50,960 bases of DNA from Neobacillus piezotolerans (GTDB lineage: Bacteria > Bacillota > Bacilli > Bacillales > Cytobacillaceae), in contig NZ_QNQT01000019.1 of assembly GCF_003362805.1 (NCBI RefSeq), positions 1-50,960 on the forward strand, in the 5' to 3' direction. Both the position numbers and the translations under genes were made by a program. Of this stretch, positions 1 to 50,960 are shown in pieces. Under the pieces are notes generated by a model, which did no database searches, was not told where the DNA came from, and was given only the letters and a program-made list of their open reading frames with translations. Each line of letters starts with the position of its first letter. Within the stretch, counting starts at the first letter, position 1.

Positions 1-24
1 TGTGAGAGTAGGACGCTGCCGGGC
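1..24 (+). rRNA. rrf: 5S ribosomal RNA, 3' end only
   Basis: The first bases (GTGAGAGTAGGACG followed by a GCCGGGC-like end) match the conserved 3' arm of Bacillus 5S rRNA. The gene begins outside the window. Its position directly before two tRNAs is the usual end of a Bacillaceae rrn operon. The exact 3' end (about base 24) is inferred from the family. Confidence 0.85.
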
Positions 25-73
25 TATACCATATACTTTTATGGTAGTGGAAAACAAAACAATTTTTTATCGT

Positions 74-147
<74 letters not shown>

Positions 148-150
148 TAT

Positions 151-227
151 GGTCCGGTAGTTCAGTTGGTTAGAATGCCTGCCTGTCACGCAGGAGGTCG
201 CGGGTTCGAGTCCCGTCCGGACCGCCA
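151..227 (+). tRNA. tRNA-Asp (GTC)
   Basis: Cloverleaf with acceptor stem GGTCCGG/CCGGACC, anticodon loop CTGTCAC (anticodon GTC), T arm GGGTTCGAGTCCC, discriminator G and an encoded CCA. It lies 3 nt after the preceding tRNA and is probably co-transcribed with the rrn operon. An initiator-Asp tRNA pair after an rrn operon is also what I recall upstream of the B. subtilis ydi genes. Confidence 0.97.
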
Positions 228-255
228 TTTAGTTTCATAGTTTACAATGAAAAAA

Positions 256-280
256 CGAAACCAAGTTTCGTCTTTTTTTG
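256..280 (+). terminator. Rho-independent terminator of the rrn/tRNA operon
   Basis: Stem ACGAAAC (256-262), loop CAA, GTTTCGT (266-272), followed by C and a run of T to 280. It closes the 5S-tRNA transcript. Confidence 0.8.
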
Positions 281-334
281 TTTTTGGGATGCCACGGTCA
301 GAGAAACTGTGGTATTTTTCGTGTATGGAAAAGA

Positions 335-775
335 ATGTCACTCAAACCCCATTTGTGTGACATTTAAAGGTAAAAACCCGGCGTGAATGTCACTCAAACT
401 TCATTTGCGTGACATTTAAGGGTAAAAACCCGGCGTGGATGTCACCCAAATCCCATTTGCGTGACATATGAGGGGAAAAATCCGGCGTGGATGTCACTCA
501 AACTTCATTTGTGTGCCATTTAAAGGTAAAAACCCTGCGTGAATGTCACTCAAACCCCATTTGCGTGACATATGAGGGTAAAAACCCGGCGTGAATGTCA
601 CTCATACTTCATTTGCGTGACATTTAAGGGTAAAAACCCGGTGTGGATGTCACTCAAATCCCATTTGCGTGACATATGAGGGTAAAAATCCGGCGTGGAT
701 GTCACTCAAACTTCATTTGTGTGACATTTAAAGGTAAAAACCCTGCGTGAATGTCACTCAACCCCATTTTGCTTA
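335..775. repeat. Tandem array of 52-bp palindrome-bearing repeats (8 full copies plus a partial)
   Basis: The motif ATGTCAC recurs at 335, 387, 439, 491, 543, 595, 647, 699 and 751, exactly every 52 bp. Most units start with an imperfect inverted repeat: ATGTCAC, one base, CAAA, a 5-nt loop, TTTG, one base, GTGACAT. The remaining 23 bp is a conserved linker resembling TTAAAGGTAAAAACCCGGCG. Units 2-5 resemble units 6-9 more than their neighbours, so a 208-bp block of four units was duplicated. No unique spacers separate the units, so it is not CRISPR, and there is no plausible gene in it. Confidence 0.9.
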
Positions 776-1176
776 ACATAAGTACTCCTCTCTCAGCTGC
801 AAGGCGCCTTTCACTATTTATTCAGCGCAGTATTTTCATTAAAAACAATAAAGTTTTCTCCTGATTATTAGTACTTTTATGATGTATCCCCAAGCTTAAA
901 AACCATCCTCACTGTAAAGCCCATTCCAGATTCCTAAAAACACCCCAAGGCACTTTTGCCCATTCCTCAAAAATCATGTAAACTACATAATGTAGACAAA
1001 TCCTTAGGAGGCATCCTAAGGGTTTTCTAAGGTATGGGACAGGGCTCCGCTTTCAAGCGTAATCTAGTCCAAAGCAGACACGATAAACGGGACCCGATCC
1101 CTGGTTTACAGGCAACCACTGGCTCGAACTTTCAAAACACAGTATATCAAAATCAATCCTTTTAAAAGGTGATCAA
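776..1176 (+). other. Gene-free stretch with a candidate promoter and structured leader before tsaE
   Basis: No supportable gene is seen. A possible sigma-A promoter is TTGCCC (956-961), 17 nt, TAAACT (979-984). Downstream lie a perfect hairpin CCTTAGGA (1002-1009) / TCCTAAGG (1014-1021) with loop GGCA, and a second hairpin TAAACGGGA (1084-1092) / TCCC-TG-GTTTA (98-108 of the same block, 1098-1108). The palindrome CTACAT-A-ATGTAG (983-995) overlaps the proposed -10. I do not recognise a known riboswitch. In B. subtilis, as I recall, thiL occupies this spot. Confidence 0.45.
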
Positions 1177-1647
1177 ATGAAACCACTTGAATATAAATCT
1201 TCGTCGGCGGAAGATACACTTAATTTTGCCGAAAGGCTAGGGGCCATGCTAAAGCCAGGAGATGTTTTGACACTGGAAGGCGATCTTGGTGCGGGAAAAA
1301 CTACATTTACCAAGGGCCTGGCTTTAGGGCTTGGAATAAAGAGGATGGTCAACAGCCCGACATTTACTATTATTAAGGAATACCATGGCAGGCTGCCATT
1401 GTATCATATGGATGTTTACAGGCTCGGGGATGAGGGCGAGGACTTGGGTTTTGACGAATATTTCGAAGGCGACGGGGTCACGGTAGTTGAATGGGCGCAT
1501 TTGATCGCCGAGCAGCTGCCCGTGGCCCGGCTTGAGATTCAGTTGTACCATGAACCGGACGGCGGCAGGAAGATCGTTTTCCAGCCTAAGGGAATAAGGT
1601 ACGAGCGATTATGTGAGGAGTTTTTAAATGAGAATCTTGGCAATTGA
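1177..1647 (+). CDS. tsaE: tRNA t6A37 threonylcarbamoyladenosine biosynthesis ATPase TsaE
   Basis: A 156-residue P-loop protein with Walker A GDLGAGKTT at residues 35-43, the TsaE signature, and the usual length. TsaE is the ATPase that cycles the TsaB-TsaD complex during transfer of threonylcarbamoyl to A37 of ANN-decoding tRNAs in the cytoplasm. The start is the ATG behind AAAAGGTGATC (1165-1175). Its 3' end overlaps tsaB by 20 bp, so the two are translationally coupled. The group tsaE-tsaB-rimI-tsaD contains all three dedicated t6A partners except TsaC, which is usually encoded elsewhere. Confidence 0.95.
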   Translation: MKPLEYKSSSAEDTLNFAERLGAMLKPGDVLTLEGDLGAGKTTFTKGLALGLGIKRMVNSPTFTIIKEYHGRLPLYHMDVYRLGDEGEDLGFDEYFEGDGVTVVEWAHLIAEQLPVARLEIQLYHEPDGGRKIVFQPKGIRYERLCEEFLNENLGN

Positions 1648-2329
1648 TACGTCAAATTATCCGCTTGGTGTAGCTGTTATCGATGGGGATAAAGTGGTCG
1701 CGGAATACATTACGAATGTGAAACGGAACCACTCGGTCAGAATTATGCCAGCCATTGAAGCGGCTATGAAAGAGGCTGAGTTAAGCCCTTCCGATTTGAA
1801 TAAAATAGTTGTAGCTGAAGGCCCAGGTTCCTATACAGGGGTCAGGATTGGCGTGACAGTCGCCAAAACATTGGCGTGGACATTGGGTATTCCTCTATCA
1901 GGTGTATCCAGCCTTAAGGTGCTTGCGATGGCTGGCAGGTATTTTCAAGGGTACATCGCTCCCATTTTTGATGCCAGGAGAGGCCAAGTGTATACGGGGC
2001 TTTATAAATTTGAAAATGGCCGGCTGGCGGTTGTCGAATCTGACCGGCTTGCCATGATGGATGACTGGGCGGAAAAGCTCGCCGACTTACAAGAGAAAAC
2101 CTTGTTTGTCGGTAACGATGTTTCCTTGCATTTAGAAACAATCAGTGGAAAAATGGGCGAAAAGGCGGTTATCTCCGCTACAGCCGAAAGAAATCCGCGT
2201 CCAGCAGAACTCGCGTTTCTTGGGAAAAACAAACCGGATGCTGATGTCCATTCGTTTGTCCCGAATTATATACGCCTGGCGGAAGCGGAAGCAAAATGGC
2301 TTGAAGCAAGGAGTCGGTCACATGAATAA
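1628..2329 (+). CDS. tsaB: t6A biosynthesis complex dimerization subunit TsaB
   Basis: A 233-residue ASKHA-fold protein beginning MRILAIDTSNYPLGVAV, with the phosphate-binding-like segment EGPGSYTGVRIG near residue 65 that is typical of TsaB. It is a paralogue of TsaD without the metal-binding histidines; it forms the heterodimer with TsaD that TsaE binds. The start overlaps the end of tsaE, with GAGGAG just upstream inside tsaE (about 1615-1620). The end overlaps rimI by 8 bp. Confidence 0.95.
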   Translation: MRILAIDTSNYPLGVAVIDGDKVVAEYITNVKRNHSVRIMPAIEAAMKEAELSPSDLNKIVVAEGPGSYTGVRIGVTVAKTLAWTLGIPLSGVSSLKVLAMAGRYFQGYIAPIFDARRGQVYTGLYKFENGRLAVVESDRLAMMDDWAEKLADLQEKTLFVGNDVSLHLETISGKMGEKAVISATAERNPRPAELAFLGKNKPDADVHSFVPNYIRLAEAEAKWLEARSRSHE

Positions 2330-2792
2330 CCACGCGGCTGAAAGCAATGGAGTATTTACTTTCAGGTTTATGCGGGAAGAGGATATTGACCAAATCCTGA
2401 TTGTTGAGCATGAATCGTTTACACTGCCATGGAGCAGGGAAGCATTTTACAATGAATTGAATCATAATCAATACGCTGTTTATATTGTGCTCGAAGATGA
2501 CGGGAAAATCATTGGCTATGGCGGGGTATGGATTGTGCTGGATGAGGCGCATATCACCAATATAGCTATCTTGCCTCAGTACCGGGGCAGGAAGCTTGGC
2601 GAAGCGCTCTTGAAAAAAGTGCTGGAAGTGGCCATGGAGAAGGGCGCGGAGACTGCAACCCTTGAAGTTCGGGTATCCAACACGCCAGCCCGGTCACTGT
2701 ACAGAAAGATGGGATTCCAGGAAGGCGGTATAAGAAAAAAGTATTATACCGACAACCAGGAAGACGGAATTGTTATGTGGGTGAAATTATGA
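2322..2792 (+). CDS. rimI: Ribosomal protein bS18 alanine N-acetyltransferase RimI
   Basis: A 156-residue GNAT protein. The acetyl-CoA loop is seen in [15 protein letters not shown], and the C-terminal half has the usual N-terminal-acetyltransferase pattern ([19 protein letters not shown]). RimI acetylates the N-terminal alanine of ribosomal protein S18 or similar N termini. An in-frame upstream ATG at 2145 would add 59 residues lying entirely over tsaB, so I chose the ATG at 2322 behind AAGGAG (2308-2313). It sits between tsaB and tsaD as in many Firmicutes and overlaps tsaD by 4 bp (ATGA). Confidence 0.92.
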
Positions 2793-3811
2793 GTAAAGAC
2801 CAATTGATCTTGGGAATTGAGACAAGCTGTGATGAGACAGCGGTAGCAATTGTAAGGAATGGCCGGGAAATCGCTGCAAATGTCGTGGCTTCCCAAATCG
2901 AAAGCCATAAGCGTTTCGGGGGGGTTGTACCTGAAATTGCATCCCGGCACCATGTGGAAGAAATAACAATCGTTCTTGAAGAAGCTTTAAAGCAGGCGGA
3001 TGCCGCTTTGGAAGACATTGATGCAATCGCCGTTACGGAAGGACCAGGGCTTGTAGGGGCGCTGCTCATCGGAGTGAATGCGGCAAAGGCTATCGCGTTT
3101 GCCCACCAAAAGCCGCTTGTACCTGTCCATCATATTGCCGGGCATATCTATGCGAACAGACTGCTGACAGAGATGAAGTTCCCGCTTTTGGCCTTGGTTG
3201 TATCCGGCGGACATACCGAACTGGTTTATATGAAGGAACATGGCCATTTTGAAGTCATCGGGGAAACGCGGGATGACGCGGCGGGTGAGGCTTACGATAA
3301 AGTAGCGAGAGTCCTGGATATGCCGTACCCGGGCGGCCCCCATATTGACCGGTTGGCGCATGAAGGCACGGCAGTTATACCACTGCCGCGTGCATGGCTT
3401 GAAGAGGGTTCCTATGATTTCAGTTTTAGCGGCTTAAAATCGGCGGTGATCAATACTGTCCATAATGCGGAACAACGCGGTGAAACTATTGCCCCGGAAG
3501 ACCTGGCGGCAAGCTTTCAGGAGAGTGTCATAGAAGTATTGGTTGAAAAAACTGTCCGCGCGGCGGCTGAGTATCGTGTCGGGCAAGTGCTCCTAGCGGG
3601 AGGAGTGGCAGCGAACAAGGGGCTGAGGAAAGCGCTTGAAGATGCGTTTGGGACAAGAGGAGATATCGAGCTTGTCATTCCGCCTTTGTCCCTTTGCACG
3701 GACAACGCGGCCATGATTGCCGCCGCTGGAAGTGTAATGTTTGAAAAAGGTGTTCGTGGAAGTCTGGCTTTAAATGCAAACCCAGGGTTGGATATTGAAA
3801 AATACAATTAA
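2789..3811 (+). CDS. tsaD: tRNA N6-adenosine threonylcarbamoyltransferase TsaD (Kae1/Gcp family)
   Basis: A 340-residue protein with the Kae1/TsaD fold: [13 protein letters not shown] at the N terminus, metal ligands in HHIAGH (about 114-119), VSGGHTEL, and the C-terminal [13 protein letters not shown] nucleotide motif. It transfers the threonylcarbamoyl group to A37 of tRNA. A GTG at 2777 is possible (MGEI extension), but the ATG at 2789 overlaps the rimI stop as ATGA and has GGGTGA upstream. It is the last gene of the operon; a strong terminator follows 7 bp after the stop. Confidence 0.96.
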
Positions 3812-3818
3812 GAAATGA

Positions 3819-3848
3819 GGGCCGCGAGGAAATATCGCGGCCCTTTTT
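3819..3848 (+). terminator. Rho-independent terminator of the tsaE-tsaD operon
   Basis: Perfect 9-bp stem GGGCCGCGA (3819-3827) / TCGCGGCCC (3835-3843) with a 7-nt loop, followed by TTTTT. Confidence 0.95.
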
Positions 3849-3852
3849 GAAT

Positions 3853-4009
3853 TGTGGATAAAAAAATCCCGGATCAATCCTCTTTGTGGATAAGCACGTG
3901 TGTTCTTGTTGATGATGTGGATAAAATAAGGTGGTTTTGTGGATAAAGTGGATAAGTCCGTTGATAACTGCTATACCAGCGGTTTTATTGTGAATAAAAA
4001 TGTGGAAAA
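3853..4009. promoter_or_regulatory. DnaA-box cluster between tsaD and the ABC-F gene
   Basis: Four perfect DnaA boxes, TTATCCACA read on the minus strand (TGTGGATAA on plus), lie at 3853-3861, 3885-3893, 3916-3924 and 3938-3946. Near matches are AGTGGATAA (3947-3955), TGTGAATAA (3989-3997, equal to TTATTCACA) and TGTGGAAAA (4001-4009). All face the same way. The stretch lies between convergent terminators and holds no gene. From memory, DnaA-box clusters outside oriC in B. subtilis titrate DnaA and one is in the gcp-ydiF gap, which is this locus. A role in tuning replication initiation is inferred. Confidence 0.85.
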
Positions 4010-4029
4010 GCGCAGGGAAGCCCTGCGCT
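4005..4029 (-). terminator. Terminator of the ABC-F gene
   Basis: Perfect 9-bp stem AGCGCAGGG (4009-4017) / CCCTGCGCT (4021-4029), loop of 3. On the minus strand it is followed by a short T run, and its foot overlaps the last DnaA-like box. The hairpin ends 1-2 bases before the stop codon of the ABC-F gene. Confidence 0.75.
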
Positions 4030-4030
4030 T

Positions 4031-5947
4031 TTATTCAGCGAGTTCCGCCCATTGTTCCAAGAGCTGGTCCAATTCCTGGCGGGCACTATCATTTTGGTTG
4101 TTAATAACCAATACCCTTTCGTGGTCCTGGTAAACATCGGGATCACAAAGAAGGCTTTCATTTTCTTCAATGAGTGCTTCAAGTTCTTCAATGCGCGATT
4201 CAATCTCTTCCAGCCTCCGCTTTCTTTGCCGCTCCAGCTTTTTTGATTCTTTGTCCTGCTGAAAAGTATTTTTGGAAGAGGTTGTTTCAACGGAGGATGC
4301 AGATGCGGCTTTTTGTATGGCTTCGAGCTCCGCGATTTCCTGTTTCTTTTCAAGAAAATAGTCATAATCGCCGAGGTATTCCACGCAGCCATCCGTTCCG
4401 AGTTCCAAAACCTTTGTGGCTATCCTGTTGATAAAATAACGGTCATGGGAGACGAACAGGATTGTGCCTGGATAATCGATAAGCGCGTTTTCAAGTACTT
4501 CCTTGCTGTCAAGGTCAAGGTGGTTTGTCGGTTCGTCAAGGATAAGGAAATTTGCCTTTTGGAGCATTAACTTGGCGAGGGCAAGACGCGCTTTTTCACC
4601 GCCGCTCAACGTGGAAACAGGTTTGAGGACATCATCTCCAGAGAAAAGGAAGTTGCCAAGAACTGTCCGAATCTCTTTTTCGCTTTTCAACGGGTAGTCA
4701 TCCCAAAGTTCATTCAAAACTCGTTTGCTAGACCTGAGATTGGCCTGCTCCTGGTCGTAATAGCCTATCATTACGTTTGTTCCATAGCGGATAGAGCCTG
4801 AATGAGCCGGAAGGTTTTTAATAATCGTCTTGAGCAAGGTGGATTTCCCAATCCCGTTTGGGCCAACAAGTGCGATGCTGTCCCCTTTTGTAATTGAAAA
4901 AGAGATGTTGGCGGCAACCGAGGTTTCGTATCCGATCGCCAGGGAATCAGCTTGCAAAACATCATTTCCGCTTTGCCGTTCGATATCAAACGAGAAGGTG
5001 GCTGATTTTTCATCTCCGGATGGGCGATCCATCAGATCCATTTTCTCAAGTTTTTTCCTCCGGCTTTGTGCTCGCTTCGTCGTTGAGGCCCTTGCAAGGT
5101 TTCGCTGGATGAAATCCTGTAGTTTTGCGACTTCTTCCTGCTGTTTTTCGTATTGCTTCAGGTCACGTTCATAGTTTTCAGCCTTCTGCACAAGGTAGGA
5201 ACTGTAATTGCCGACAAAACGCTGAATTTGGCGGCGCGAAAGTTCATATACCTGGTTGACGACCTTGTCGAGGAAATATCGGTCATGGGAAACGATTAAA
5301 ATCGCGCCATGGTAACTTTGCAAGTAACCCTCAAGCCAGGAAAGAGTTTCAATATCCAGGTGGTTCGTAGGCTCGTCCAAAATAAGGATATCGGGTTTCC
5401 CAAGCAGCAGCTTTCCTAGCGCCAAACGCGTTTTCTGGCCGCCGCTCAAGCTTGATATGCTCGTTGAATAATCAAAGGTATGGAAATTGAGTCCATGAAG
5501 CACGGAACGGATGTCCGCTTCGTACTGATAGCCACCCATCTCCTTGTATTGGACCTGGAGTGTATCGTATTCCTTTAGCACTCTGTCATATTTCCCGGAA
5601 TCGCTTATTACGGCCGGGTCGGCCATTTGCTGTTCAAGCTCCCTGAGTGAATCCTCCAGCTTTCGGACTGGTTCGAAAACCTTCAGCATTTCATCCCAAA
5701 TTGACAAAGCGGATTCAAGGCCTGTATTTTGCGCTAGGTATCCGATTGTGACATCCTTCGGTTTAATGATATCCCCGCCATCATGGCCGATATGGCCGGC
5801 GATAATTTTAAGAAGTGTCGATTTACCCGCTCCATTCCTGCCCACGAGAGCGACCCGGTCCCTGTTTTGAAGTTCAAGCTTTATATTCGATAAAATTAAT
5901 TCGGCGCCGTAGTATTTTTCAAGTTGGTTTACTTGAAGCAAAATCAT
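4031..5947 (-). CDS. ydiF: ABC-F family ATP-binding protein (YdiF type)
   Basis: A 638-residue protein with two ABC ATPase domains and no membrane segments. The first Walker A is GRNGAGKST (about 36-44), signature LSGGQKTRLA, Walker B LILDEPTNHLD. The second Walker A is GPNGIGKST, signature LSGGEKARLA, again followed by LILDEPTNHLD. A basic, arginine- and lysine-rich linker lies between them and a charged coiled coil at the C terminus. ABC-F proteins act on the ribosome as translation factors. GTG at 5956 is possible, but the ATG at 5947 gives the MILLQVNQLE start I recall for YdiF and has GGGGTG upstream. It is convergent with tsaD and divergent from moaC. Confidence 0.93.
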   Translation of the reverse strand: MILLQVNQLEKYYGAELILSNIKLELQNRDRVALVGRNGAGKSTLLKIIAGHIGHDGGDIIKPKDVTIGYLAQNTGLESALSIWDEMLKVFEPVRKLEDSLRELEQQMADPAVISDSGKYDRVLKEYDTLQVQYKEMGGYQYEADIRSVLHGLNFHTFDYSTSISSLSGGQKTRLALGKLLLGKPDILILDEPTNHLDIETLSWLEGYLQSYHGAILIVSHDRYFLDKVVNQVYELSRRQIQRFVGNYSSYLVQKAENYERDLKQYEKQQEEVAKLQDFIQRNLARASTTKRAQSRRKKLEKMDLMDRPSGDEKSATFSFDIERQSGNDVLQADSLAIGYETSVAANISFSITKGDSIALVGPNGIGKSTLLKTIIKNLPAHSGSIRYGTNVMIGYYDQEQANLRSSKRVLNELWDDYPLKSEKEIRTVLGNFLFSGDDVLKPVSTLSGGEKARLALAKLMLQKANFLILDEPTNHLDLDSKEVLENALIDYPGTILFVSHDRYFINRIATKVLELGTDGCVEYLGDYDYFLEKKQEIAELEAIQKAASASSVETTSSKNTFQQDKESKKLERQRKRRLEEIESRIEELEALIEENESLLCDPDVYQDHERVLVINNQNDSARQELDQLLEQWAELAE

Positions 5948-6141
5948 TCTTTTCACCCCATTACTATCTTCAGTTTAACGTATATGGGTTTGCTCGGCAA
6001 TGAAGTAAAGTGCCCGGAGTTTTAATCTTCCAAGGGAGGGGAAAAAAGGACCGAAGCATGCATTTTTCTTGAAAAATTACCGGGTTACTATTGTGAAAAG
6101 CTTAAAAATGCAGCAACATATGTGAAACATGGAACAAAGGT

Positions 6142-6181
6142 CATACACAATTGCCGGAAAATAGTGTATGATTTTTATAAA
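6142..6181 (+). promoter_or_regulatory. Candidate moaC promoter with an overlapping dyad
   Basis: A perfect 7-bp dyad CATACAC (6142-6148) / GTGTATG (6164-6170) flanks a weak -35 TTGCCG (6151-6156). AT-rich -10 candidates are TTTATA (6174-6179, spacing 17) or TATAAA (6176-6181). The arrangement suggests an operator over a promoter; no regulator is identified. Confidence 0.4.
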
Positions 6182-6210
6182 TCAAAGTACTGAGTTTATG
6201 AATGATTAGT

Positions 6211-6268
6211 AAAACGGCCAGATCCCATTCGGGAAAGCGGGATCTACCCTCCAGGGGGTTCCGTTTTT
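6211..6268 (+). ncRNA. Candidate structured leader (three-way junction) upstream of moaC
   Basis: Closing stem AAAACGG (6211-6217) / CCGTTTT (6261-6267). Inside are stem AGATCCC (6220-6226) / GGGATCT (6239-6245) with a 12-nt loop, and directly abutting it stem ACCC (6246-6249) / GGGT (6256-6259). The structure ends 4 nt before the moaC ribosome binding site region (AAAGGAG, 6272-6278). I do not recognise it as a known riboswitch class; it does not look like the published Moco RNA as I remember it. It could also act as a terminator, since TTTTT closes the outer stem. Confidence 0.5.
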
Positions 6269-6286
6269 GTGAAAGGAGTATTTAGG

Positions 6287-6781
6287 ATGGCTGAATTCAC
6301 GCATTTCAATGATGAAGGCAGGGCGAAAATGGTTGATGTCAGCGATAAGCCAGAAACCGCCAGGACAGCGATTGCCCACTCAAGCATAACAGTGAATCAC
6401 GATATTTTCGAAAAAATATCAAACAATGAGATGAAAAAGGGTGATGTGCTGGCCGTCGCCCAGGTAGCCGCTGTCATGGCAGCAAAGAAAACGTGGGAAA
6501 TCATCCCGATGTGCCACCCAATCCCGCTGACAGGTGTGGACATCGCTTTCCGGTGGGAAGAGGAAGAAGCAGGCCATAAGCTGATGATTTCTGCATCCGT
6601 GAAGACGAAAGGAAATACAGGCGTGGAAATGGAAGCGCTCACTGCAGCCTCCGTTTGTGCGTTAACCATATACGATATGTGCAAAGCCGTCGATAAAGGG
6701 ATGGTTATCGGCCCTACCTATCTTGTTGAAAAAACAGGCGGCAAGAACGGAGATTTTAAAAGGGAAAAAGAGGTTCAATAA
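6287..6781 (+). CDS. moaC: Cyclic pyranopterin monophosphate synthase MoaC
   Basis: 164 residues, the usual length for MoaC. Conserved motifs are seen: [19 protein letters not shown], the active-site loop MCHPI, and [19 protein letters not shown] with the catalytic Asp-Met-Lys region following. MoaC converts the 3',8-cyclo-GTP product made by MoaA to cPMP, the first pterin intermediate of molybdenum cofactor synthesis. An upstream in-frame start would add six residues (MKGVFR), but the ATG at 6287 has AAAGGAG at good spacing. The gene stands apart from other moa genes, in the same place as in B. subtilis, 66 bp before rex. Confidence 0.95.
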
Positions 6782-6847
6782 AAGGGTTGGTCGCGAGTGG
6801 CCAGAGGGCCCGCGAGACAAAATTAAACCAGGGCAGGGGATCAATGG

Positions 6848-7522
6848 ATGAATGAAACAATAAAAATACCGCAGGCAACAGCCAAAAGACTGCCGCTATA
6901 TTACCGATTTTTAAAAAATTTGCATTCCTCCGGGAAGCAAAGGGTTTCATCCGCCGAACTTAGCGATGCTGTAAAGGTGGACTCGGCAACAATCCGCAGG
7001 GATTTTTCCTACTTCGGAGCCCTTGGGAAAAAAGGCTATGGCTACAACGTGAACTACCTGCTCGGATTCTTCAGGAAGACGCTTGACCAGGATGAGCTTA
7101 CGAAAGTCGCCCTAATCGGGGTCGGAAATCTGGGGACAGCCTTTTTGAACTACAATTTCCTGAAGAACAACAATACAAAAATAGAAGTGGCCTTTGATGT
7201 CGATCCCGATAAAGTTGGAACGAAAATCGGGGATGTCCCGATCCACAGCCTGGATGACCTTGAAGCATACCTAAATAATGACAATGTTACGGTCGCCATT
7301 TTGACCGTACCTGCATCTGTCGCCCAGCCGATCACCGACCGGCTTGTTAAAACGAATGTGAAAGGGATATTGAACTTCACGCCGGCAAGGCTGAATGTCC
7401 CGCGTTCCATTCGTGTCCATCACATTGACCTCGCAGTTGAATTACAGTCTTTGATCTACTTCCTGAAAAATTATCCGGGAACCGATTTTTCCGAAGAAGA
7501 AGCGGAAGGAGCAGAAAAGTGA
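6848..7522 (+). CDS. rex: Redox-sensing transcriptional repressor Rex
   Basis: 224 residues. The N-terminal winged helix (about 8-75) contains the conserved [12 protein letters not shown] and [13 protein letters not shown] segments. A Rossmann NADH-binding domain follows with GVGNLGTA at 91-98. The C-terminal helix that domain-swaps in the dimer is present. Rex senses the NADH/NAD+ ratio and releases fermentative and respiratory genes when NADH rises. The start is the ATG at 6848 with AGGGGAT upstream; an ATG at 6844 is out of frame. I see no Rex operator (TTGTGAA-N4-6-TTCACAA) immediately upstream. Confidence 0.96.
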
Positions 7523-7546
7523 GCCTTTAGGGGGCTCACTTTTTTT
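7518..7546. terminator. Bidirectional terminator shared by rex and ydiK
   Basis: Perfect 8-bp stem AGTGAGCC (7518-7525) / GGCTCACT (7533-7540), followed on plus by T to 7546 and on minus by TTTT. The rex stop TGA (7520-7522) and the ydiK stop (7536-7538) both lie inside the stem, so one hairpin ends both convergent genes. Confidence 0.92.
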
Positions 7547-7736
7547 GGGTGCGTTTGAGTTTGTAATGGAAATTGATCATCCGTAACCCAGCCCCTAAAT
7601 CAAAGGTTGCAAGGATGACAAGAAGATAGGAAAAGAATCCCCAGCCTTCGTCCCTAACACTCCCAACCGCAAAATACGTAAACAGGATTCCGAGCAGGAG
7701 GTACAAGATGCCGGAAAACAATGGTGATTGCCTCAT
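7536..7736 (-). CDS. ydiK: Small membrane protein YdiK (DUF4305-like)
   Basis: 66 residues: two hydrophobic segments (about 8-25 and 34-52) and a basic tail ending KRTQKK. It matches my recollection of B. subtilis YdiK in start (MRxSPL), size and position. Function unknown. Its start overlaps the end of ydiL by 4 bp (ATGA), so it is translated as the second gene of a ydiL-ydiK operon. Confidence 0.85.
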   Translation of the reverse strand: MRQSPLFSGILYLLLGILFTYFAVGSVRDEGWGFFSYLLVILATFDLGAGLRMINFHYKLKRTQKK

Positions 7737-8467
7737 AAAAACCCTCCGATAAAGTTTTGCAGCTGTTCTGCTTCACGCAGGAATTTCTCGATCTCCTCAC
7801 GATAAACGCTCTGCATCAAAACAACAAGCGTATTCATTGTGACGTGGGCGATGATCGGAACAATGATTCTCTTTGTCCGGACATAAAGGTAAGCGAATGT
7901 GAATCCAATTGCCGAGTAGATCAGGATATGTTCAAATTCCATGTGAGCGGCGGCAAAGATGACCGAACTGATCAATGCCGAAATAAAGAAATTAAAGCGC
8001 TTGTGAAGGCTGCCGAAAATGATTTTCCTGAATACGATTTCCTCAAGGATAGGGCCGATGACCGAACTGATGATCATGACCGCAGGGAAATTGTCAATCA
8101 TCCTCATGATGGATCGCGTATTGTCAGAACCCATTTTAATCCCAAGCAGCTGTTCCACAATGGCAGCGGCCCATTGGGCGAAAAGAGCAAGGAAAATCCC
8201 GCCAACAGCCCAGCCAATGGAAACTGGCAAATTGGACGCGTTCCTGTTTTGAAGCGAGCTCGCCATTTCCTTTCTCAGGAGGAACAGCGTAATCAGGAAT
8301 GCCAAAACAAAGCTGATCATGAGCCAGTAATTCAAGGCGTACATCTGCACTTCCTGGGGACTGTTCCCGGAGCGGGCAAGGACGATTGCCAGAAGAGGCA
8401 CCCCTACCAGGCTCGAAAGCTGCATGATGATATATACAATAAGAATCCAACCGTATTCACGTTTCAA
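7733..8467 (-). CDS. ydiL: CPBP (CAAX/Abi) family intramembrane metalloprotease YdiL
   Basis: About 244 residues with 6-7 membrane segments and the CPBP motif EEIVFRKIIF (paired glutamates plus arginine) followed by a second histidine motif near FAAAHMEFEHIL and a third near AHVTMN. Members are membrane-embedded Glu-type proteases or self-immunity proteins; substrate here unknown. Start choice: GTG at 8515 and ATG at 8506 have no ribosome binding site, whereas TTG at 8467 lies 9 nt after AAGGAG and gives an N terminus (MKREYGWILI) like that I recall for B. subtilis YdiL. The longer form would be 260 residues. Confidence 0.88.
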   Translation of the reverse strand: MKREYGWILIVYIIMQLSSLVGVPLLAIVLARSGNSPQEVQMYALNYWLMISFVLAFLITLFLLRKEMASSLQNRNASNLPVSIGWAVGGIFLALFAQWAAAIVEQLLGIKMGSDNTRSIMRMIDNFPAVMIISSVIGPILEEIVFRKIIFGSLHKRFNFFISALISSVIFAAAHMEFEHILIYSAIGFTFAYLYVRTKRIIVPIIAHVTMNTLVVLMQSVYREEIEKFLREAEQLQNFIGGFL

Positions 8468-8616
8468 AATGGCAAGCTCCTTTTTACTTTTTGCATCACT
8501 TTTCATTCTACTCACAAAGACAAACTTATTTCAATTCAGAAACCTTCCTGCATAGCATTTGCCAAAGCGGAAATACTCATAAGGTTGATTTTTTTAAAAA
8601 AATTCATGGTTCATAC

Positions 8617-8648
8617 TTGCAAAAAAAACGGGTTTTCATTATTATAAT
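8617..8648 (+). promoter_or_regulatory. Sigma-A type promoter of groESL
   Basis: TTGCAA (8617-8622) with TATTAT at 8640-8645 (spacing 17), overlapping TATAAT at 8643-8648 (spacing 20). The CIRCE operator starts 8 bp downstream, covering the start of transcription. Confidence 0.75.
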
Positions 8649-8655
8649 AATTGTG

Positions 8656-8682
8656 TTAGCACTCGTTGAGATAGAGTGCTAA
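8656..8682 (+). promoter_or_regulatory. CIRCE operator (HrcA binding site)
   Basis: Perfect inverted repeat TTAGCACTC-N9-GAGTGCTAA, the canonical CIRCE sequence. HrcA bound here represses groESL until heat or unfolded protein titrates GroEL away from HrcA. Confidence 0.98.
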
Positions 8683-8720
8683 TAAGCGACTACATAAACC
8701 ATTTGAGGAGGTTGTTTAAT

Positions 8721-9008
8721 TTGTTAAGACCACTTGGCGATCGCATTATCATTGAGCTTGTTGAGTCTGAAGAAAAGACTGCAAGCGGCATTGTTTTGCC
8801 TGACACTGCAAAGGAAAAGCCGCAGGAGGGCAAAGTTGTTGCGGTAGGTTCCGGCCGTGTACTCGACAGCGGCGAGCGTGTAGCTCCGGAAGTATCTGTC
8901 GGCGACCGTATTATCTTCTCAAAATATGCCGGTACGGAAGTAAAGTACCAGGGAACAGAATACCTCATCCTTCGCGAAAGCGATATCCATGCCGTAATTG
9001 GCGAATAA
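8721..9008 (+). CDS. groES: Co-chaperonin GroES
   Basis: 95 residues starting (M)[14 protein letters not shown], with the mobile loop around residues 17-32 and the conserved [10 protein letters not shown] near residue 72. GroES caps the GroEL cylinder during ATP-driven folding. The start is a TTG at 8721, 9 nt after GAGGAGG (8705-8711), the same TTG start known for B. subtilis groES. An upstream in-frame ATG at 8676 would add 15 residues, but it sits within the CIRCE operator. CIRCE-controlled first gene of groESL. Confidence 0.96.
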
Positions 9009-9065
9009 TGCCTGAACATACTTAGGGCGCATACCCAAATTTAATCGACTTGAGGAGGTTTTTGA

Positions 9066-10697
<1,632 letters not shown>

Positions 10698-10798
10698 TTA
10701 GTGTGTTAAAACCTTGTTATATGCTTGTCTAGTCCTTGGAATCGTCCTCGTTTTATAAAGAACAGGGCAACCCATGACTAAAAAGCTAACGATAGGAG

Positions 10799-10839
10799 AA
10801 AGGTCTTTCATCAGTTTGCTAAACTGTTGGGAGGCCTTT
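10799..10839 (+). terminator. Possible first hairpin after groEL
   Basis: AAAGGTCT (10799-10806) pairs with AGGCCTTT (10832-10839) using one G:U, and encloses CAGTTT/AAACTG (10812-10826). It is followed by TCTT only, so a weak terminator or an mRNA 3' stabilising structure. Confidence 0.45.
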
Positions 10840-10886
10840 TCTTCCGTATTGGCAGTCATGTGAGCATAAATAATAAAAAATGAACA

Positions 10887-10917
10887 AACTCTAATCTATC
10901 GGGAGATTAGAGTTTTT
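10887..10917 (+). terminator. Rho-independent terminator of groESL
   Basis: Perfect 10-bp stem AACTCTAATC (10887-10896) / GATTAGAGTT (10905-10914) followed by TTT. The rest of 10698-11023 holds no gene. Confidence 0.88.
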
Positions 10918-11023
10918 ACACTTCAAATCTAATTGTGTTAGTTGCTGCTAATGATCATCTTATTTTTTTCATGACCCCTTTCATGCCACGGGGAGATTCC
11001 ACAACAGTTAATCATTTTGTCGA

Positions 11024-12541
11024 TTAGGGACAATTCTTGCTCACCTTTATCCCATCAGCCACCTTCAACTCATCTCCTTCAATGCCGTCGAAAATGTTTT
11101 TCATTATACAGAGGTTTTTCCCGGCATCGATCCTGATGCCATTGGCGGCCTGTCGAATGACGTTGTCCTTGATCTTGATTTCTGCCGGGATTCCTTTGCC
11201 CCGTCCGTCAGCACCCTTGTCCTTGACAAGGCGGATTGCCGAGAACTTATCAGTCCCTCCAGTGATGTGGTTACCGTGCAATTTTGTGCCTGGCGCATTA
11301 CGGAGCTCAATGCCGACCCGCGAATCATCTCCAGCGGTGATCCTGTTGTCCTCAATGAGGGTGTCAGGAGTTCCCAGGATGACAAGGACTCCCTGGCGGT
11401 TTCCAATCAAGTCGTTGGAGTGCACCCAGTTTCCAGGACCTGAGGCATCATGCTTGTTCTTTGCCCCGCCGGAATTGCCGAGCGCGATGCCCGCCTTTTT
11501 CCCGCCGATTACCTTGTTGTCCCGTATTTCGTTTAGGTATTCACCCTCGCCGTGTAGGTCGATTGCATCGAGGATGCTGCCGGTGATGGTGTTCTTCGCC
11601 ACCAGATTGTTGTGCGTGGGGAACTGAAGCAGAATGGCATGCCGCAAATGCTTTCCATCGAAGGTATTGCCGATTACGACGTTGTGTCGAGAATCGTTGG
11701 CGGCATTTGGGTCGCGCTGATCCGCTGAGCCCTCGATAGCAATTCCATAGCCCTGTCCTCCGGGGCCAACGGCAGTTGCCTCACTTACCGAGTTTTTAGT
11801 CAGGGTCACTTCACGGCTGGCTTTAACGGAGATCCCGTGGCGTTTGAACCTGCGAATGCCTACGTTCTCCACGAGGATCCGGGAGCTGGCCTTCCCTTTG
11901 TGAGCTCCGAGGTAGATCCCGTACATAGGACCTCCACCCACGTCGCCGTTATCGGGGTCTTCGCCGAGTGGTCCCTTATAACGGGAGGTAATGGTGAAAT
12001 CAGCGATGATGACGTCGTGGACACCGGAGCCGCGAATCACCCGGCTATCATCCTCACCATCGAAGGAGGTCAGCAGCACAGTGCTCGCCTGACCCTCGCC
12101 CCGCAGCTCCACGCCGCTGCGCAACACGATGTTCGCCGACTTGTCGGCCGGGTCAGTGGTGCGCAGGTCATACGTACCGGCCGGCAGTAAAACCTCGTCA
12201 CCCGGCTTTGCCGCTTCAAGCGCCTTCCTGATGGCTGCCGCGTCGTCTTTTGAATCCGGATCCGGATCTGCCCCAAAGTGCGTGACGTCCAGAGTCCTGC
12301 CCTTGGCCGGACGCGGCGTCGGCACCTCGATTGGCTTGCCGGAGCGGTCCACCAAGCCAGGGGCCTGCCAGTCGCCGAAATCGGACGGGGCTTGTTCCAC
12401 TGCTTCATCGCTCTCGACTCGCTTGTCAGGTTCCTCCACGGTGCATGCGGTCAAGAGGACCACCAGGCCAAGAACCGCCCACCTCGAATCCGCCAAACCC
12501 CGCCGGCTGTTCCGAATTGATTTCTTTATCAAACTTCTCAC
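11024..12541 (-). CDS. Right-handed beta-helix (pectate-lyase-superfamily) lipoprotein
   Basis: Up to 505 residues. A lipobox LLTAC near residue 33 predicts lipid anchoring outside the membrane. After a short linker, VTHFGADPD-PDSKDDAAAIRKAL is the signature of the Pectate_lyase_3 N-terminal strand, and the rest shows the repeating N-x-I/V coil pattern of a right-handed beta helix (for example NTITGSILDAI, NDLIGNRQGV). Such folds cut or epimerise acidic polysaccharides; substrate not predictable. GTG at 12541 has AAGGA too close; TTG at 12532 has it 10 nt away and may be the true start. The base composition is clearly more GC-rich than flanking genes, suggesting transfer from a high-GC (actinobacterial-like) source. 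Confidence 0.8.
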   Translation of the reverse strand: MRSLIKKSIRNSRRGLADSRWAVLGLVVLLTACTVEEPDKRVESDEAVEQAPSDFGDWQAPGLVDRSGKPIEVPTPRPAKGRTLDVTHFGADPDPDSKDDAAAIRKALEAAKPGDEVLLPAGTYDLRTTDPADKSANIVLRSGVELRGEGQASTVLLTSFDGEDDSRVIRGSGVHDVIIADFTITSRYKGPLGEDPDNGDVGGGPMYGIYLGAHKGKASSRILVENVGIRRFKRHGISVKASREVTLTKNSVSEATAVGPGGQGYGIAIEGSADQRDPNAANDSRHNVVIGNTFDGKHLRHAILLQFPTHNNLVAKNTITGSILDAIDLHGEGEYLNEIRDNKVIGGKKAGIALGNSGGAKNKHDASGPGNWVHSNDLIGNRQGVLVILGTPDTLIEDNRITAGDDSRVGIELRNAPGTKLHGNHITGGTDKFSAIRLVKDKGADGRGKGIPAEIKIKDNVIRQAANGIRIDAGKNLCIMKNIFDGIEGDELKVADGIKVSKNCP

Positions 12542-12594
12542 GTCCTTATACTGGAAATTTTTTCATTCCTCACGTCGCCTATGGAGAAAAGGAG

Positions 12595-12622
12595 AAAAGC
12601 GGTGAGCATACTCGCTCACCGC
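12595..12622 (-). terminator. Terminator between the GH3 and beta-helix genes
   Basis: Perfect 9-bp stem GCGGTGAGC (12599-12607) / GCTCACCGC (12614-12622), followed on the minus strand by TTTT. It would end the GH3 transcript, though the beta-helix gene begins only about 55 bp further on, so read-through may express it. The remaining gap 12623-12722 shows nothing further I can name. Confidence 0.75.
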
Positions 12623-12722
12623 CTTTGGGATGTTTCGACGACCTCTGCTGGTCGACGGCATCATCCCATGACCAGAGGCCTATTACTTAGAGTTTCCCTT
12701 TCTCTTGTTGTTGCCTTTTCCA

Positions 12723-15098
12723 TTATTTCTTGCCGAGTTTGAAGTTCAACGGAATGTCCTTTGCCAACGGAGTGTCTGCTGAGGAACCACCGACATGTAC
12801 GCGGTACTTTCCGTCAGCGGTTGCCCACACGCCGTCAGCCCAGTTCGCCAGGTTGTCCGGTTCTTTCGGAATAAAATAAGAGAACGGGTGGTTGGAGTCT
12901 GCCTCGTTAATCCTTAATGTCACCGTCTTTCTCTCACCTGGCTTAAGGTCGACCTTCTCAAAGTTTACAAGCCGCTTGCTTGGCTCCCCCGCCTCGTTCG
13001 GCAGGGTTAAGTAGACCTGTGCCGCTTCTTTACCTGCAACCTTACCAGTGTTCGTAACGGTAAAGGACACGTCAATACCGGACAACGAGCCTTTGTTGCC
13101 GCGAACTCTCTTCACCTTAAGGCCGTCATATTTGAAGGTCGTGTACGATAGACCGTATCCGAAAGGGAAGACCGGCTTTACATTGTTGGCCTCGTACCAG
13201 CGGTAACCCATCTTCAGGCCTTCGGTGTACTGGGCAATCAGCTGTTGGGAACCGTTCCCGTACGGGCCTGGGCCACCAGGCTTGCCGGTGTCTTGACGAG
13301 TTCCCGGGTACTGTTTCTCGGTTGCGAAAGCGGCCTCCCGAGCTTTAGCACCAAACGTCATAGGCAACTTTCCGGAAGGATTGACCTTCCCGTAGAGTAG
13401 ATTGGCGACAGCATTGCCGTCTTCCATGCCCGGGTACCACGCCTCGAGTACGGCTGGAACCTGATTCAACCAAGGCATGAGCACTGTACCGGAGGTCTTC
13501 AGGATCACGGCAGTGTTCTTCGCGTTTGCCTTCAGGACCGCATCGATCAGCGGCTCCTGCTTCACCTGATTGATAGCCGGGAAGCCGAGTGTCTGGCGGT
13601 CGATGGTCTCACCCGGGGTGTCGCCGACCATAAGCAGCACGATGTCGGACTGTGAGGCCAGTTTGGCTGCGGCCTGCGGGTCACGGCCATCGTTGTACGT
13701 CACCTTGGTGTTGTAGCCCAGCTCCTTAATAACGTTTTCCAAGCCCTGCTTTGGGGTGACCGTGTAAGGGGTCACGACGTTCTCGTTGTTTACTCTAATG
13801 GAGCGCGGGGACATCTTGGCTATACCGGCGAACCAATCGACGCCGATCAGCGCAATCGACTTCGGCTTGCCATCAAGTGGCAGGAAGCCGTTTTCGTTCT
13901 TCAACAGCACGGCCCCTTCCTCGGCCATCTTCCGAGCGCTCGCACCATTTACCTTCGCATCGACGATTTCCGGTAGGAACTTGCTGAAAGGCTTATCCAT
14001 ATGGCCGAATTCGATCATTTTGATGTACCGTGGACGAAGCAGATTGTCAATGTCGTTCTCCGTGATCTGACCCGAATCAAGGGCCTTCTTGATTTTCGCC
14101 TGGGTGTAGTATTGCGGTGCCCAGTCGAGCTCGACGTTCGTACCCGCCTTAATAGCAGAGACCGTGTTATGAATTGCGCGACGGTCACTCATGACATAAC
14201 CTTTGAAGCCCCACTTTTTGCGCAAAGCATCCTGAAGCAGTTCAGAGCTGTCACAGGCAAAGGTTCCATTGACATCCGGGAACGAGCACATCACAGAGGC
14301 TGGATTAGCATCCTTTGCGGCCATCTCGAAGGGCAGCATATACAGCTCGTTCATAGCACGTGAGGGAACCTGTACACCCATCGTCCATCTCTCAGTTTCC
14401 TGCTCGTTGCCTGCTAGATGCTTAAGCTGGACCTGGACCCCCTGGCCCTGGATTCCCTTGACCTGCTGGGTTGCTAGTGTACCTGTAAGGTATGGGTCCT
14501 CACTAAAGTACTCATAGTTCCGGCCATTGTACGGGTGACGCACGAGATTCATGCCCGGTCCGAGCATCACGTGATGTGCAAAGGCCCGGGTCTCCTGGCC
14601 AAGGATCCGACCGGCCTCATTGTTTAGCTTACGGTTGAAAGTCGCGGCCATGGCCAGGGTGGACGGCAGGCCCGTCGCCAATGGATCATTGTGACACGAT
14701 CCGCCCTTCACCCCCGTACCACCGTTGGTCATGCGGATTGTGGGGATACCTAGTTCATCGATGCCACGGATTTGCCGGCCGGTGTCCTGCCACTCACATC
14801 CGGGCAAAGTGCCCTGGGGCTCGAATACTCCGTTCATATACTTGCTGGAACCTCTCCTGTTGATGACGACGGTCTCACCGGTGTTGTTCTCATTGAAGCG
14901 CGAGATGACGATTTGCTGCATCTTCTGTTCGATCGTCATCGCATCAAGAAGCAGCTCGGTACGCTTCTCGGCGGAGAGCTTGGTATTCATCCAGGGCCTG
15001 TTCCCTTGTGTTCCACCTTTCTCCGCAAAAGTAGGCATTACGACCGTAGCCATGAAGATTATTGCTGTCAAAAAAATTGTAACCGTTCGTTTTATCAT
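12723..15098 (-). CDS. Secreted glycoside hydrolase family 3 (beta-glucosidase-like)
   Basis: 791 residues. Signal peptide about 1-25 (basic start, hydrophobic core, cut near TFAEKG). GH3 N-terminal TIM barrel with KHLAGNEQE and the nucleophile region GFKGYVMSDRR, where the Asp of SD is the expected nucleophile (the usual following Trp is replaced by Arg). GH3 C-terminal domain (about 385-600), then a fibronectin-III-like domain (from about 665) with GKVAGKEAAQVYL. GH3 enzymes release terminal beta-linked sugars; substrate unknown. The mature part is GC-rich while the signal peptide region is AT-rich and host-like. It pairs with the downstream beta-helix gene as a likely polysaccharide-use island. 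No sugar transporter is adjacent. Confidence 0.9.
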   Translation of the reverse strand: MIKRTVTIFLTAIIFMATVVMPTFAEKGGTQGNRPWMNTKLSAEKRTELLLDAMTIEQKMQQIVISRFNENNTGETVVINRRGSSKYMNGVFEPQGTLPGCEWQDTGRQIRGIDELGIPTIRMTNGGTGVKGGSCHNDPLATGLPSTLAMAATFNRKLNNEAGRILGQETRAFAHHVMLGPGMNLVRHPYNGRNYEYFSEDPYLTGTLATQQVKGIQGQGVQVQLKHLAGNEQETERWTMGVQVPSRAMNELYMLPFEMAAKDANPASVMCSFPDVNGTFACDSSELLQDALRKKWGFKGYVMSDRRAIHNTVSAIKAGTNVELDWAPQYYTQAKIKKALDSGQITENDIDNLLRPRYIKMIEFGHMDKPFSKFLPEIVDAKVNGASARKMAEEGAVLLKNENGFLPLDGKPKSIALIGVDWFAGIAKMSPRSIRVNNENVVTPYTVTPKQGLENVIKELGYNTKVTYNDGRDPQAAAKLASQSDIVLLMVGDTPGETIDRQTLGFPAINQVKQEPLIDAVLKANAKNTAVILKTSGTVLMPWLNQVPAVLEAWYPGMEDGNAVANLLYGKVNPSGKLPMTFGAKAREAAFATEKQYPGTRQDTGKPGGPGPYGNGSQQLIAQYTEGLKMGYRWYEANNVKPVFPFGYGLSYTTFKYDGLKVKRVRGNKGSLSGIDVSFTVTNTGKVAGKEAAQVYLTLPNEAGEPSKRLVNFEKVDLKPGERKTVTLRINEADSNHPFSYFIPKEPDNLANWADGVWATADGKYRVHVGGSSADTPLAKDIPLNFKLGKK

Positions 15099-15131
15099 CT
15101 TACTATCTCCCTTACTATTCTATGTAGTGCG

Positions 15132-15183
15132 TTAGTTTTGAAATTTTTCCCTTGCTATCTATAATGTCTTTTAGTTTTGAAAT
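15132..15183 (-). promoter_or_regulatory. Direct repeats in the GH3 upstream region
   Basis: The gap 15099-15425 (327 bp, AT-rich, no gene) contains a 13-bp sequence TTAGTTTTGAAAT twice, at 15132-15144 and 15171-15183 (39 bp apart), bracketing a minus-strand -10-like TATAGAT. The placement suggests a regulator binding site pair for the GH3 gene. No promoter for the divergent lipoprotein gene could be fixed with confidence. Confidence 0.4.
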
Positions 15184-15425
15184 AATTCGTTAAACATCTC
15201 CATTTCTAAAATTAAAAAATGATGGATCGCTTATTCCAAATCGCAAAATTTCTGAAGCTGAATTGTTGAATTATATTGTCTTTCCAAATAAAAAAGCAGG
15301 AACTCATTCACAGAATTCCCACTGTCTTTTTTTACTATTTTCTTCTCTTTGTATAGGAAATCACATGCATATTGACAAAAAAATGATGGCAAAATAAAAA
15401 AAGTGGAAAACAAAGGAGGGTTATT

Positions 15426-15839
15426 ATGAAACGAATAGCTTTAGTTTCGGTTGCATTATCAGCTTTGGTCCTTTCAGCCTGCGGTGTTAATAATGATGGC
15501 TCAAATGATAACAATAGACATAAGGCTAATATAAATAATGTTAACAATGATACAAAAGGGACGAAGGTTGAAGACCAAATTGAGAATAAAATTGTTTCAA
15601 TGAATGAAGTTGATAAGTCGAATGTTACTATAAAAAATAATAATGCTTATGTAGCTGTACAACTCAAAAATAACAATAATGATCTTTCCAAGGACGTTGC
15701 ACAAAGAATAGCGGATCAAGCAAAAGCGATTGACCCTGATATTGAAAATGTATATATCTCAGTTAACCCAGATGCCTCAGTTAACCCCAATGATCGAATG
15801 AATGATTTTTCAAATGACAGCCAATGGACATCCAATTGA
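15426..15839 (+). CDS. YhcN/YlaJ-family lipoprotein (sporulation-associated type)
   Basis: 137 residues. Signal peptide with lipobox VLSAC (Cys about 19), then a very asparagine-rich linker, then the YhcN/YlaJ domain: an amphipathic Asp/Val-rich unit (AYVAVQLKNN) and a VYISVNPD strand. Proteins of this family are found in the inner spore membrane or forespore; function unknown. AAAGGAGG at 15413-15420 precedes the ATG. A single-gene unit, read away from the GH3 gene. Confidence 0.85.
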   Translation: MKRIALVSVALSALVLSACGVNNDGSNDNNRHKANINNVNNDTKGTKVEDQIENKIVSMNEVDKSNVTIKNNNAYVAVQLKNNNNDLSKDVAQRIADQAKAIDPDIENVYISVNPDASVNPNDRMNDFSNDSQWTSN

Positions 15840-15946
15840 AGGGTTTTCAACAAAACAGGCGGCATGGTTAACCCTTGATATGAATGGCTTTTTGAGTAAT
15901 GTAAGAGTGTTTTGCTAACATTTTGTTAACAAAGAGGATTATAATA

Positions 15947-15992
15947 GAGGCTTCTCATTAGTTGAGCGAACTTATGGGAAGCTTCTTTTTTT
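15947..15992 (+). terminator. Terminator or attenuator before the MscS-like gene
   Basis: GAGGCTTCTC (15947-15956) pairs with GGGAAGCTTC (15976-15985) with G:U pairs, loop about 19 nt, then seven T. A TATAAT at 15940-15945 abuts the stem, so this may be the end of the lipoprotein transcript or an attenuator in the leader of the channel gene (start 16017). Confidence 0.65.
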
Positions 15993-16016
15993 CATTTCTT
16001 AAACGGAGGAAGTCAT

Positions 16017-17285
16017 ATGCAATTCGTTAATAATCTACTTTTGAATATGGAACTAGATCCAAAATTAGTAAAACCTCTTGCGATTATTATCAAGATTTTG
16101 CTAATAGGGATAATCTGTATTGCAGCCAATTTTTTTTCAAAGAAAATAGTGATGAAGGTCATTGCTCGGATTGTTACAAACTCCAAAGTCAGGTGGGGTA
16201 AAATCATTTTGGATAGAAAAGTTTTCCGAAAGTTATCCCATATTGTTCCGGCGATCATCATTTATTCGTTTGCTCCAACCTTTCCAACCTTTGAATCGAC
16301 GATCGAAAAACTGGCCATTACCTATATCATTATTGTAGGGTTAGTGTTTATTCAAAGCTTAATTAATGCACTGAATGATATTTATCAAACATTTGAAATA
16401 TCCAAGGTTAAGCCGATTAAGGGCTATCTTCAGGTTGTTAACATTATTATCATGACTGTAGGGTTCATCCTAGTGATCTCGAACCTGATAGGGGAAAGCC
16501 CTCTTATTCTATTAAGTGGGATTGGTGCTCTTTCGGCAGTGTTGATGTTAGTATTTAAAGATTCGTTATTAGGGCTGGTGGCAGGAATTCAATTGACGGC
16601 CAATGATATGGTTCGGGTTGGTGACTGGATTGAAATGCCAAAGTATGGTGCGGATGGTGATGTTATTGATATCTCCCTAAATACCGTAAAGGTCCAGAAT
16701 TTCGACAAAACGATTACGATGTTACCAAGTTATGCTCTTATTTCCGACTCTTTTATAAACTGGAGAGGGATGCAAAGCTCAGGCGGCCGGCGAATCAAGC
16801 GCTCCTTGTATATCGATACGAGCAGTATCACGTTTTGCACCGAGGAAATGATTAAGAGATTTATAAAAGTTCATTACCTTTCAGACTACATAATTCAAAA
16901 GGAAAGGGAAATTACTGAGTACAATGAAAAAAATGAAATCGACCGAAACAATCCTGTGAATGGAAGGGCCCTAACGAATATCGGTGTTTTTCGGGCGTAT
17001 ATCAGTAATTACCTTAAGAATCACAATGGAATCAATCAGAATATGACTTTAATGGTTAGACAGCTGGCACATAGTGAACACGGGTTGCCTTTAGAAATTT
17101 ATGCATTTACCAATTCCGTACAGTGGGCAGTGTATGAAACTGTGCAATCTGATATTTTTGACCATCTCTTTGCCGTTGCGCCAGAGTTTGGAATTAGAGT
17201 ATTCCAGAATCCATCTGGGGCTGATTTGAGAAACATGGCAGGGCAATCGAACAAGACAGAATTAATTGAAAAGAGAAACTATTGA
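16017..17285 (+). CDS. MscS-family mechanosensitive channel (YbdG-like)
   Basis: 422 residues: about five N-terminal membrane segments, the pore-lining segment around LLSGIGALSAVLMLVFKDSLLGLVAG, then the MscS beta domain with RVGDWIEMPKYGADGDV and TVKVQNFDKTI, wording typical of the YbdG (MscM) branch, and a long C-terminal cytoplasmic domain. It opens under membrane tension to release solutes on osmotic downshift. CGGAGGA at 16004-16010 fixes the ATG at 16017. A monocistronic gene. Confidence 0.9.
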   Translation: MQFVNNLLLNMELDPKLVKPLAIIIKILLIGIICIAANFFSKKIVMKVIARIVTNSKVRWGKIILDRKVFRKLSHIVPAIIIYSFAPTFPTFESTIEKLAITYIIIVGLVFIQSLINALNDIYQTFEISKVKPIKGYLQVVNIIIMTVGFILVISNLIGESPLILLSGIGALSAVLMLVFKDSLLGLVAGIQLTANDMVRVGDWIEMPKYGADGDVIDISLNTVKVQNFDKTITMLPSYALISDSFINWRGMQSSGGRRIKRSLYIDTSSITFCTEEMIKRFIKVHYLSDYIIQKEREITEYNEKNEIDRNNPVNGRALTNIGVFRAYISNYLKNHNGINQNMTLMVRQLAHSEHGLPLEIYAFTNSVQWAVYETVQSDIFDHLFAVAPEFGIRVFQNPSGADLRNMAGQSNKTELIEKRNY

Positions 17286-17337
17286 GATATATTAAATCCG
17301 AACCAATTCTGACTGTAAAAAAAACACAATAGTATAT

Positions 17338-17365
17338 TGACAGTTGAAATTTCCGATGATACTAT
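17338..17365 (+). promoter_or_regulatory. Promoter of the nucleoside transporter operon
   Basis: TTGACA (17338-17343), 16 bp, TACTAT (17360-17365), about 26 bp before the riboswitch aptamer. Confidence 0.65.
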
Positions 17366-17390
17366 GAGTGAGTAAAAATTAAATATTATT

Positions 17391-17457
17391 CTCGTATAAT
17401 ATTGGGGATATGGCCCGAAAGTTTCTACCAAGCTGCCGTAAATAGCTTGACTACGAG
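17391..17457 (+). promoter_or_regulatory. Purine riboswitch, guanine class
   Basis: P1 CTCGTA (17391-17396) / TACGAG (17452-17457), with the conserved core GGATATGGC, GTTTCTACC, CCGTAAAT and GACTACG. The J3/1 base is C (GACTA, not GATTA), which marks guanine rather than adenine binding. With the terminator at 17522-17551 it forms a transcription-off switch: guanine or hypoxanthine bound, transporter off. Confidence 0.95.
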
Positions 17458-17521
17458 GTTGTGTATATATAATGGGGATAAACGTCTATTTTTATTTCCT
17501 TTATCTACCTTCCTGATGTCA

Positions 17522-17551
17522 AGCACCGGTATTTTACTCGGTGCTTTTTTT
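17522..17551 (+). terminator. Riboswitch-controlled terminator
   Basis: AGCACCG (17522-17528) / CGGTGCT (17539-17545) followed by TTTTTTT; expression platform of the guanine riboswitch. Confidence 0.92.
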
Positions 17552-17602
17552 AATTTTTACACAAATAACAATTCACCTAGAAAAACAGGGAGGGTCATTT
17601 TA

Positions 17603-18754
17603 ATGACAAAAGTTTCAAAGAAACTAGCATTGGTATTATTCATAGCTTTAATGACTGTTGTTATGGCAGCGTGCGGCAATAGCGCGGATAAGGAAAAGGA
17701 AGCTAACGCTGGATCAGATAAAGACGGTTTGAAAATTGCCATTGTAACAAGTCCTTCAGGCGTTGATGATGGCAGCTTTAATGAAGATAACTATAACGGT
17801 ATCCTAAGCTTTATCGAAAAGCATCCAGATGCGACAGTAAAGGCTGTGAAAGAAGAAACTGGCGACCCTGCCGCAGCTGTACAAGCGGTTGCTGATATTG
17901 TGGCGGATTATGATGTAATCGTAACACCTGGGTTCCAATTTGCTGGAGTTTCAAGCATTGCTGTGGAAAATCCTGATAAAATGTTTATTTTAAATGACTC
18001 TGAGCCCGCACCTGTTGGTGACCAAAAAGAATTCGATAATATTTATGCGATGAATTTCGCTGAACAAGAAAGTGGCTTTTTTGCAGGAATGGCTGCGGCT
18101 CTTGAAACAAAAACAAATAAAGTAGCGGTTGTAAACGGCATCGCCTATCCTTCGAATGTCAATTATCAATTTGGCTTTGAATCAGGCGTGAATTATGCTA
18201 ATAAGGTTTTTGGGAAAAAAGTTGAACTTGTTGAATTATCCGGTTATGCGGGAACTGATGTAACAGGTGCTGATGTTGGCGGCAATTATGCGGGATCCTT
18301 TGCGGATGAAGCAACTGGTAAAGTGATCGGAAATGCGTTAATCAAACAAGGTACGGATATCATCTTTGTCGCGGCAGGCGGTACTGGCAACGGTGTATTC
18401 ACAGCAGTCAAGGAAGCCAAAAACGACGTGAAAGTAATTGGTGTCGATGTGGACCAATTCGATGACGGTAAAAATGGTTCTGAAAATATCGTATTAACAT
18501 CTGCGGTAAAATTCATGAGCATGAATATCGAAAAGACATTGAATTCTGTTGTGGATGGCAGCTTTAAAGGCGGAAACGTTGTTCTTTACGCTGATACAGA
18601 TTCAACTGGTTTTATAAAAGAAGAAGGCCGCCATCAATTATCTGAGGATACTCTTAATAAATTGAATGAAGCTTACAAGTTAGTACAAGATGGTGCAATC
18701 GTACCTGCATCCAATTTCAATGGCCATACGCCAGAAAAGTTTCCTGGTTTATAA
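17603..18754 (+). CDS. nupN: BMP-family nucleoside-binding lipoprotein (NupN/YufN type)
   Basis: 383 residues. Lipobox VMAAC (Cys about 24), then a BMP/Med-family periplasmic-binding-like domain (IAIVTSPSGVDDGSFNE; FVAAGGTGNGVF; IGVDVDQ). It captures purine nucleosides at the outer face of the membrane for the ABC transporter encoded downstream; guanosine is the substrate reported for B. subtilis NupNOPQ, as I recall. Start at ATG 17603 behind CAGGGAGGG (17586-17594); an upstream in-frame start would run through the riboswitch and is rejected. The gene for the binding protein is first, controlled by the guanine riboswitch. Confidence 0.93.
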   Translation: MTKVSKKLALVLFIALMTVVMAACGNSADKEKEANAGSDKDGLKIAIVTSPSGVDDGSFNEDNYNGILSFIEKHPDATVKAVKEETGDPAAAVQAVADIVADYDVIVTPGFQFAGVSSIAVENPDKMFILNDSEPAPVGDQKEFDNIYAMNFAEQESGFFAGMAAALETKTNKVAVVNGIAYPSNVNYQFGFESGVNYANKVFGKKVELVELSGYAGTDVTGADVGGNYAGSFADEATGKVIGNALIKQGTDIIFVAAGGTGNGVFTAVKEAKNDVKVIGVDVDQFDDGKNGSENIVLTSAVKFMSMNIEKTLNSVVDGSFKGGNVVLYADTDSTGFIKEEGRHQLSEDTLNKLNEAYKLVQDGAIVPASNFNGHTPEKFPGL

Positions 18755-18781
18755 CATTAAATAGTAATTATGAAGACTACT

Positions 18782-18824
18782 AGAAGTTTATCATTCCCTT
18801 AACCCTAGGGAATGATGAACTTCT
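18782..18824 (+). terminator. Intercistronic hairpin between nupN and nupO
   Basis: A long stem AGAAGTT..ATCATTCCCT (18782-18799) pairs with AGGGAATGAT..AACTTCT (18807-18824) around a TAACCC loop, followed by TTT. Similar hairpins after binding-protein genes reduce read-through or protect the upstream mRNA, so the binding protein is made in excess over the membrane parts. That role here is inferred. Confidence 0.75.
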
Positions 18825-18857
18825 TTTAACTTACTTTTCCAGACGAAGGAGACGCAT

Positions 18858-20390
18858 ATGTCTGATTATATTGTAGAAATGAAACATATAACCAAACGAT
18901 TTCCTGGAATAGTGGCAAATGATGATGTATCCATTGGCATAAAAAAAGGGGAAATCTTTGCCTTGCTAGGGGAGAATGGTGCAGGTAAATCAACTTTAAT
19001 GAGCATGCTGAGCGGCATGTATGAACCGGATGAAGGAGAAATCTTTATCCGGGGTGAGAAGGTTGAAATTAGCTCACCCAATCATGCCGCAAAGCTTAAC
19101 ATAGGAATGGTCCATCAGCATTTTAAGCTCGTTTCCGATTATACGATAACTGAGAATATCATTTTGGGAGTCGAGCCAATCAAAAAATTGGCAGGTCTTT
19201 TTCCATATGTAGATATTCGAAATGCCAATCGTAAAATTGAAGAACTATCGAAAAACTTCGGACTGGAAGTAGATCCTACGAAAAAAATAGACGATCTGAC
19301 TGTTTCCATGCAGCAACGGGTGGAAATTTTAAAGGTGCTTTATCGTGAAGCGGAAATCCTAATTTTCGATGAACCGACCGCAGTCTTGACGCCACAGGAA
19401 ATTGAGTTCCTGCTCGGTATTATCGAGGGCCTGCGAAAAGGTGGGAAAACAATCGTCTTAATCACTCATAAGCTTGAGGAAATCAAAAAAGTAGCCGATC
19501 GATGTGCTGTGTTGAACAAAGGCAAATTAGTTGATGTGTTGGATGTAAAGGAAACATCTACCCAACAAATGGCCCGGCTCATGGTCGGACGGGAAGTAAA
19601 TTTTAAATCTGATAAAGCTCCAGCAGTAGTGAAAGAGGAAGTATTGAAGGTAGAACATTTAACCATTAAAAATGAAGATGGGTTCGAGGTAGTAAAGGAT
19701 GTATCCTTTACCATCCATGGCGGTGAAATTTTTGCCATTGCGGGAGTCGCGGATAATGGCCAAGTTGAGATTGCTGATGCCATTGCTGGATTAACAAAGG
19801 TTAGCGGCGGGAAAGTATCCCTCCAAGGTAAGGACATTACGAATGAACGTATAAGAAACAGAACAGAAATTGGAATATCGTATATACCCGAGGATCGACA
19901 AAGATTTGGGCTTGTGTTGGATTTTGATTTATCTACGAATTTGGCATTAAAGCAATATTATCAGGAGCCGTTTTGCAGTAAGGGTATCCTGGATAAAGAC
20001 GAAATTGACCAATTTGGCAGCAAATTGATTGATAAATATGATATCCGAAGTGGGCAAGGGATTAAGACCCAAGTTCGTTCGATGAGCGGCGGCAATCAGC
20101 AAAAAGCAATAATTGCTCGCGAAATCGAATTACAATCACCGCTGATGATTTTCGTTCAGCCAACGCGAGGAGTCGATATTGGCGCGATTGAAAATATCCA
20201 TAACATGATGATTCAAGAACGGGATAAAGGAAAAGCAATCTTGCTCGTTTCATTGGAGTTGGATGAAATCATGAATGTTGCGGATACGATTGGAGTTATC
20301 TATAATGGCCAATTTCAAAAAATCGCCAGCAGTGATTCGTTAACGACAAATGAAGTTGGCGAATATATGATGGGGGCAAAACATGAATAA
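18858..20390 (+). CDS. nupO: Nucleoside ABC transporter, ATP-binding protein (two ABC domains)
   Basis: 510 residues, RbsA-like tandem ABC. First domain Walker A GENGAGKST (about 38-46), signature VSMQQR, Walker B LIFDEPT. The second domain lacks a standard Walker A (GVADNGQVE) but has signature MSGGNQQK, as is usual for this class. It energises uptake with the two permeases. GAAGGAG at 18845-18851 precedes the ATG. It overlaps nupP by 8 bp. Confidence 0.94.
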   Translation: MSDYIVEMKHITKRFPGIVANDDVSIGIKKGEIFALLGENGAGKSTLMSMLSGMYEPDEGEIFIRGEKVEISSPNHAAKLNIGMVHQHFKLVSDYTITENIILGVEPIKKLAGLFPYVDIRNANRKIEELSKNFGLEVDPTKKIDDLTVSMQQRVEILKVLYREAEILIFDEPTAVLTPQEIEFLLGIIEGLRKGGKTIVLITHKLEEIKKVADRCAVLNKGKLVDVLDVKETSTQQMARLMVGREVNFKSDKAPAVVKEEVLKVEHLTIKNEDGFEVVKDVSFTIHGGEIFAIAGVADNGQVEIADAIAGLTKVSGGKVSLQGKDITNERIRNRTEIGISYIPEDRQRFGLVLDFDLSTNLALKQYYQEPFCSKGILDKDEIDQFGSKLIDKYDIRSGQGIKTQVRSMSGGNQQKAIIAREIELQSPLMIFVQPTRGVDIGAIENIHNMMIQERDKGKAILLVSLELDEIMNVADTIGVIYNGQFQKIASSDSLTTNEVGEYMMGAKHE

Positions 20391-21534
20391 AGATAGTAAA
20401 AGAAAAAGCTTACGTCATAGTCTTCTTTGGCCAATAAGCAATGAGAAATGGCAGCCTATCTCAATTCCACTAGTCTCCATCCTTATAAGTTTTTTTGCAG
20501 CGGCCCTCGTTATTCTTTTCATTGGCAAAAACCCCCTGCAGGCATATTACAACCTGCTCCAAGGGGCAGGAATCATGCCAAAGCCTTCTTATGCCGGCTA
20601 TAAAAGCATGGTGACTGACTTTTTGAGTTTGCTAAACGCGATGACGCCGCTCGTGTTCGCAAGTCTTGCCGTTGCTGTTGCATTCAGGGCGGGACTATTT
20701 AATATTGGGGTTTCCGGCCAAATGCTCACCTCTGGTTTTTTAGCAACGATTATCGTCGGGTACAGTGGTTTGGATGCGATATTGGCAAAGCCGCTTGTAC
20801 TTGTAATCGGAATTCTTGCTGGAGGTATGATGGGCGGATTAGTAGGCTGGCTAAAATATAAATTCAACATTAATGAAGTCGTATCTACGATTATGCTGAA
20901 TTATATTGCTCAATATGTGATAAGCTTTTTTATTCACATGTATTTTATTGATCCAGTTTCAAGGCAATCCAGGTATATTGACGAAGCGGCAAGGCTGACT
21001 TTAGTGAATGTCGAGATAGCCAACTTGAAAATGGATATTCCATTGGGCTTTATTTTAGCCATTTTAACTGCTATTATAATTAAATTTGTCATGGACAAAA
21101 CAGTGGTTGGTTTTGAAATTAAAGCGGTAGGTTCCAACCGGAATGCGGCAAAATATGCAGGGATTAATGTTGGTAGAAATACAGTCCTCGCCATGGTTAT
21201 GTCAGGCGGTCTGGCTGGCCTTGCCGGAGTCACGTATTATTTGGGTTATTTTTCTTCCATACAGCCAAAGGTTTTATCAAGTATCGGGTTTGACTCGATT
21301 GCAGTGTCACTGTTAGGAAACTCTCATCCAATTGGCGTTATATTTTCATCCTTTTTAGTATCGATTATTGACCAGGGAAGCACGTATATGAGTTCACAAG
21401 CGGGGATCAGGCAAGAAATTTCATCAGTTATCATCGGGCTAATCCTATTGTTCAGTGCATGTGGTGCTTATATGAAACATAAAGTCAGCCGCTTGAAGGA
21501 AAAAGAAGTTGAACGAAAGGAGAATGAATCATAA
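20383..21534 (+). CDS. nupP: Nucleoside ABC transporter permease
   Basis: 383 residues with about ten membrane segments and the BPD_transp_2 fold (FNIGVSGQM, NEVVSTIMLNYIA, the EAA-like GSNRNAAKYAGINVG). It forms half of the membrane channel with NupQ. Start overlaps the end of nupO by 8 bp; end overlaps nupQ by one base (TAATG). Confidence 0.93.
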   Translation: MNKDSKRKSLRHSLLWPISNEKWQPISIPLVSILISFFAAALVILFIGKNPLQAYYNLLQGAGIMPKPSYAGYKSMVTDFLSLLNAMTPLVFASLAVAVAFRAGLFNIGVSGQMLTSGFLATIIVGYSGLDAILAKPLVLVIGILAGGMMGGLVGWLKYKFNINEVVSTIMLNYIAQYVISFFIHMYFIDPVSRQSRYIDEAARLTLVNVEIANLKMDIPLGFILAILTAIIIKFVMDKTVVGFEIKAVGSNRNAAKYAGINVGRNTVLAMVMSGGLAGLAGVTYYLGYFSSIQPKVLSSIGFDSIAVSLLGNSHPIGVIFSSFLVSIIDQGSTYMSSQAGIRQEISSVIIGLILLFSACGAYMKHKVSRLKEKEVERKENES

Positions 21535-22493
21535 TGGATACAATTATTATTGATGGATTATCCTTCGCTCTGCCTCTTTTTATAATCGCAATAGGCGGCA
21601 TATACAGTGAAAAGAGCGGCATTACCAATTTGGCGCTTGAAGGCTTTCAAGGATTTGGCGCGTTCATCGGGGCTCTGTCAGCCGTACTGATCGCAAATGC
21701 TACTGGAAGGGATATACAAGACCTAGTTTACGTGGCGTTTCTATTTTCGATGATTGGCGGAATGATGTTTTCAATTATACATGCTGTCCTAAGTATTAAG
21801 TTTAAGGCAGACCAAGTAATCAGTGGTGTTGTAATTAACATTTTGGCGTTGGCACTGACAACGTTCTTAACGACCCAAATAAATGCATTAGTATTCGGGT
21901 CGGCTTCGGACAAGTTTCGATTAGGTGTTTCGGAGCGGTTTACAATTGAAGGTTTAGCCAATATCCCAGTGATTGGCGCGGTATTCACAAAAGTGTACCC
22001 ATTTGAAGTGATTATCATCGTGATTGCCTTTTTTGCTTGGTATCTTTTATATAAAACGAAATTTGGCATGCGCCTTAGAGCAGCCGGGGAGAATCCCCAT
22101 GCGGTTGACGCGGCAGGGGTAGATGTATCTAAAATCAGATTTTCCGCCGTTCTGATCTCGGGTCTGTTGGCAGGTCTTGGCGGCATGTGTTTTGCCTACT
22201 CCATTTCCGCCAACTTTTCTTCAAATATTTATATGGGATATGGATTCTTGGCGATTGCCGCATTGATTTTCGGGAATTGGAGGATTCTCCCTACCTTGGC
22301 GGCCTGCCTTTTATTCGGGTTTGCAAAATCCGGGGGCTCGTTTATCGCCCAGTCAATGGCGTTGCCAAGTAGTTACACAGATTTATTCATGATTTTGCCG
22401 TATGTATTAACATTATTGTTATTGGTCTTTTTCTCTAAATCAAATCGCGCCCCAAGGGCACTTGGAGAAATTTATGATAAAGGAAAGAGATAG
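21534..22493 (+). CDS. nupQ: Nucleoside ABC transporter permease
   Basis: 319 residues, about nine membrane segments, second BPD_transp_2 permease (TNLALEGFQGFGAF, GAGENPHAVDAAGVDV-like EAA loop near residue 185). Partner of NupP. Start by TAATG overlap with nupP, preceded by AAAGGAGAA. Last gene of the operon; a terminator follows. Confidence 0.93.
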   Translation: MDTIIIDGLSFALPLFIIAIGGIYSEKSGITNLALEGFQGFGAFIGALSAVLIANATGRDIQDLVYVAFLFSMIGGMMFSIIHAVLSIKFKADQVISGVVINILALALTTFLTTQINALVFGSASDKFRLGVSERFTIEGLANIPVIGAVFTKVYPFEVIIIVIAFFAWYLLYKTKFGMRLRAAGENPHAVDAAGVDVSKIRFSAVLISGLLAGLGGMCFAYSISANFSSNIYMGYGFLAIAALIFGNWRILPTLAACLLFGFAKSGGSFIAQSMALPSSYTDLFMILPYVLTLLLLVFFSKSNRAPRALGEIYDKGKR

Positions 22494-22572
22494 AAAAAAA
22501 CATACGAGCGGCAGGATGTAAGCAACATCATAAAAGGAAATTCGGCTTTAAAAACAATACTGGTAAATCCAG

Positions 22573-22613
22573 AAGGCCTCCCTCCAGTCTTTTTGATTGG
22601 CGGAGGCCTTTTT
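22573..22613 (+). terminator. Terminator of the nucleoside transporter operon
   Basis: AAGGCCTCC (22573-22581) / GGAGGCCTT (22602-22610) then TTT. Confidence 0.85.
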
Positions 22614-22768
22614 GATTGGTTGTCCTCTATTTTCCTCTACTTTCCTTGAATTTTCCCCGTGCCGATTTATAACTATTTAAGCGGTTAAAGATAAATCCTT
22701 GCATCAGGTTAACTCGGTTTACTTCCAAAAGGGTATTTCACTAAGATTTGAGATTCTTTACACAAAGA

Positions 22769-24073
22769 CTATTCTATTCCTGAAGCTAATAAGGATAATA
22801 ACTTTTTATATCCATTGTAATAAGAACTTGGGTCAGCAATATGGGGGTTGCGTTCTCTAGTTGTGTTTGGACCCACATACAAATTTACCGCTTCTTGTGA
22901 TAGTGGAAACTGATCTGCTAAGTCCGCATAAACACTTTTAATTCTTTCCGAACCTAAAAATGTCCACCACCCTATGGTAAACGTTCCAGATAATTCATAT
23001 GGCCCGTAACCATCATTACCGGTAGTGTTATATTTCCATCGGAACATCCCGTTATGGCCATTCATGTAATTCGTAAGTCTATAATAAGGGGTTTCATTAG
23101 TTGGCGGTACCAATACCTTATCAAAGAATTGTTTTTCTAAACCACTTAGGACTTTTTCGAAAAATAATTTCTCATTTGTTTGATTCCCAAACGATTGGGC
23201 AAAACTATTTATCCATAATGGAAAGCGGTGTGAGTGGGAGGAGTCTTGAACAATATCCATGACTTTTTTCTTTTCCTCACTTACTTTATTTTTATCTTCA
23301 TAGCCTGCAAAAACATAATCAGGATGATCCGTCCAAACCCCCACCTGGAATAGCCATCTTCCCTCAGCATCAAAATGACTCTCATTTTTAAAAACACGAT
23401 AAGTGACACTGGAGATTTCCTCCAGGGTTGGTTCGTTTTTAAAGTATTGTTTTAAATCTGCGGCAATAGCCATTGTGAATAATTCCTCATCAATGATTGC
23501 CCGATAATAGCTAGGTTTAACTTCTGTATTTTCAATTTTCCACAATAACCGCTCTTCCATTCCATTTTTAAAGGGTTTCCTTCCCCACTGCCATGCAGGG
23601 GTTTCCCATATGTTTTTAATTTCTGATAGTAAGAAGTTGGCCAAGTAATCCACATTCGACTCATTAATCACCGGACTATTACTGGATTCCGCTAAAACTA
23701 TGTATCTGCTCAACAAATAATAGTATTGTAAGGTTGCTAAACGATTACCATCCTCATTAATATCAAGAGTCTCTATTCCACTCTTGGTGAAGTTGCCAAA
23801 ATGTTTTTCAAAGTCTCTCATGAGTTTAGGATCTTCATTTTGATAAGCATAATGGAGTGGTACCATCAAAAAATGACCTGAGTCATAAATATCCCTCTCT
23901 AGCCACAAATCATCCTTCAAATAGTCCTTCACTGTAACCTTCCACAATTCACTTATATAATCGCTATTCTCATATGGTTTTTTTTCAGCATTGGGCCTTT
24001 CTTTGCCAATGCCCACATTTGTACAACCGGCTAATAACATAATTATAACAAGTAACCCCCATGCTTTTTTCAT
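22769..24073 (-). CDS. Lipoprotein of unknown function
   Basis: 434 residues. Signal peptide with lipobox LLAGC (Cys about 18). The body is rich in Trp, Tyr and Phe, with long alpha-helical-looking stretches and motifs such as VGVWTDHPDYVF, SHSHRFPLW and NGHNGMFRW. The helical, aromatic pattern would suit an alpha/alpha-barrel carbohydrate-binding or -cleaving protein, but I do not recognise the family. The ATG at 24073 has AAGGAG upstream; a longer start at 24106 adds 11 residues without benefit. It is transcribed alone, divergent from the LacI-family gene 300 bp away; that gap is AT-rich with no further gene seen. Confidence 0.75.
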   Translation of the reverse strand: MKKAWGLLVIIMLLAGCTNVGIGKERPNAEKKPYENSDYISELWKVTVKDYLKDDLWLERDIYDSGHFLMVPLHYAYQNEDPKLMRDFEKHFGNFTKSGIETLDINEDGNRLATLQYYYLLSRYIVLAESSNSPVINESNVDYLANFLLSEIKNIWETPAWQWGRKPFKNGMEERLLWKIENTEVKPSYYRAIIDEELFTMAIAADLKQYFKNEPTLEEISSVTYRVFKNESHFDAEGRWLFQVGVWTDHPDYVFAGYEDKNKVSEEKKKVMDIVQDSSHSHRFPLWINSFAQSFGNQTNEKLFFEKVLSGLEKQFFDKVLVPPTNETPYYRLTNYMNGHNGMFRWKYNTTGNDGYGPYELSGTFTIGWWTFLGSERIKSVYADLADQFPLSQEAVNLYVGPNTTRERNPHIADPSSYYNGYKKLLSLLASGIE

Positions 24074-24337
24074 AATATACTCCTTCCTATATTTTTCGCT
24101 AATCACATTAGGACGTTATTTCATTACATAGCCAATATTTTCCCCTTTTATTCTATAAATCTTAAATTGGTTATTTTATAATGCTCCGTTGGTACCTTTA
24201 ATAGAAAGATAGTGTTAATCGTAATAGTCTGAATTACTCCTTCGCAAAAGGAGCCCAGTCCATATAGCTATAATTTGCTATTAGTGCCATCCCGTTTATT
24301 TAAATTGACTTCTAACCTATGTAATTGTAAAATCTGC

Positions 24338-24349
24338 GTAATCGGTTAC
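24338..24349 (+). promoter_or_regulatory. Possible LacI-family operator
   Basis: GTAATCGGTTAC, a near-palindrome with a central CG as is common for LacI/GalR operators, ending 20 bp before the regulator start. Autoregulation is inferred. Confidence 0.4.
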
Positions 24350-24369
24350 ACATTAATGGAAGTGATAAG

Positions 24370-25344
24370 ATGGCGTCTATCAAAGAAGTTGCGAAACACG
24401 CGGGTGTGTCAGTGGCGACTGTATCCCGGGTCCTGAATGATAAAGGATATGTGAGTGAGGAAGCACGGAAAAGGGTTCAGAAGGCGATAGCCAATCTGGA
24501 TTACAGGCCGAATGCGGTGGCGCGGAGCCTTTTTAAAAAGACGTCCAAAACGATTGGGCTCCTGGTCCCGGATATCGTGAACCCCTTCTTCCCGGAACTT
24601 GCAAGGGCGGTTGAGGATACACTTTCCCGGCATGGCTACACCGTAATCTTGTGCAACACGGATGAAAGCAAGGAGAAAGAACAGGCTTACCTTGAAATGA
24701 TGATGCAGAAATATATTGACGGACTGATTGTCGCGACGAATACGCTTACCGCTGCCCAGGTGACAAAGTACAATATCCCGGTGGTCAGCATTGACCGGAA
24801 AATCAGCAAAGAGCTCCCGGGCATTATGGTTGAAAATAAGAAAGGCGCCAGCATGGCTGTCAGATTTTTAAAGAAAAAAGGGAGGAAACGGATTGCCCAT
24901 TTACGCGGCCCAAGCTATATTCCAAATGCCGTCGAGCGCTGTGCGGGGTATCTTGAGGTGGTTGGCGAAGAGCCTTGGTTCAAGGAAAGCTACATTGCAG
25001 AGGGCAATTACGATATGACAATGTCCATTGAATCGACGATCCGGCTCCTAAATATGCACCCAGATATCGATGCAATCTTTGCAGGGAATGATGTTAGCGC
25101 GATTGGAGCAATAAAAGCAATCCACAAACTCGGGAAACATGTCCCTAGGGATATCGCGGTTGTGGGATTTGACGGAATCATGTTGTCAGAGGCGACGACC
25201 CCTGAACTGACAACGATCGCTCAGCCGATTTATGAACTTGGGGAAATAGCGTCTGCCACTCTTATAAAAATAATTGAACAGCAGGCAGATGATCAGACTC
25301 TTTATACATTGCCTGTCCAGCTTATAGAAAGGCAATCAACTTAA
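24370..25344 (+). CDS. LacI-family transcriptional regulator (RbsR-like)
   Basis: 324 residues. N-terminal LacI helix-turn-helix (SIKEVAKHAGVSVATVSRVL, residues 3-22) and hinge helix near RPNAVARSL. Effector domain of the periplasmic-binding type (DIVNPFFPELARAVED; FAGNDVSAIGAIKA; VVGFDGIMLSEATTP), ending at the usual length. The sequence most resembles ribose repressors by eye, but no rbs or other sugar genes lie nearby, so the ligand is uncertain; it may regulate a distant operon. Start ATG with GGAAGTGAT upstream. Confidence 0.9.
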   Translation: MASIKEVAKHAGVSVATVSRVLNDKGYVSEEARKRVQKAIANLDYRPNAVARSLFKKTSKTIGLLVPDIVNPFFPELARAVEDTLSRHGYTVILCNTDESKEKEQAYLEMMMQKYIDGLIVATNTLTAAQVTKYNIPVVSIDRKISKELPGIMVENKKGASMAVRFLKKKGRKRIAHLRGPSYIPNAVERCAGYLEVVGEEPWFKESYIAEGNYDMTMSIESTIRLLNMHPDIDAIFAGNDVSAIGAIKAIHKLGKHVPRDIAVVGFDGIMLSEATTPELTTIAQPIYELGEIASATLIKIIEQQADDQTLYTLPVQLIERQST

Positions 25345-25363
25345 AACGGGTGAAAAATAAAAA

Positions 25364-25407
25364 GAAGCCGGCATTCTTTTCCAATTCAGAAAAGAAGTCG
25401 GCTTTTC
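25364..25407. terminator. Bidirectional terminator after the LacI-family gene
   Basis: GAAGCCG..ATTCTTTTC pairs with GAAAAGAA..CGGCTT around a short loop, followed by TTTT on plus and by a T-rich tail on minus. It lies between convergent genes. Confidence 0.8.
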
Positions 25408-25462
25408 TATGTGCTAAAAGTGAGGGATTGGCGGGTGTACCGGCTGCCTGCATTCTTCGGCC

Positions 25463-25669
25463 TTAGCTGCGGAGATGATGATGTCGACGGCCACTTAGAA
25501 CGTCGTTTTCATCGTTGGTTTTAAAGCAACACTTGGAAAATTCCCGATTCTCGATAGGGTTGCCGAATTCTCGCTCATTTTCTGGTTCGGCTTCGGCCAA
25601 AATCGGAGCAAACTCATTGCAGAAGAAACGGTGTTCCCTGCGGAAATCTTTACAAGTAAACCTGGACAT
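25463..25669 (-). CDS. Small hypothetical protein, Cys/His containing
   Basis: 68 residues starting MSRFTCKDFRREHRF, with four cysteines (6, 17, 47, 48) and a C-terminal GRRHHHLRS; strongly charged, no membrane segment. AAAGGGGG about 8 nt before the ATG supports translation. The ORF on the opposite strand over the same bases has no such site. Family not recognised; a metal-binding or spore protein is possible but unsupported. Confidence 0.5.
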   Translation of the reverse strand: MSRFTCKDFRREHRFFCNEFAPILAEAEPENEREFGNPIENREFSKCCFKTNDENDVLSGRRHHHLRS

Positions 25670-26117
25670 GTTCTTTCCCCCTTTGCATCAATCTGCTATA
25701 GGGTATGCGGAAATTGACCGGTTGGACAAGGCATTCGCATTAGGACAAACACCCTGAATTTTAGTATTAACTCAACTTTTGCATTTTTAAAATCAAATTC
25801 CTCATTATTCCGCTGGAGCAACAATCCCCATCGGCATGATTGTAAATTTTGGATTTCGAAAATCAATGCCCAAATTGCATTCCATTTAAGATAAAAAAGT
25901 TTGAAGGCATCGTCCTTTGAAAAAATGAATTATTACCCGAAGAACAAAATAATTAAACAAAAACGCGGCGAATTTTCCGATTAACAATTATTAGAAAAAT
26001 AATTACAAAGTGCTAATTATTTTTACAATTTTTACATTTTATAGGGCTGAAGTAATAGGTTTTGCTAATTGAGCTTGTACTTAACCAGTCGAAAAAACAC
26101 ATTACACTAGGAGTATC

Positions 26118-26147
26118 ATCCCGTTTTTTCGTGTGGGATGTTTTTTT
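26118..26147 (+). terminator. Orphan terminator upstream of the Tad locus
   Basis: CATCCC (26118-26123) / GGGATG (26135-26140) then TTTTTTT. No protein gene upstream on this strand uses it, hinting at a small RNA or leader. Confidence 0.6.
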
Positions 26148-26194
26148 ATCTAGTTCAATAATCATAGGCGTTCTTCAGCGTAAAAGGGGTAAAA

Positions 26195-26223
26195 TTGACA
26201 GCTTTGTGAACAGATGTTACTAA
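26195..26223 (+). promoter_or_regulatory. Promoter of the Tad locus
   Basis: TTGACA (26195-26200), 17 bp, TACTAA (26218-26223); leaves a leader of about 130 nt before cpaB, which contains the palindrome CCCTAGGG just before the ribosome binding site. Confidence 0.65.
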
Positions 26224-26359
26224 ATTAATAATGGAAATTAAAAAAAACAGTTGAATTTATGTTTGTCCGCGTTGAAATGGCGGTAAATAAGAGAGGTAAA
26301 TATATCCAATTTTTATAAAATGAGAAAAAAGAACCCTAGGGTAGGAGAGAAGATGCAGA

Positions 26360-27172
26360 ATGTTAGAGTCTAAGAGAAGAGCGATTATATTTTTTGTATT
26401 AGCCTTATTATTGGCCTTGATTGCTGGATTCCTTGTATTGAAGAAAGTCCAGGCGCTAAATTCGGATCTTGGAACCATGGCCGAGGTATTCGTGGCGAGG
26501 GAAGACATTAGCTCAAGGACGCTCATTACTCCAAACAACGTTAAGAAGGAAGAAATCCCGCGAAAGTACCTTCGAAGCTATCATGTTGTGGATGTTAGGG
26601 AATTGCAAAATAAGGTGTCTGTGGTGCCTTTGTCCAAAGGGGACATCATTACGAAAAACGTCCTGAAGCAAGCCTCGGCGGTTGTGGAGGAAAATAATAG
26701 ATTAATAACTCTCATGAGCTCGGATAGGGTCTTTTTCGATGAACCTCTTGAGGCTTTGGATCGGGTGGACATAATCGTTTCTCATAAGTTTGACAGTGAG
26801 GAAAAGACGGAAATTTTCATGAAGGACGTCAAGGTGGCTCGTGTTGCGAAACGGAAGAATGAGTTCCAAGGGGTACAGGTCGAGGTGCCGCTTGAAAAAG
26901 CTCCTGAACTGATACATATGCAAAATTACTCGGACAGCGTACGAATCGTCAAAGCGAATGTAGGCAAAGAAGAAATGAATCAAGGCGCAACCCAAGGGGA
27001 AAAACCGACGGATGGCAAAGATACGATTCAGGTCCCGGCTAAACCGCCGGCGGTACAGCAGAAGCCTCCTGCCCAGCAGCAAAAGCCTGCAGCCAAACCG
27101 GCCCAGCCTGCCGGGAATAACCCTCCTTCAAAGGAAAAACCCGCAACTGGCGAGAAGCCTCCCGGAACTTAA
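26360..27172 (+). CDS. cpaB: Tad pilus assembly protein CpaB/RcpC (SAF domain)
   Basis: 270 residues: a single N-terminal membrane anchor (about 8-29), a SAF domain (about 40-110, EVFVAREDISSRTLITPNNV), a CpaB/RcpC core to about 215, and a proline/glutamine-rich tail from about 220 (repeated KPPAQQQKP-like units). In Gram-negatives CpaB works with the secretin; in Gram-positives it is an exported, wall-spanning component, the Pro-rich tail perhaps crossing peptidoglycan. GAGAGAAG precedes the ATG. First gene of the locus. Confidence 0.85.
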   Translation: MLESKRRAIIFFVLALLLALIAGFLVLKKVQALNSDLGTMAEVFVAREDISSRTLITPNNVKKEEIPRKYLRSYHVVDVRELQNKVSVVPLSKGDIITKNVLKQASAVVEENNRLITLMSSDRVFFDEPLEALDRVDIIVSHKFDSEEKTEIFMKDVKVARVAKRKNEFQGVQVEVPLEKAPELIHMQNYSDSVRIVKANVGKEEMNQGATQGEKPTDGKDTIQVPAKPPAVQQKPPAQQQKPAAKPAQPAGNNPPSKEKPATGEKPPGT

Positions 27173-27225
27173 GGGGAATAAGGTGGTTCTATATTCATAG
27201 ATAAGCATGTGACGGAGGAGACGGT

Positions 27226-28371
27226 ATGAGTAAAGAAACAAAGCTGTTCATTATCGGAGAAGAGAATGGCTTATACAATACAGTGAAAGAAGCGTTGGCG
27301 GAATTTGAACTTGTTTTTATCGAAGCTCAAAATTATCTGGCGGAATTGAAAAGGCACGAACCGCAAATCGCGATTGTGTTAAAAAATGGCTTTGAGTCGC
27401 CAGTGGACTTAATTCACTCTTTAATAAAGGAGTTTCCGGCGGTGTCCATTTTATTCATACATGACCTGCAGGATTTTCAATTGCTGCGTGATGTCACACG
27501 GGCAGGCGCCATGGATTACCTCGTCATTCCAGACGAAATCAATGTCCTGACAGATCGGGTTCAGAGCCTGGCTGCCCAGACAAGGACGAAGTCAGAAGCT
27601 GCTGTTTCGGCGGGAAGCTTTAAACGGGGGAGGGGACAGGTGCTTGCCTTTTACAGCGGAAAAGGCGGAAGCGGAAAGACCTTCCTTAGCACCGCGTTTG
27701 CCCAGACCTTGAAATTAGAATCAACCGCCCAAGTCATTTATATTGATTTGAACTTGCAATACGGCGGTGCAGAGACCTTTTTGGGAATTGACAGCAATCG
27801 CTCACTCATTGATCTGAAGCCGGTCATTCACGAGATCAACGAACACCATATCCGCAATGTCTCGGAGAAAGAAGGCTTCTCTAAGTTGGAAATCTTGATT
27901 AGCCCTAAGGATGCCGAACTGGCAGAGTCCGTGGATGAAGAATATATTACCCGCCTGCTCAGGGCCTGCCGCAGAAGTTACGACTTCATTATTGTCGACA
28001 TCCCGTCGGCTATGGATGAACGAAGTTACGCCGTGTTGACAGAAGCGGATAGAATCTTTTATGTCATGAATTTGAATACCCCTTCCATCAAAGTGCTTAA
28101 GCACGTGGAGGAATTGTTCCAGCGGCTCGGCATTGTCACAGAGGATAGGTTGGAAATCATCCTTAATGAAACAGGGAAGGAAAACGAGCTCTCCAAGAAA
28201 GACATCGAAAGGTTTGTGAAATATCCTGTCCGCGCAGAGGTTCGCCGCGACCTTAAGGGTGTGCAGGCTGCGGTGAATCAAGGGAAACCTGTCCGGAAGG
28301 AACCAAAAGAGAAGAAGTTGATCCCAGCAGCAAAGGATGTACAAAAATGGGTCGTTTCCATGTTGAAATAA
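27226..28371 (+). CDS. tadZ: Tad pilus localisation ATPase TadZ/CpaE (MinD-like)
   Basis: 381 residues. N-terminal receiver-like domain (1-125) without a convincing phosphorylation site, then a MinD/ParA-type ATPase with deviant Walker A SGKGGSGKT (144-152), Walker B IIVDIPSAMD and a basic C-terminal region. TadZ places the pilus machine in the cell. ATG behind GGAGGAGAC. 54 bp after cpaB; the next gene is separated by the folded repeat at 28391-28560. Confidence 0.88.
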   Translation: MSKETKLFIIGEENGLYNTVKEALAEFELVFIEAQNYLAELKRHEPQIAIVLKNGFESPVDLIHSLIKEFPAVSILFIHDLQDFQLLRDVTRAGAMDYLVIPDEINVLTDRVQSLAAQTRTKSEAAVSAGSFKRGRGQVLAFYSGKGGSGKTFLSTAFAQTLKLESTAQVIYIDLNLQYGGAETFLGIDSNRSLIDLKPVIHEINEHHIRNVSEKEGFSKLEILISPKDAELAESVDEEYITRLLRACRRSYDFIIVDIPSAMDERSYAVLTEADRIFYVMNLNTPSIKVLKHVEELFQRLGIVTEDRLEIILNETGKENELSKKDIERFVKYPVRAEVRRDLKGVQAAVNQGKPVRKEPKEKKLIPAAKDVQKWVVSMLK

Positions 28372-28390
28372 AGGAAAATGACTTTTTAAT

Positions 28391-28560
28391 CCAGCTACAG
28401 CGCCTAGCCCCTCGAGGTCATAAGCCGGTTCCCTCCGGAGGGCAGGCCCGTCCTCGGAAATGCCCGCATTTCCTTCGTGCGTGGGCGAATTCAGGGATGC
28501 CCATTCAGTGTCCTGCGGGCCCCGTCTTATGCTGGTCGGGGCTGCCCAAGGCGCTTCCGC
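28391..28560 (+). repeat. GC-rich folded intergenic repeat inside the Tad operon
   Basis: The ends pair: AGCGCC-T-AGCCCC (28399-28411) with GGGGCT...GGCGCT (28538-28555), and CATAAG (28419-28424) with CTTATG (28526-28531). Inside are CCCTCC/GGAGGG (28431-28442) and GGAAATG..CATTTCC (28456-28473). The wording (CAGCGCCTAGCCCCTCGAG) is that of a dispersed repeat I recall from many Bacillus genomes. It has no ORF with a start site. It may fold in the mRNA and affect processing or read-through between tadZ and tadA. Confidence 0.75.
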
Positions 28561-28582
28561 ATTTTGTTAAGGAGGTGTGATG

Positions 28583-29959
28583 ATGTCGCTTTTCCAAAGA
28601 AAAACTACAGCCAAGCCAAAGCTTGAGGCGGTACCGGAAGTCGTTGAATCCTATGTGAATCCTTATATCGACGAATTGGTAGAGCATTACAAGACGAGGC
28701 TTTTGACTGAAACCAACTTAGAACATTTAACAAGCCTGACGGAAGGGGAAAAACGCCTTCAGATTGAACGGCTGATTAACCAATTCATGGCTGAGGAAAA
28801 GGTCGTCATCCCCCGCCACGAAAAGGAGACATTGCTGTCGCGCCTGATTGATGAAAGCGTCGGCTTTGGCCCGCTTGAAGCTCTTTTGAATGACGACAGC
28901 ATTACCGAGATTTTGGTGAATGGCCCAAAGGAAGTTTTCATTGAGAGGAAAGGGCGGCTCGAGAGGTCGGATATATCCTTTCGCGATGAATCCCATGTAC
29001 GGCATATCATCGATCGGGTGGTAGCTCCGCTTGGGCGCCGTGTCGATGAAAGCTCTCCGATGGTTGACGCCAGGCTGCCAGACGGAAGCCGTGTCAATGC
29101 GGTCATCCCTCCCATCAGCCTGAACGGTACGCTGATTTCGATCCGGAAATTCCGGAAAACGCCTTTTGAAATGAAGGATTTAATGGATTTTGGATCATTT
29201 ACTGAAGAGATGTCGATTTTCCTGCAGGCCATTGTGGAAGCGAAAATGAGCATTTTGATTTCAGGAGGAACAGGAAGCGGAAAAACCACCCTGCTGAATG
29301 CAGTGGCAAAAGCCATTCCCGTTCATGAACGTGTTATCACGATTGAAGATTCCGCAGAGCTTCGGCTCAATCGCGCAAGCGTGGTAGGGATGGAGGCCCG
29401 CCCTCCGAACGTGGAGGGCACCGGGGAAGTGACAATACGCCAACTGGTCAAAAACGCCTTGCGGATGAGGCCGGATCGTATCATCGTCGGGGAGGTTCGC
29501 GGCCCGGAAGCCTTCGACATGCTTCAGGCAATGAACACTGGACATGAAGGTTCATTGACCACTGTCCATGCCAACTCGCCACAGGATGCCATCAACCGTG
29601 TCGAAGGGATGGTCGTCATGGCTGGGATGGACCTGCCAATACATATCATTCGTGAATACATTGTCGGTGCGCTTGATTTCATTATCCAGGCAGAACGTTT
29701 GAGCGATGGTTCCCGAAGAATTACGAATATCGCGGAAGTCTTTGTAAATGAGGCGGGAAAAGTCGAGGTCCTCCCAATTTTTGAATTTAGGAGAACAGGA
29801 ATTGGGGAAGGGGGCAAAGTGCTCGGAATCCATACTGCTACCGGTATTCGCCCTAGATGCCTGGATAAGCTTCGTGTTTACGGAATCAATCTTGATGACA
29901 GCATGTTTGATCCGAAAGGAGGTGCAGGCCTTGGCCACAAGCATAGCTATACTTTATAG
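28583..29959 (+). CDS. tadA: Tad secretion ATPase TadA/CpaF
   Basis: 458 residues, type II/IV secretion ATPase. N-terminal helical domain, then [21 protein letters not shown], Walker [10 protein letters not shown] (about 228-236), Asp box [11 protein letters not shown], Walker B region [17 protein letters not shown] and His box [12 protein letters not shown], all typical of CpaF. It powers pilin extrusion as a hexamer at the inner face of the membrane. Two in-frame ATG lie together; 28583 sits 7 nt after GGAGG (28571-28575). The C terminus overlaps tadB by 29 bp. Confidence 0.95.
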
Positions 29960-30860
29960 CGTTGCCGTCCTGCTTGGACTATGGGGGAGTTACTTCTTTC
30001 TAGGCTACCGCTCCCAGCAAAGGGAATGGAAACAACGGGTCAATCAGTGGTTTCCTGAAGAGAGAAGGAAAAGCAAAATCAGTGTACTCGGTGACAAGTT
30101 CGACCGGTCCCAATCGGCCGAGCCGCTTGCGCAGAAACTGCAGAACGCCAATGTGGCCCTGCTCCCATCGGAATATGTTGGTGTTCACATCCTAGGTTTC
30201 CTTGCCCTGTTTGTCTTGCTTTTCAACGTCTTCAACGTGCCGCCGTTTGTCAGTATGCTTGTTTCACTGCTGGTTTTATACATTGCTCATTACTTGCTGT
30301 TTTTCATTAGGAAAAATAAATATGAAGAGCGCTTCAACGAGCAACTTGCAGAAATCTGCCGTTTGCTCGGCAATGCAGCGAGGTCAGGCCTGACTATCAA
30401 CCAGGGGCTTGAAATAGTGGCCAGGGAAGTACCCGCGCCTGCCGGACCGGAATTTAGCAGGATTGTGAACGAGCTTAAACTGGGCGTTCCGATTGAAACA
30501 GCATTAAGGAGTGTCCAAAAGCGGAACAAGTCAAGGGAATTCCAGCTTTTCATCGCCACAATCCTGATTCAGAAAAAGACAGGCGGAAACCTGGCAGCGA
30601 CGCTAGAATCAATGGGACATACGCTTGAAGATCGTAAAGTACTGACACAGACCATCAAAACAATGACCTCGGAGCAGCGCTATATCTCGCTCATCATTCC
30701 GGCGATGCCCGTTTTCATCCTGCTCATGATGAACAACATCATTGAAGGTTTCACGGATCCCCTTTGGACTGGGCCGGGATTGATCATCTTAGTCCTCTTT
30801 CTGACAGGGCTTTTGATCTCCTTTGTCCTGATCAGAAAAATCACGAACATTAGGGTGTAA
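29931..30860 (+). CDS. tadB: Tad inner-membrane platform protein TadB
   Basis: 309 residues. N-terminal membrane segment, cytoplasmic stretch, further membrane segments near 80-115, then a T2SSF domain (LCRLLGNAARSGLTINQGLEIV; TGGNLAATLESMG) and two C-terminal membrane segments. It forms the membrane platform with TadC. The start is TTG at 29931, 8 nt after AAAGGAGG (29915-29922); longer readings within tadA have no site. 2 bp gap to tadC. Confidence 0.93.
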   Translation: MATSIAILYSVAVLLGLWGSYFFLGYRSQQREWKQRVNQWFPEERRKSKISVLGDKFDRSQSAEPLAQKLQNANVALLPSEYVGVHILGFLALFVLLFNVFNVPPFVSMLVSLLVLYIAHYLLFFIRKNKYEERFNEQLAEICRLLGNAARSGLTINQGLEIVAREVPAPAGPEFSRIVNELKLGVPIETALRSVQKRNKSREFQLFIATILIQKKTGGNLAATLESMGHTLEDRKVLTQTIKTMTSEQRYISLIIPAMPVFILLMMNNIIEGFTDPLWTGPGLIILVLFLTGLLISFVLIRKITNIRV

Positions 30861-30862
30861 TT

Positions 30863-31804
30863 ATGGATGCATACATCATATTAGCGGTCATTCTGTTTTG
30901 GCTCATGTTTGGACTCTCAATCCGCCACTTCTCCTTGTACATCCGGGAGAAAAGAGTGCTGATTGAACACATTTCAGACGTCACATACACAGATGCCTTC
31001 GAAAAGAAGGCGAAGAAGAAAAGCAGGCGGGCGGTCTGGTTCCAGAAGATGACGAAATACGCTGATGAATTTTCTGACCTGGGCCAGCGAATCAACTTTT
31101 TCAGCGAGAATGCCGATGTGGCGGAGTGGCTCCGTAAGTCGGGCAATCCGTATCAGCTTACAGTCGAACGTTTTCAAGGATTGAAGTTATTCCTGCTCGT
31201 TGTTGGGTTTTTTGCCGGAATGATTTCCTTAATTATTGGACTTCCGTTTTCTCAGTATGCGGTTATTTTCAATCCGCTCCTTGGGTATTTCTTGCCAATC
31301 ATTATCATTCGCCAGCAGGCGAAAAAAAGGCAAGAAGCACTCCGAAGGGATTTGCCGGATTTCCTGGACACCATTAGTACCAGCCTTCAAGCGGGCGTCA
31401 GCCTGGATCAAGCTTTAAGGGAGGTGATCCGTTTCTTCGACGGACCTTTAAGGGAAGAGTTTTCGCGGTTCAATTATGAAATCGATCTTGGCGTTCCAAG
31501 GGAAACCGCCTACCGCAATCTGCTTGAAAGAAACGACAATCAAGAATTTCAAGGGCTGATTAAGTCGCTTTTGCAGGGGTTGAAACTCGGAGTGCCGATT
31601 GCGACGACCTTTAAGGTTCAAGCGGAGGACATGAGGCAGCTTCGGGAAGAGCAAGTGAAGGAGCTAGCTGCCAAAGCATCCCCGAAGGTAACTTTGGTTA
31701 CCACATTTCTTGTAGCGCCTGTCTCCATTTTAATGATAGCGGGCCTGATGCTTTTGAACTTGATTTATGGAGAAAACAGTATTTTTAAATTATTTAATTT
31801 TTAA
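30863..31804 (+). CDS. tadC: Tad inner-membrane platform protein TadC
   Basis: 313 residues with the same organisation as TadB: N-terminal membrane segment, two middle segments (near 110-150), T2SSF domain (LPDFLDTISTSLQAGVSLDQAL; LGVPRETAYRNLLER) and a C-terminal membrane anchor. Paired with TadB at the pilus base. Tightly coupled to tadB. Confidence 0.93.
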   Translation: MDAYIILAVILFWLMFGLSIRHFSLYIREKRVLIEHISDVTYTDAFEKKAKKKSRRAVWFQKMTKYADEFSDLGQRINFFSENADVAEWLRKSGNPYQLTVERFQGLKLFLLVVGFFAGMISLIIGLPFSQYAVIFNPLLGYFLPIIIIRQQAKKRQEALRRDLPDFLDTISTSLQAGVSLDQALREVIRFFDGPLREEFSRFNYEIDLGVPRETAYRNLLERNDNQEFQGLIKSLLQGLKLGVPIATTFKVQAEDMRQLREEQVKELAAKASPKVTLVTTFLVAPVSILMIAGLMLLNLIYGENSIFKLFNF

Positions 31805-31823
31805 TTATATGGAGGTAATGAAA

Positions 31824-32045
31824 ATGAAAAAACTTACACAATGGTACGTAGCGGCAACAACGAAGCTTGACAGCATGGTGCGCAATGAGCGCGGTTCCCA
31901 GACATTGGAATGGATTGGAATCGCAGCGGTTGTCGTCATCGTGGTCGGGCTTATTTCAACGGCATTTGGAGAAGATAAAGAATTCGGCAAATCTGTTCTG
32001 AAGAAATTCACAGGCATGATTGATCAAATTGGCGGTGGAAGATAA
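31824..32045 (+). CDS. Flp/class III prepilin-like protein
   Basis: 73 residues. A basic leader ends in RNERG, then SQTLEWIGIAAVVVIVV: a prepilin peptidase site (cut after Gly 24) with Glu at +5 and a hydrophobic helix, the class III/Flp layout. It is the most likely main pilin. TGGAGGT (31810-31816) fits the ATG at 31824; ATGs at 31809 and 31818 are too close to the ribosome binding site. No prepilin peptidase gene lies in the window. Confidence 0.88.
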   Translation: MKKLTQWYVAATTKLDSMVRNERGSQTLEWIGIAAVVVIVVGLISTAFGEDKEFGKSVLKKFTGMIDQIGGGR

Positions 32046-32111
32046 GCCACTGTGGAACTAGTGGTTTACTAACAAGTAACTTTGATAAGTTCCAAAAAGG
32101 AGTTCTAAATA

Positions 32112-33497
32112 GTGAAAAAGTTGTTGATGCTGATTCTCATCGGTGCATCTATATCATTAACTGGATGTGTTGAGAAAGAAGATAACGTAACAAAAAAAGA
32201 AAAGCCTGCCGGGCAAGAGACCAAAAATTCCAGCAAACAGGATGAGGATGTAGCAGTCGGGAAAGAAACAGACTCATTCTTTGCAGACTTGCCCAAGGTT
32301 CCAGAAACGACTGCCGAGCTGATACATCAGCCAGCAGGCAAATTTGCCACGAAGGAAGTCCTGTCGGATGAAGTTGAAGCTGAGGTAATTAAAGAAATTA
32401 AGGATCTTCCTCCGCTTAAAGAAGATGCGGCGGAGGAAGATTATCAGAAATATTTTCAGTATGTTTATTCCTTGGTGGCTGAAGACTTTGACAATCCGCA
32501 GGACTTGATCAACAAATGGGAATTTTCCGCTTCGGGGAATCCTGATATGCCGAATTCTAAGTTTCAATTTAAAGAAAACTATAATGTAGAAGTAATTCTG
32601 GATTCAAGCGGGAGTATGGCCCAAAAAATTGGCGGAAAGACGCGGATGGAACTTGCCAAGGAAGCAATCACAAATTTCCTTTCCAGCCTGCCTGAGGAAG
32701 CCAATGTTTCACTAAGGGTATACGGCCATAAAGGTACAGGAAGCGATTCGGATAAAGCGGCTTCTTGCGGAGCAATCGAACATGTCTATGGGTTTTCAAA
32801 ATACGATGCAGGAAAATTCTCGGCAGCTTTGGATAAATTCAAGCCTAGCGGCTGGACGCCTGTAGCGGATTCTCTTGAATCATCCAAGCAAGCTTTTGGA
32901 AAATTCGATGCCAAAACAAACACAAACCTGATTTATTTGGTGTCAGACGGCATTGAAACATGTGATGGCGATCCTGTGGCAGTCGCAAAATCCTTCGCGG
33001 ATTCGAATATCTCCCCCATTATCAACGTCATCGGATTTGAAGCTGATCAAAAAGCCCAGCAGCAGCTGAAAGAAGTAGCGAAAAGCGCGAATGGCATCTA
33101 TACAACAGTCAATAGCCAGGAGCAACTCGAACAAGAGTTTGAACGTGCGCAGGAGGTCCTCAAAAGATGGGAGGAATGGAAGCACGATTCATTAAGGGAT
33201 GCGGATGCTCAAAGGGTTGACAACAATTTCGATATTTTAGGCTTTTCCAACGATTGGGGCTATAAACAGGATAGCCAAAGGCTGAACGTGAACCATGCCC
33301 TTTATATTCTTAAGGATGAAAAGAAAATTACTCATAACCAGATGGAAAAATTGAGAGGGATTAGTTTTAAGCAGGACGAACTCGTGCAAAAGGCTCAGGA
33401 TGAAATCAATGAGACTCTTAAGGCGCTCAATCTTAAGAGTATAGAAGAGCTGAAGAAACAGATTAATGAAAAATATAATTCTAGCACTCAAAATTAG
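32112..33497 (+). CDS. von Willebrand factor A domain lipoprotein 1
   Basis: 461 residues. Lipobox SLTGC (Cys 19), a charged linker with Lys/Glu, a 100-residue acidic region, then a vWA domain from about 157 with the full MIDAS: DSSGS, the Thr of GWTP, and the Asp of SDGIE. The charged helical C terminus continues for about 110 residues. vWA domains of this type bind metal and protein ligands at the cell surface. Its paralogue is at 40180. GTG start behind AAAAAGGAG (32095-32101). It lies directly behind the pilin, so it may be a pilus accessory or adhesin-like part. Confidence 0.9.
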   Translation: MKKLLMLILIGASISLTGCVEKEDNVTKKEKPAGQETKNSSKQDEDVAVGKETDSFFADLPKVPETTAELIHQPAGKFATKEVLSDEVEAEVIKEIKDLPPLKEDAAEEDYQKYFQYVYSLVAEDFDNPQDLINKWEFSASGNPDMPNSKFQFKENYNVEVILDSSGSMAQKIGGKTRMELAKEAITNFLSSLPEEANVSLRVYGHKGTGSDSDKAASCGAIEHVYGFSKYDAGKFSAALDKFKPSGWTPVADSLESSKQAFGKFDAKTNTNLIYLVSDGIETCDGDPVAVAKSFADSNISPIINVIGFEADQKAQQQLKEVAKSANGIYTTVNSQEQLEQEFERAQEVLKRWEEWKHDSLRDADAQRVDNNFDILGFSNDWGYKQDSQRLNVNHALYILKDEKKITHNQMEKLRGISFKQDELVQKAQDEINETLKALNLKSIEELKKQINEKYNSSTQN

Positions 33498-33517
33498 AAT
33501 ACTGACAATCAGGATTT

Positions 33518-33558
33518 CGATGTGGCGGTATACCAAAGTGACTGGCATGGCCACATCG
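33518..33558 (+). other. Intercistronic hairpin after the first vWA gene
   Basis: Perfect 9-bp stem CGATGTGGC (33518-33526) / GCCACATCG (33550-33558) with a 23-nt loop and no T run; more likely an mRNA processing or stability element than a terminator. Confidence 0.5.
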
Positions 33559-33763
33559 TTCCTTTCCAATCCTTTTCTGCCTTCCCTCCCCCGCTGGATG
33601 ATTCAGGCTACGGTTCCACAAAGGAAATGATCGGGAAGGAAGCATGTTGGTTTATTTTTGAGTCTTGCAATTAGAATTCAGACGGATTATTCGTGTTTTA
33701 AAAAAACACATGAGTGAGGACTTCCAGGTATTTGCTGCATATGTGGGGAAAGTGGGGAGGACA

Positions 33764-35230
33764 GTGCAAAAAAAGTTAATTAGTAGAATGGCTGCCATTT
33801 TTGCGATTGCTTTCGTGCTCTTTCAATCGTTCTCCATTCCGGTTCTGGCGGCCACCATCAAACCGTGGAGCGGGAATCCTTGGACAGGGGACTCATGGGA
33901 AGGGAACCCATGGAGTGGAAACAAACTGAAATGGGAAGGTGACCCGTGGGAAGGGCAAGGTACAAAAGGGAATTCATGGACAGGAGATTTAACGGATCCT
34001 GGAAACCCTTGGTCTGGTACAGATTGGTCCAGTATCCCATGGTATCTTGATCCATGGTCTGCAGAGGGCTGGACAGCTAACGGCTGGAACGCAAATGGAT
34101 GGACTGCTGACAGCTGGGCGGCTAATGGCTGGAATGCGAATGGATGGACTGCTGACAGCTGGGCGGCTAATGGCTGGAATGCAAACGGATGGAATGGTGA
34201 CAGTTGGGCGGCTAATGGCTGGACTGCAAACGGCTGGACCGCTAACGGGTGGACAGCTAATGGCTGGACCTCGAATGGGTGGCAAGGCAATATCCCTGTG
34301 ATTGGCGGCGGTTGGTCCGGAAACAGCTGGAATGTGACTCCGAACAATCCCGGCGGAGCCAACAAAGGAAATGTTCCTATTCCTTATGTGATTCCGAATA
34401 ATGGCGGATTCATGCCATATACATTGCCAAATCCACCAGGTAAGAATGGTGAAGGCCCTTCCAAATACAGTGGGTATGACTGGTTCAAATTTGGCATGAA
34501 GGACGTCGGGACTGGCTCTTATTCACTCATGAAGGAACAACAAATCAATTTTTCAAATCTAAAGAAATGGAGTCCCCAATCAAAGGAATTTTATCTGGAA
34601 CTATTAAAAGCCTCCTATAAATTTTCCGCCAAAGATATAGACCTTCTCGAAGTGGGGCCAGCGGGGCTTGATGTGCCAAAGACTTTCTTGGATTATAAAA
34701 ATAACTTAAATAATGCAAATACAGCTTATGGAGTCGGACTAAACAAAGTTGCGCTCGGATTAGCGAACCCTCAGGATGCCATCAATAATTTCAAGGGCAC
34801 CGACCTAGCAACAATAAGGGGACAAATTCTAACGGCGGGACAACAAGCTTTTAATAAAGCAGCTCAATTTAAGAATCTAGCGCCTTTAGGAAGGCTGAAT
34901 GTTGTCTCTGCGGCTGTAGGGGCGGGATTTTCCGGAATCGATACAGGAAGAAACATTTGGGATTTACACAAAGCGAAAAATTCCGCAGAAAAATTAAAGG
35001 CCAATTCCAGTTTAAACCAGAGTTCAGGTGAACTTCTGAGGACTGTAGGGACCGGTATTGCCATGTTTCCTGGCGGACAGGTCGTTGGTGGCGCATTGAT
35101 TTCTTCCGGGGCTGCCCTGTGGGCGGGAGGGACCTTAGTGAAACACTGGCCTACGATTAAAAATGCCCCTGGAAATCTGGCGAATAGAGTAAAAAGCGGA
35201 TTGAAGAAATTGAAAGGCTTTTTCTCCTGA
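33764..35230 (+). CDS. Secreted tryptophan-repeat protein 1
   Basis: About 488 residues. Signal peptide (basic start, AIFAIAFVLF core, cut near VLAA), then Trp-rich units: KPWSGNPWTGDSW-type units, followed by 15 consecutive 5-residue units of the form GWTAN/GWNAN/SWAAN (34067-34291). After a Gly/Pro/Asn linker comes a conserved-looking alpha-helical domain and a C-terminal Gly/Ala-rich hydrophobic segment (GGALISSGAALWAGG) with a basic tail. No family recognised. Start uncertain: GTG 33764 gives the clean signal peptide but its GGGGAGG is only 3 nt away; ATG 33710 and TTG 33665 are longer alternatives. Paralogue of the protein at 37394. Confidence 0.82.
   Translation: MQKKLISRMAAIFAIAFVLFQSFSIPVLAATIKPWSGNPWTGDSWEGNPWSGNKLKWEGDPWEGQGTKGNSWTGDLTDPGNPWSGTDWSSIPWYLDPWSAEGWTANGWNANGWTADSWAANGWNANGWTADSWAANGWNANGWNGDSWAANGWTANGWTANGWTANGWTSNGWQGNIPVIGGGWSGNSWNVTPNNPGGANKGNVPIPYVIPNNGGFMPYTLPNPPGKNGEGPSKYSGYDWFKFGMKDVGTGSYSLMKEQQINFSNLKKWSPQSKEFYLELLKASYKFSAKDIDLLEVGPAGLDVPKTFLDYKNNLNNANTAYGVGLNKVALGLANPQDAINNFKGTDLATIRGQILTAGQQAFNKAAQFKNLAPLGRLNVVSAAVGAGFSGIDTGRNIWDLHKAKNSAEKLKANSSLNQSSGELLRTVGTGIAMFPGGQVVGGALISSGAALWAGGTLVKHWPTIKNAPGNLANRVKSGLKKLKGFFS
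34067..34291 (+). repeat. 15-bp coding repeat for GW-x-x-N units
   Basis: Fifteen 15-bp units each encoding Gly/Ser-Trp-x-Ala/Gly-Asn/Asp. A higher 45-bp order is visible: units GWNAN-GWTAD-SWAAN at 34082-34126 and 34127-34171, and a variant at 34172-34216. The last units are simpler (GWTAN three times). Confidence 0.95.
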
Positions 35231-35313
35231 CCTCCATGGAGAAAACAATGCAAGAATTTATATTGCCTGATTCGGCAGAAAAAATAAAAGGTTCCTAGAA
35301 AGGTTACGCATAC

Positions 35314-35412
35314 ATGTGTCCCCAAATGTTCAAACAAGAAAAAATGCTTCAGAAGAAGCTGGGCAACAAGAACTTTAAAGACAAGAATGCGGCAATTGAG
35401 GAGAAGGATTAA
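35314..35412 (+). CDS. Possible 32-residue basic peptide
   Basis: A short ORF, MCPQMFKQEKMLQ onwards, highly charged, ends one base before the ATG of the next gene, with GAAAGG 10 nt upstream. Its stop abuts the following start as in translational coupling. Could be chance; no homologue recognised. Confidence 0.25.
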   Translation: MCPQMFKQEKMLQKKLGNKNFKDKNAAIEEKD

Positions 35413-35413
35413 G

Positions 35414-36112
35414 ATGTTTCTTTCATTCAGAGATGCTTTCAGGTTATACACGGGGAGGTTCGAGGGAGTACTGCTGCTCTCCCTCACCATCGTCCTGCCG
35501 CTATTGCTGGGCATTTGGTTTTTAAATAATATTGTTTACTTTTTTGTATTTGACGAATTTACGTCTGCGATTGCCGATTTTTATTACATCTTCCTCACTT
35601 TTTCAGTCCTGATGATTGCTCAAGTTCCGTTCATCGAGATGGTCAAGAGCTATGCTGAGGAGGGAGATTATAAGTATAGGAATATTTATTATGCATTCTT
35701 TACTACCGCCTTTTCCATTTTCTTGTTTGCCATCGCTGTTTCTTTAGCTGCAACGGTAGGGACTATGTTCTTTATCATTCCGGGCCTTATCCTGCTGGTT
35801 TTCTTTTTTACGGCCCCCTATGAATCTGTTATGAGCGGCAAGTCAATCTGGAAATCGATAAAGCCTTCTTTCACTTTTGCGAAGAAGAAATTCTTCCCGC
35901 TGCTTTCCATTATTTTGTTTATTTCTCTAGTGGAAATCATCATAGGATGGATCGGAATGTATGTCATTTATTCAGTCACTGCCTCGCTGCTCGCCCAGAT
36001 TACTGTGCAAATGCTGTTGAACCTCGTCTTTTTTCCATTCCTCAGCATTTGGATAGCTTTCTACTATCTGTCCTGGAAGGAGGGGCATCAACTTGCTCCT
36101 GAAGTTCGCTAG
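35414..36112 (+). CDS. Six-segment membrane protein of the Tad locus
   Basis: 232 residues with about six membrane segments and short soluble loops (MVKSYAEEGDYKYRN; APYESVMSGKSIWKS), resembling YciC-like/GDPD-membrane-domain proteins in layout but not identified with confidence. Start ATG 35414 behind GAGGAGAAGG. The end overlaps the following TadE-like gene by 20 bp, tying it to the pilus unit. Confidence 0.8.
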   Translation: MFLSFRDAFRLYTGRFEGVLLLSLTIVLPLLLGIWFLNNIVYFFVFDEFTSAIADFYYIFLTFSVLMIAQVPFIEMVKSYAEEGDYKYRNIYYAFFTTAFSIFLFAIAVSLAATVGTMFFIIPGLILLVFFFTAPYESVMSGKSIWKSIKPSFTFAKKKFFPLLSIILFISLVEIIIGWIGMYVIYSVTASLLAQITVQMLLNLVFFPFLSIWIAFYYLSWKEGHQLAPEVR

Positions 36113-36542
36113 CGTCATCAGAGAATCGATTTGTTCAAGCCGGGCAGCCAGCATACTTAAAGAAGATAGGGGATCGTCAACCATTGAGTTCCTCGGGATA
36201 TTGCCGATTGTCATTATCGTCCTATCGGTTATGTGGCAGATGATTGTCGGCGTTCATGGGGTAGTTGTTGCGCAATCGGCAGTCAATGAAGCGGCTAAAG
36301 TCTATTCCATTACAGAAGATGCGCTGGAAGCGAGCAAAGCGGCCGAGAACATCGTCTCGACGGCGAGCGGGTATTTGAGCCTTGCGGGAGCGCCAATTGA
36401 AGGAACGGGAGATTATGATCCGAAATTCACTGCCAAGGTGAATGTCGATATTAGGCTCGTGTTCCTTCCAGAGAAGTTGTTTGGCGGCACTACTCCTTCT
36501 GTCACCTATACAACTGAAGCCACAGGCCGGGTGATCAAATGA
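36093..36542 (+). CDS. tadE: TadE-like pseudopilin
   Basis: 149 residues. A prepilin-like junction, DRG then SSTIEFLGILPIVIIVLS (Gly 27, Glu at +5), followed by a hydrophobic helix (about 33-50), then a beta-rich extracellular part. TadE is a minor pilin needed for Flp pilus assembly. TTG start at 36093, 8 nt after AAGGAGGGG (36077-36084). Overlaps the next gene by 4 bp. Confidence 0.88.
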   Translation: MLLKFASVIRESICSSRAASILKEDRGSSTIEFLGILPIVIIVLSVMWQMIVGVHGVVVAQSAVNEAAKVYSITEDALEASKAAENIVSTASGYLSLAGAPIEGTGDYDPKFTAKVNVDIRLVFLPEKLFGGTTPSVTYTTEATGRVIK

Positions 36543-37228
36543 GTAGGGTAAAAGAGCTGCTCAGGCAGGAGGACGGCAATACAGCCCTTTTCCTCATGGG
36601 GATGATTGGGATCATGATGATCATGTTTGTTTTTGTCCTCAACCTTGCCCAGGTTTTTGCCGTAAAGGAACAGGCTAACACGACTTCACAGCAGGCAAGC
36701 CTCGCCGCAACCTCTGTCCTCTACAACAGGATTTGGGAAAAAATCAAGGATCATTCGGATGTGCCAGCGCCAGTGCCTGTGCCAGTGCCTGTTATTTTAG
36801 AAACGATCGAAGAAAAAGTCGATAAAAGAATAATGGATTTGAACAGTGACCCGCGCTTTTCAAAATTCAGCGACAATGAAATCCGTCTTGAAGCGATTGA
36901 CCAGGTCGTAACAGAGGAACTGGATAAGCCGCAAGGGAGAATTTTCCTGAAACCAAAAATTGAAGCAGAACTGCCATATGCCTTAAGGGAAATGGAAGAT
37001 GCCGCCAGGGAAACTATACTGGCCAATGGGGGAAATACCTCGGAGGCTAAGCTTTTCATCAAGGATAATCAAATCCATGTAAAAGCATCCAATACCGTGG
37101 AAGGAACGGCTTATGGGAAGTTTTTTGGTGATTTAAACGAAAAGCTTTTTCAGGAATCAGCTGGCCCTGAAGTGAAATTTCTTGAAAAATTCTCTGGATA
37201 CGAAGGATATGAAGCCTCAATTGATTAA
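36539..37228 (+). CDS. TadG/TadE-like pilus protein
   Basis: 229 residues. N terminus LRQEDG then NTALFLMGMIGIMMIMFVFVL, a TadG-like anchor near residues 14-35 with a possible prepilin site (Gly 13) but no Glu at +5. A Pro-Val repeat (APVPVPVPV) and a long charged helical and beta region follow. Minor pilin or pilus tip/base protein. ATG overlaps the stop of tadE. Confidence 0.8.
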   Translation: MSRVKELLRQEDGNTALFLMGMIGIMMIMFVFVLNLAQVFAVKEQANTTSQQASLAATSVLYNRIWEKIKDHSDVPAPVPVPVPVILETIEEKVDKRIMDLNSDPRFSKFSDNEIRLEAIDQVVTEELDKPQGRIFLKPKIEAELPYALREMEDAARETILANGGNTSEAKLFIKDNQIHVKASNTVEGTAYGKFFGDLNEKLFQESAGPEVKFLEKFSGYEGYEASID

Positions 37229-37296
37229 AAGGTGTGCCAGAGGCCATATAAATCGGAAAAATAACTTGAATCAAATTCAGCCAAGAAGAAATGAGG

Positions 37297-37327
37297 AAGC
37301 TTGATTCTCCAACGTATCAAGCTTTTT
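37297..37327 (+). terminator. Terminator between the two halves of the Tad locus
   Basis: AGCTTGAT (37298-37305) / ATCAAGCT (37316-37323) followed by TTTTT, extendable by flanking GGAA/TTCC. Splits the locus into two transcription units or gives partial attenuation. Confidence 0.85.
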
Positions 37328-37393
37328 CCTGCATATATGGACAGCCAGACATTTTAGCCCAATAAAATATAGAGAAGGATTGGAGGTTGTGGT

Positions 37394-38605
37394 GTGTACA
37401 AACGCCTGAGACGGACTGTTGCTGTATTGTCCATTTGCTTAATTTGGGCTATTGGAATGATGCCGGTGGCTACTTTTGCTGAAGTGAAGCCTTGGAAGGG
37501 GAACCCTTGGGAAGGCACCCCCTGGGAAGGAAACCCGTGGGAAGGGGAAACTTGGGAAGGGGAGACATGGGAAGGCGAATCATGGGAAGGTAATTCAGGG
37601 GAAAATCCTGGAGGAACCGGACCGGGTAGCCAGAATTCAAACTATCCTGGAGGAACCGGACCAGGTGGCCAGGATCCAAACAATCCTGGAGGAACGGGAA
37701 CGAATGGCAACGATCCAAACAATCCTAACGGGACTCCGGATGGAAACACAGGCCCGTGGACGCCTGGGCAAAATGGCGACAATCCTGAAGGGAACGGGCC
37801 AGGGGCTCCCGGCCAGGAACCAGGAGCCCCAGGAATACCTGAATTTGGTCCCAACAGCCCCTACCAACAGAGCAAACTACTGGGCTGGCAATTTTATGCC
37901 GGTAAAATTGCAGGAATCGGTTTCACATCGGCAACCAGTTTATTAGCTTATCAAAATGGCCATCGTTTGCTTAGAGTCATAGACGGTGCGACCGGTCAAA
38001 CGACAAACTACCTAGCAACCGGAACGAAAAAACTGACGGTGCCAGCCAATGCCCCCTGGTATAAAAAAGCGACCGTGCCTGTTCAGAATTTCCTGATGGA
38101 AATAGGACGAAACGGCAAAAAGGTGAAGGATGCCTCTGTCAAAAAGACTTTTAATCTGCTGCCAGGGAAGAAAGAATTGAGGGTGCTTCCGCCAAACAAC
38201 CATTATGTAAACCCGGGGTCCGCTTTTAAGCACAGGCTTGCTAAAGGGGGCGGATGGGCAATCAACAGTGGTTTTGCCATCTATGGTGCCTATAAGCAGC
38301 ATGGCTTTGGAAATACCGATTTTGTAGCAACAGCCGTTACGGAAACTGCTTTCAGCGTCGGTGCAGCCGCAGCGGGTTCCGCCATAGGAACCATGATTGC
38401 TGGTGCGGCGATTGGTTCTTCGGTGCCCGTTGTGGGAACGATTATTGGTGCCTTTGCAGGAATAGCCATAGGATTTGCGCTTGAAACAAATGTGGGCAGA
38501 AAAGTGAAGGATTTTGTCCGAACAAATGTGAAAAAAGGATTGGACAAAGGGGTTTCCTTGGCGAAAAAAGGCTGGTCGGTGGTGAAGGGCTGGTTTGGTG
38601 GTTAA
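37394..38605 (+). CDS. Secreted tryptophan-repeat protein 2
   Basis: 403 residues. Signal peptide (cut near TFAEV), then seven 5-residue units W-E/K-G-x-x (residues 34-68), then a collagen-like Gly/Pro/Asn linker (GGTGPG, NPNGT, GAPGQEPGAPG) to about 155. The C-terminal domain has a long Gly/Ala zipper (SVGAAAAGSAIGTMIAGAAIG) and a basic amphipathic tail ending KGWSVVKGWFGG. It matches protein 1 in the PW-x-GNPW start, repeat logic and tail. The glycine zipper could insert into membranes. GTG start with GGAGGT upstream. Confidence 0.85.
   Translation: MYKRLRRTVAVLSICLIWAIGMMPVATFAEVKPWKGNPWEGTPWEGNPWEGETWEGETWEGESWEGNSGENPGGTGPGSQNSNYPGGTGPGGQDPNNPGGTGTNGNDPNNPNGTPDGNTGPWTPGQNGDNPEGNGPGAPGQEPGAPGIPEFGPNSPYQQSKLLGWQFYAGKIAGIGFTSATSLLAYQNGHRLLRVIDGATGQTTNYLATGTKKLTVPANAPWYKKATVPVQNFLMEIGRNGKKVKDASVKKTFNLLPGKKELRVLPPNNHYVNPGSAFKHRLAKGGGWAINSGFAIYGAYKQHGFGNTDFVATAVTETAFSVGAAAAGSAIGTMIAGAAIGSSVPVVGTIIGAFAGIAIGFALETNVGRKVKDFVRTNVKKGLDKGVSLAKKGWSVVKGWFGG
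37493..37597 (+). repeat. 15-bp coding repeat for W-E-G-x-x units
   Basis: Seven units, each TGG-GAA/AAG-GG-N plus two codons, encoding WKGNP, WEGTP, WEGNP, WEGET, WEGET, WEGES, WEGNS. The unit length equals that in the first Trp-repeat gene. Confidence 0.9.
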
Positions 38606-38649
38606 TTGCAGCCCTGCTCCAACACCCTACGCAGTTCAGGAGGTTTTTT

Positions 38650-39027
38650 ATGGTTTTATCTAGGTTGTTTATCGCGATTTGTACAGGAATATTCCTTTCA
38701 GCTGGTTTTGGCTATGTTACGTTTTATCTTCCGTTTTTAAATAATCTTTTTGGGGTAATGGTGTGCCTGGCGGTTACGTATATAGCCGCCGGGCTCCTCA
38801 GTGCCTGGGCTTGGGAATCTGGCCCTTATATGGCAGCCACGATTACGGGCGCTGTGGTATGTTTGTTCAATTATTTTTTCATGGTCCTTCTCGTGGCGGG
38901 GGATATGATTTTCACCCCAGACATCTTTGGCCTCTCCCTCTTATTGGCCATTATGTTCAGCAACCTGGGTGCCTTGATTTTTAAAAGCAGGAAAAGGAAA
39001 CGAGAGGGGGCCAGTGCATGGCATTAA
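38650..39027 (+). CDS. Four-segment small membrane protein
   Basis: 125 residues, about four hydrophobic segments and a basic tail (KSRKRKREGA). No family recognised. CAGGAGG precedes the ATG. Overlaps the next gene by 10 bp. Confidence 0.75.
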   Translation: MVLSRLFIAICTGIFLSAGFGYVTFYLPFLNNLFGVMVCLAVTYIAAGLLSAWAWESGPYMAATITGAVVCLFNYFFMVLLVAGDMIFTPDIFGLSLLLAIMFSNLGALIFKSRKRKREGASAWH

Positions 39028-39482
39028 ATACCCATCCATCGGTGGAAGACGAAGCCCTTTATCAAGGGAGTTTCTTAAGGCCTAGTATCCGCATGGCTCC
39101 AGTCTGGCTGACCGTTCTCTTAAGCATATTGACCTTAGGAATTTATTACCCTTACTGGCTGCTTAAAAGGAGGGATGAGGTGAATAGGCTTGCGGGGAAA
39201 AAAATCATACATAAATGGGTTCCGTGGCTCGTATTGATTTTGTATTCAGTTTCCGCGCTGGTTTTTACGATTGGACCGTTCTTCCTAAATGAAATTGCCA
39301 TCATGCTTTATGAGTATATCGATAACTTAATTACTGTCTTTGGGGTTTCGTGCATAATCTGGTATTCTTTTAGAATAAGAGAAGTGCTTTTGGAAAAGAT
39401 GGAGGATGAATCAATTAATGGCATCTTGACATTTTTTCTAACCATTTGGTACTTGCAGTATAAAATCAACAAGATGGAATAA
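39018..39482 (+). CDS. DUF4234-like membrane protein
   Basis: 154 residues with three or four membrane segments. The motif SILTLGIYYPYWLLKRRDEVN after the first segment is that of DUF4234 proteins; function unknown. Translationally coupled to the preceding gene. Confidence 0.7.
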   Translation: MALNTHPSVEDEALYQGSFLRPSIRMAPVWLTVLLSILTLGIYYPYWLLKRRDEVNRLAGKKIIHKWVPWLVLILYSVSALVFTIGPFFLNEIAIMLYEYIDNLITVFGVSCIIWYSFRIREVLLEKMEDESINGILTFFLTIWYLQYKINKME

Positions 39483-39552
39483 TGAATAAAATATTTTCAA
39501 AAAAACCAGTAACTTGAAAGAGCTGGAAGTGACTATTTCTGGAGGTGACGAA

Positions 39553-40137
39553 ATGAATTTAGGACCGTATTGGGAGGACCCGCTTGCGAACAATGTCATC
39601 CCATCTGTAATCCTCCCTCTCATAACAATTTTTTCCTTTATGTTCTATCCGGAGAAAAGTGATACTGCTGTAATAGTTGGCCTCATCGCCAGTTTGGTGT
39701 TGGTCGCTGCCTCTGTAATCACCAAAGTGAAGAACCTCCAATATTATTTGAACTGGCGTCTTGGAGTCATGATGCTATTCATCGATTCCGCGATGATATT
39801 CATGGCGCTGACCATCTCCAGGGCGTACGGCAAATTCCTTCCTTGTATACTATTGCTGTTACTAATGCTGATAGCGATTGTATTAAGCCATAAATTTGCC
39901 GAAAGATATTTGGATGAACTTCATTCTCCAAAGACTAAATTAGGCAAAATGATCATCTTGATCGGATTCATCGGAAGCGGTGGAGGAGCAATGATTGGCT
40001 ATATTTCCACCCAGACAATTGGCGCACATATCGCAGCCCCTATCATATTCATAGTTGCGCTCATTGTCGTGGGCTTCATTCACGCCCGCTTCCAGCTTGT
40101 GGCCATCGAAAAAAAATACGAAGCCTTCGACAGGTAG
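39553..40137 (+). CDS. Multi-segment membrane protein
   Basis: 194 residues, about six hydrophobic segments, short loops, no signal peptide. Family not recognised. GGAGGTGA (39541-39548) selects the ATG at 39553 over an in-frame start 13 residues earlier. It may form part of an envelope complex with its two neighbours. Confidence 0.75.
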   Translation: MNLGPYWEDPLANNVIPSVILPLITIFSFMFYPEKSDTAVIVGLIASLVLVAASVITKVKNLQYYLNWRLGVMMLFIDSAMIFMALTISRAYGKFLPCILLLLLMLIAIVLSHKFAERYLDELHSPKTKLGKMIILIGFIGSGGGAMIGYISTQTIGAHIAAPIIFIVALIVVGFIHARFQLVAIEKKYEAFDR

Positions 40138-40179
40138 AATCTACCGATCGAAGGTTTATTCGTTTGTTGGGGGAATTTG

Positions 40180-41556
40180 ATGAGCAAACACTACGGTAAA
40201 TTAGTTGTGTTCATGTTTTGCTTCGCATTGATGGCTGGCTGTCAGCAGGATAAGGAAGCAGCCAAAAAACCCGCCAAGGAAGAACAGGCGGTAAAAGCTG
40301 AGGGAAAAGAAACTCCCAAACAGCAGCCAGATGAAAGAAGCAGCACGTTTAGTTCTGATGCTCCAGAACTGCCTGCCAATCTTGAAGGAGCCCTCAAGTA
40401 TACTGCCGGTAAATTTTCGGCTAAAGAAACGAAAGACCTGGATGATGAGGTAAAAGCTGAATTAAGCACTGTCCCGAAGTTCCCTGAAAACGCGGATGAG
40501 GAACAGTATGATACTCTCATCAGGTACCTTTATTCTCTTTATAAACGCGATTATGTGGACCCGAGGGAAGCGTTAAAGGCCCAGCAGGTGGGAGCGGCGC
40601 CGGCTTCCCAGGATGCTCCTGCAGAAAAAGGGACATATAATGTTGAAGTTATTCTCGATTCAAGCGGAAGCATGGCCAATAAAATGGGATTAAAAACCAG
40701 GATGGAGCTGGCCAAGGAAGCAATCCGTAAATTTGCCGCATCCCTGCCTAAGGAAGCCAATATCAGCCTCCGTGTGTATGGCCATAAAGGAACAGGGGCC
40801 GAGAAAGATAAACAGCTTTCCTGTGGGTCCAATGAGCTGGTTTACAGCCCGCAATCCTTCAATGCATCCGGACTTGACACTGCGTTAGGAAAGTTCAAAC
40901 CAGCTGGGTGGACGCCTCTTGCCGGGGCAATCAAGGCGGCCCAAGATGACCTTGCAGCCTACAAAGGCAAGGAGAATAAAAACATCATTTATATTGTCAG
41001 TGACGGAATCGAAACATGCGGTGGGAATCCCGTGGCAGCCGCGGAAAGCTTGAAGGCTTCCGGAATTGACCCGGTAGTGAATATCATCGGGTTTGACGTG
41101 AATGCCAAAGATGCCGAGCAGCTGCACAGCATTGCAAAAGCGGCAGGCGGCATATACAAGAATGTTCAAAACCAGGATCAGCTGCAGAATGAATTCCAAA
41201 AATCAATTCAAGAATCATTGGATTGGATTAATTGGAAGAATAAAGAATCGTTAAATGCTCTGACCAAATCTAATAATCAAATGCTGGATATTTATGGACT
41301 GACGAATGAATGGAGAGCAAAAATTCGCCAAGAACAGTATTTAGTCCAGTTTTCCCTCGTAGAACTGGATAGCCAGGGCAAAATTACAAATAAACAAAAC
41401 TATGAAATCTTTGAGCGGGCAAAGGGATTTTTCAACAAAGAGATCGAGCTTGTAGATGAATTGGAGAAAACACTCATTCAGTCCACGAAACAGGATTTGG
41501 ATACGACTTTAAAGCAAATCGACAGTATTTATGAGCAAAATGTCTCCCAGAAATAA
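40180..41556 (+). CDS. von Willebrand factor A domain lipoprotein 2
   Basis: 458 residues. Lipobox LMAGC (Cys 21), charged linker, helical middle part, vWA from about 152 with MIDAS DSSGS, GWTP and SDGIE, and a long charged helical tail. It is clearly paralogous to the vWA lipoprotein at 32112 (shared RVYGHKGTG, GIETC, IGFD/E). Similar to B. subtilis YwmC/YwmD by memory. Start ATG 40180 behind GGGGGA. Ends the locus, followed by a bidirectional terminator. Confidence 0.9.
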   Translation: MSKHYGKLVVFMFCFALMAGCQQDKEAAKKPAKEEQAVKAEGKETPKQQPDERSSTFSSDAPELPANLEGALKYTAGKFSAKETKDLDDEVKAELSTVPKFPENADEEQYDTLIRYLYSLYKRDYVDPREALKAQQVGAAPASQDAPAEKGTYNVEVILDSSGSMANKMGLKTRMELAKEAIRKFAASLPKEANISLRVYGHKGTGAEKDKQLSCGSNELVYSPQSFNASGLDTALGKFKPAGWTPLAGAIKAAQDDLAAYKGKENKNIIYIVSDGIETCGGNPVAAAESLKASGIDPVVNIIGFDVNAKDAEQLHSIAKAAGGIYKNVQNQDQLQNEFQKSIQESLDWINWKNKESLNALTKSNNQMLDIYGLTNEWRAKIRQEQYLVQFSLVELDSQGKITNKQNYEIFERAKGFFNKEIELVDELEKTLIQSTKQDLDTTLKQIDSIYEQNVSQK

Positions 41557-41585
41557 AGGGTGGGGACCTAGAATATAAAAATAAT

Positions 41586-41612
41586 AAACCAGGCTGCCGG
41601 GCAGCCTGGTTT
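41586..41612. terminator. Bidirectional terminator at the end of the Tad locus
   Basis: Perfect 12-bp stem AAACCAGGCTGC (41586-41597) / GCAGCCTGGTTT (41601-41612). T-rich on both sides; it serves the vWA gene and the convergent membrane protein gene. Confidence 0.93.
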
Positions 41613-41615
41613 ATT

Positions 41616-41927
41616 TTAAAAATGCTGATGGTAGGTTTTCGTACTGGCCCTGTAGGCATCAAGCAAAATGACGACGGCGGAAATCATATGCATGACCATG
41701 CCGACAAAAGGAATCCAGCCAATTACCGAAGTAATCAAACCAATAATATTCCCTGCCTTGGTTTCATCTTCCCTGACCGCAAACACAATCGTGACAATAT
41801 GCAGGATGGCCATCAAAAATAAAGGCGTCCAGGCTGTCGAAAGAATGATTATGCCGCCGAGGACAGGAATTCCCAGCAGTGCCTCAAGGCCGCCGGTAAT
41901 CCATTTTAAGATGGTTGAAGTTCTCAT
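41616..41927 (-). CDS. Small membrane protein
   Basis: 103 residues, three or four hydrophobic segments (GIIILSTAW, FLMAILHIVTIVFA, IIGLITSVIGWIPFVGMVMHMI). Conserved-looking but no family identified. Ribosome binding site GAGGGGA upstream. Convergent with the Tad locus. Confidence 0.78.
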   Translation of the reverse strand: MRTSTILKWITGGLEALLGIPVLGGIIILSTAWTPLFLMAILHIVTIVFAVREDETKAGNIIGLITSVIGWIPFVGMVMHMISAVVILLDAYRASTKTYHQHF

Positions 41928-42005
41928 TTTTATTTCCCCTCTTTTCTTTGTTAACTATTCTTTACGATCGAGCCTTTAAAAAAGATTCATACTAGCCGGA
42001 TTTTC

Positions 42006-42476
42006 TTAAGCCTTTTCCATGACAATGAATTCGATTTCCCCCCTGTAAAAGCGCATAGCTTCCTGGAAGCCAGCTTTCCGGTAAAGGCGGACTGCCCTAT
42101 CATTAAATGCCGCAACTGTAAGCCTGAAGGGTACCCCAGGAAGTTCCCCTTGTAAATGGTCCAGGATACTTAAAAAGAAGGCAAAGCCAAACCCTTTTCC
42201 AGTCAATTCGGGTTTCATTCCAAGGCCCAAATCGATAAAGCCATCGGAATAAGCTCCAAATTTTTCTCCAGCCGGCACCTGTGCCGACACTCCTATACAG
42301 AAAAATCCGGTCAGCGAGCCATCCGGACCTATAACAGCATAATAAGGGTGTTCCATTAACTCCTTTATCCCTTCAGGAGAGTCGGAACTGTTGTAAAAGT
42401 CATAGGGGGGTTCGTACTTCCAGCTTACTATCTTGGTGGCGTATTGCTCATTCATTTTGTCTATTATCAGTTCCAT
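42006..42476 (-). CDS. GNAT family N-acetyltransferase
   Basis: 156 residues with a GNAT core: acetyl-CoA loop ELTGKGFGFAFF and the C-terminal LTVAAFNDRAVRLYRKAGF. Substrate unknown. AAGGAG precedes the ATG. A single gene, divergent from the yeaC operon; the gap 42477-42677 also has the palindrome CCGTCAT-ATA-ATGACGG (42541-42557). Confidence 0.88.
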   Translation of the reverse strand: MELIIDKMNEQYATKIVSWKYEPPYDFYNSSDSPEGIKELMEHPYYAVIGPDGSLTGFFCIGVSAQVPAGEKFGAYSDGFIDLGLGMKPELTGKGFGFAFFLSILDHLQGELPGVPFRLTVAAFNDRAVRLYRKAGFQEAMRFYRGEIEFIVMEKA

Positions 42477-42590
42477 ATTAATCTCCTTAAAAATCCCTCA
42501 TTCTTTTTTCAAATAATTTGAAACTTTTTACCAGTCGATTCCGTCATATAATGACGGGGTTTCTAACATATTTGTAAAGAATACAGGTAT

Positions 42591-42620
42591 TTGACAGAAT
42601 TTATAGAATTATCCTATATA
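42591..42620 (+). promoter_or_regulatory. Promoter of the yeaC-yeaD-yebA operon
   Basis: TTGACA (42591-42596) with TATATA (42615-42620), spacing 18. About 58 bp before the ATG. Confidence 0.6.
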
Positions 42621-42677
42621 TGTTAAACTTACTATATGGCCTGTAAAACATCAATCTATGAATTCAGGAGGAAGGAT

Positions 42678-43634
42678 ATGTCGCATGATATTATGAATCT
42701 TAATATTGAGAGAATACTGGCAAATATTGAAAAAGTCATGACTGGTAAAAGGAATGTTGCGGAATTAAGCCTTGTTGCTTTGCTTGCCGAAGGGCATGTC
42801 TTGCTTGAAGACGTCCCAGGTGTAGGGAAAACGATGATGGTACGCGCGCTTGCGAAGTCGGTTGGCGCCTCTTTCAGGAGGATTCAATTCACTCCTGACC
42901 TGCTGCCGTCGGATGTGACTGGCGTTTCGATTTACAACCCGAAAGAAATGGAGTTCCAATTTCGCCCCGGTCCGATTATGGGCAATATTATCCTTGCCGA
43001 TGAAATAAACCGGACATCGCCGAAAACACAGTCGGCCCTTCTTGAAGGGATGGAGGAGAGCAGTGTCACCATTGACGGGGTAACCCACCGCCTGGAGAAA
43101 CCATTTTTCGTCATGGCAACCCAGAACCCAATTGAATATGAAGGAACGTATCCACTTCCGGAAGCCCAGCTCGACCGCTTCCTGCTTAAAATGAAGATGG
43201 GGTATCCGGAAGTCCATGAAGAAGTGGAAGTCCTGAATAGGGCCCAGAAAACCCCTCCAATTGAAGAACTGGAACCTGTTGTCAGCCTTGAAGAGCTAAG
43301 GGCCCTTCAATCCGAAATAAAAAATGTTTTTGTAGAGGATACCATCAAAAGGTATATTGTTGATATTTCCAACCGGACACGAGTCCATGAAAATGTGTAC
43401 CTTGGCGCAAGCCCGCGTGGATCAATCGGATTGATGAAGGCCGCGCAGGCATATGCCTTTATATGCGGCCGCGACTTTGTCCTCCCGGATGATATACAAT
43501 ATCTGGCTCCGTTTGTCCTATCCCACAGGATTATCCTAAAGTCGGAGGCTAAATTTGAAGGGATCACCGCCGAGGAAATTATCAGCCGGATTGTCGCCAG
43601 GGTGCCGGTGCCGGTTCAAAGGCTTGTGAAGTAA
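42678..43634 (+). CDS. yeaC: MoxR-family AAA ATPase
   Basis: 318 residues. Walker A GVGKTMM after LLEDVPG, Walker B region NIILADEINRTSPKTQSALLEGMEE, sensor ATQNPIEYEGTYPLPEAQLDRF, all typical of MoxR. MoxR ATPases work with DUF58 and vWA proteins in folding or activation of envelope complexes. CAGGAGG (42665-42671) selects the ATG at 42678 over a start 14 residues earlier. Directly followed by yeaD, as in B. subtilis. Confidence 0.95.
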   Translation: MSHDIMNLNIERILANIEKVMTGKRNVAELSLVALLAEGHVLLEDVPGVGKTMMVRALAKSVGASFRRIQFTPDLLPSDVTGVSIYNPKEMEFQFRPGPIMGNIILADEINRTSPKTQSALLEGMEESSVTIDGVTHRLEKPFFVMATQNPIEYEGTYPLPEAQLDRFLLKMKMGYPEVHEEVEVLNRAQKTPPIEELEPVVSLEELRALQSEIKNVFVEDTIKRYIVDISNRTRVHENVYLGASPRGSIGLMKAAQAYAFICGRDFVLPDDIQYLAPFVLSHRIILKSEAKFEGITAEEIISRIVARVPVPVQRLVK

Positions 43635-44855
43635 ATGAAAGAAAAATTTCGAGCGATTAACCAAATATGGAAGCTGGTTATCCTTATTCTTCTTATTGCC
43701 ATTGCGTTCAGCTACGCGATGTTCCAAGGGGGATTTGTCAGCTGGTTTTTGTTCTACAGCTTTCTTCCCTTTGCGGCCTATTCACTCGCGGTTTCTTTTT
43801 ATCCGGTGCAGGAAGGGATTATAGCGGAAAGGCAATTGCCCAAGCATGAATTTGTTGCGGGCGAACCTTTAAAAGTACGAACCATTTTAAAAAGGGGCAA
43901 GGCATTCCCGCTTTTCTATCTGCTTGCGGAGGAGAAGCTAAGCGGCTCGTTGAATCACGCCGTTTCTCATGGACAAACCAAATCCCTGCTTTTTCCGGGC
44001 TTCTCCAAGGAACTAATATTTGATTATATGATTGAGGAACTTCCCCGCGGCGAGCATACGTTTCAATCAATAAAGCTCAAGACCGGAGACCTTCTAGGTT
44101 TGATTGAAAGGGAGACGAACTCCAATTCGGAAGACAGGATTCTTGTTTATCCGGCTTACACGGAATTATTATACCGCCCTTTTGAAAATCATTATGACCA
44201 GGGAGCCGCCGCTTCCAGGGAAAGGGTCCAGCGGGATACAACGATGGCAATCGGGGTCCGTGACTACCAGCCGGGTGACCGCTTTTCCTGGATTAATTGG
44301 AAAGCTTCAGCTAAGCGCAATGAAATTATGACAAAGGAATTCGAACAAAGGCAATCACACGACGTCCTGATTGTCATGGACTGCGCGCCGGATCGCCATT
44401 TTGAAGCGATCGTTTCCTTTACCGCTTCAATTGCGAGGGCAATCCTGAAAAAAGGAGCCCAGGCCGGGCTTCTATCGGTCAGCAAAGAAAGGGCTTCTTT
44501 TCCGGTAAGGGGAGGAGAAGGCCAGCTGCAGCAAATCTTTTACCATCTGGCCAAAGTGCAGCCAGCCTGTGCAGTGCCGATTGAGGCTGTGTTGGAAGCG
44601 GAAACCTTTTATTCGGGCCAAAATATGACGATGATGATTGTCACATCAAGCCTTACGAGGTCCCTTATTGAAAAAGCCGGTTTGCTTGGCCATAAAAAGG
44701 GGATGGTCACGGTATTCTTGATTAAAGATGAAGGGGAATCCCCGACAAACGAGGAATTGGCATTGAAAGCAATGGGAATCACCCGTGGCGTCAGGGTGAT
44801 GCTTGTGCATGAAAACCAATTTGATTCGGCATTCTCGGAGGTGAGCTTGCGATGA
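43635..44855 (+). CDS. yeaD: DUF58 membrane protein
   Basis: 406 residues. Two N-terminal membrane segments, a beta-sandwich-like part, then the DUF58 segment VGVRDYQPGDRFSWINWKASAKRNEIMTKEFE (VRDYQPGDR) and a vWA-like C-terminal half with VMDCAPD. Partner of the MoxR ATPase. Starts at the base after the yeaC stop; overlaps yebA by 4 bp. Confidence 0.93.
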   Translation: MKEKFRAINQIWKLVILILLIAIAFSYAMFQGGFVSWFLFYSFLPFAAYSLAVSFYPVQEGIIAERQLPKHEFVAGEPLKVRTILKRGKAFPLFYLLAEEKLSGSLNHAVSHGQTKSLLFPGFSKELIFDYMIEELPRGEHTFQSIKLKTGDLLGLIERETNSNSEDRILVYPAYTELLYRPFENHYDQGAAASRERVQRDTTMAIGVRDYQPGDRFSWINWKASAKRNEIMTKEFEQRQSHDVLIVMDCAPDRHFEAIVSFTASIARAILKKGAQAGLLSVSKERASFPVRGGEGQLQQIFYHLAKVQPACAVPIEAVLEAETFYSGQNMTMMIVTSSLTRSLIEKAGLLGHKKGMVTVFLIKDEGESPTNEELALKAMGITRGVRVMLVHENQFDSAFSEVSLR

Positions 44856-47071
44856 GCGGGAAGATGGACAAACTTGATTTAAGCGCTGTGCTCCTCTACG
44901 GATTCGGATTCCTGCTCATTTGGGAATGGCTCAGGCCACTGGATGAACTGACAGATACAGATAATATTGAAGTCTTTATCATATTCCTAGTCATCGCGTT
45001 TGCATCATCCATTTTCCAGCTTGGCAGGGCCCTGCAATTCTTCATTAAAAGCTTTTATATCCTATATGCCATTCACCGATTTTACTTTGAAGGAAGTTTT
45101 TTCAGCCTCAGCTGGGTGGGCAGCCTGCTTGCTGATATTAAAGTAAACATTGGCCTTTTATTTAGCCAGGATTACCAGCAGCTTACAAATGTCTTCAGGA
45201 CCATTCTTTTCTTTGTTCTTTTGTGGTTAATGGTTTATCTTATTCACTATTGGCTGTTGAACAGGCGCCGAATATTTTTATTTTTCCTAATGACCATCAT
45301 CTATATTACAGTCCTGGATACGTTCACGGCTTATGAAGGGAATGGGGCAATTGTCAGGACAGTGGTCGCTGGGTTCGCGGTCATGGGGATGCTTACGTTT
45401 TTCCGGCTTTCCGGAAGAGAATCCGCTGGTGAGGGAAAATGGTACATACGGAAATGGGCGGCCGCCCTGGCGGGAATGATCGCTTTCAGTACAGCGGTCG
45501 GCTTTGCCGCTCCAAAAGCCGAACCAATTTGGCCAGATCCGGTCCCATTTTTAAAATCGTTGAATGAAAATGCCGGAAGCGGGACAGGAGGAGTTTCCCG
45601 GATTGGTTACGGGGCGAATGATTCCAGGCTTGGCGGCCCGTTTTTACCTGATAATACAATCGTGTTCCGGGCGGATGCCGAAACCCGCCATTATTGGCGA
45701 GTAGAAACGAAGGACGTCTATACCGGGAAAGGGTGGATTTTGTCTGAAATCGTAAATGGCGGTGTTGGTTTTACCTACGATGACCCTGTTCCGCTTGAAG
45801 GATATCCCGATGAGGTGAAGAAAAAGGAATACGGTTCCAAAGTTATTATGTATTTAGAGTACCCTCACCTTGTCTATCCGCAAGGCGTCAAACAAATCCT
45901 GGCGCAGGGGCAAGTCTCCTTCCGCCTAAATACGGCGACTGAAAAAATCCAGGCGATGGAACCGTGGAACGAGCCGGCCGTGCTCGATAAATATGGTTTC
46001 GTATATGATCAGCCGGCATTTAAATTGGAAGAATTGAGATGGGCCAATGGCTCCGATTACGGCGGAACTGATGAGGAATTTATTAAGCGTTATACCCAGC
46101 TGCCTGAAAGCCTTCCGTCAAGGGTAAAGGATCTTGCAAATGAAATCGCTGGGGAAAAAGAGAACTGGTATGACAAAGCCAGGGCCATCGAGAATTACTT
46201 CGACCGAAGCGAATTCACTTACGACCAAAAAGATGTCGCGGTACCGCGCAATAATGAGGATTATGTGGATCAGTTCCTGTTCGATACAAAAACGGGATAC
46301 TGCGATAATTTTTCAACATCGATGGTCGTCATGCTCAGGAGCCTCGGAATACCTGCCCGGTGGGTAAAGGGCTATACGCATGGCGAATTGAAGTCATTTG
46401 GTGATGGCGATTCGAAGAAAAAGCTTTATGAAATAACCAACAATAATGCCCATTCATGGGTAGAAGCATACTTTCCGAACCTCGGTTGGATCCCGTTTGA
46501 GCCGACAAAAGGGTTTACGAATAATATACAAATCGATTATGAAACGACAAGCAACCCTTCCAACAATCCTGCTTCACCTGGCTCTTCCCAAAACGACCCG
46601 AATAATCCGGATCGCCAAAACAAACTGGAAGATATCGATTCAATCCCGAAGCAGGTAAAAGCGGAAACAAGCGTTTTGAAGAAATTCACGCTCTTTTTCA
46701 AAAAGGAATGGAAAAAGCTTGCAGTAGGAGTGGCAGCCTTAATCGGTGCGGTATGGTTCGCATACAGCAAACGGGGAAGGTGGCTTCCGTACTATCTAAT
46801 TTACAGATATAAGCTTACCCAAAAGGATGAGCAATTCGGAAAAGCGTATCTAACCCTCCTAAAGCAGCTGCAGCGGTACGGCCTCCCAAGGCAGGATGGC
46901 CAGACACTCCGTAATTACGCGGGTTATGTGGACAGTTTCTTCTCGACGCGGGAAATGGGAAAGCTGACATCAAGGTACGAGCATTTCCTATACAGGAGGG
47001 AAATGCCTGAAGGAACGTGGAAGGAAACAAAAGAATTGTGGGAAAATTTAATTAAAAAAACAATCTCTTGA
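44852..47071 (+). CDS. yebA: Transglutaminase-like membrane protein (TgpA family)
   Basis: 739 residues. About six N-terminal membrane segments (to near 215), a long extracellular part with a transglutaminase-like core: catalytic Cys in TGYCDNFSTSM (about 484), His and Asp in NNAHSWVEAYFPNLGW and following residues. A Pro/Asn/Ser linker, one more membrane segment near 630 and a DUF4129-like tail. Probably acts on surface proteins or peptidoglycan-associated substrates. ATG overlaps yeaD. The guaA promoter starts over its stop codon. Confidence 0.92.
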   Translation: MSGKMDKLDLSAVLLYGFGFLLIWEWLRPLDELTDTDNIEVFIIFLVIAFASSIFQLGRALQFFIKSFYILYAIHRFYFEGSFFSLSWVGSLLADIKVNIGLLFSQDYQQLTNVFRTILFFVLLWLMVYLIHYWLLNRRRIFLFFLMTIIYITVLDTFTAYEGNGAIVRTVVAGFAVMGMLTFFRLSGRESAGEGKWYIRKWAAALAGMIAFSTAVGFAAPKAEPIWPDPVPFLKSLNENAGSGTGGVSRIGYGANDSRLGGPFLPDNTIVFRADAETRHYWRVETKDVYTGKGWILSEIVNGGVGFTYDDPVPLEGYPDEVKKKEYGSKVIMYLEYPHLVYPQGVKQILAQGQVSFRLNTATEKIQAMEPWNEPAVLDKYGFVYDQPAFKLEELRWANGSDYGGTDEEFIKRYTQLPESLPSRVKDLANEIAGEKENWYDKARAIENYFDRSEFTYDQKDVAVPRNNEDYVDQFLFDTKTGYCDNFSTSMVVMLRSLGIPARWVKGYTHGELKSFGDGDSKKKLYEITNNNAHSWVEAYFPNLGWIPFEPTKGFTNNIQIDYETTSNPSNNPASPGSSQNDPNNPDRQNKLEDIDSIPKQVKAETSVLKKFTLFFKKEWKKLAVGVAALIGAVWFAYSKRGRWLPYYLIYRYKLTQKDEQFGKAYLTLLKQLQRYGLPRQDGQTLRNYAGYVDSFFSTREMGKLTSRYEHFLYRREMPEGTWKETKELWENLIKKTIS

Positions 47072-47096
47072 CCGGAAATTTGCGTACGGATAAAAT
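47068..47096 (+). promoter_or_regulatory. guaA promoter
   Basis: TTGACC (47068-47073), 17 bp, TAAAAT (47091-47096). The -35 overlaps the yebA stop codon. Confidence 0.8.
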
Positions 47097-47123
47097 GATT
47101 AAATAACTGAATCTGTACTTACC

Positions 47124-47192
47124 CTTCATATATCCTCGATGATATGGATCGAAAGTCTCTACCGGGCCGCCGTAAATGGCCTGACTATGAAG
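47124..47192 (+). promoter_or_regulatory. Purine riboswitch, guanine class (guaA)
   Basis: P1 CTTCATA (47124-47130) / TATGAAG (47186-47192) with core GATATGG, GTCTCTACC, CCGTAAAT and GACTATG; C at the specificity base marks guanine binding. With the terminator at 47229-47279 it would turn guaA off when guanine is plentiful. Confidence 0.94.
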
Positions 47193-47228
47193 GCAGCAAT
47201 TTCGTGGGATATTTTTGCCATAAAAAAT

Positions 47229-47279
47229 CGGAATTCTGCCTTCTTTTTATATTAAAAGGGGGCAAGTCCGGTTTTTTTT
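47229..47279 (+). terminator. Riboswitch-controlled terminator of guaA
   Basis: CGGA-ATT-CTGCC plus CTTTT pairs with AAAAG plus GGC-AAG-TCCG across about 47229-47270, followed by TTTTTTTT. Confidence 0.85.
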
Positions 47280-47330
47280 ATTGGGGAAATGCTTTATGAG
47301 TATACTAATTAAGAGAAAGAGGTGGAGAAC

Positions 47331-48884
47331 TTGTCTGGTAAAACAGAACTTCATAACCAGGAAATGATCGTGGTTCTCGATTTCGGGAGCCAGTACAACC
47401 AATTGATTACAAGAAGGATCCGGGAATTTGGCGTGTATAGTGAATTGCATCCGCACACCATTACCGCCGAAGAAATCAAGGCGATGAATCCAAAGGGGAT
47501 TATTTTCTCCGGTGGACCGAACAGTGTGTACGATGAAAATTCGTTCCGCTGTGATGAAAGAATTTTTGATCTTGGCATTCCTGTCCTTGGAATTTGCTAT
47601 GGCATGCAATTAATGGCTGTCCACTTTGGTGGCTCAGTCGAAAAGGCAAAGAACAGGGAGTATGGCAAGGCTGCCATCGCGGTCGGCAATGAAACAGCTT
47701 TGTTCAAGGGGCTGCCGGAAAGCCAGGTAGTCTGGATGAGCCACGGCGACCTCGTAACGGCTGTTCCTCCTGGATTTACGGCGGATGCAGATAGCCCGTC
47801 ATGCCCAATTTCCTCCATGAGCGATGAAGGCAGAAAACTGTATGGAGTTCAATTCCATCCGGAAGTACGCCATTCCGTCCATGGAAATGAATTGCTGAAA
47901 AACTTTGTCCTCGGTGTTTGTGGGTGCAGCGGCAACTGGTCGATGGAAAACTTTATTGAAATTGAAATGGAAAAGATCCGCGCGGCAGTAGGCGATAAAA
48001 AGGTTCTCTGCGCACTGAGCGGCGGCGTTGATTCCTCCGTAGTGGCGGTCCTTATCCATAAAGCGATCGGCGACCAGCTGACCTGTATCTTCGTGGATCA
48101 CGGCTTGCTACGAAAAGGCGAAGCCGAGCAGGTTATGAAAACTTTCGCGGATGGTTTCCATATGAATGTCATTAAAGTGGACGCCCGGGAACGTTTCATG
48201 GAAAAGCTGCGCGGCGTTTCAGATCCTGAGAAAAAGCGGAAAATCATCGGCAATGAATTTATTTATGTCTTTGACGATGAATCACATAAACTGGAAGGCA
48301 TTGAATTCCTCGCGCAGGGAACGCTTTATACGGATATTATCGAAAGTGGGACAGCAACAGCGCAAACAATCAAATCACACCATAATGTCGGCGGCCTTCC
48401 GGAGGATATGCAGTTCAAGCTCATCGAGCCGCTTAATACCCTCTTTAAGGATGAGGTCCGGGCATTGGGGACCGAGCTTGGCATTCCTGATGAAATTGTC
48501 TGGAGGCAGCCATTCCCGGGACCTGGCCTTGGTATCCGTGTTCTTGGTGAAATCACTGAGGACAAGCTGGAGATTGTCCGTGAATCTGATGCGATTTTGC
48601 GTGAGGAAGTACGAAATGCGGGACTTGAGCGTGAAATCTGGCAATACTTCACTGTCCTCCCTGATATCCGCAGTGTCGGCGTCATGGGAGATACCCGGAC
48701 ATACGACCATACGATCGGCATCCGGGCAGTTACTTCAATTGACGGGATGACCTCGGATTGGGCCCGTATTCCATGGGACGTACTTGAAACCATTTCAACA
48801 AGGATCGTAAATGAGGTTCCGCATGTGAACCGAGTCGTGTATGACATTACATCCAAGCCGCCTGCTACAATCGAGTGGGAATAA
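47331..48884 (+). CDS. guaA: GMP synthase (glutamine-hydrolysing)
   Basis: 517 residues. Class I amidotransferase domain with catalytic Cys in GICYGMQL and QFHPEV, then the PP-loop synthetase domain with SGGVDSSV and the C-terminal dimerisation domain ending TIEWE. It aminates XMP to GMP. TTG at 47331 lies 6 nt after GAGGTGGA; GTG at 47322 would add 3 residues but is inside the ribosome binding site. Controlled by its own guanine riboswitch. Confidence 0.97.
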
Positions 48885-48897
48885 AATGCTTTGTTGT

Positions 48898-48931
48898 CGA
48901 ACGATTGTAAGAAAAAAACGTCGAATGTTCG
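48898..48931 (+). promoter_or_regulatory. PurBox pair (PurR operator) upstream of pbuG
   Basis: CGAACGATT (48898-48906) and the inverted AATGTTCG (48924-48931), 17 bp apart; matches the inverted CGAAC-type PurBoxes recognised by PurR. It lies just upstream of the promoter. Confidence 0.85.
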
Positions 48932-48940
48932 TATTTTTTG

Positions 48941-48969
48941 TTGACGTTGAGACGTACGGCTGTTAAAAT
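48941..48969 (+). promoter_or_regulatory. pbuG promoter
   Basis: TTGACG (48941-48946), 17 bp, TAAAAT (48964-48969), with an upstream TG giving an extended -10. Confidence 0.85.
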
Positions 48970-49001
48970 GAGAACGTACTAATTGTGGATTTTTAATTTT
49001 G

Positions 49002-49070
49002 CTTCGTATAATACTGGGGATATGGCCCAGAAGTTTCTACCGAGCTGCCGTAAATAGCTTGACTACGAAG
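49002..49070 (+). promoter_or_regulatory. Purine riboswitch, guanine class (pbuG)
   Basis: P1 CTTCGTA (49002-49008) / TACGAAG (49064-49070), core GGATATGGC, GTTTCTACC, CCGTAAAT and GACTACG; guanine-type base. It closely resembles the riboswitch upstream of nupN, including the loop sequences. Confidence 0.95.
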
Positions 49071-49124
49071 TATGTAAGAATAAAGGGCGTTTTTTCGTCC
49101 GTTTATTCATGCATGCTTCATGTC

Positions 49125-49157
49125 AGCGCCCCGGCAACTCGTGCCGGGGCGCTTTTG
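49125..49157 (+). terminator. Riboswitch-controlled terminator of pbuG
   Basis: Perfect stem AGCGCCCCGGC (49125-49135) / GCCGGGGCGCT (49143-49153) followed by TTT. Confidence 0.9.
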
Positions 49158-49217
49158 TGTTCCTGGATTTAGAGAGAGAGCTTTCGAAAAGCCAACCAAC
49201 TTTCTAGGGGGATTTAT

Positions 49218-50549
49218 ATGAAGAAGTACTTTATGTTTGAGGAACTTGGTACTAATTATCGCCGTGAAATTATCGGCGGGCTAACCACATTCCTGGCGAT
49301 GGCTTACATTCTTGTGGTCAATCCGCTCACATTAACACTCGCCAATGTGGATGGGCTTCCTGATGAAGTAAGAATGAACCATGGAGCTGTATTTGTTGCA
49401 ACTGCGCTTGCAGCTGCTGTAGGTTCGATTATCATGGGTCTGATCGGAAAATATCCGATAGCTTTGGCCCCTGGCATGGGCTTGAATGCGTTTTTTGCAT
49501 ATTCCGTTGTCCTTGGCCACGGAGCTTCATGGCAGCATGCGCTGGCCGCAGTATTTATCTCAAGTGTATTTTTCCTATTGCTGACCATTTCGGGACTGCG
49601 TGAAAAACTGATTAATGCCATCCCGGTTGAACTTAAATACGCAGTTGGCGCCGGAATCGGATTGTTCATCACATTTGTCGGTTTAATCAATGCAAAAATC
49701 ATTGTTAAAAATGAAGCAACACTCGTTGGCCTTGGCCACTTGGGAAATCCTGAAACACTTTTGGCAATCTTCGGTCTGTTGATTACTGTTATTATGATGA
49801 CCAGGGGCGTCAAGGGAGCGGTCTTCTACGGAATGATCGTTACTGTTATCGCGGGCATTGCCTTTAATCTTATCGATCCGCCTGCGAAAATTGTCGATCA
49901 GGTTCCTAGCATGGAACCGACATTCGGAGCTTTGTTTTCTTCCTTTAATGACAGTTCGTTTTACACAGCCGCAATGCTCGGTATAATCCTTACTTTCCTG
50001 TTCGTTGATTTCTTTGATAACGCTGGTACGCTCGTGGCTGTCGCGAACCAGGCCGGCCTTATGAAAGACAACAAGCTTCCCCGCGCTGGTCGCGCGCTGT
50101 TTGCCGATTCGATTGCTTCGATGGTTGGATCCATTTTTGGTACATCCACGACAACGTCCTACATCGAATCGAGTGCCGGGGTAGCGTCTGGTGCCCGGTC
50201 GGGATTTGCCGCGCTGGTTACCGCATTGTGCTTTATCCTTGCGCTCTTCTTTTATCCGCTTCTATCCATCGTAACAGCGCCGGTGACAGCTCCAGCCTTG
50301 ATCATTGTCGGTGTCCTGATGGTTTCATCTATTGGGAATATCGATTGGAAACGATTTGAAATCGCTGTTCCTTCATTCCTGACAATCATTGCAATGCCGC
50401 TATCCTATAGCATTGCAACGGGAATCGCGGCAGGTTTTATCTTCTATCCGATTACCATGCTTGTAGCTGGCCGCCGGAAGGATATCCATCCGATTATGTA
50501 CTTGTTCTTTGTCATCTTCCTTCTATATTTTATATTCCTTACAGAATAG
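49218..50549 (+). CDS. pbuG: Hypoxanthine/guanine permease PbuG (NCS2 family)
   Basis: 443 residues with about 12 membrane segments of the AzgA/NCS2 type, including LAPGMGLNAFFAY, VDFFDNAGTLVAVANQAG and the signature GTSTTTSYIESSAGVASG. It imports guanine and hypoxanthine by proton symport. AGGGGGA precedes the ATG. Doubly controlled by PurR and a guanine riboswitch, and adjacent to guaA as in B. subtilis. Confidence 0.96.
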   Translation: MKKYFMFEELGTNYRREIIGGLTTFLAMAYILVVNPLTLTLANVDGLPDEVRMNHGAVFVATALAAAVGSIIMGLIGKYPIALAPGMGLNAFFAYSVVLGHGASWQHALAAVFISSVFFLLLTISGLREKLINAIPVELKYAVGAGIGLFITFVGLINAKIIVKNEATLVGLGHLGNPETLLAIFGLLITVIMMTRGVKGAVFYGMIVTVIAGIAFNLIDPPAKIVDQVPSMEPTFGALFSSFNDSSFYTAAMLGIILTFLFVDFFDNAGTLVAVANQAGLMKDNKLPRAGRALFADSIASMVGSIFGTSTTTSYIESSAGVASGARSGFAALVTALCFILALFFYPLLSIVTAPVTAPALIIVGVLMVSSIGNIDWKRFEIAVPSFLTIIAMPLSYSIATGIAAGFIFYPITMLVAGRRKDIHPIMYLFFVIFLLYFIFLTE

Positions 50550-50557
50550 AGGGGAAA

Positions 50558-50589
50558 AAGGATTGGCTGCTGCAGCCAATCCTTTTTTT
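50558..50589 (+). terminator. Terminator of pbuG
   Basis: Perfect 13-bp stem AAGGATTGGCTGC (50558-50570) / GCAGCCAATCCTT (50572-50584), followed by TTTTT. Confidence 0.95.
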
Positions 50590-50779
50590 ATGGCCTGATT
50601 AACCATACAATACGGTTCTGTACTTATTATAGAAGGAAGTAGTGAAAAACGGAGAAGTTTGGGTATTTGTAGGAATAAATTGGAAATATAAATCTGGTTG
50701 ACGAAAGAAAGGGCGCGGTGGTATTATAGATGAACAACGAAGCTTCCATTCCTTTTTTCAAATTGTTTTAAATAAATGA

Positions 50780-50808
50780 TTGACATTCGAATGGTTGCAA
50801 GGTATAAT
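50780..50808 (+). promoter_or_regulatory. rRNA operon promoter P1
   Basis: TTGACA (50780-50785), 17 bp, TATAAT (50803-50808); ideal sigma-A promoter. Region 50590-50779 holds no gene. Confidence 0.9.
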
Positions 50809-50864
50809 AAGAAAGTTGCTCAATCAACAAGCTTTTTAGCAGTTAAGGATTTTGAAAAAAGTTG

Positions 50865-50894
50865 TTGACAAAGCGCTTTTGAAAATGTTATACT
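50865..50894 (+). promoter_or_regulatory. rRNA operon promoter P2
   Basis: TTGACA (50865-50870), 18 bp, TATACT (50889-50894). Tandem strong promoters are typical of Bacillus rrn operons. Confidence 0.88.
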
Positions 50895-50960
50895 AGAATA
50901 GTTGTTTAAATGAATATTGTTCCTTGAAAACTAAACAAACAAGCGTCAACAAACAATAAT
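50895..50960 (+). ncRNA. rRNA operon leader (start only)
   Basis: CCTTGAAAACTAAAC and the following AT-rich stretch are the usual leader before 16S rRNA in Bacillaceae, including the box-type elements for antitermination and processing. 16S itself begins outside the window. Confidence 0.8.

Follow-up and report, generated by a model that had tools for sequence, protein, structure and literature searches.

Tad (Flp, type IVc) pili are known mainly for adhesion, and Tad systems elsewhere include a TadG that bears a vWA domain. Tad-linked killing is known in a diderm predator (PMC12075869). The Kil system of Myxococcus xanthus ties a Tad-type pilus to variable exposed domains, the interchangeable Tips, with contact-dependent effects; in the portions of the two accounts consulted, this variability lies on minor pilins (KilL, M, and N) that form heterotrimeric Tips, and the system has a needleless T3SS-like base (PMC12075869, PMC8460266). 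Polymorphic toxin systems, in the portion of the account consulted, combine a constant front end with an exchangeable C-terminus, an adjacent partner, arrays, and orphans, and the terms pilin, pilus, and prepilin are absent from that portion (PMC3482391).

The window analyzed here is a 50,960-nt stretch of Neobacillus piezotolerans (contig NZ_QNQT01000019.1), in which the feature studied spans positions 26360–41556. A Tad pilus operon (26360–37228) is accompanied by two vWA lipoproteins, two exported proteins with Trp repeats (Trp1 and Trp2), and four membrane proteins (mem1–mem4), confirming the interleaved arrangement reported in the initial annotation. All genes lie on the forward strand, and the run stops at a terminator near 41600, where a terminator-like hairpin of 15 pairs (41583–41615, no strand) separates it from a convergent gene.

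The predicted pilus genes are those of a Tad system: the TadA/CpaF ATPase (28577–29959) with the platform proteins TadB (29907–30860, an internal start chosen in an open frame that begins at 29748) and TadC (30863–31804), the Flp major pilin (31815–32045) with the minor pilins, or pseudopilins, TadE (36093–36542, start uncertain) and TadG-like (36539–37228), and CpaB/RcpC (26360–27172) and a TadZ/CpaE-like ATPase (27226–28371). The Flp pilin has no Pfam match and is assigned by its prepilin motif (RG^SQTLEW, read from the sequence) and homology only. The TadE match (1e-4) scores 22.8 bits against a cut-off of 22.9, and the Tad match of the TadG-like protein (3e-6) is above its cut-off. No secretin or TadV is seen among the window frames scanned, and no prepilin peptidase among the operon frames scanned; an A24 peptidase is encoded elsewhere in the genome (L051). 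Rfam at gathering scores gives no match within 25300–42600. The window differs from other Tad systems in that no vWA domain is found on the TadG-like protein and vWA lipoproteins are encoded separately, and in that exported repeat proteins and their partners are added.

These added genes form two different cassettes and a tail. The T1 cassette consists of vWA1 (32112–33497, MIDAS motifs intact), Trp1 (33764–35230), and mem1 (35387–36112, multi-TM with a weak YciC match). The T2 cassette consists of Trp2 (37394–38605), mem2 (38650–39027), and mem3 (39018–39482, a DUF4234 membrane protein). Mem4 (39514–40137) and vWA2 (40177–41556) follow and resemble the congeners' allele: mem4 is 77% identical to a protein at one congener's locus (L055), with no counterpart at another (L056), and vWA2 shares 75% identity with the vWA protein of the former tad locus and 73% with that of the latter. 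Trp1 and Trp2 have a signal peptide and W-pentads in common. Their C-terminal domains, T1 (ending in KGFFS) and the Gly-rich T2 (ending in KGWFGG), belong to different families, which have different partner genes in relatives.

Identity to a congener is 75–95% for the flanks, mem4, and vWA2, while cpaB–tadG find better matches in other genera, so the locus looks chimeric. The closest relatives of vWA1 (L043 and L012) come from the same loci as the closest relatives of the tad core. Among eight genomes of the genus, three have a Tad locus at this site and five have none beside the flank. Mem4 and vWA2 are possibly remnants of a resident allele that an incoming core would have replaced in part. 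The initial annotation had read the paired accessory genes as a duplicated module; this is ruled out by tabulated identities, in which the two halves are nearest to different sources, and by the distinct C-terminal families. Rapid divergence was also considered as proof of an arms race, but Trp1 has changed about as much as tadG and mem1 have, and the argument was dropped.

Across the class, T1 occurs in 47 of 398 genomes, 44 of which have the window-type TadA (present in 66 of 398; Fisher p 3e-38); the other three are G137, G374, and G428. A listed TadA lies within 12 kb of 44 of the 56 T1 genes, and matches to the exported-protein profile adjoin TadA in all seven family genomes. These counts run against the refuting outcome named in the initial annotation, accessory genes found mostly without tad genes, and support its view that the Trp-repeat and vWA genes are part of the Tad locus. 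A plain adhesive pilus of the Tad type whose neighbors merely hitch-hike would fit the presence of the locus in some genomes of the genus and not in others, and Tad systems are often transferred, according to the part of the source consulted (PMC6668835), but co-occurrence and gene order are conserved across the class, and on these counts this reading is already very unlikely.

Loci were collected with several queries: L012–L047 with vWA1, L083–L085 with the W-pentad profile, and others with TadA. All 15 family loci seeded by TadA of at least 64% identity have a vWA protein, and all 15 have T1 or T2. For family matches at 59–61% identity, three of eight were taken (L067–L069); the GZB-like label of these and of L105 was assigned by eye. 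Among 20 class loci (L086–L105), taken from the 66 TadA-positive genomes and spread over families, 19 have vWA and 16 have T1, T2, or GZB; L099 and L104 have no T-type protein. T1, T2, and GZB mostly replace one another across loci. The mem1 family is present in most T1 and T2 loci, and in loci of this subtype the T-type protein is only slightly more widespread than vWA and mem1.

Because a T-type protein is found in nearly every such locus, it could also be a structural part of a monoderm Tad pilus. It would then be exported and seated in the membrane, a conduit, anchor, or adhesin by which the filament crosses the thick wall; vWA would be its partner lipoprotein, and the toxin-like pilin and repeat fusions would be a later use of the export route. 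Mutual substitution of the T types, the wide occurrence of vWA and mem1, and the lack of a toxin fold in T1 and T2 by Pfam agree with this reading, which we regard as a serious contender, though well short of an even chance. It does not readily explain two different T proteins within one operon, type-specific partner genes with extra and orphan copies, or the fact that carriers of these kinds also bear lipase-like domains.

The partner genes follow type. A gene designated fam2 lies right after T1 in 28 of 29 cases, the window being the sole exception, and, in a separate set, in 14 of 17 among L083–L105; it is present in none of the ten non-window T2 loci. Trp1 of the window lacks this neighbor, and no fam2 is found elsewhere in the genome. 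Trp2 is followed by mem2 and mem3, which belong to families common to T2 loci (L060–L065 for mem2) and are its putative partners. The fit is imperfect, in that m200 is also found at T1 locus L024 and a DUF4234 protein at T1 locus L096. Fam2 has no predicted TM segment, which makes it odd as immunity against a pore former. A confident fam2 model (pLDDT 93) retrieves no credible solved relative by Foldseek (best E 0.11), and neither the T1 nor the fam2 profile finds a credible match among the sequences of solved structures.

The repeats vary with the locus. Units at other loci include NFTPG, GNMAP, EVNPP, and FPEAKP, ruling out tryptophan, after which the initial annotation named the repeats, as the key residue. 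A universal period of five is ruled out as well: with frames below 300 aa and broken or cut pieces (e.g., L018, L019, L023, and L085) omitted, 24 of 29 T1 proteins have their peak lag at 5 or 10 and the other five at 7 or 11, and all seven T2 proteins outside the window have it at 6 or 12. Repeats differ between loci and tend to match within one locus. Among 58 exported proteins with only nine within-locus pairs, the mean 3-mer Jaccard similarity of repeats is 0.249 within loci (0.155 without the L086 pair) versus 0.035 between loci, a within-locus value reached in 0 of 2000 label shuffles; in four of the nine pairs, including that of the window (19 of 112), some between-locus comparisons equal or exceed the similarity. 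The C-termini, unlike the repeats, show no within-locus likeness (0.061 within versus 0.055 between).

The vWA lipoproteins keep MIDAS in 66 of 68 cases and are missing from very few loci of this kind, in keeping with the proposal that the vWA proteins of a duplicated module hold or fold Trp-repeat proteins displayed by the Tad machine. However, vWA relatives are also found away from tad genes, this genome having a third copy of its own, and the related Tad locus L084 has a T1 protein and no vWA match. Together with the unlike halves of the locus and repeats that need no tryptophan, these observations make that proposal improbable.

Relatives carry recognizable enzymes of toxin type on similar front ends, beside genes that are likely to confer immunity. 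A lipase-like domain is joined to the local repeat type at L014 (W-pentads), L098 (FPEAKP), and L139 (LNPPE), and to a Flp-pilin-like N-terminus at L095, L136, L137 (two), L142, L143, L144, and L145. Further pilin-fused domains are PT-TG (pre-toxin), EndoU, and Amidase_6. These pilin N-termini were called by motif; matches to DUF4244, which we take to be pilin-like, fall below the cut-off except at L147. Three lipases that were identified without using the membrane partner (L014, L095, and L098) are each followed by a homologous copy of it; at most lipase loci the adjacency is by construction, because the partner was the query that retrieved L136–L147. The partner forms tandem arrays of four and seven after lipases (L143 and L146), and occurs with no lipase in the stretch examined at L096 and L138. 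With the cut at E ≤ 1e-38, which was set with the list already in view, 12 of 13 partner genomes show the Tad link, versus 18 of 43 (p 2e-5) at E ≤ 1e-8, so looser matches weaken it.

Exchangeable C-terminal domains on a common N-terminal module, adjacent partners, arrays, orphans, and the PT-TG and EndoU domains are all likenesses to polymorphic toxin systems, as far as the part of that account consulted goes (PMC3482391); the difference is that the window's own putative payloads match no recognized toxin, T1 and T2 matching no known domain and Trp1 and Trp2 having no toxin-domain match in Pfam or NCBIfam. The likeness to Kil would be that of a Tad-type pilus tied to variable exposed domains and contact-dependent effects. 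In the portions consulted, Kil differs from the Bacilli loci, where the variable parts are separate proteins with signal peptides and, among relatives, additional Flp-like pilins, and where partner genes lie alongside.

We favor the payload reading. By sequence, the cassette in relatives comprises a vWA lipoprotein, type-matched partner genes, and an exported protein in which short tandem repeats link the signal peptide to an exchangeable T1, T2, or lipase-like C-terminus. That the locus represents a Bacilli Tad pilus subtype holding payload cassettes, with a carrier front end and cognate immunity partners, is in our judgment an evenly balanced proposition on these gene comparisons. Through its signal peptide and repeats the protein would be coupled to the Tad machine of its own locus, the C-terminal domain would act on another cell's membrane or wall, or outside, and the partner genes would protect the producer. 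The vWA lipoprotein may serve for docking on the outer leaflet at the base of the pilus, or may protect the surface. The initial suggestion of export or display, with effects that depend on contact, is strengthened by the pilin- and repeat-carried enzymes of relatives and is not proved.

A broader proposal, which we hold more tentatively, is that polymorphic toxins of one class are delivered or displayed by way of Bacilli Tad pili. Either of two interchangeable carriers would serve, the N-terminus of a Flp pilin or short tandem repeats specific to the locus behind a signal peptide, and Trp1 and Trp2 would be two membrane-active payloads in one chimeric island. Pilin-lipase fusions are then predicted to reside in the filament and to be neutralized by the adjacent membrane protein. 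The locus may be an overlooked means by which toxins are displayed or delivered in Gram-positive bacteria; a Tad subtype with swappable, partner-guarded payloads, some of them enzymes joined directly to pilin-like N-termini, would add a delivery route to the known ones. Our literature search, which covered open-access papers and neither subscription papers nor preprints, found none that describes these loci by its title and the opening of its abstract.

T1 and T2 are Gly-rich and end in a conserved F, and are mostly helical by low-confidence prediction; such domains may act on membranes. The structure model of T1 (pLDDT 52) was too poor to serve as a search query. A DUF6861 match in one of 20 proteins was dropped when it did not recur in four of those 20 scanned singly. 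PADLOC gives weak matches of Trp2 to LeoB and PDC-M09B across a hydrophobic stretch.

The named genes at 26360-41556 all lie on the + strand of a 4.5-Mb genome, which the named relatives of vWA1 place in the class Bacilli. The Tad core genes are matched by Pfam and NCBIfam, and the pilin is recognized by its prepilin motif and homology, bearing out the complete core of the initial annotation. The MIDAS motifs, which it had called intact, are indeed kept in both vWA lipoproteins (vWA1 and vWA2). Beside the core, the operon-like run includes these two lipoproteins, two W-repeat exported proteins (Trp1, 33764-35230, with 33764 as its most likely start; Trp2, 37394-38605) and four membrane proteins (mem1-mem4); a strong hairpin (41583-41615) stands at its end. 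Neither Trp1 nor Trp2 matches a Pfam or NCBIfam family. Elsewhere, the same genome carries two additional TadA loci that are more distant (53 and 50% identity), as well as a cluster of other type II/IV ATPases with a prepilin peptidase (L049, L050, and L051). Outside the Tad locus, the GC content drops sharply from ~55% (11-15 kb) to 35-42% (15-22 kb), with the border at 14000-16000.

In relatives, the T1 and T2 proteins, named for the C-terminal families of Trp1 and Trp2, consist of a signal peptide, directly followed by short tandem repeats and then a C-terminal domain. A third profiled kind, GZB, has no repeats. In the first set, every one of the 37 T1/T2 proteins with 300 or more residues ends in F plus at most three residues. 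The repeat units vary widely among loci (NPWEG, NFTPG, GNMAP, EVNPP, FPEAKP, and others). The mean 3-mer Jaccard index of the repeat regions is 0.249 within a locus (nine pairs; 0.155 once the identical pair of L086 is omitted) versus 0.035 between loci, and none of 2000 label shuffles attains 0.249. Common descent inside one genome may contribute to this likeness; the C-termini, compared as a control for it, give 0.061 within and 0.055 between loci. Five of the nine pairs score above all comparisons with other loci. For the remaining four this does not hold (of 112 comparisons, 30 are equally or more similar for both L015 and L014, 19 for the window, and 6 for L028) because W-pentads are common to related loci. 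W-pentads themselves are rare, occurring in 4 of 398 class genomes. The window T2 protein has W-pentads as its T1 protein does; the other T2 proteins have a period of 6 or 12 (7/7 tested).

The C-terminal type goes with particular partner genes. A member of the family fam2 directly follows T1 in 28 of 29 cases (all but the window) and in 14 of 17 in loci L083-L105. Fam2 is not found in the window's genome and is missing from all ten non-window T2 loci, eight of which have a DUF4234 protein (the mem3 family) and seven the family m200. The exceptions to this specificity are two T1 loci, L024 with m200 and L096 with DUF4234; partner genes are also present as extra or orphan copies. The fam2 model (L043 protein, pLDDT 93) is a small β-sheet with a helical bundle, for which no close solved relative is found.

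These genes are linked to the Tad machine. The exported-protein profile A1 matches 7 of 121 family genomes, in each case adjoining a TadA with an identity of 66% or more. Sixteen of the 121 have a TadA at 64% identity or above, and, the window's own left out, vWA and T1 or T2 are both present in 15/15 such loci. Among 398 class genomes, window-type TadA (E <= 1e-150) is present in 66, T1 in 47, and both in 44 (Fisher 3e-38); T1 stands without it in three (G137, G374, and G428). Among TadA-seeded class loci, 19/20 have vWA and 16/20 have T1, T2, or GZB; of the remaining four, L095 encodes a pilin-lipase and L105 a protein judged GZB-like by eye; L099 and L104 have neither. Locus L084 has Tad and T1, with no vWA match. 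TadA lies within the stretch fetched for 25 of 36 vWA-seeded loci, and the five congeners without a Tad locus here each have between one and three vWA genes, none near a listed TadA. The vWA family by itself is not Tad-specific.

Several loci have three or four vWA lipoprotein genes in a row (three in L013, four in L099; also L138), and L066 has five vWA frames, some maybe pieces of one gene. A transglutaminase-core lipoprotein (L054:15497-17206, Pfam 1e-25) lies near vWA genes, as do similar ones by eye in L046, L057, and L067. Locus L085 looks degenerate: cpaB, vWA, mem1, T1, fam2, tadE, and tadG are left, TadA is not found, and next to T1 is a frame that by eye resembles a transposase.

In relatives, the carriers also bear other payloads. 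A lipase-like α/β-hydrolase domain (Lipase_3 or Mbeg1-like, over the cut-off in L014, L098, L136, L137, L139, L144, and L145, weaker in the others scanned) is found on W-pentads in L014, FPEAKP in L098, and LNPPE in L139, in each case resembling the repeats of the T1 protein encoded there. In L140 it follows a signal peptide and other short repeats; in L095, L136, L137 (two), L142, L143, L144, and L145 it is on a Flp-pilin-like N-terminus; in L141 it is free-standing, and in L146 it is cut by the contig start. All 14 proteins have the elbow GHSLG or GHSQG. One membrane protein family (28-31% identity) follows the lipases of L014, L095, and L098, which were located independently of it. In the class, 13 genomes have full-length matches to this partner at E <= 1e-38, and window-type TadA is present in 12 of them (p 2e-9); of all 43 genomes with matches at E <= 1e-8, 18 have this TadA (p 2e-5). 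The partner forms arrays of two, four, and seven after lipases and occurs without a lipase in L096 and L138. Other pilin-fused domains are PT-TG (1.6e-5) and EndoU (1.1e-7), both over the cut-off, Amidase_6 (9e-15), and a Tse3-like muramidase match below the cut-off. One Tad locus (L142:8830-19001) encodes four proteins fused to pilin, with PT-TG, lipase-like, amidase, and (below the cut-off) Tse3-like domains; a second PT-TG-like copy, seen by eye, lacks the pilin part.

The sequence comparisons establish the architecture, the modularity of carrier and payload, the Tad linkage and, apart from the exceptions given above, the specificity of the partners. We propose that the front end would tie the exported protein to the local Tad machine, the C-terminus would act on a target membrane or wall, the partner genes would guard the producer, and the vWA lipoprotein would dock or protect. 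The moderately hydrophobic, Gly-rich stretches of T1 and T2 suggest membrane action but are also compatible with the strongest rival, a structural anchor. By its core genes, the window locus qualifies as a Tad system, and in modularity it resembles polymorphic toxin systems, but its own proteins have no recognized toxin domain and are therefore not classed as polymorphic toxins. The nearest functional idea is the Myxococcus Kil Tips (PMC12075869). No description of these loci is found in the titles and abstract openings of the open-access literature searched, which does not prove absence from print.

The paired accessory genes had been read as a duplicated module; the locus looks chimeric instead. 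Flanking moxR is present in all eight genomes of the genus in the set, and a Tad locus adjoins the same downstream flank in two congeners (L055 and L056). In five others (L070-L074), the 20-kb stretch fetched next to moxR shows no tad genes; in L072, ~0.6 kb separates the lacI-type gene from the flank gene downstream, and in the other four lacI is not found in the stretch. Close resemblance to L055 is limited to the flanks (lacI 87%, dn103 93%, gnat 75%, and moxR 95% identity), mem4 (77%), and vWA2 (75%); cpaB to tadG, including mem1, are only 26-67% identical. L056 lacks mem4, and its vWA2 is 73% identical to the window's. The middle is closer to other genera (L012/L043: TadA 79/76%, TadC 80/80%, and vWA1 55/62%). 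These identities are most simply read as an incoming Tad core, together with vWA1-Trp1-mem1, having displaced most of a resident allele, of which mem4 and vWA2 would be left over. The families of Trp2-mem2-mem3 are found together again in L060-L065. MoxR-DUF58 lies downstream of vWA/Tad genes in the window and in L012, L018, L035, L037, L043, and L044, which span several genera; the chromosomal slot may thus be common to more than this genus.
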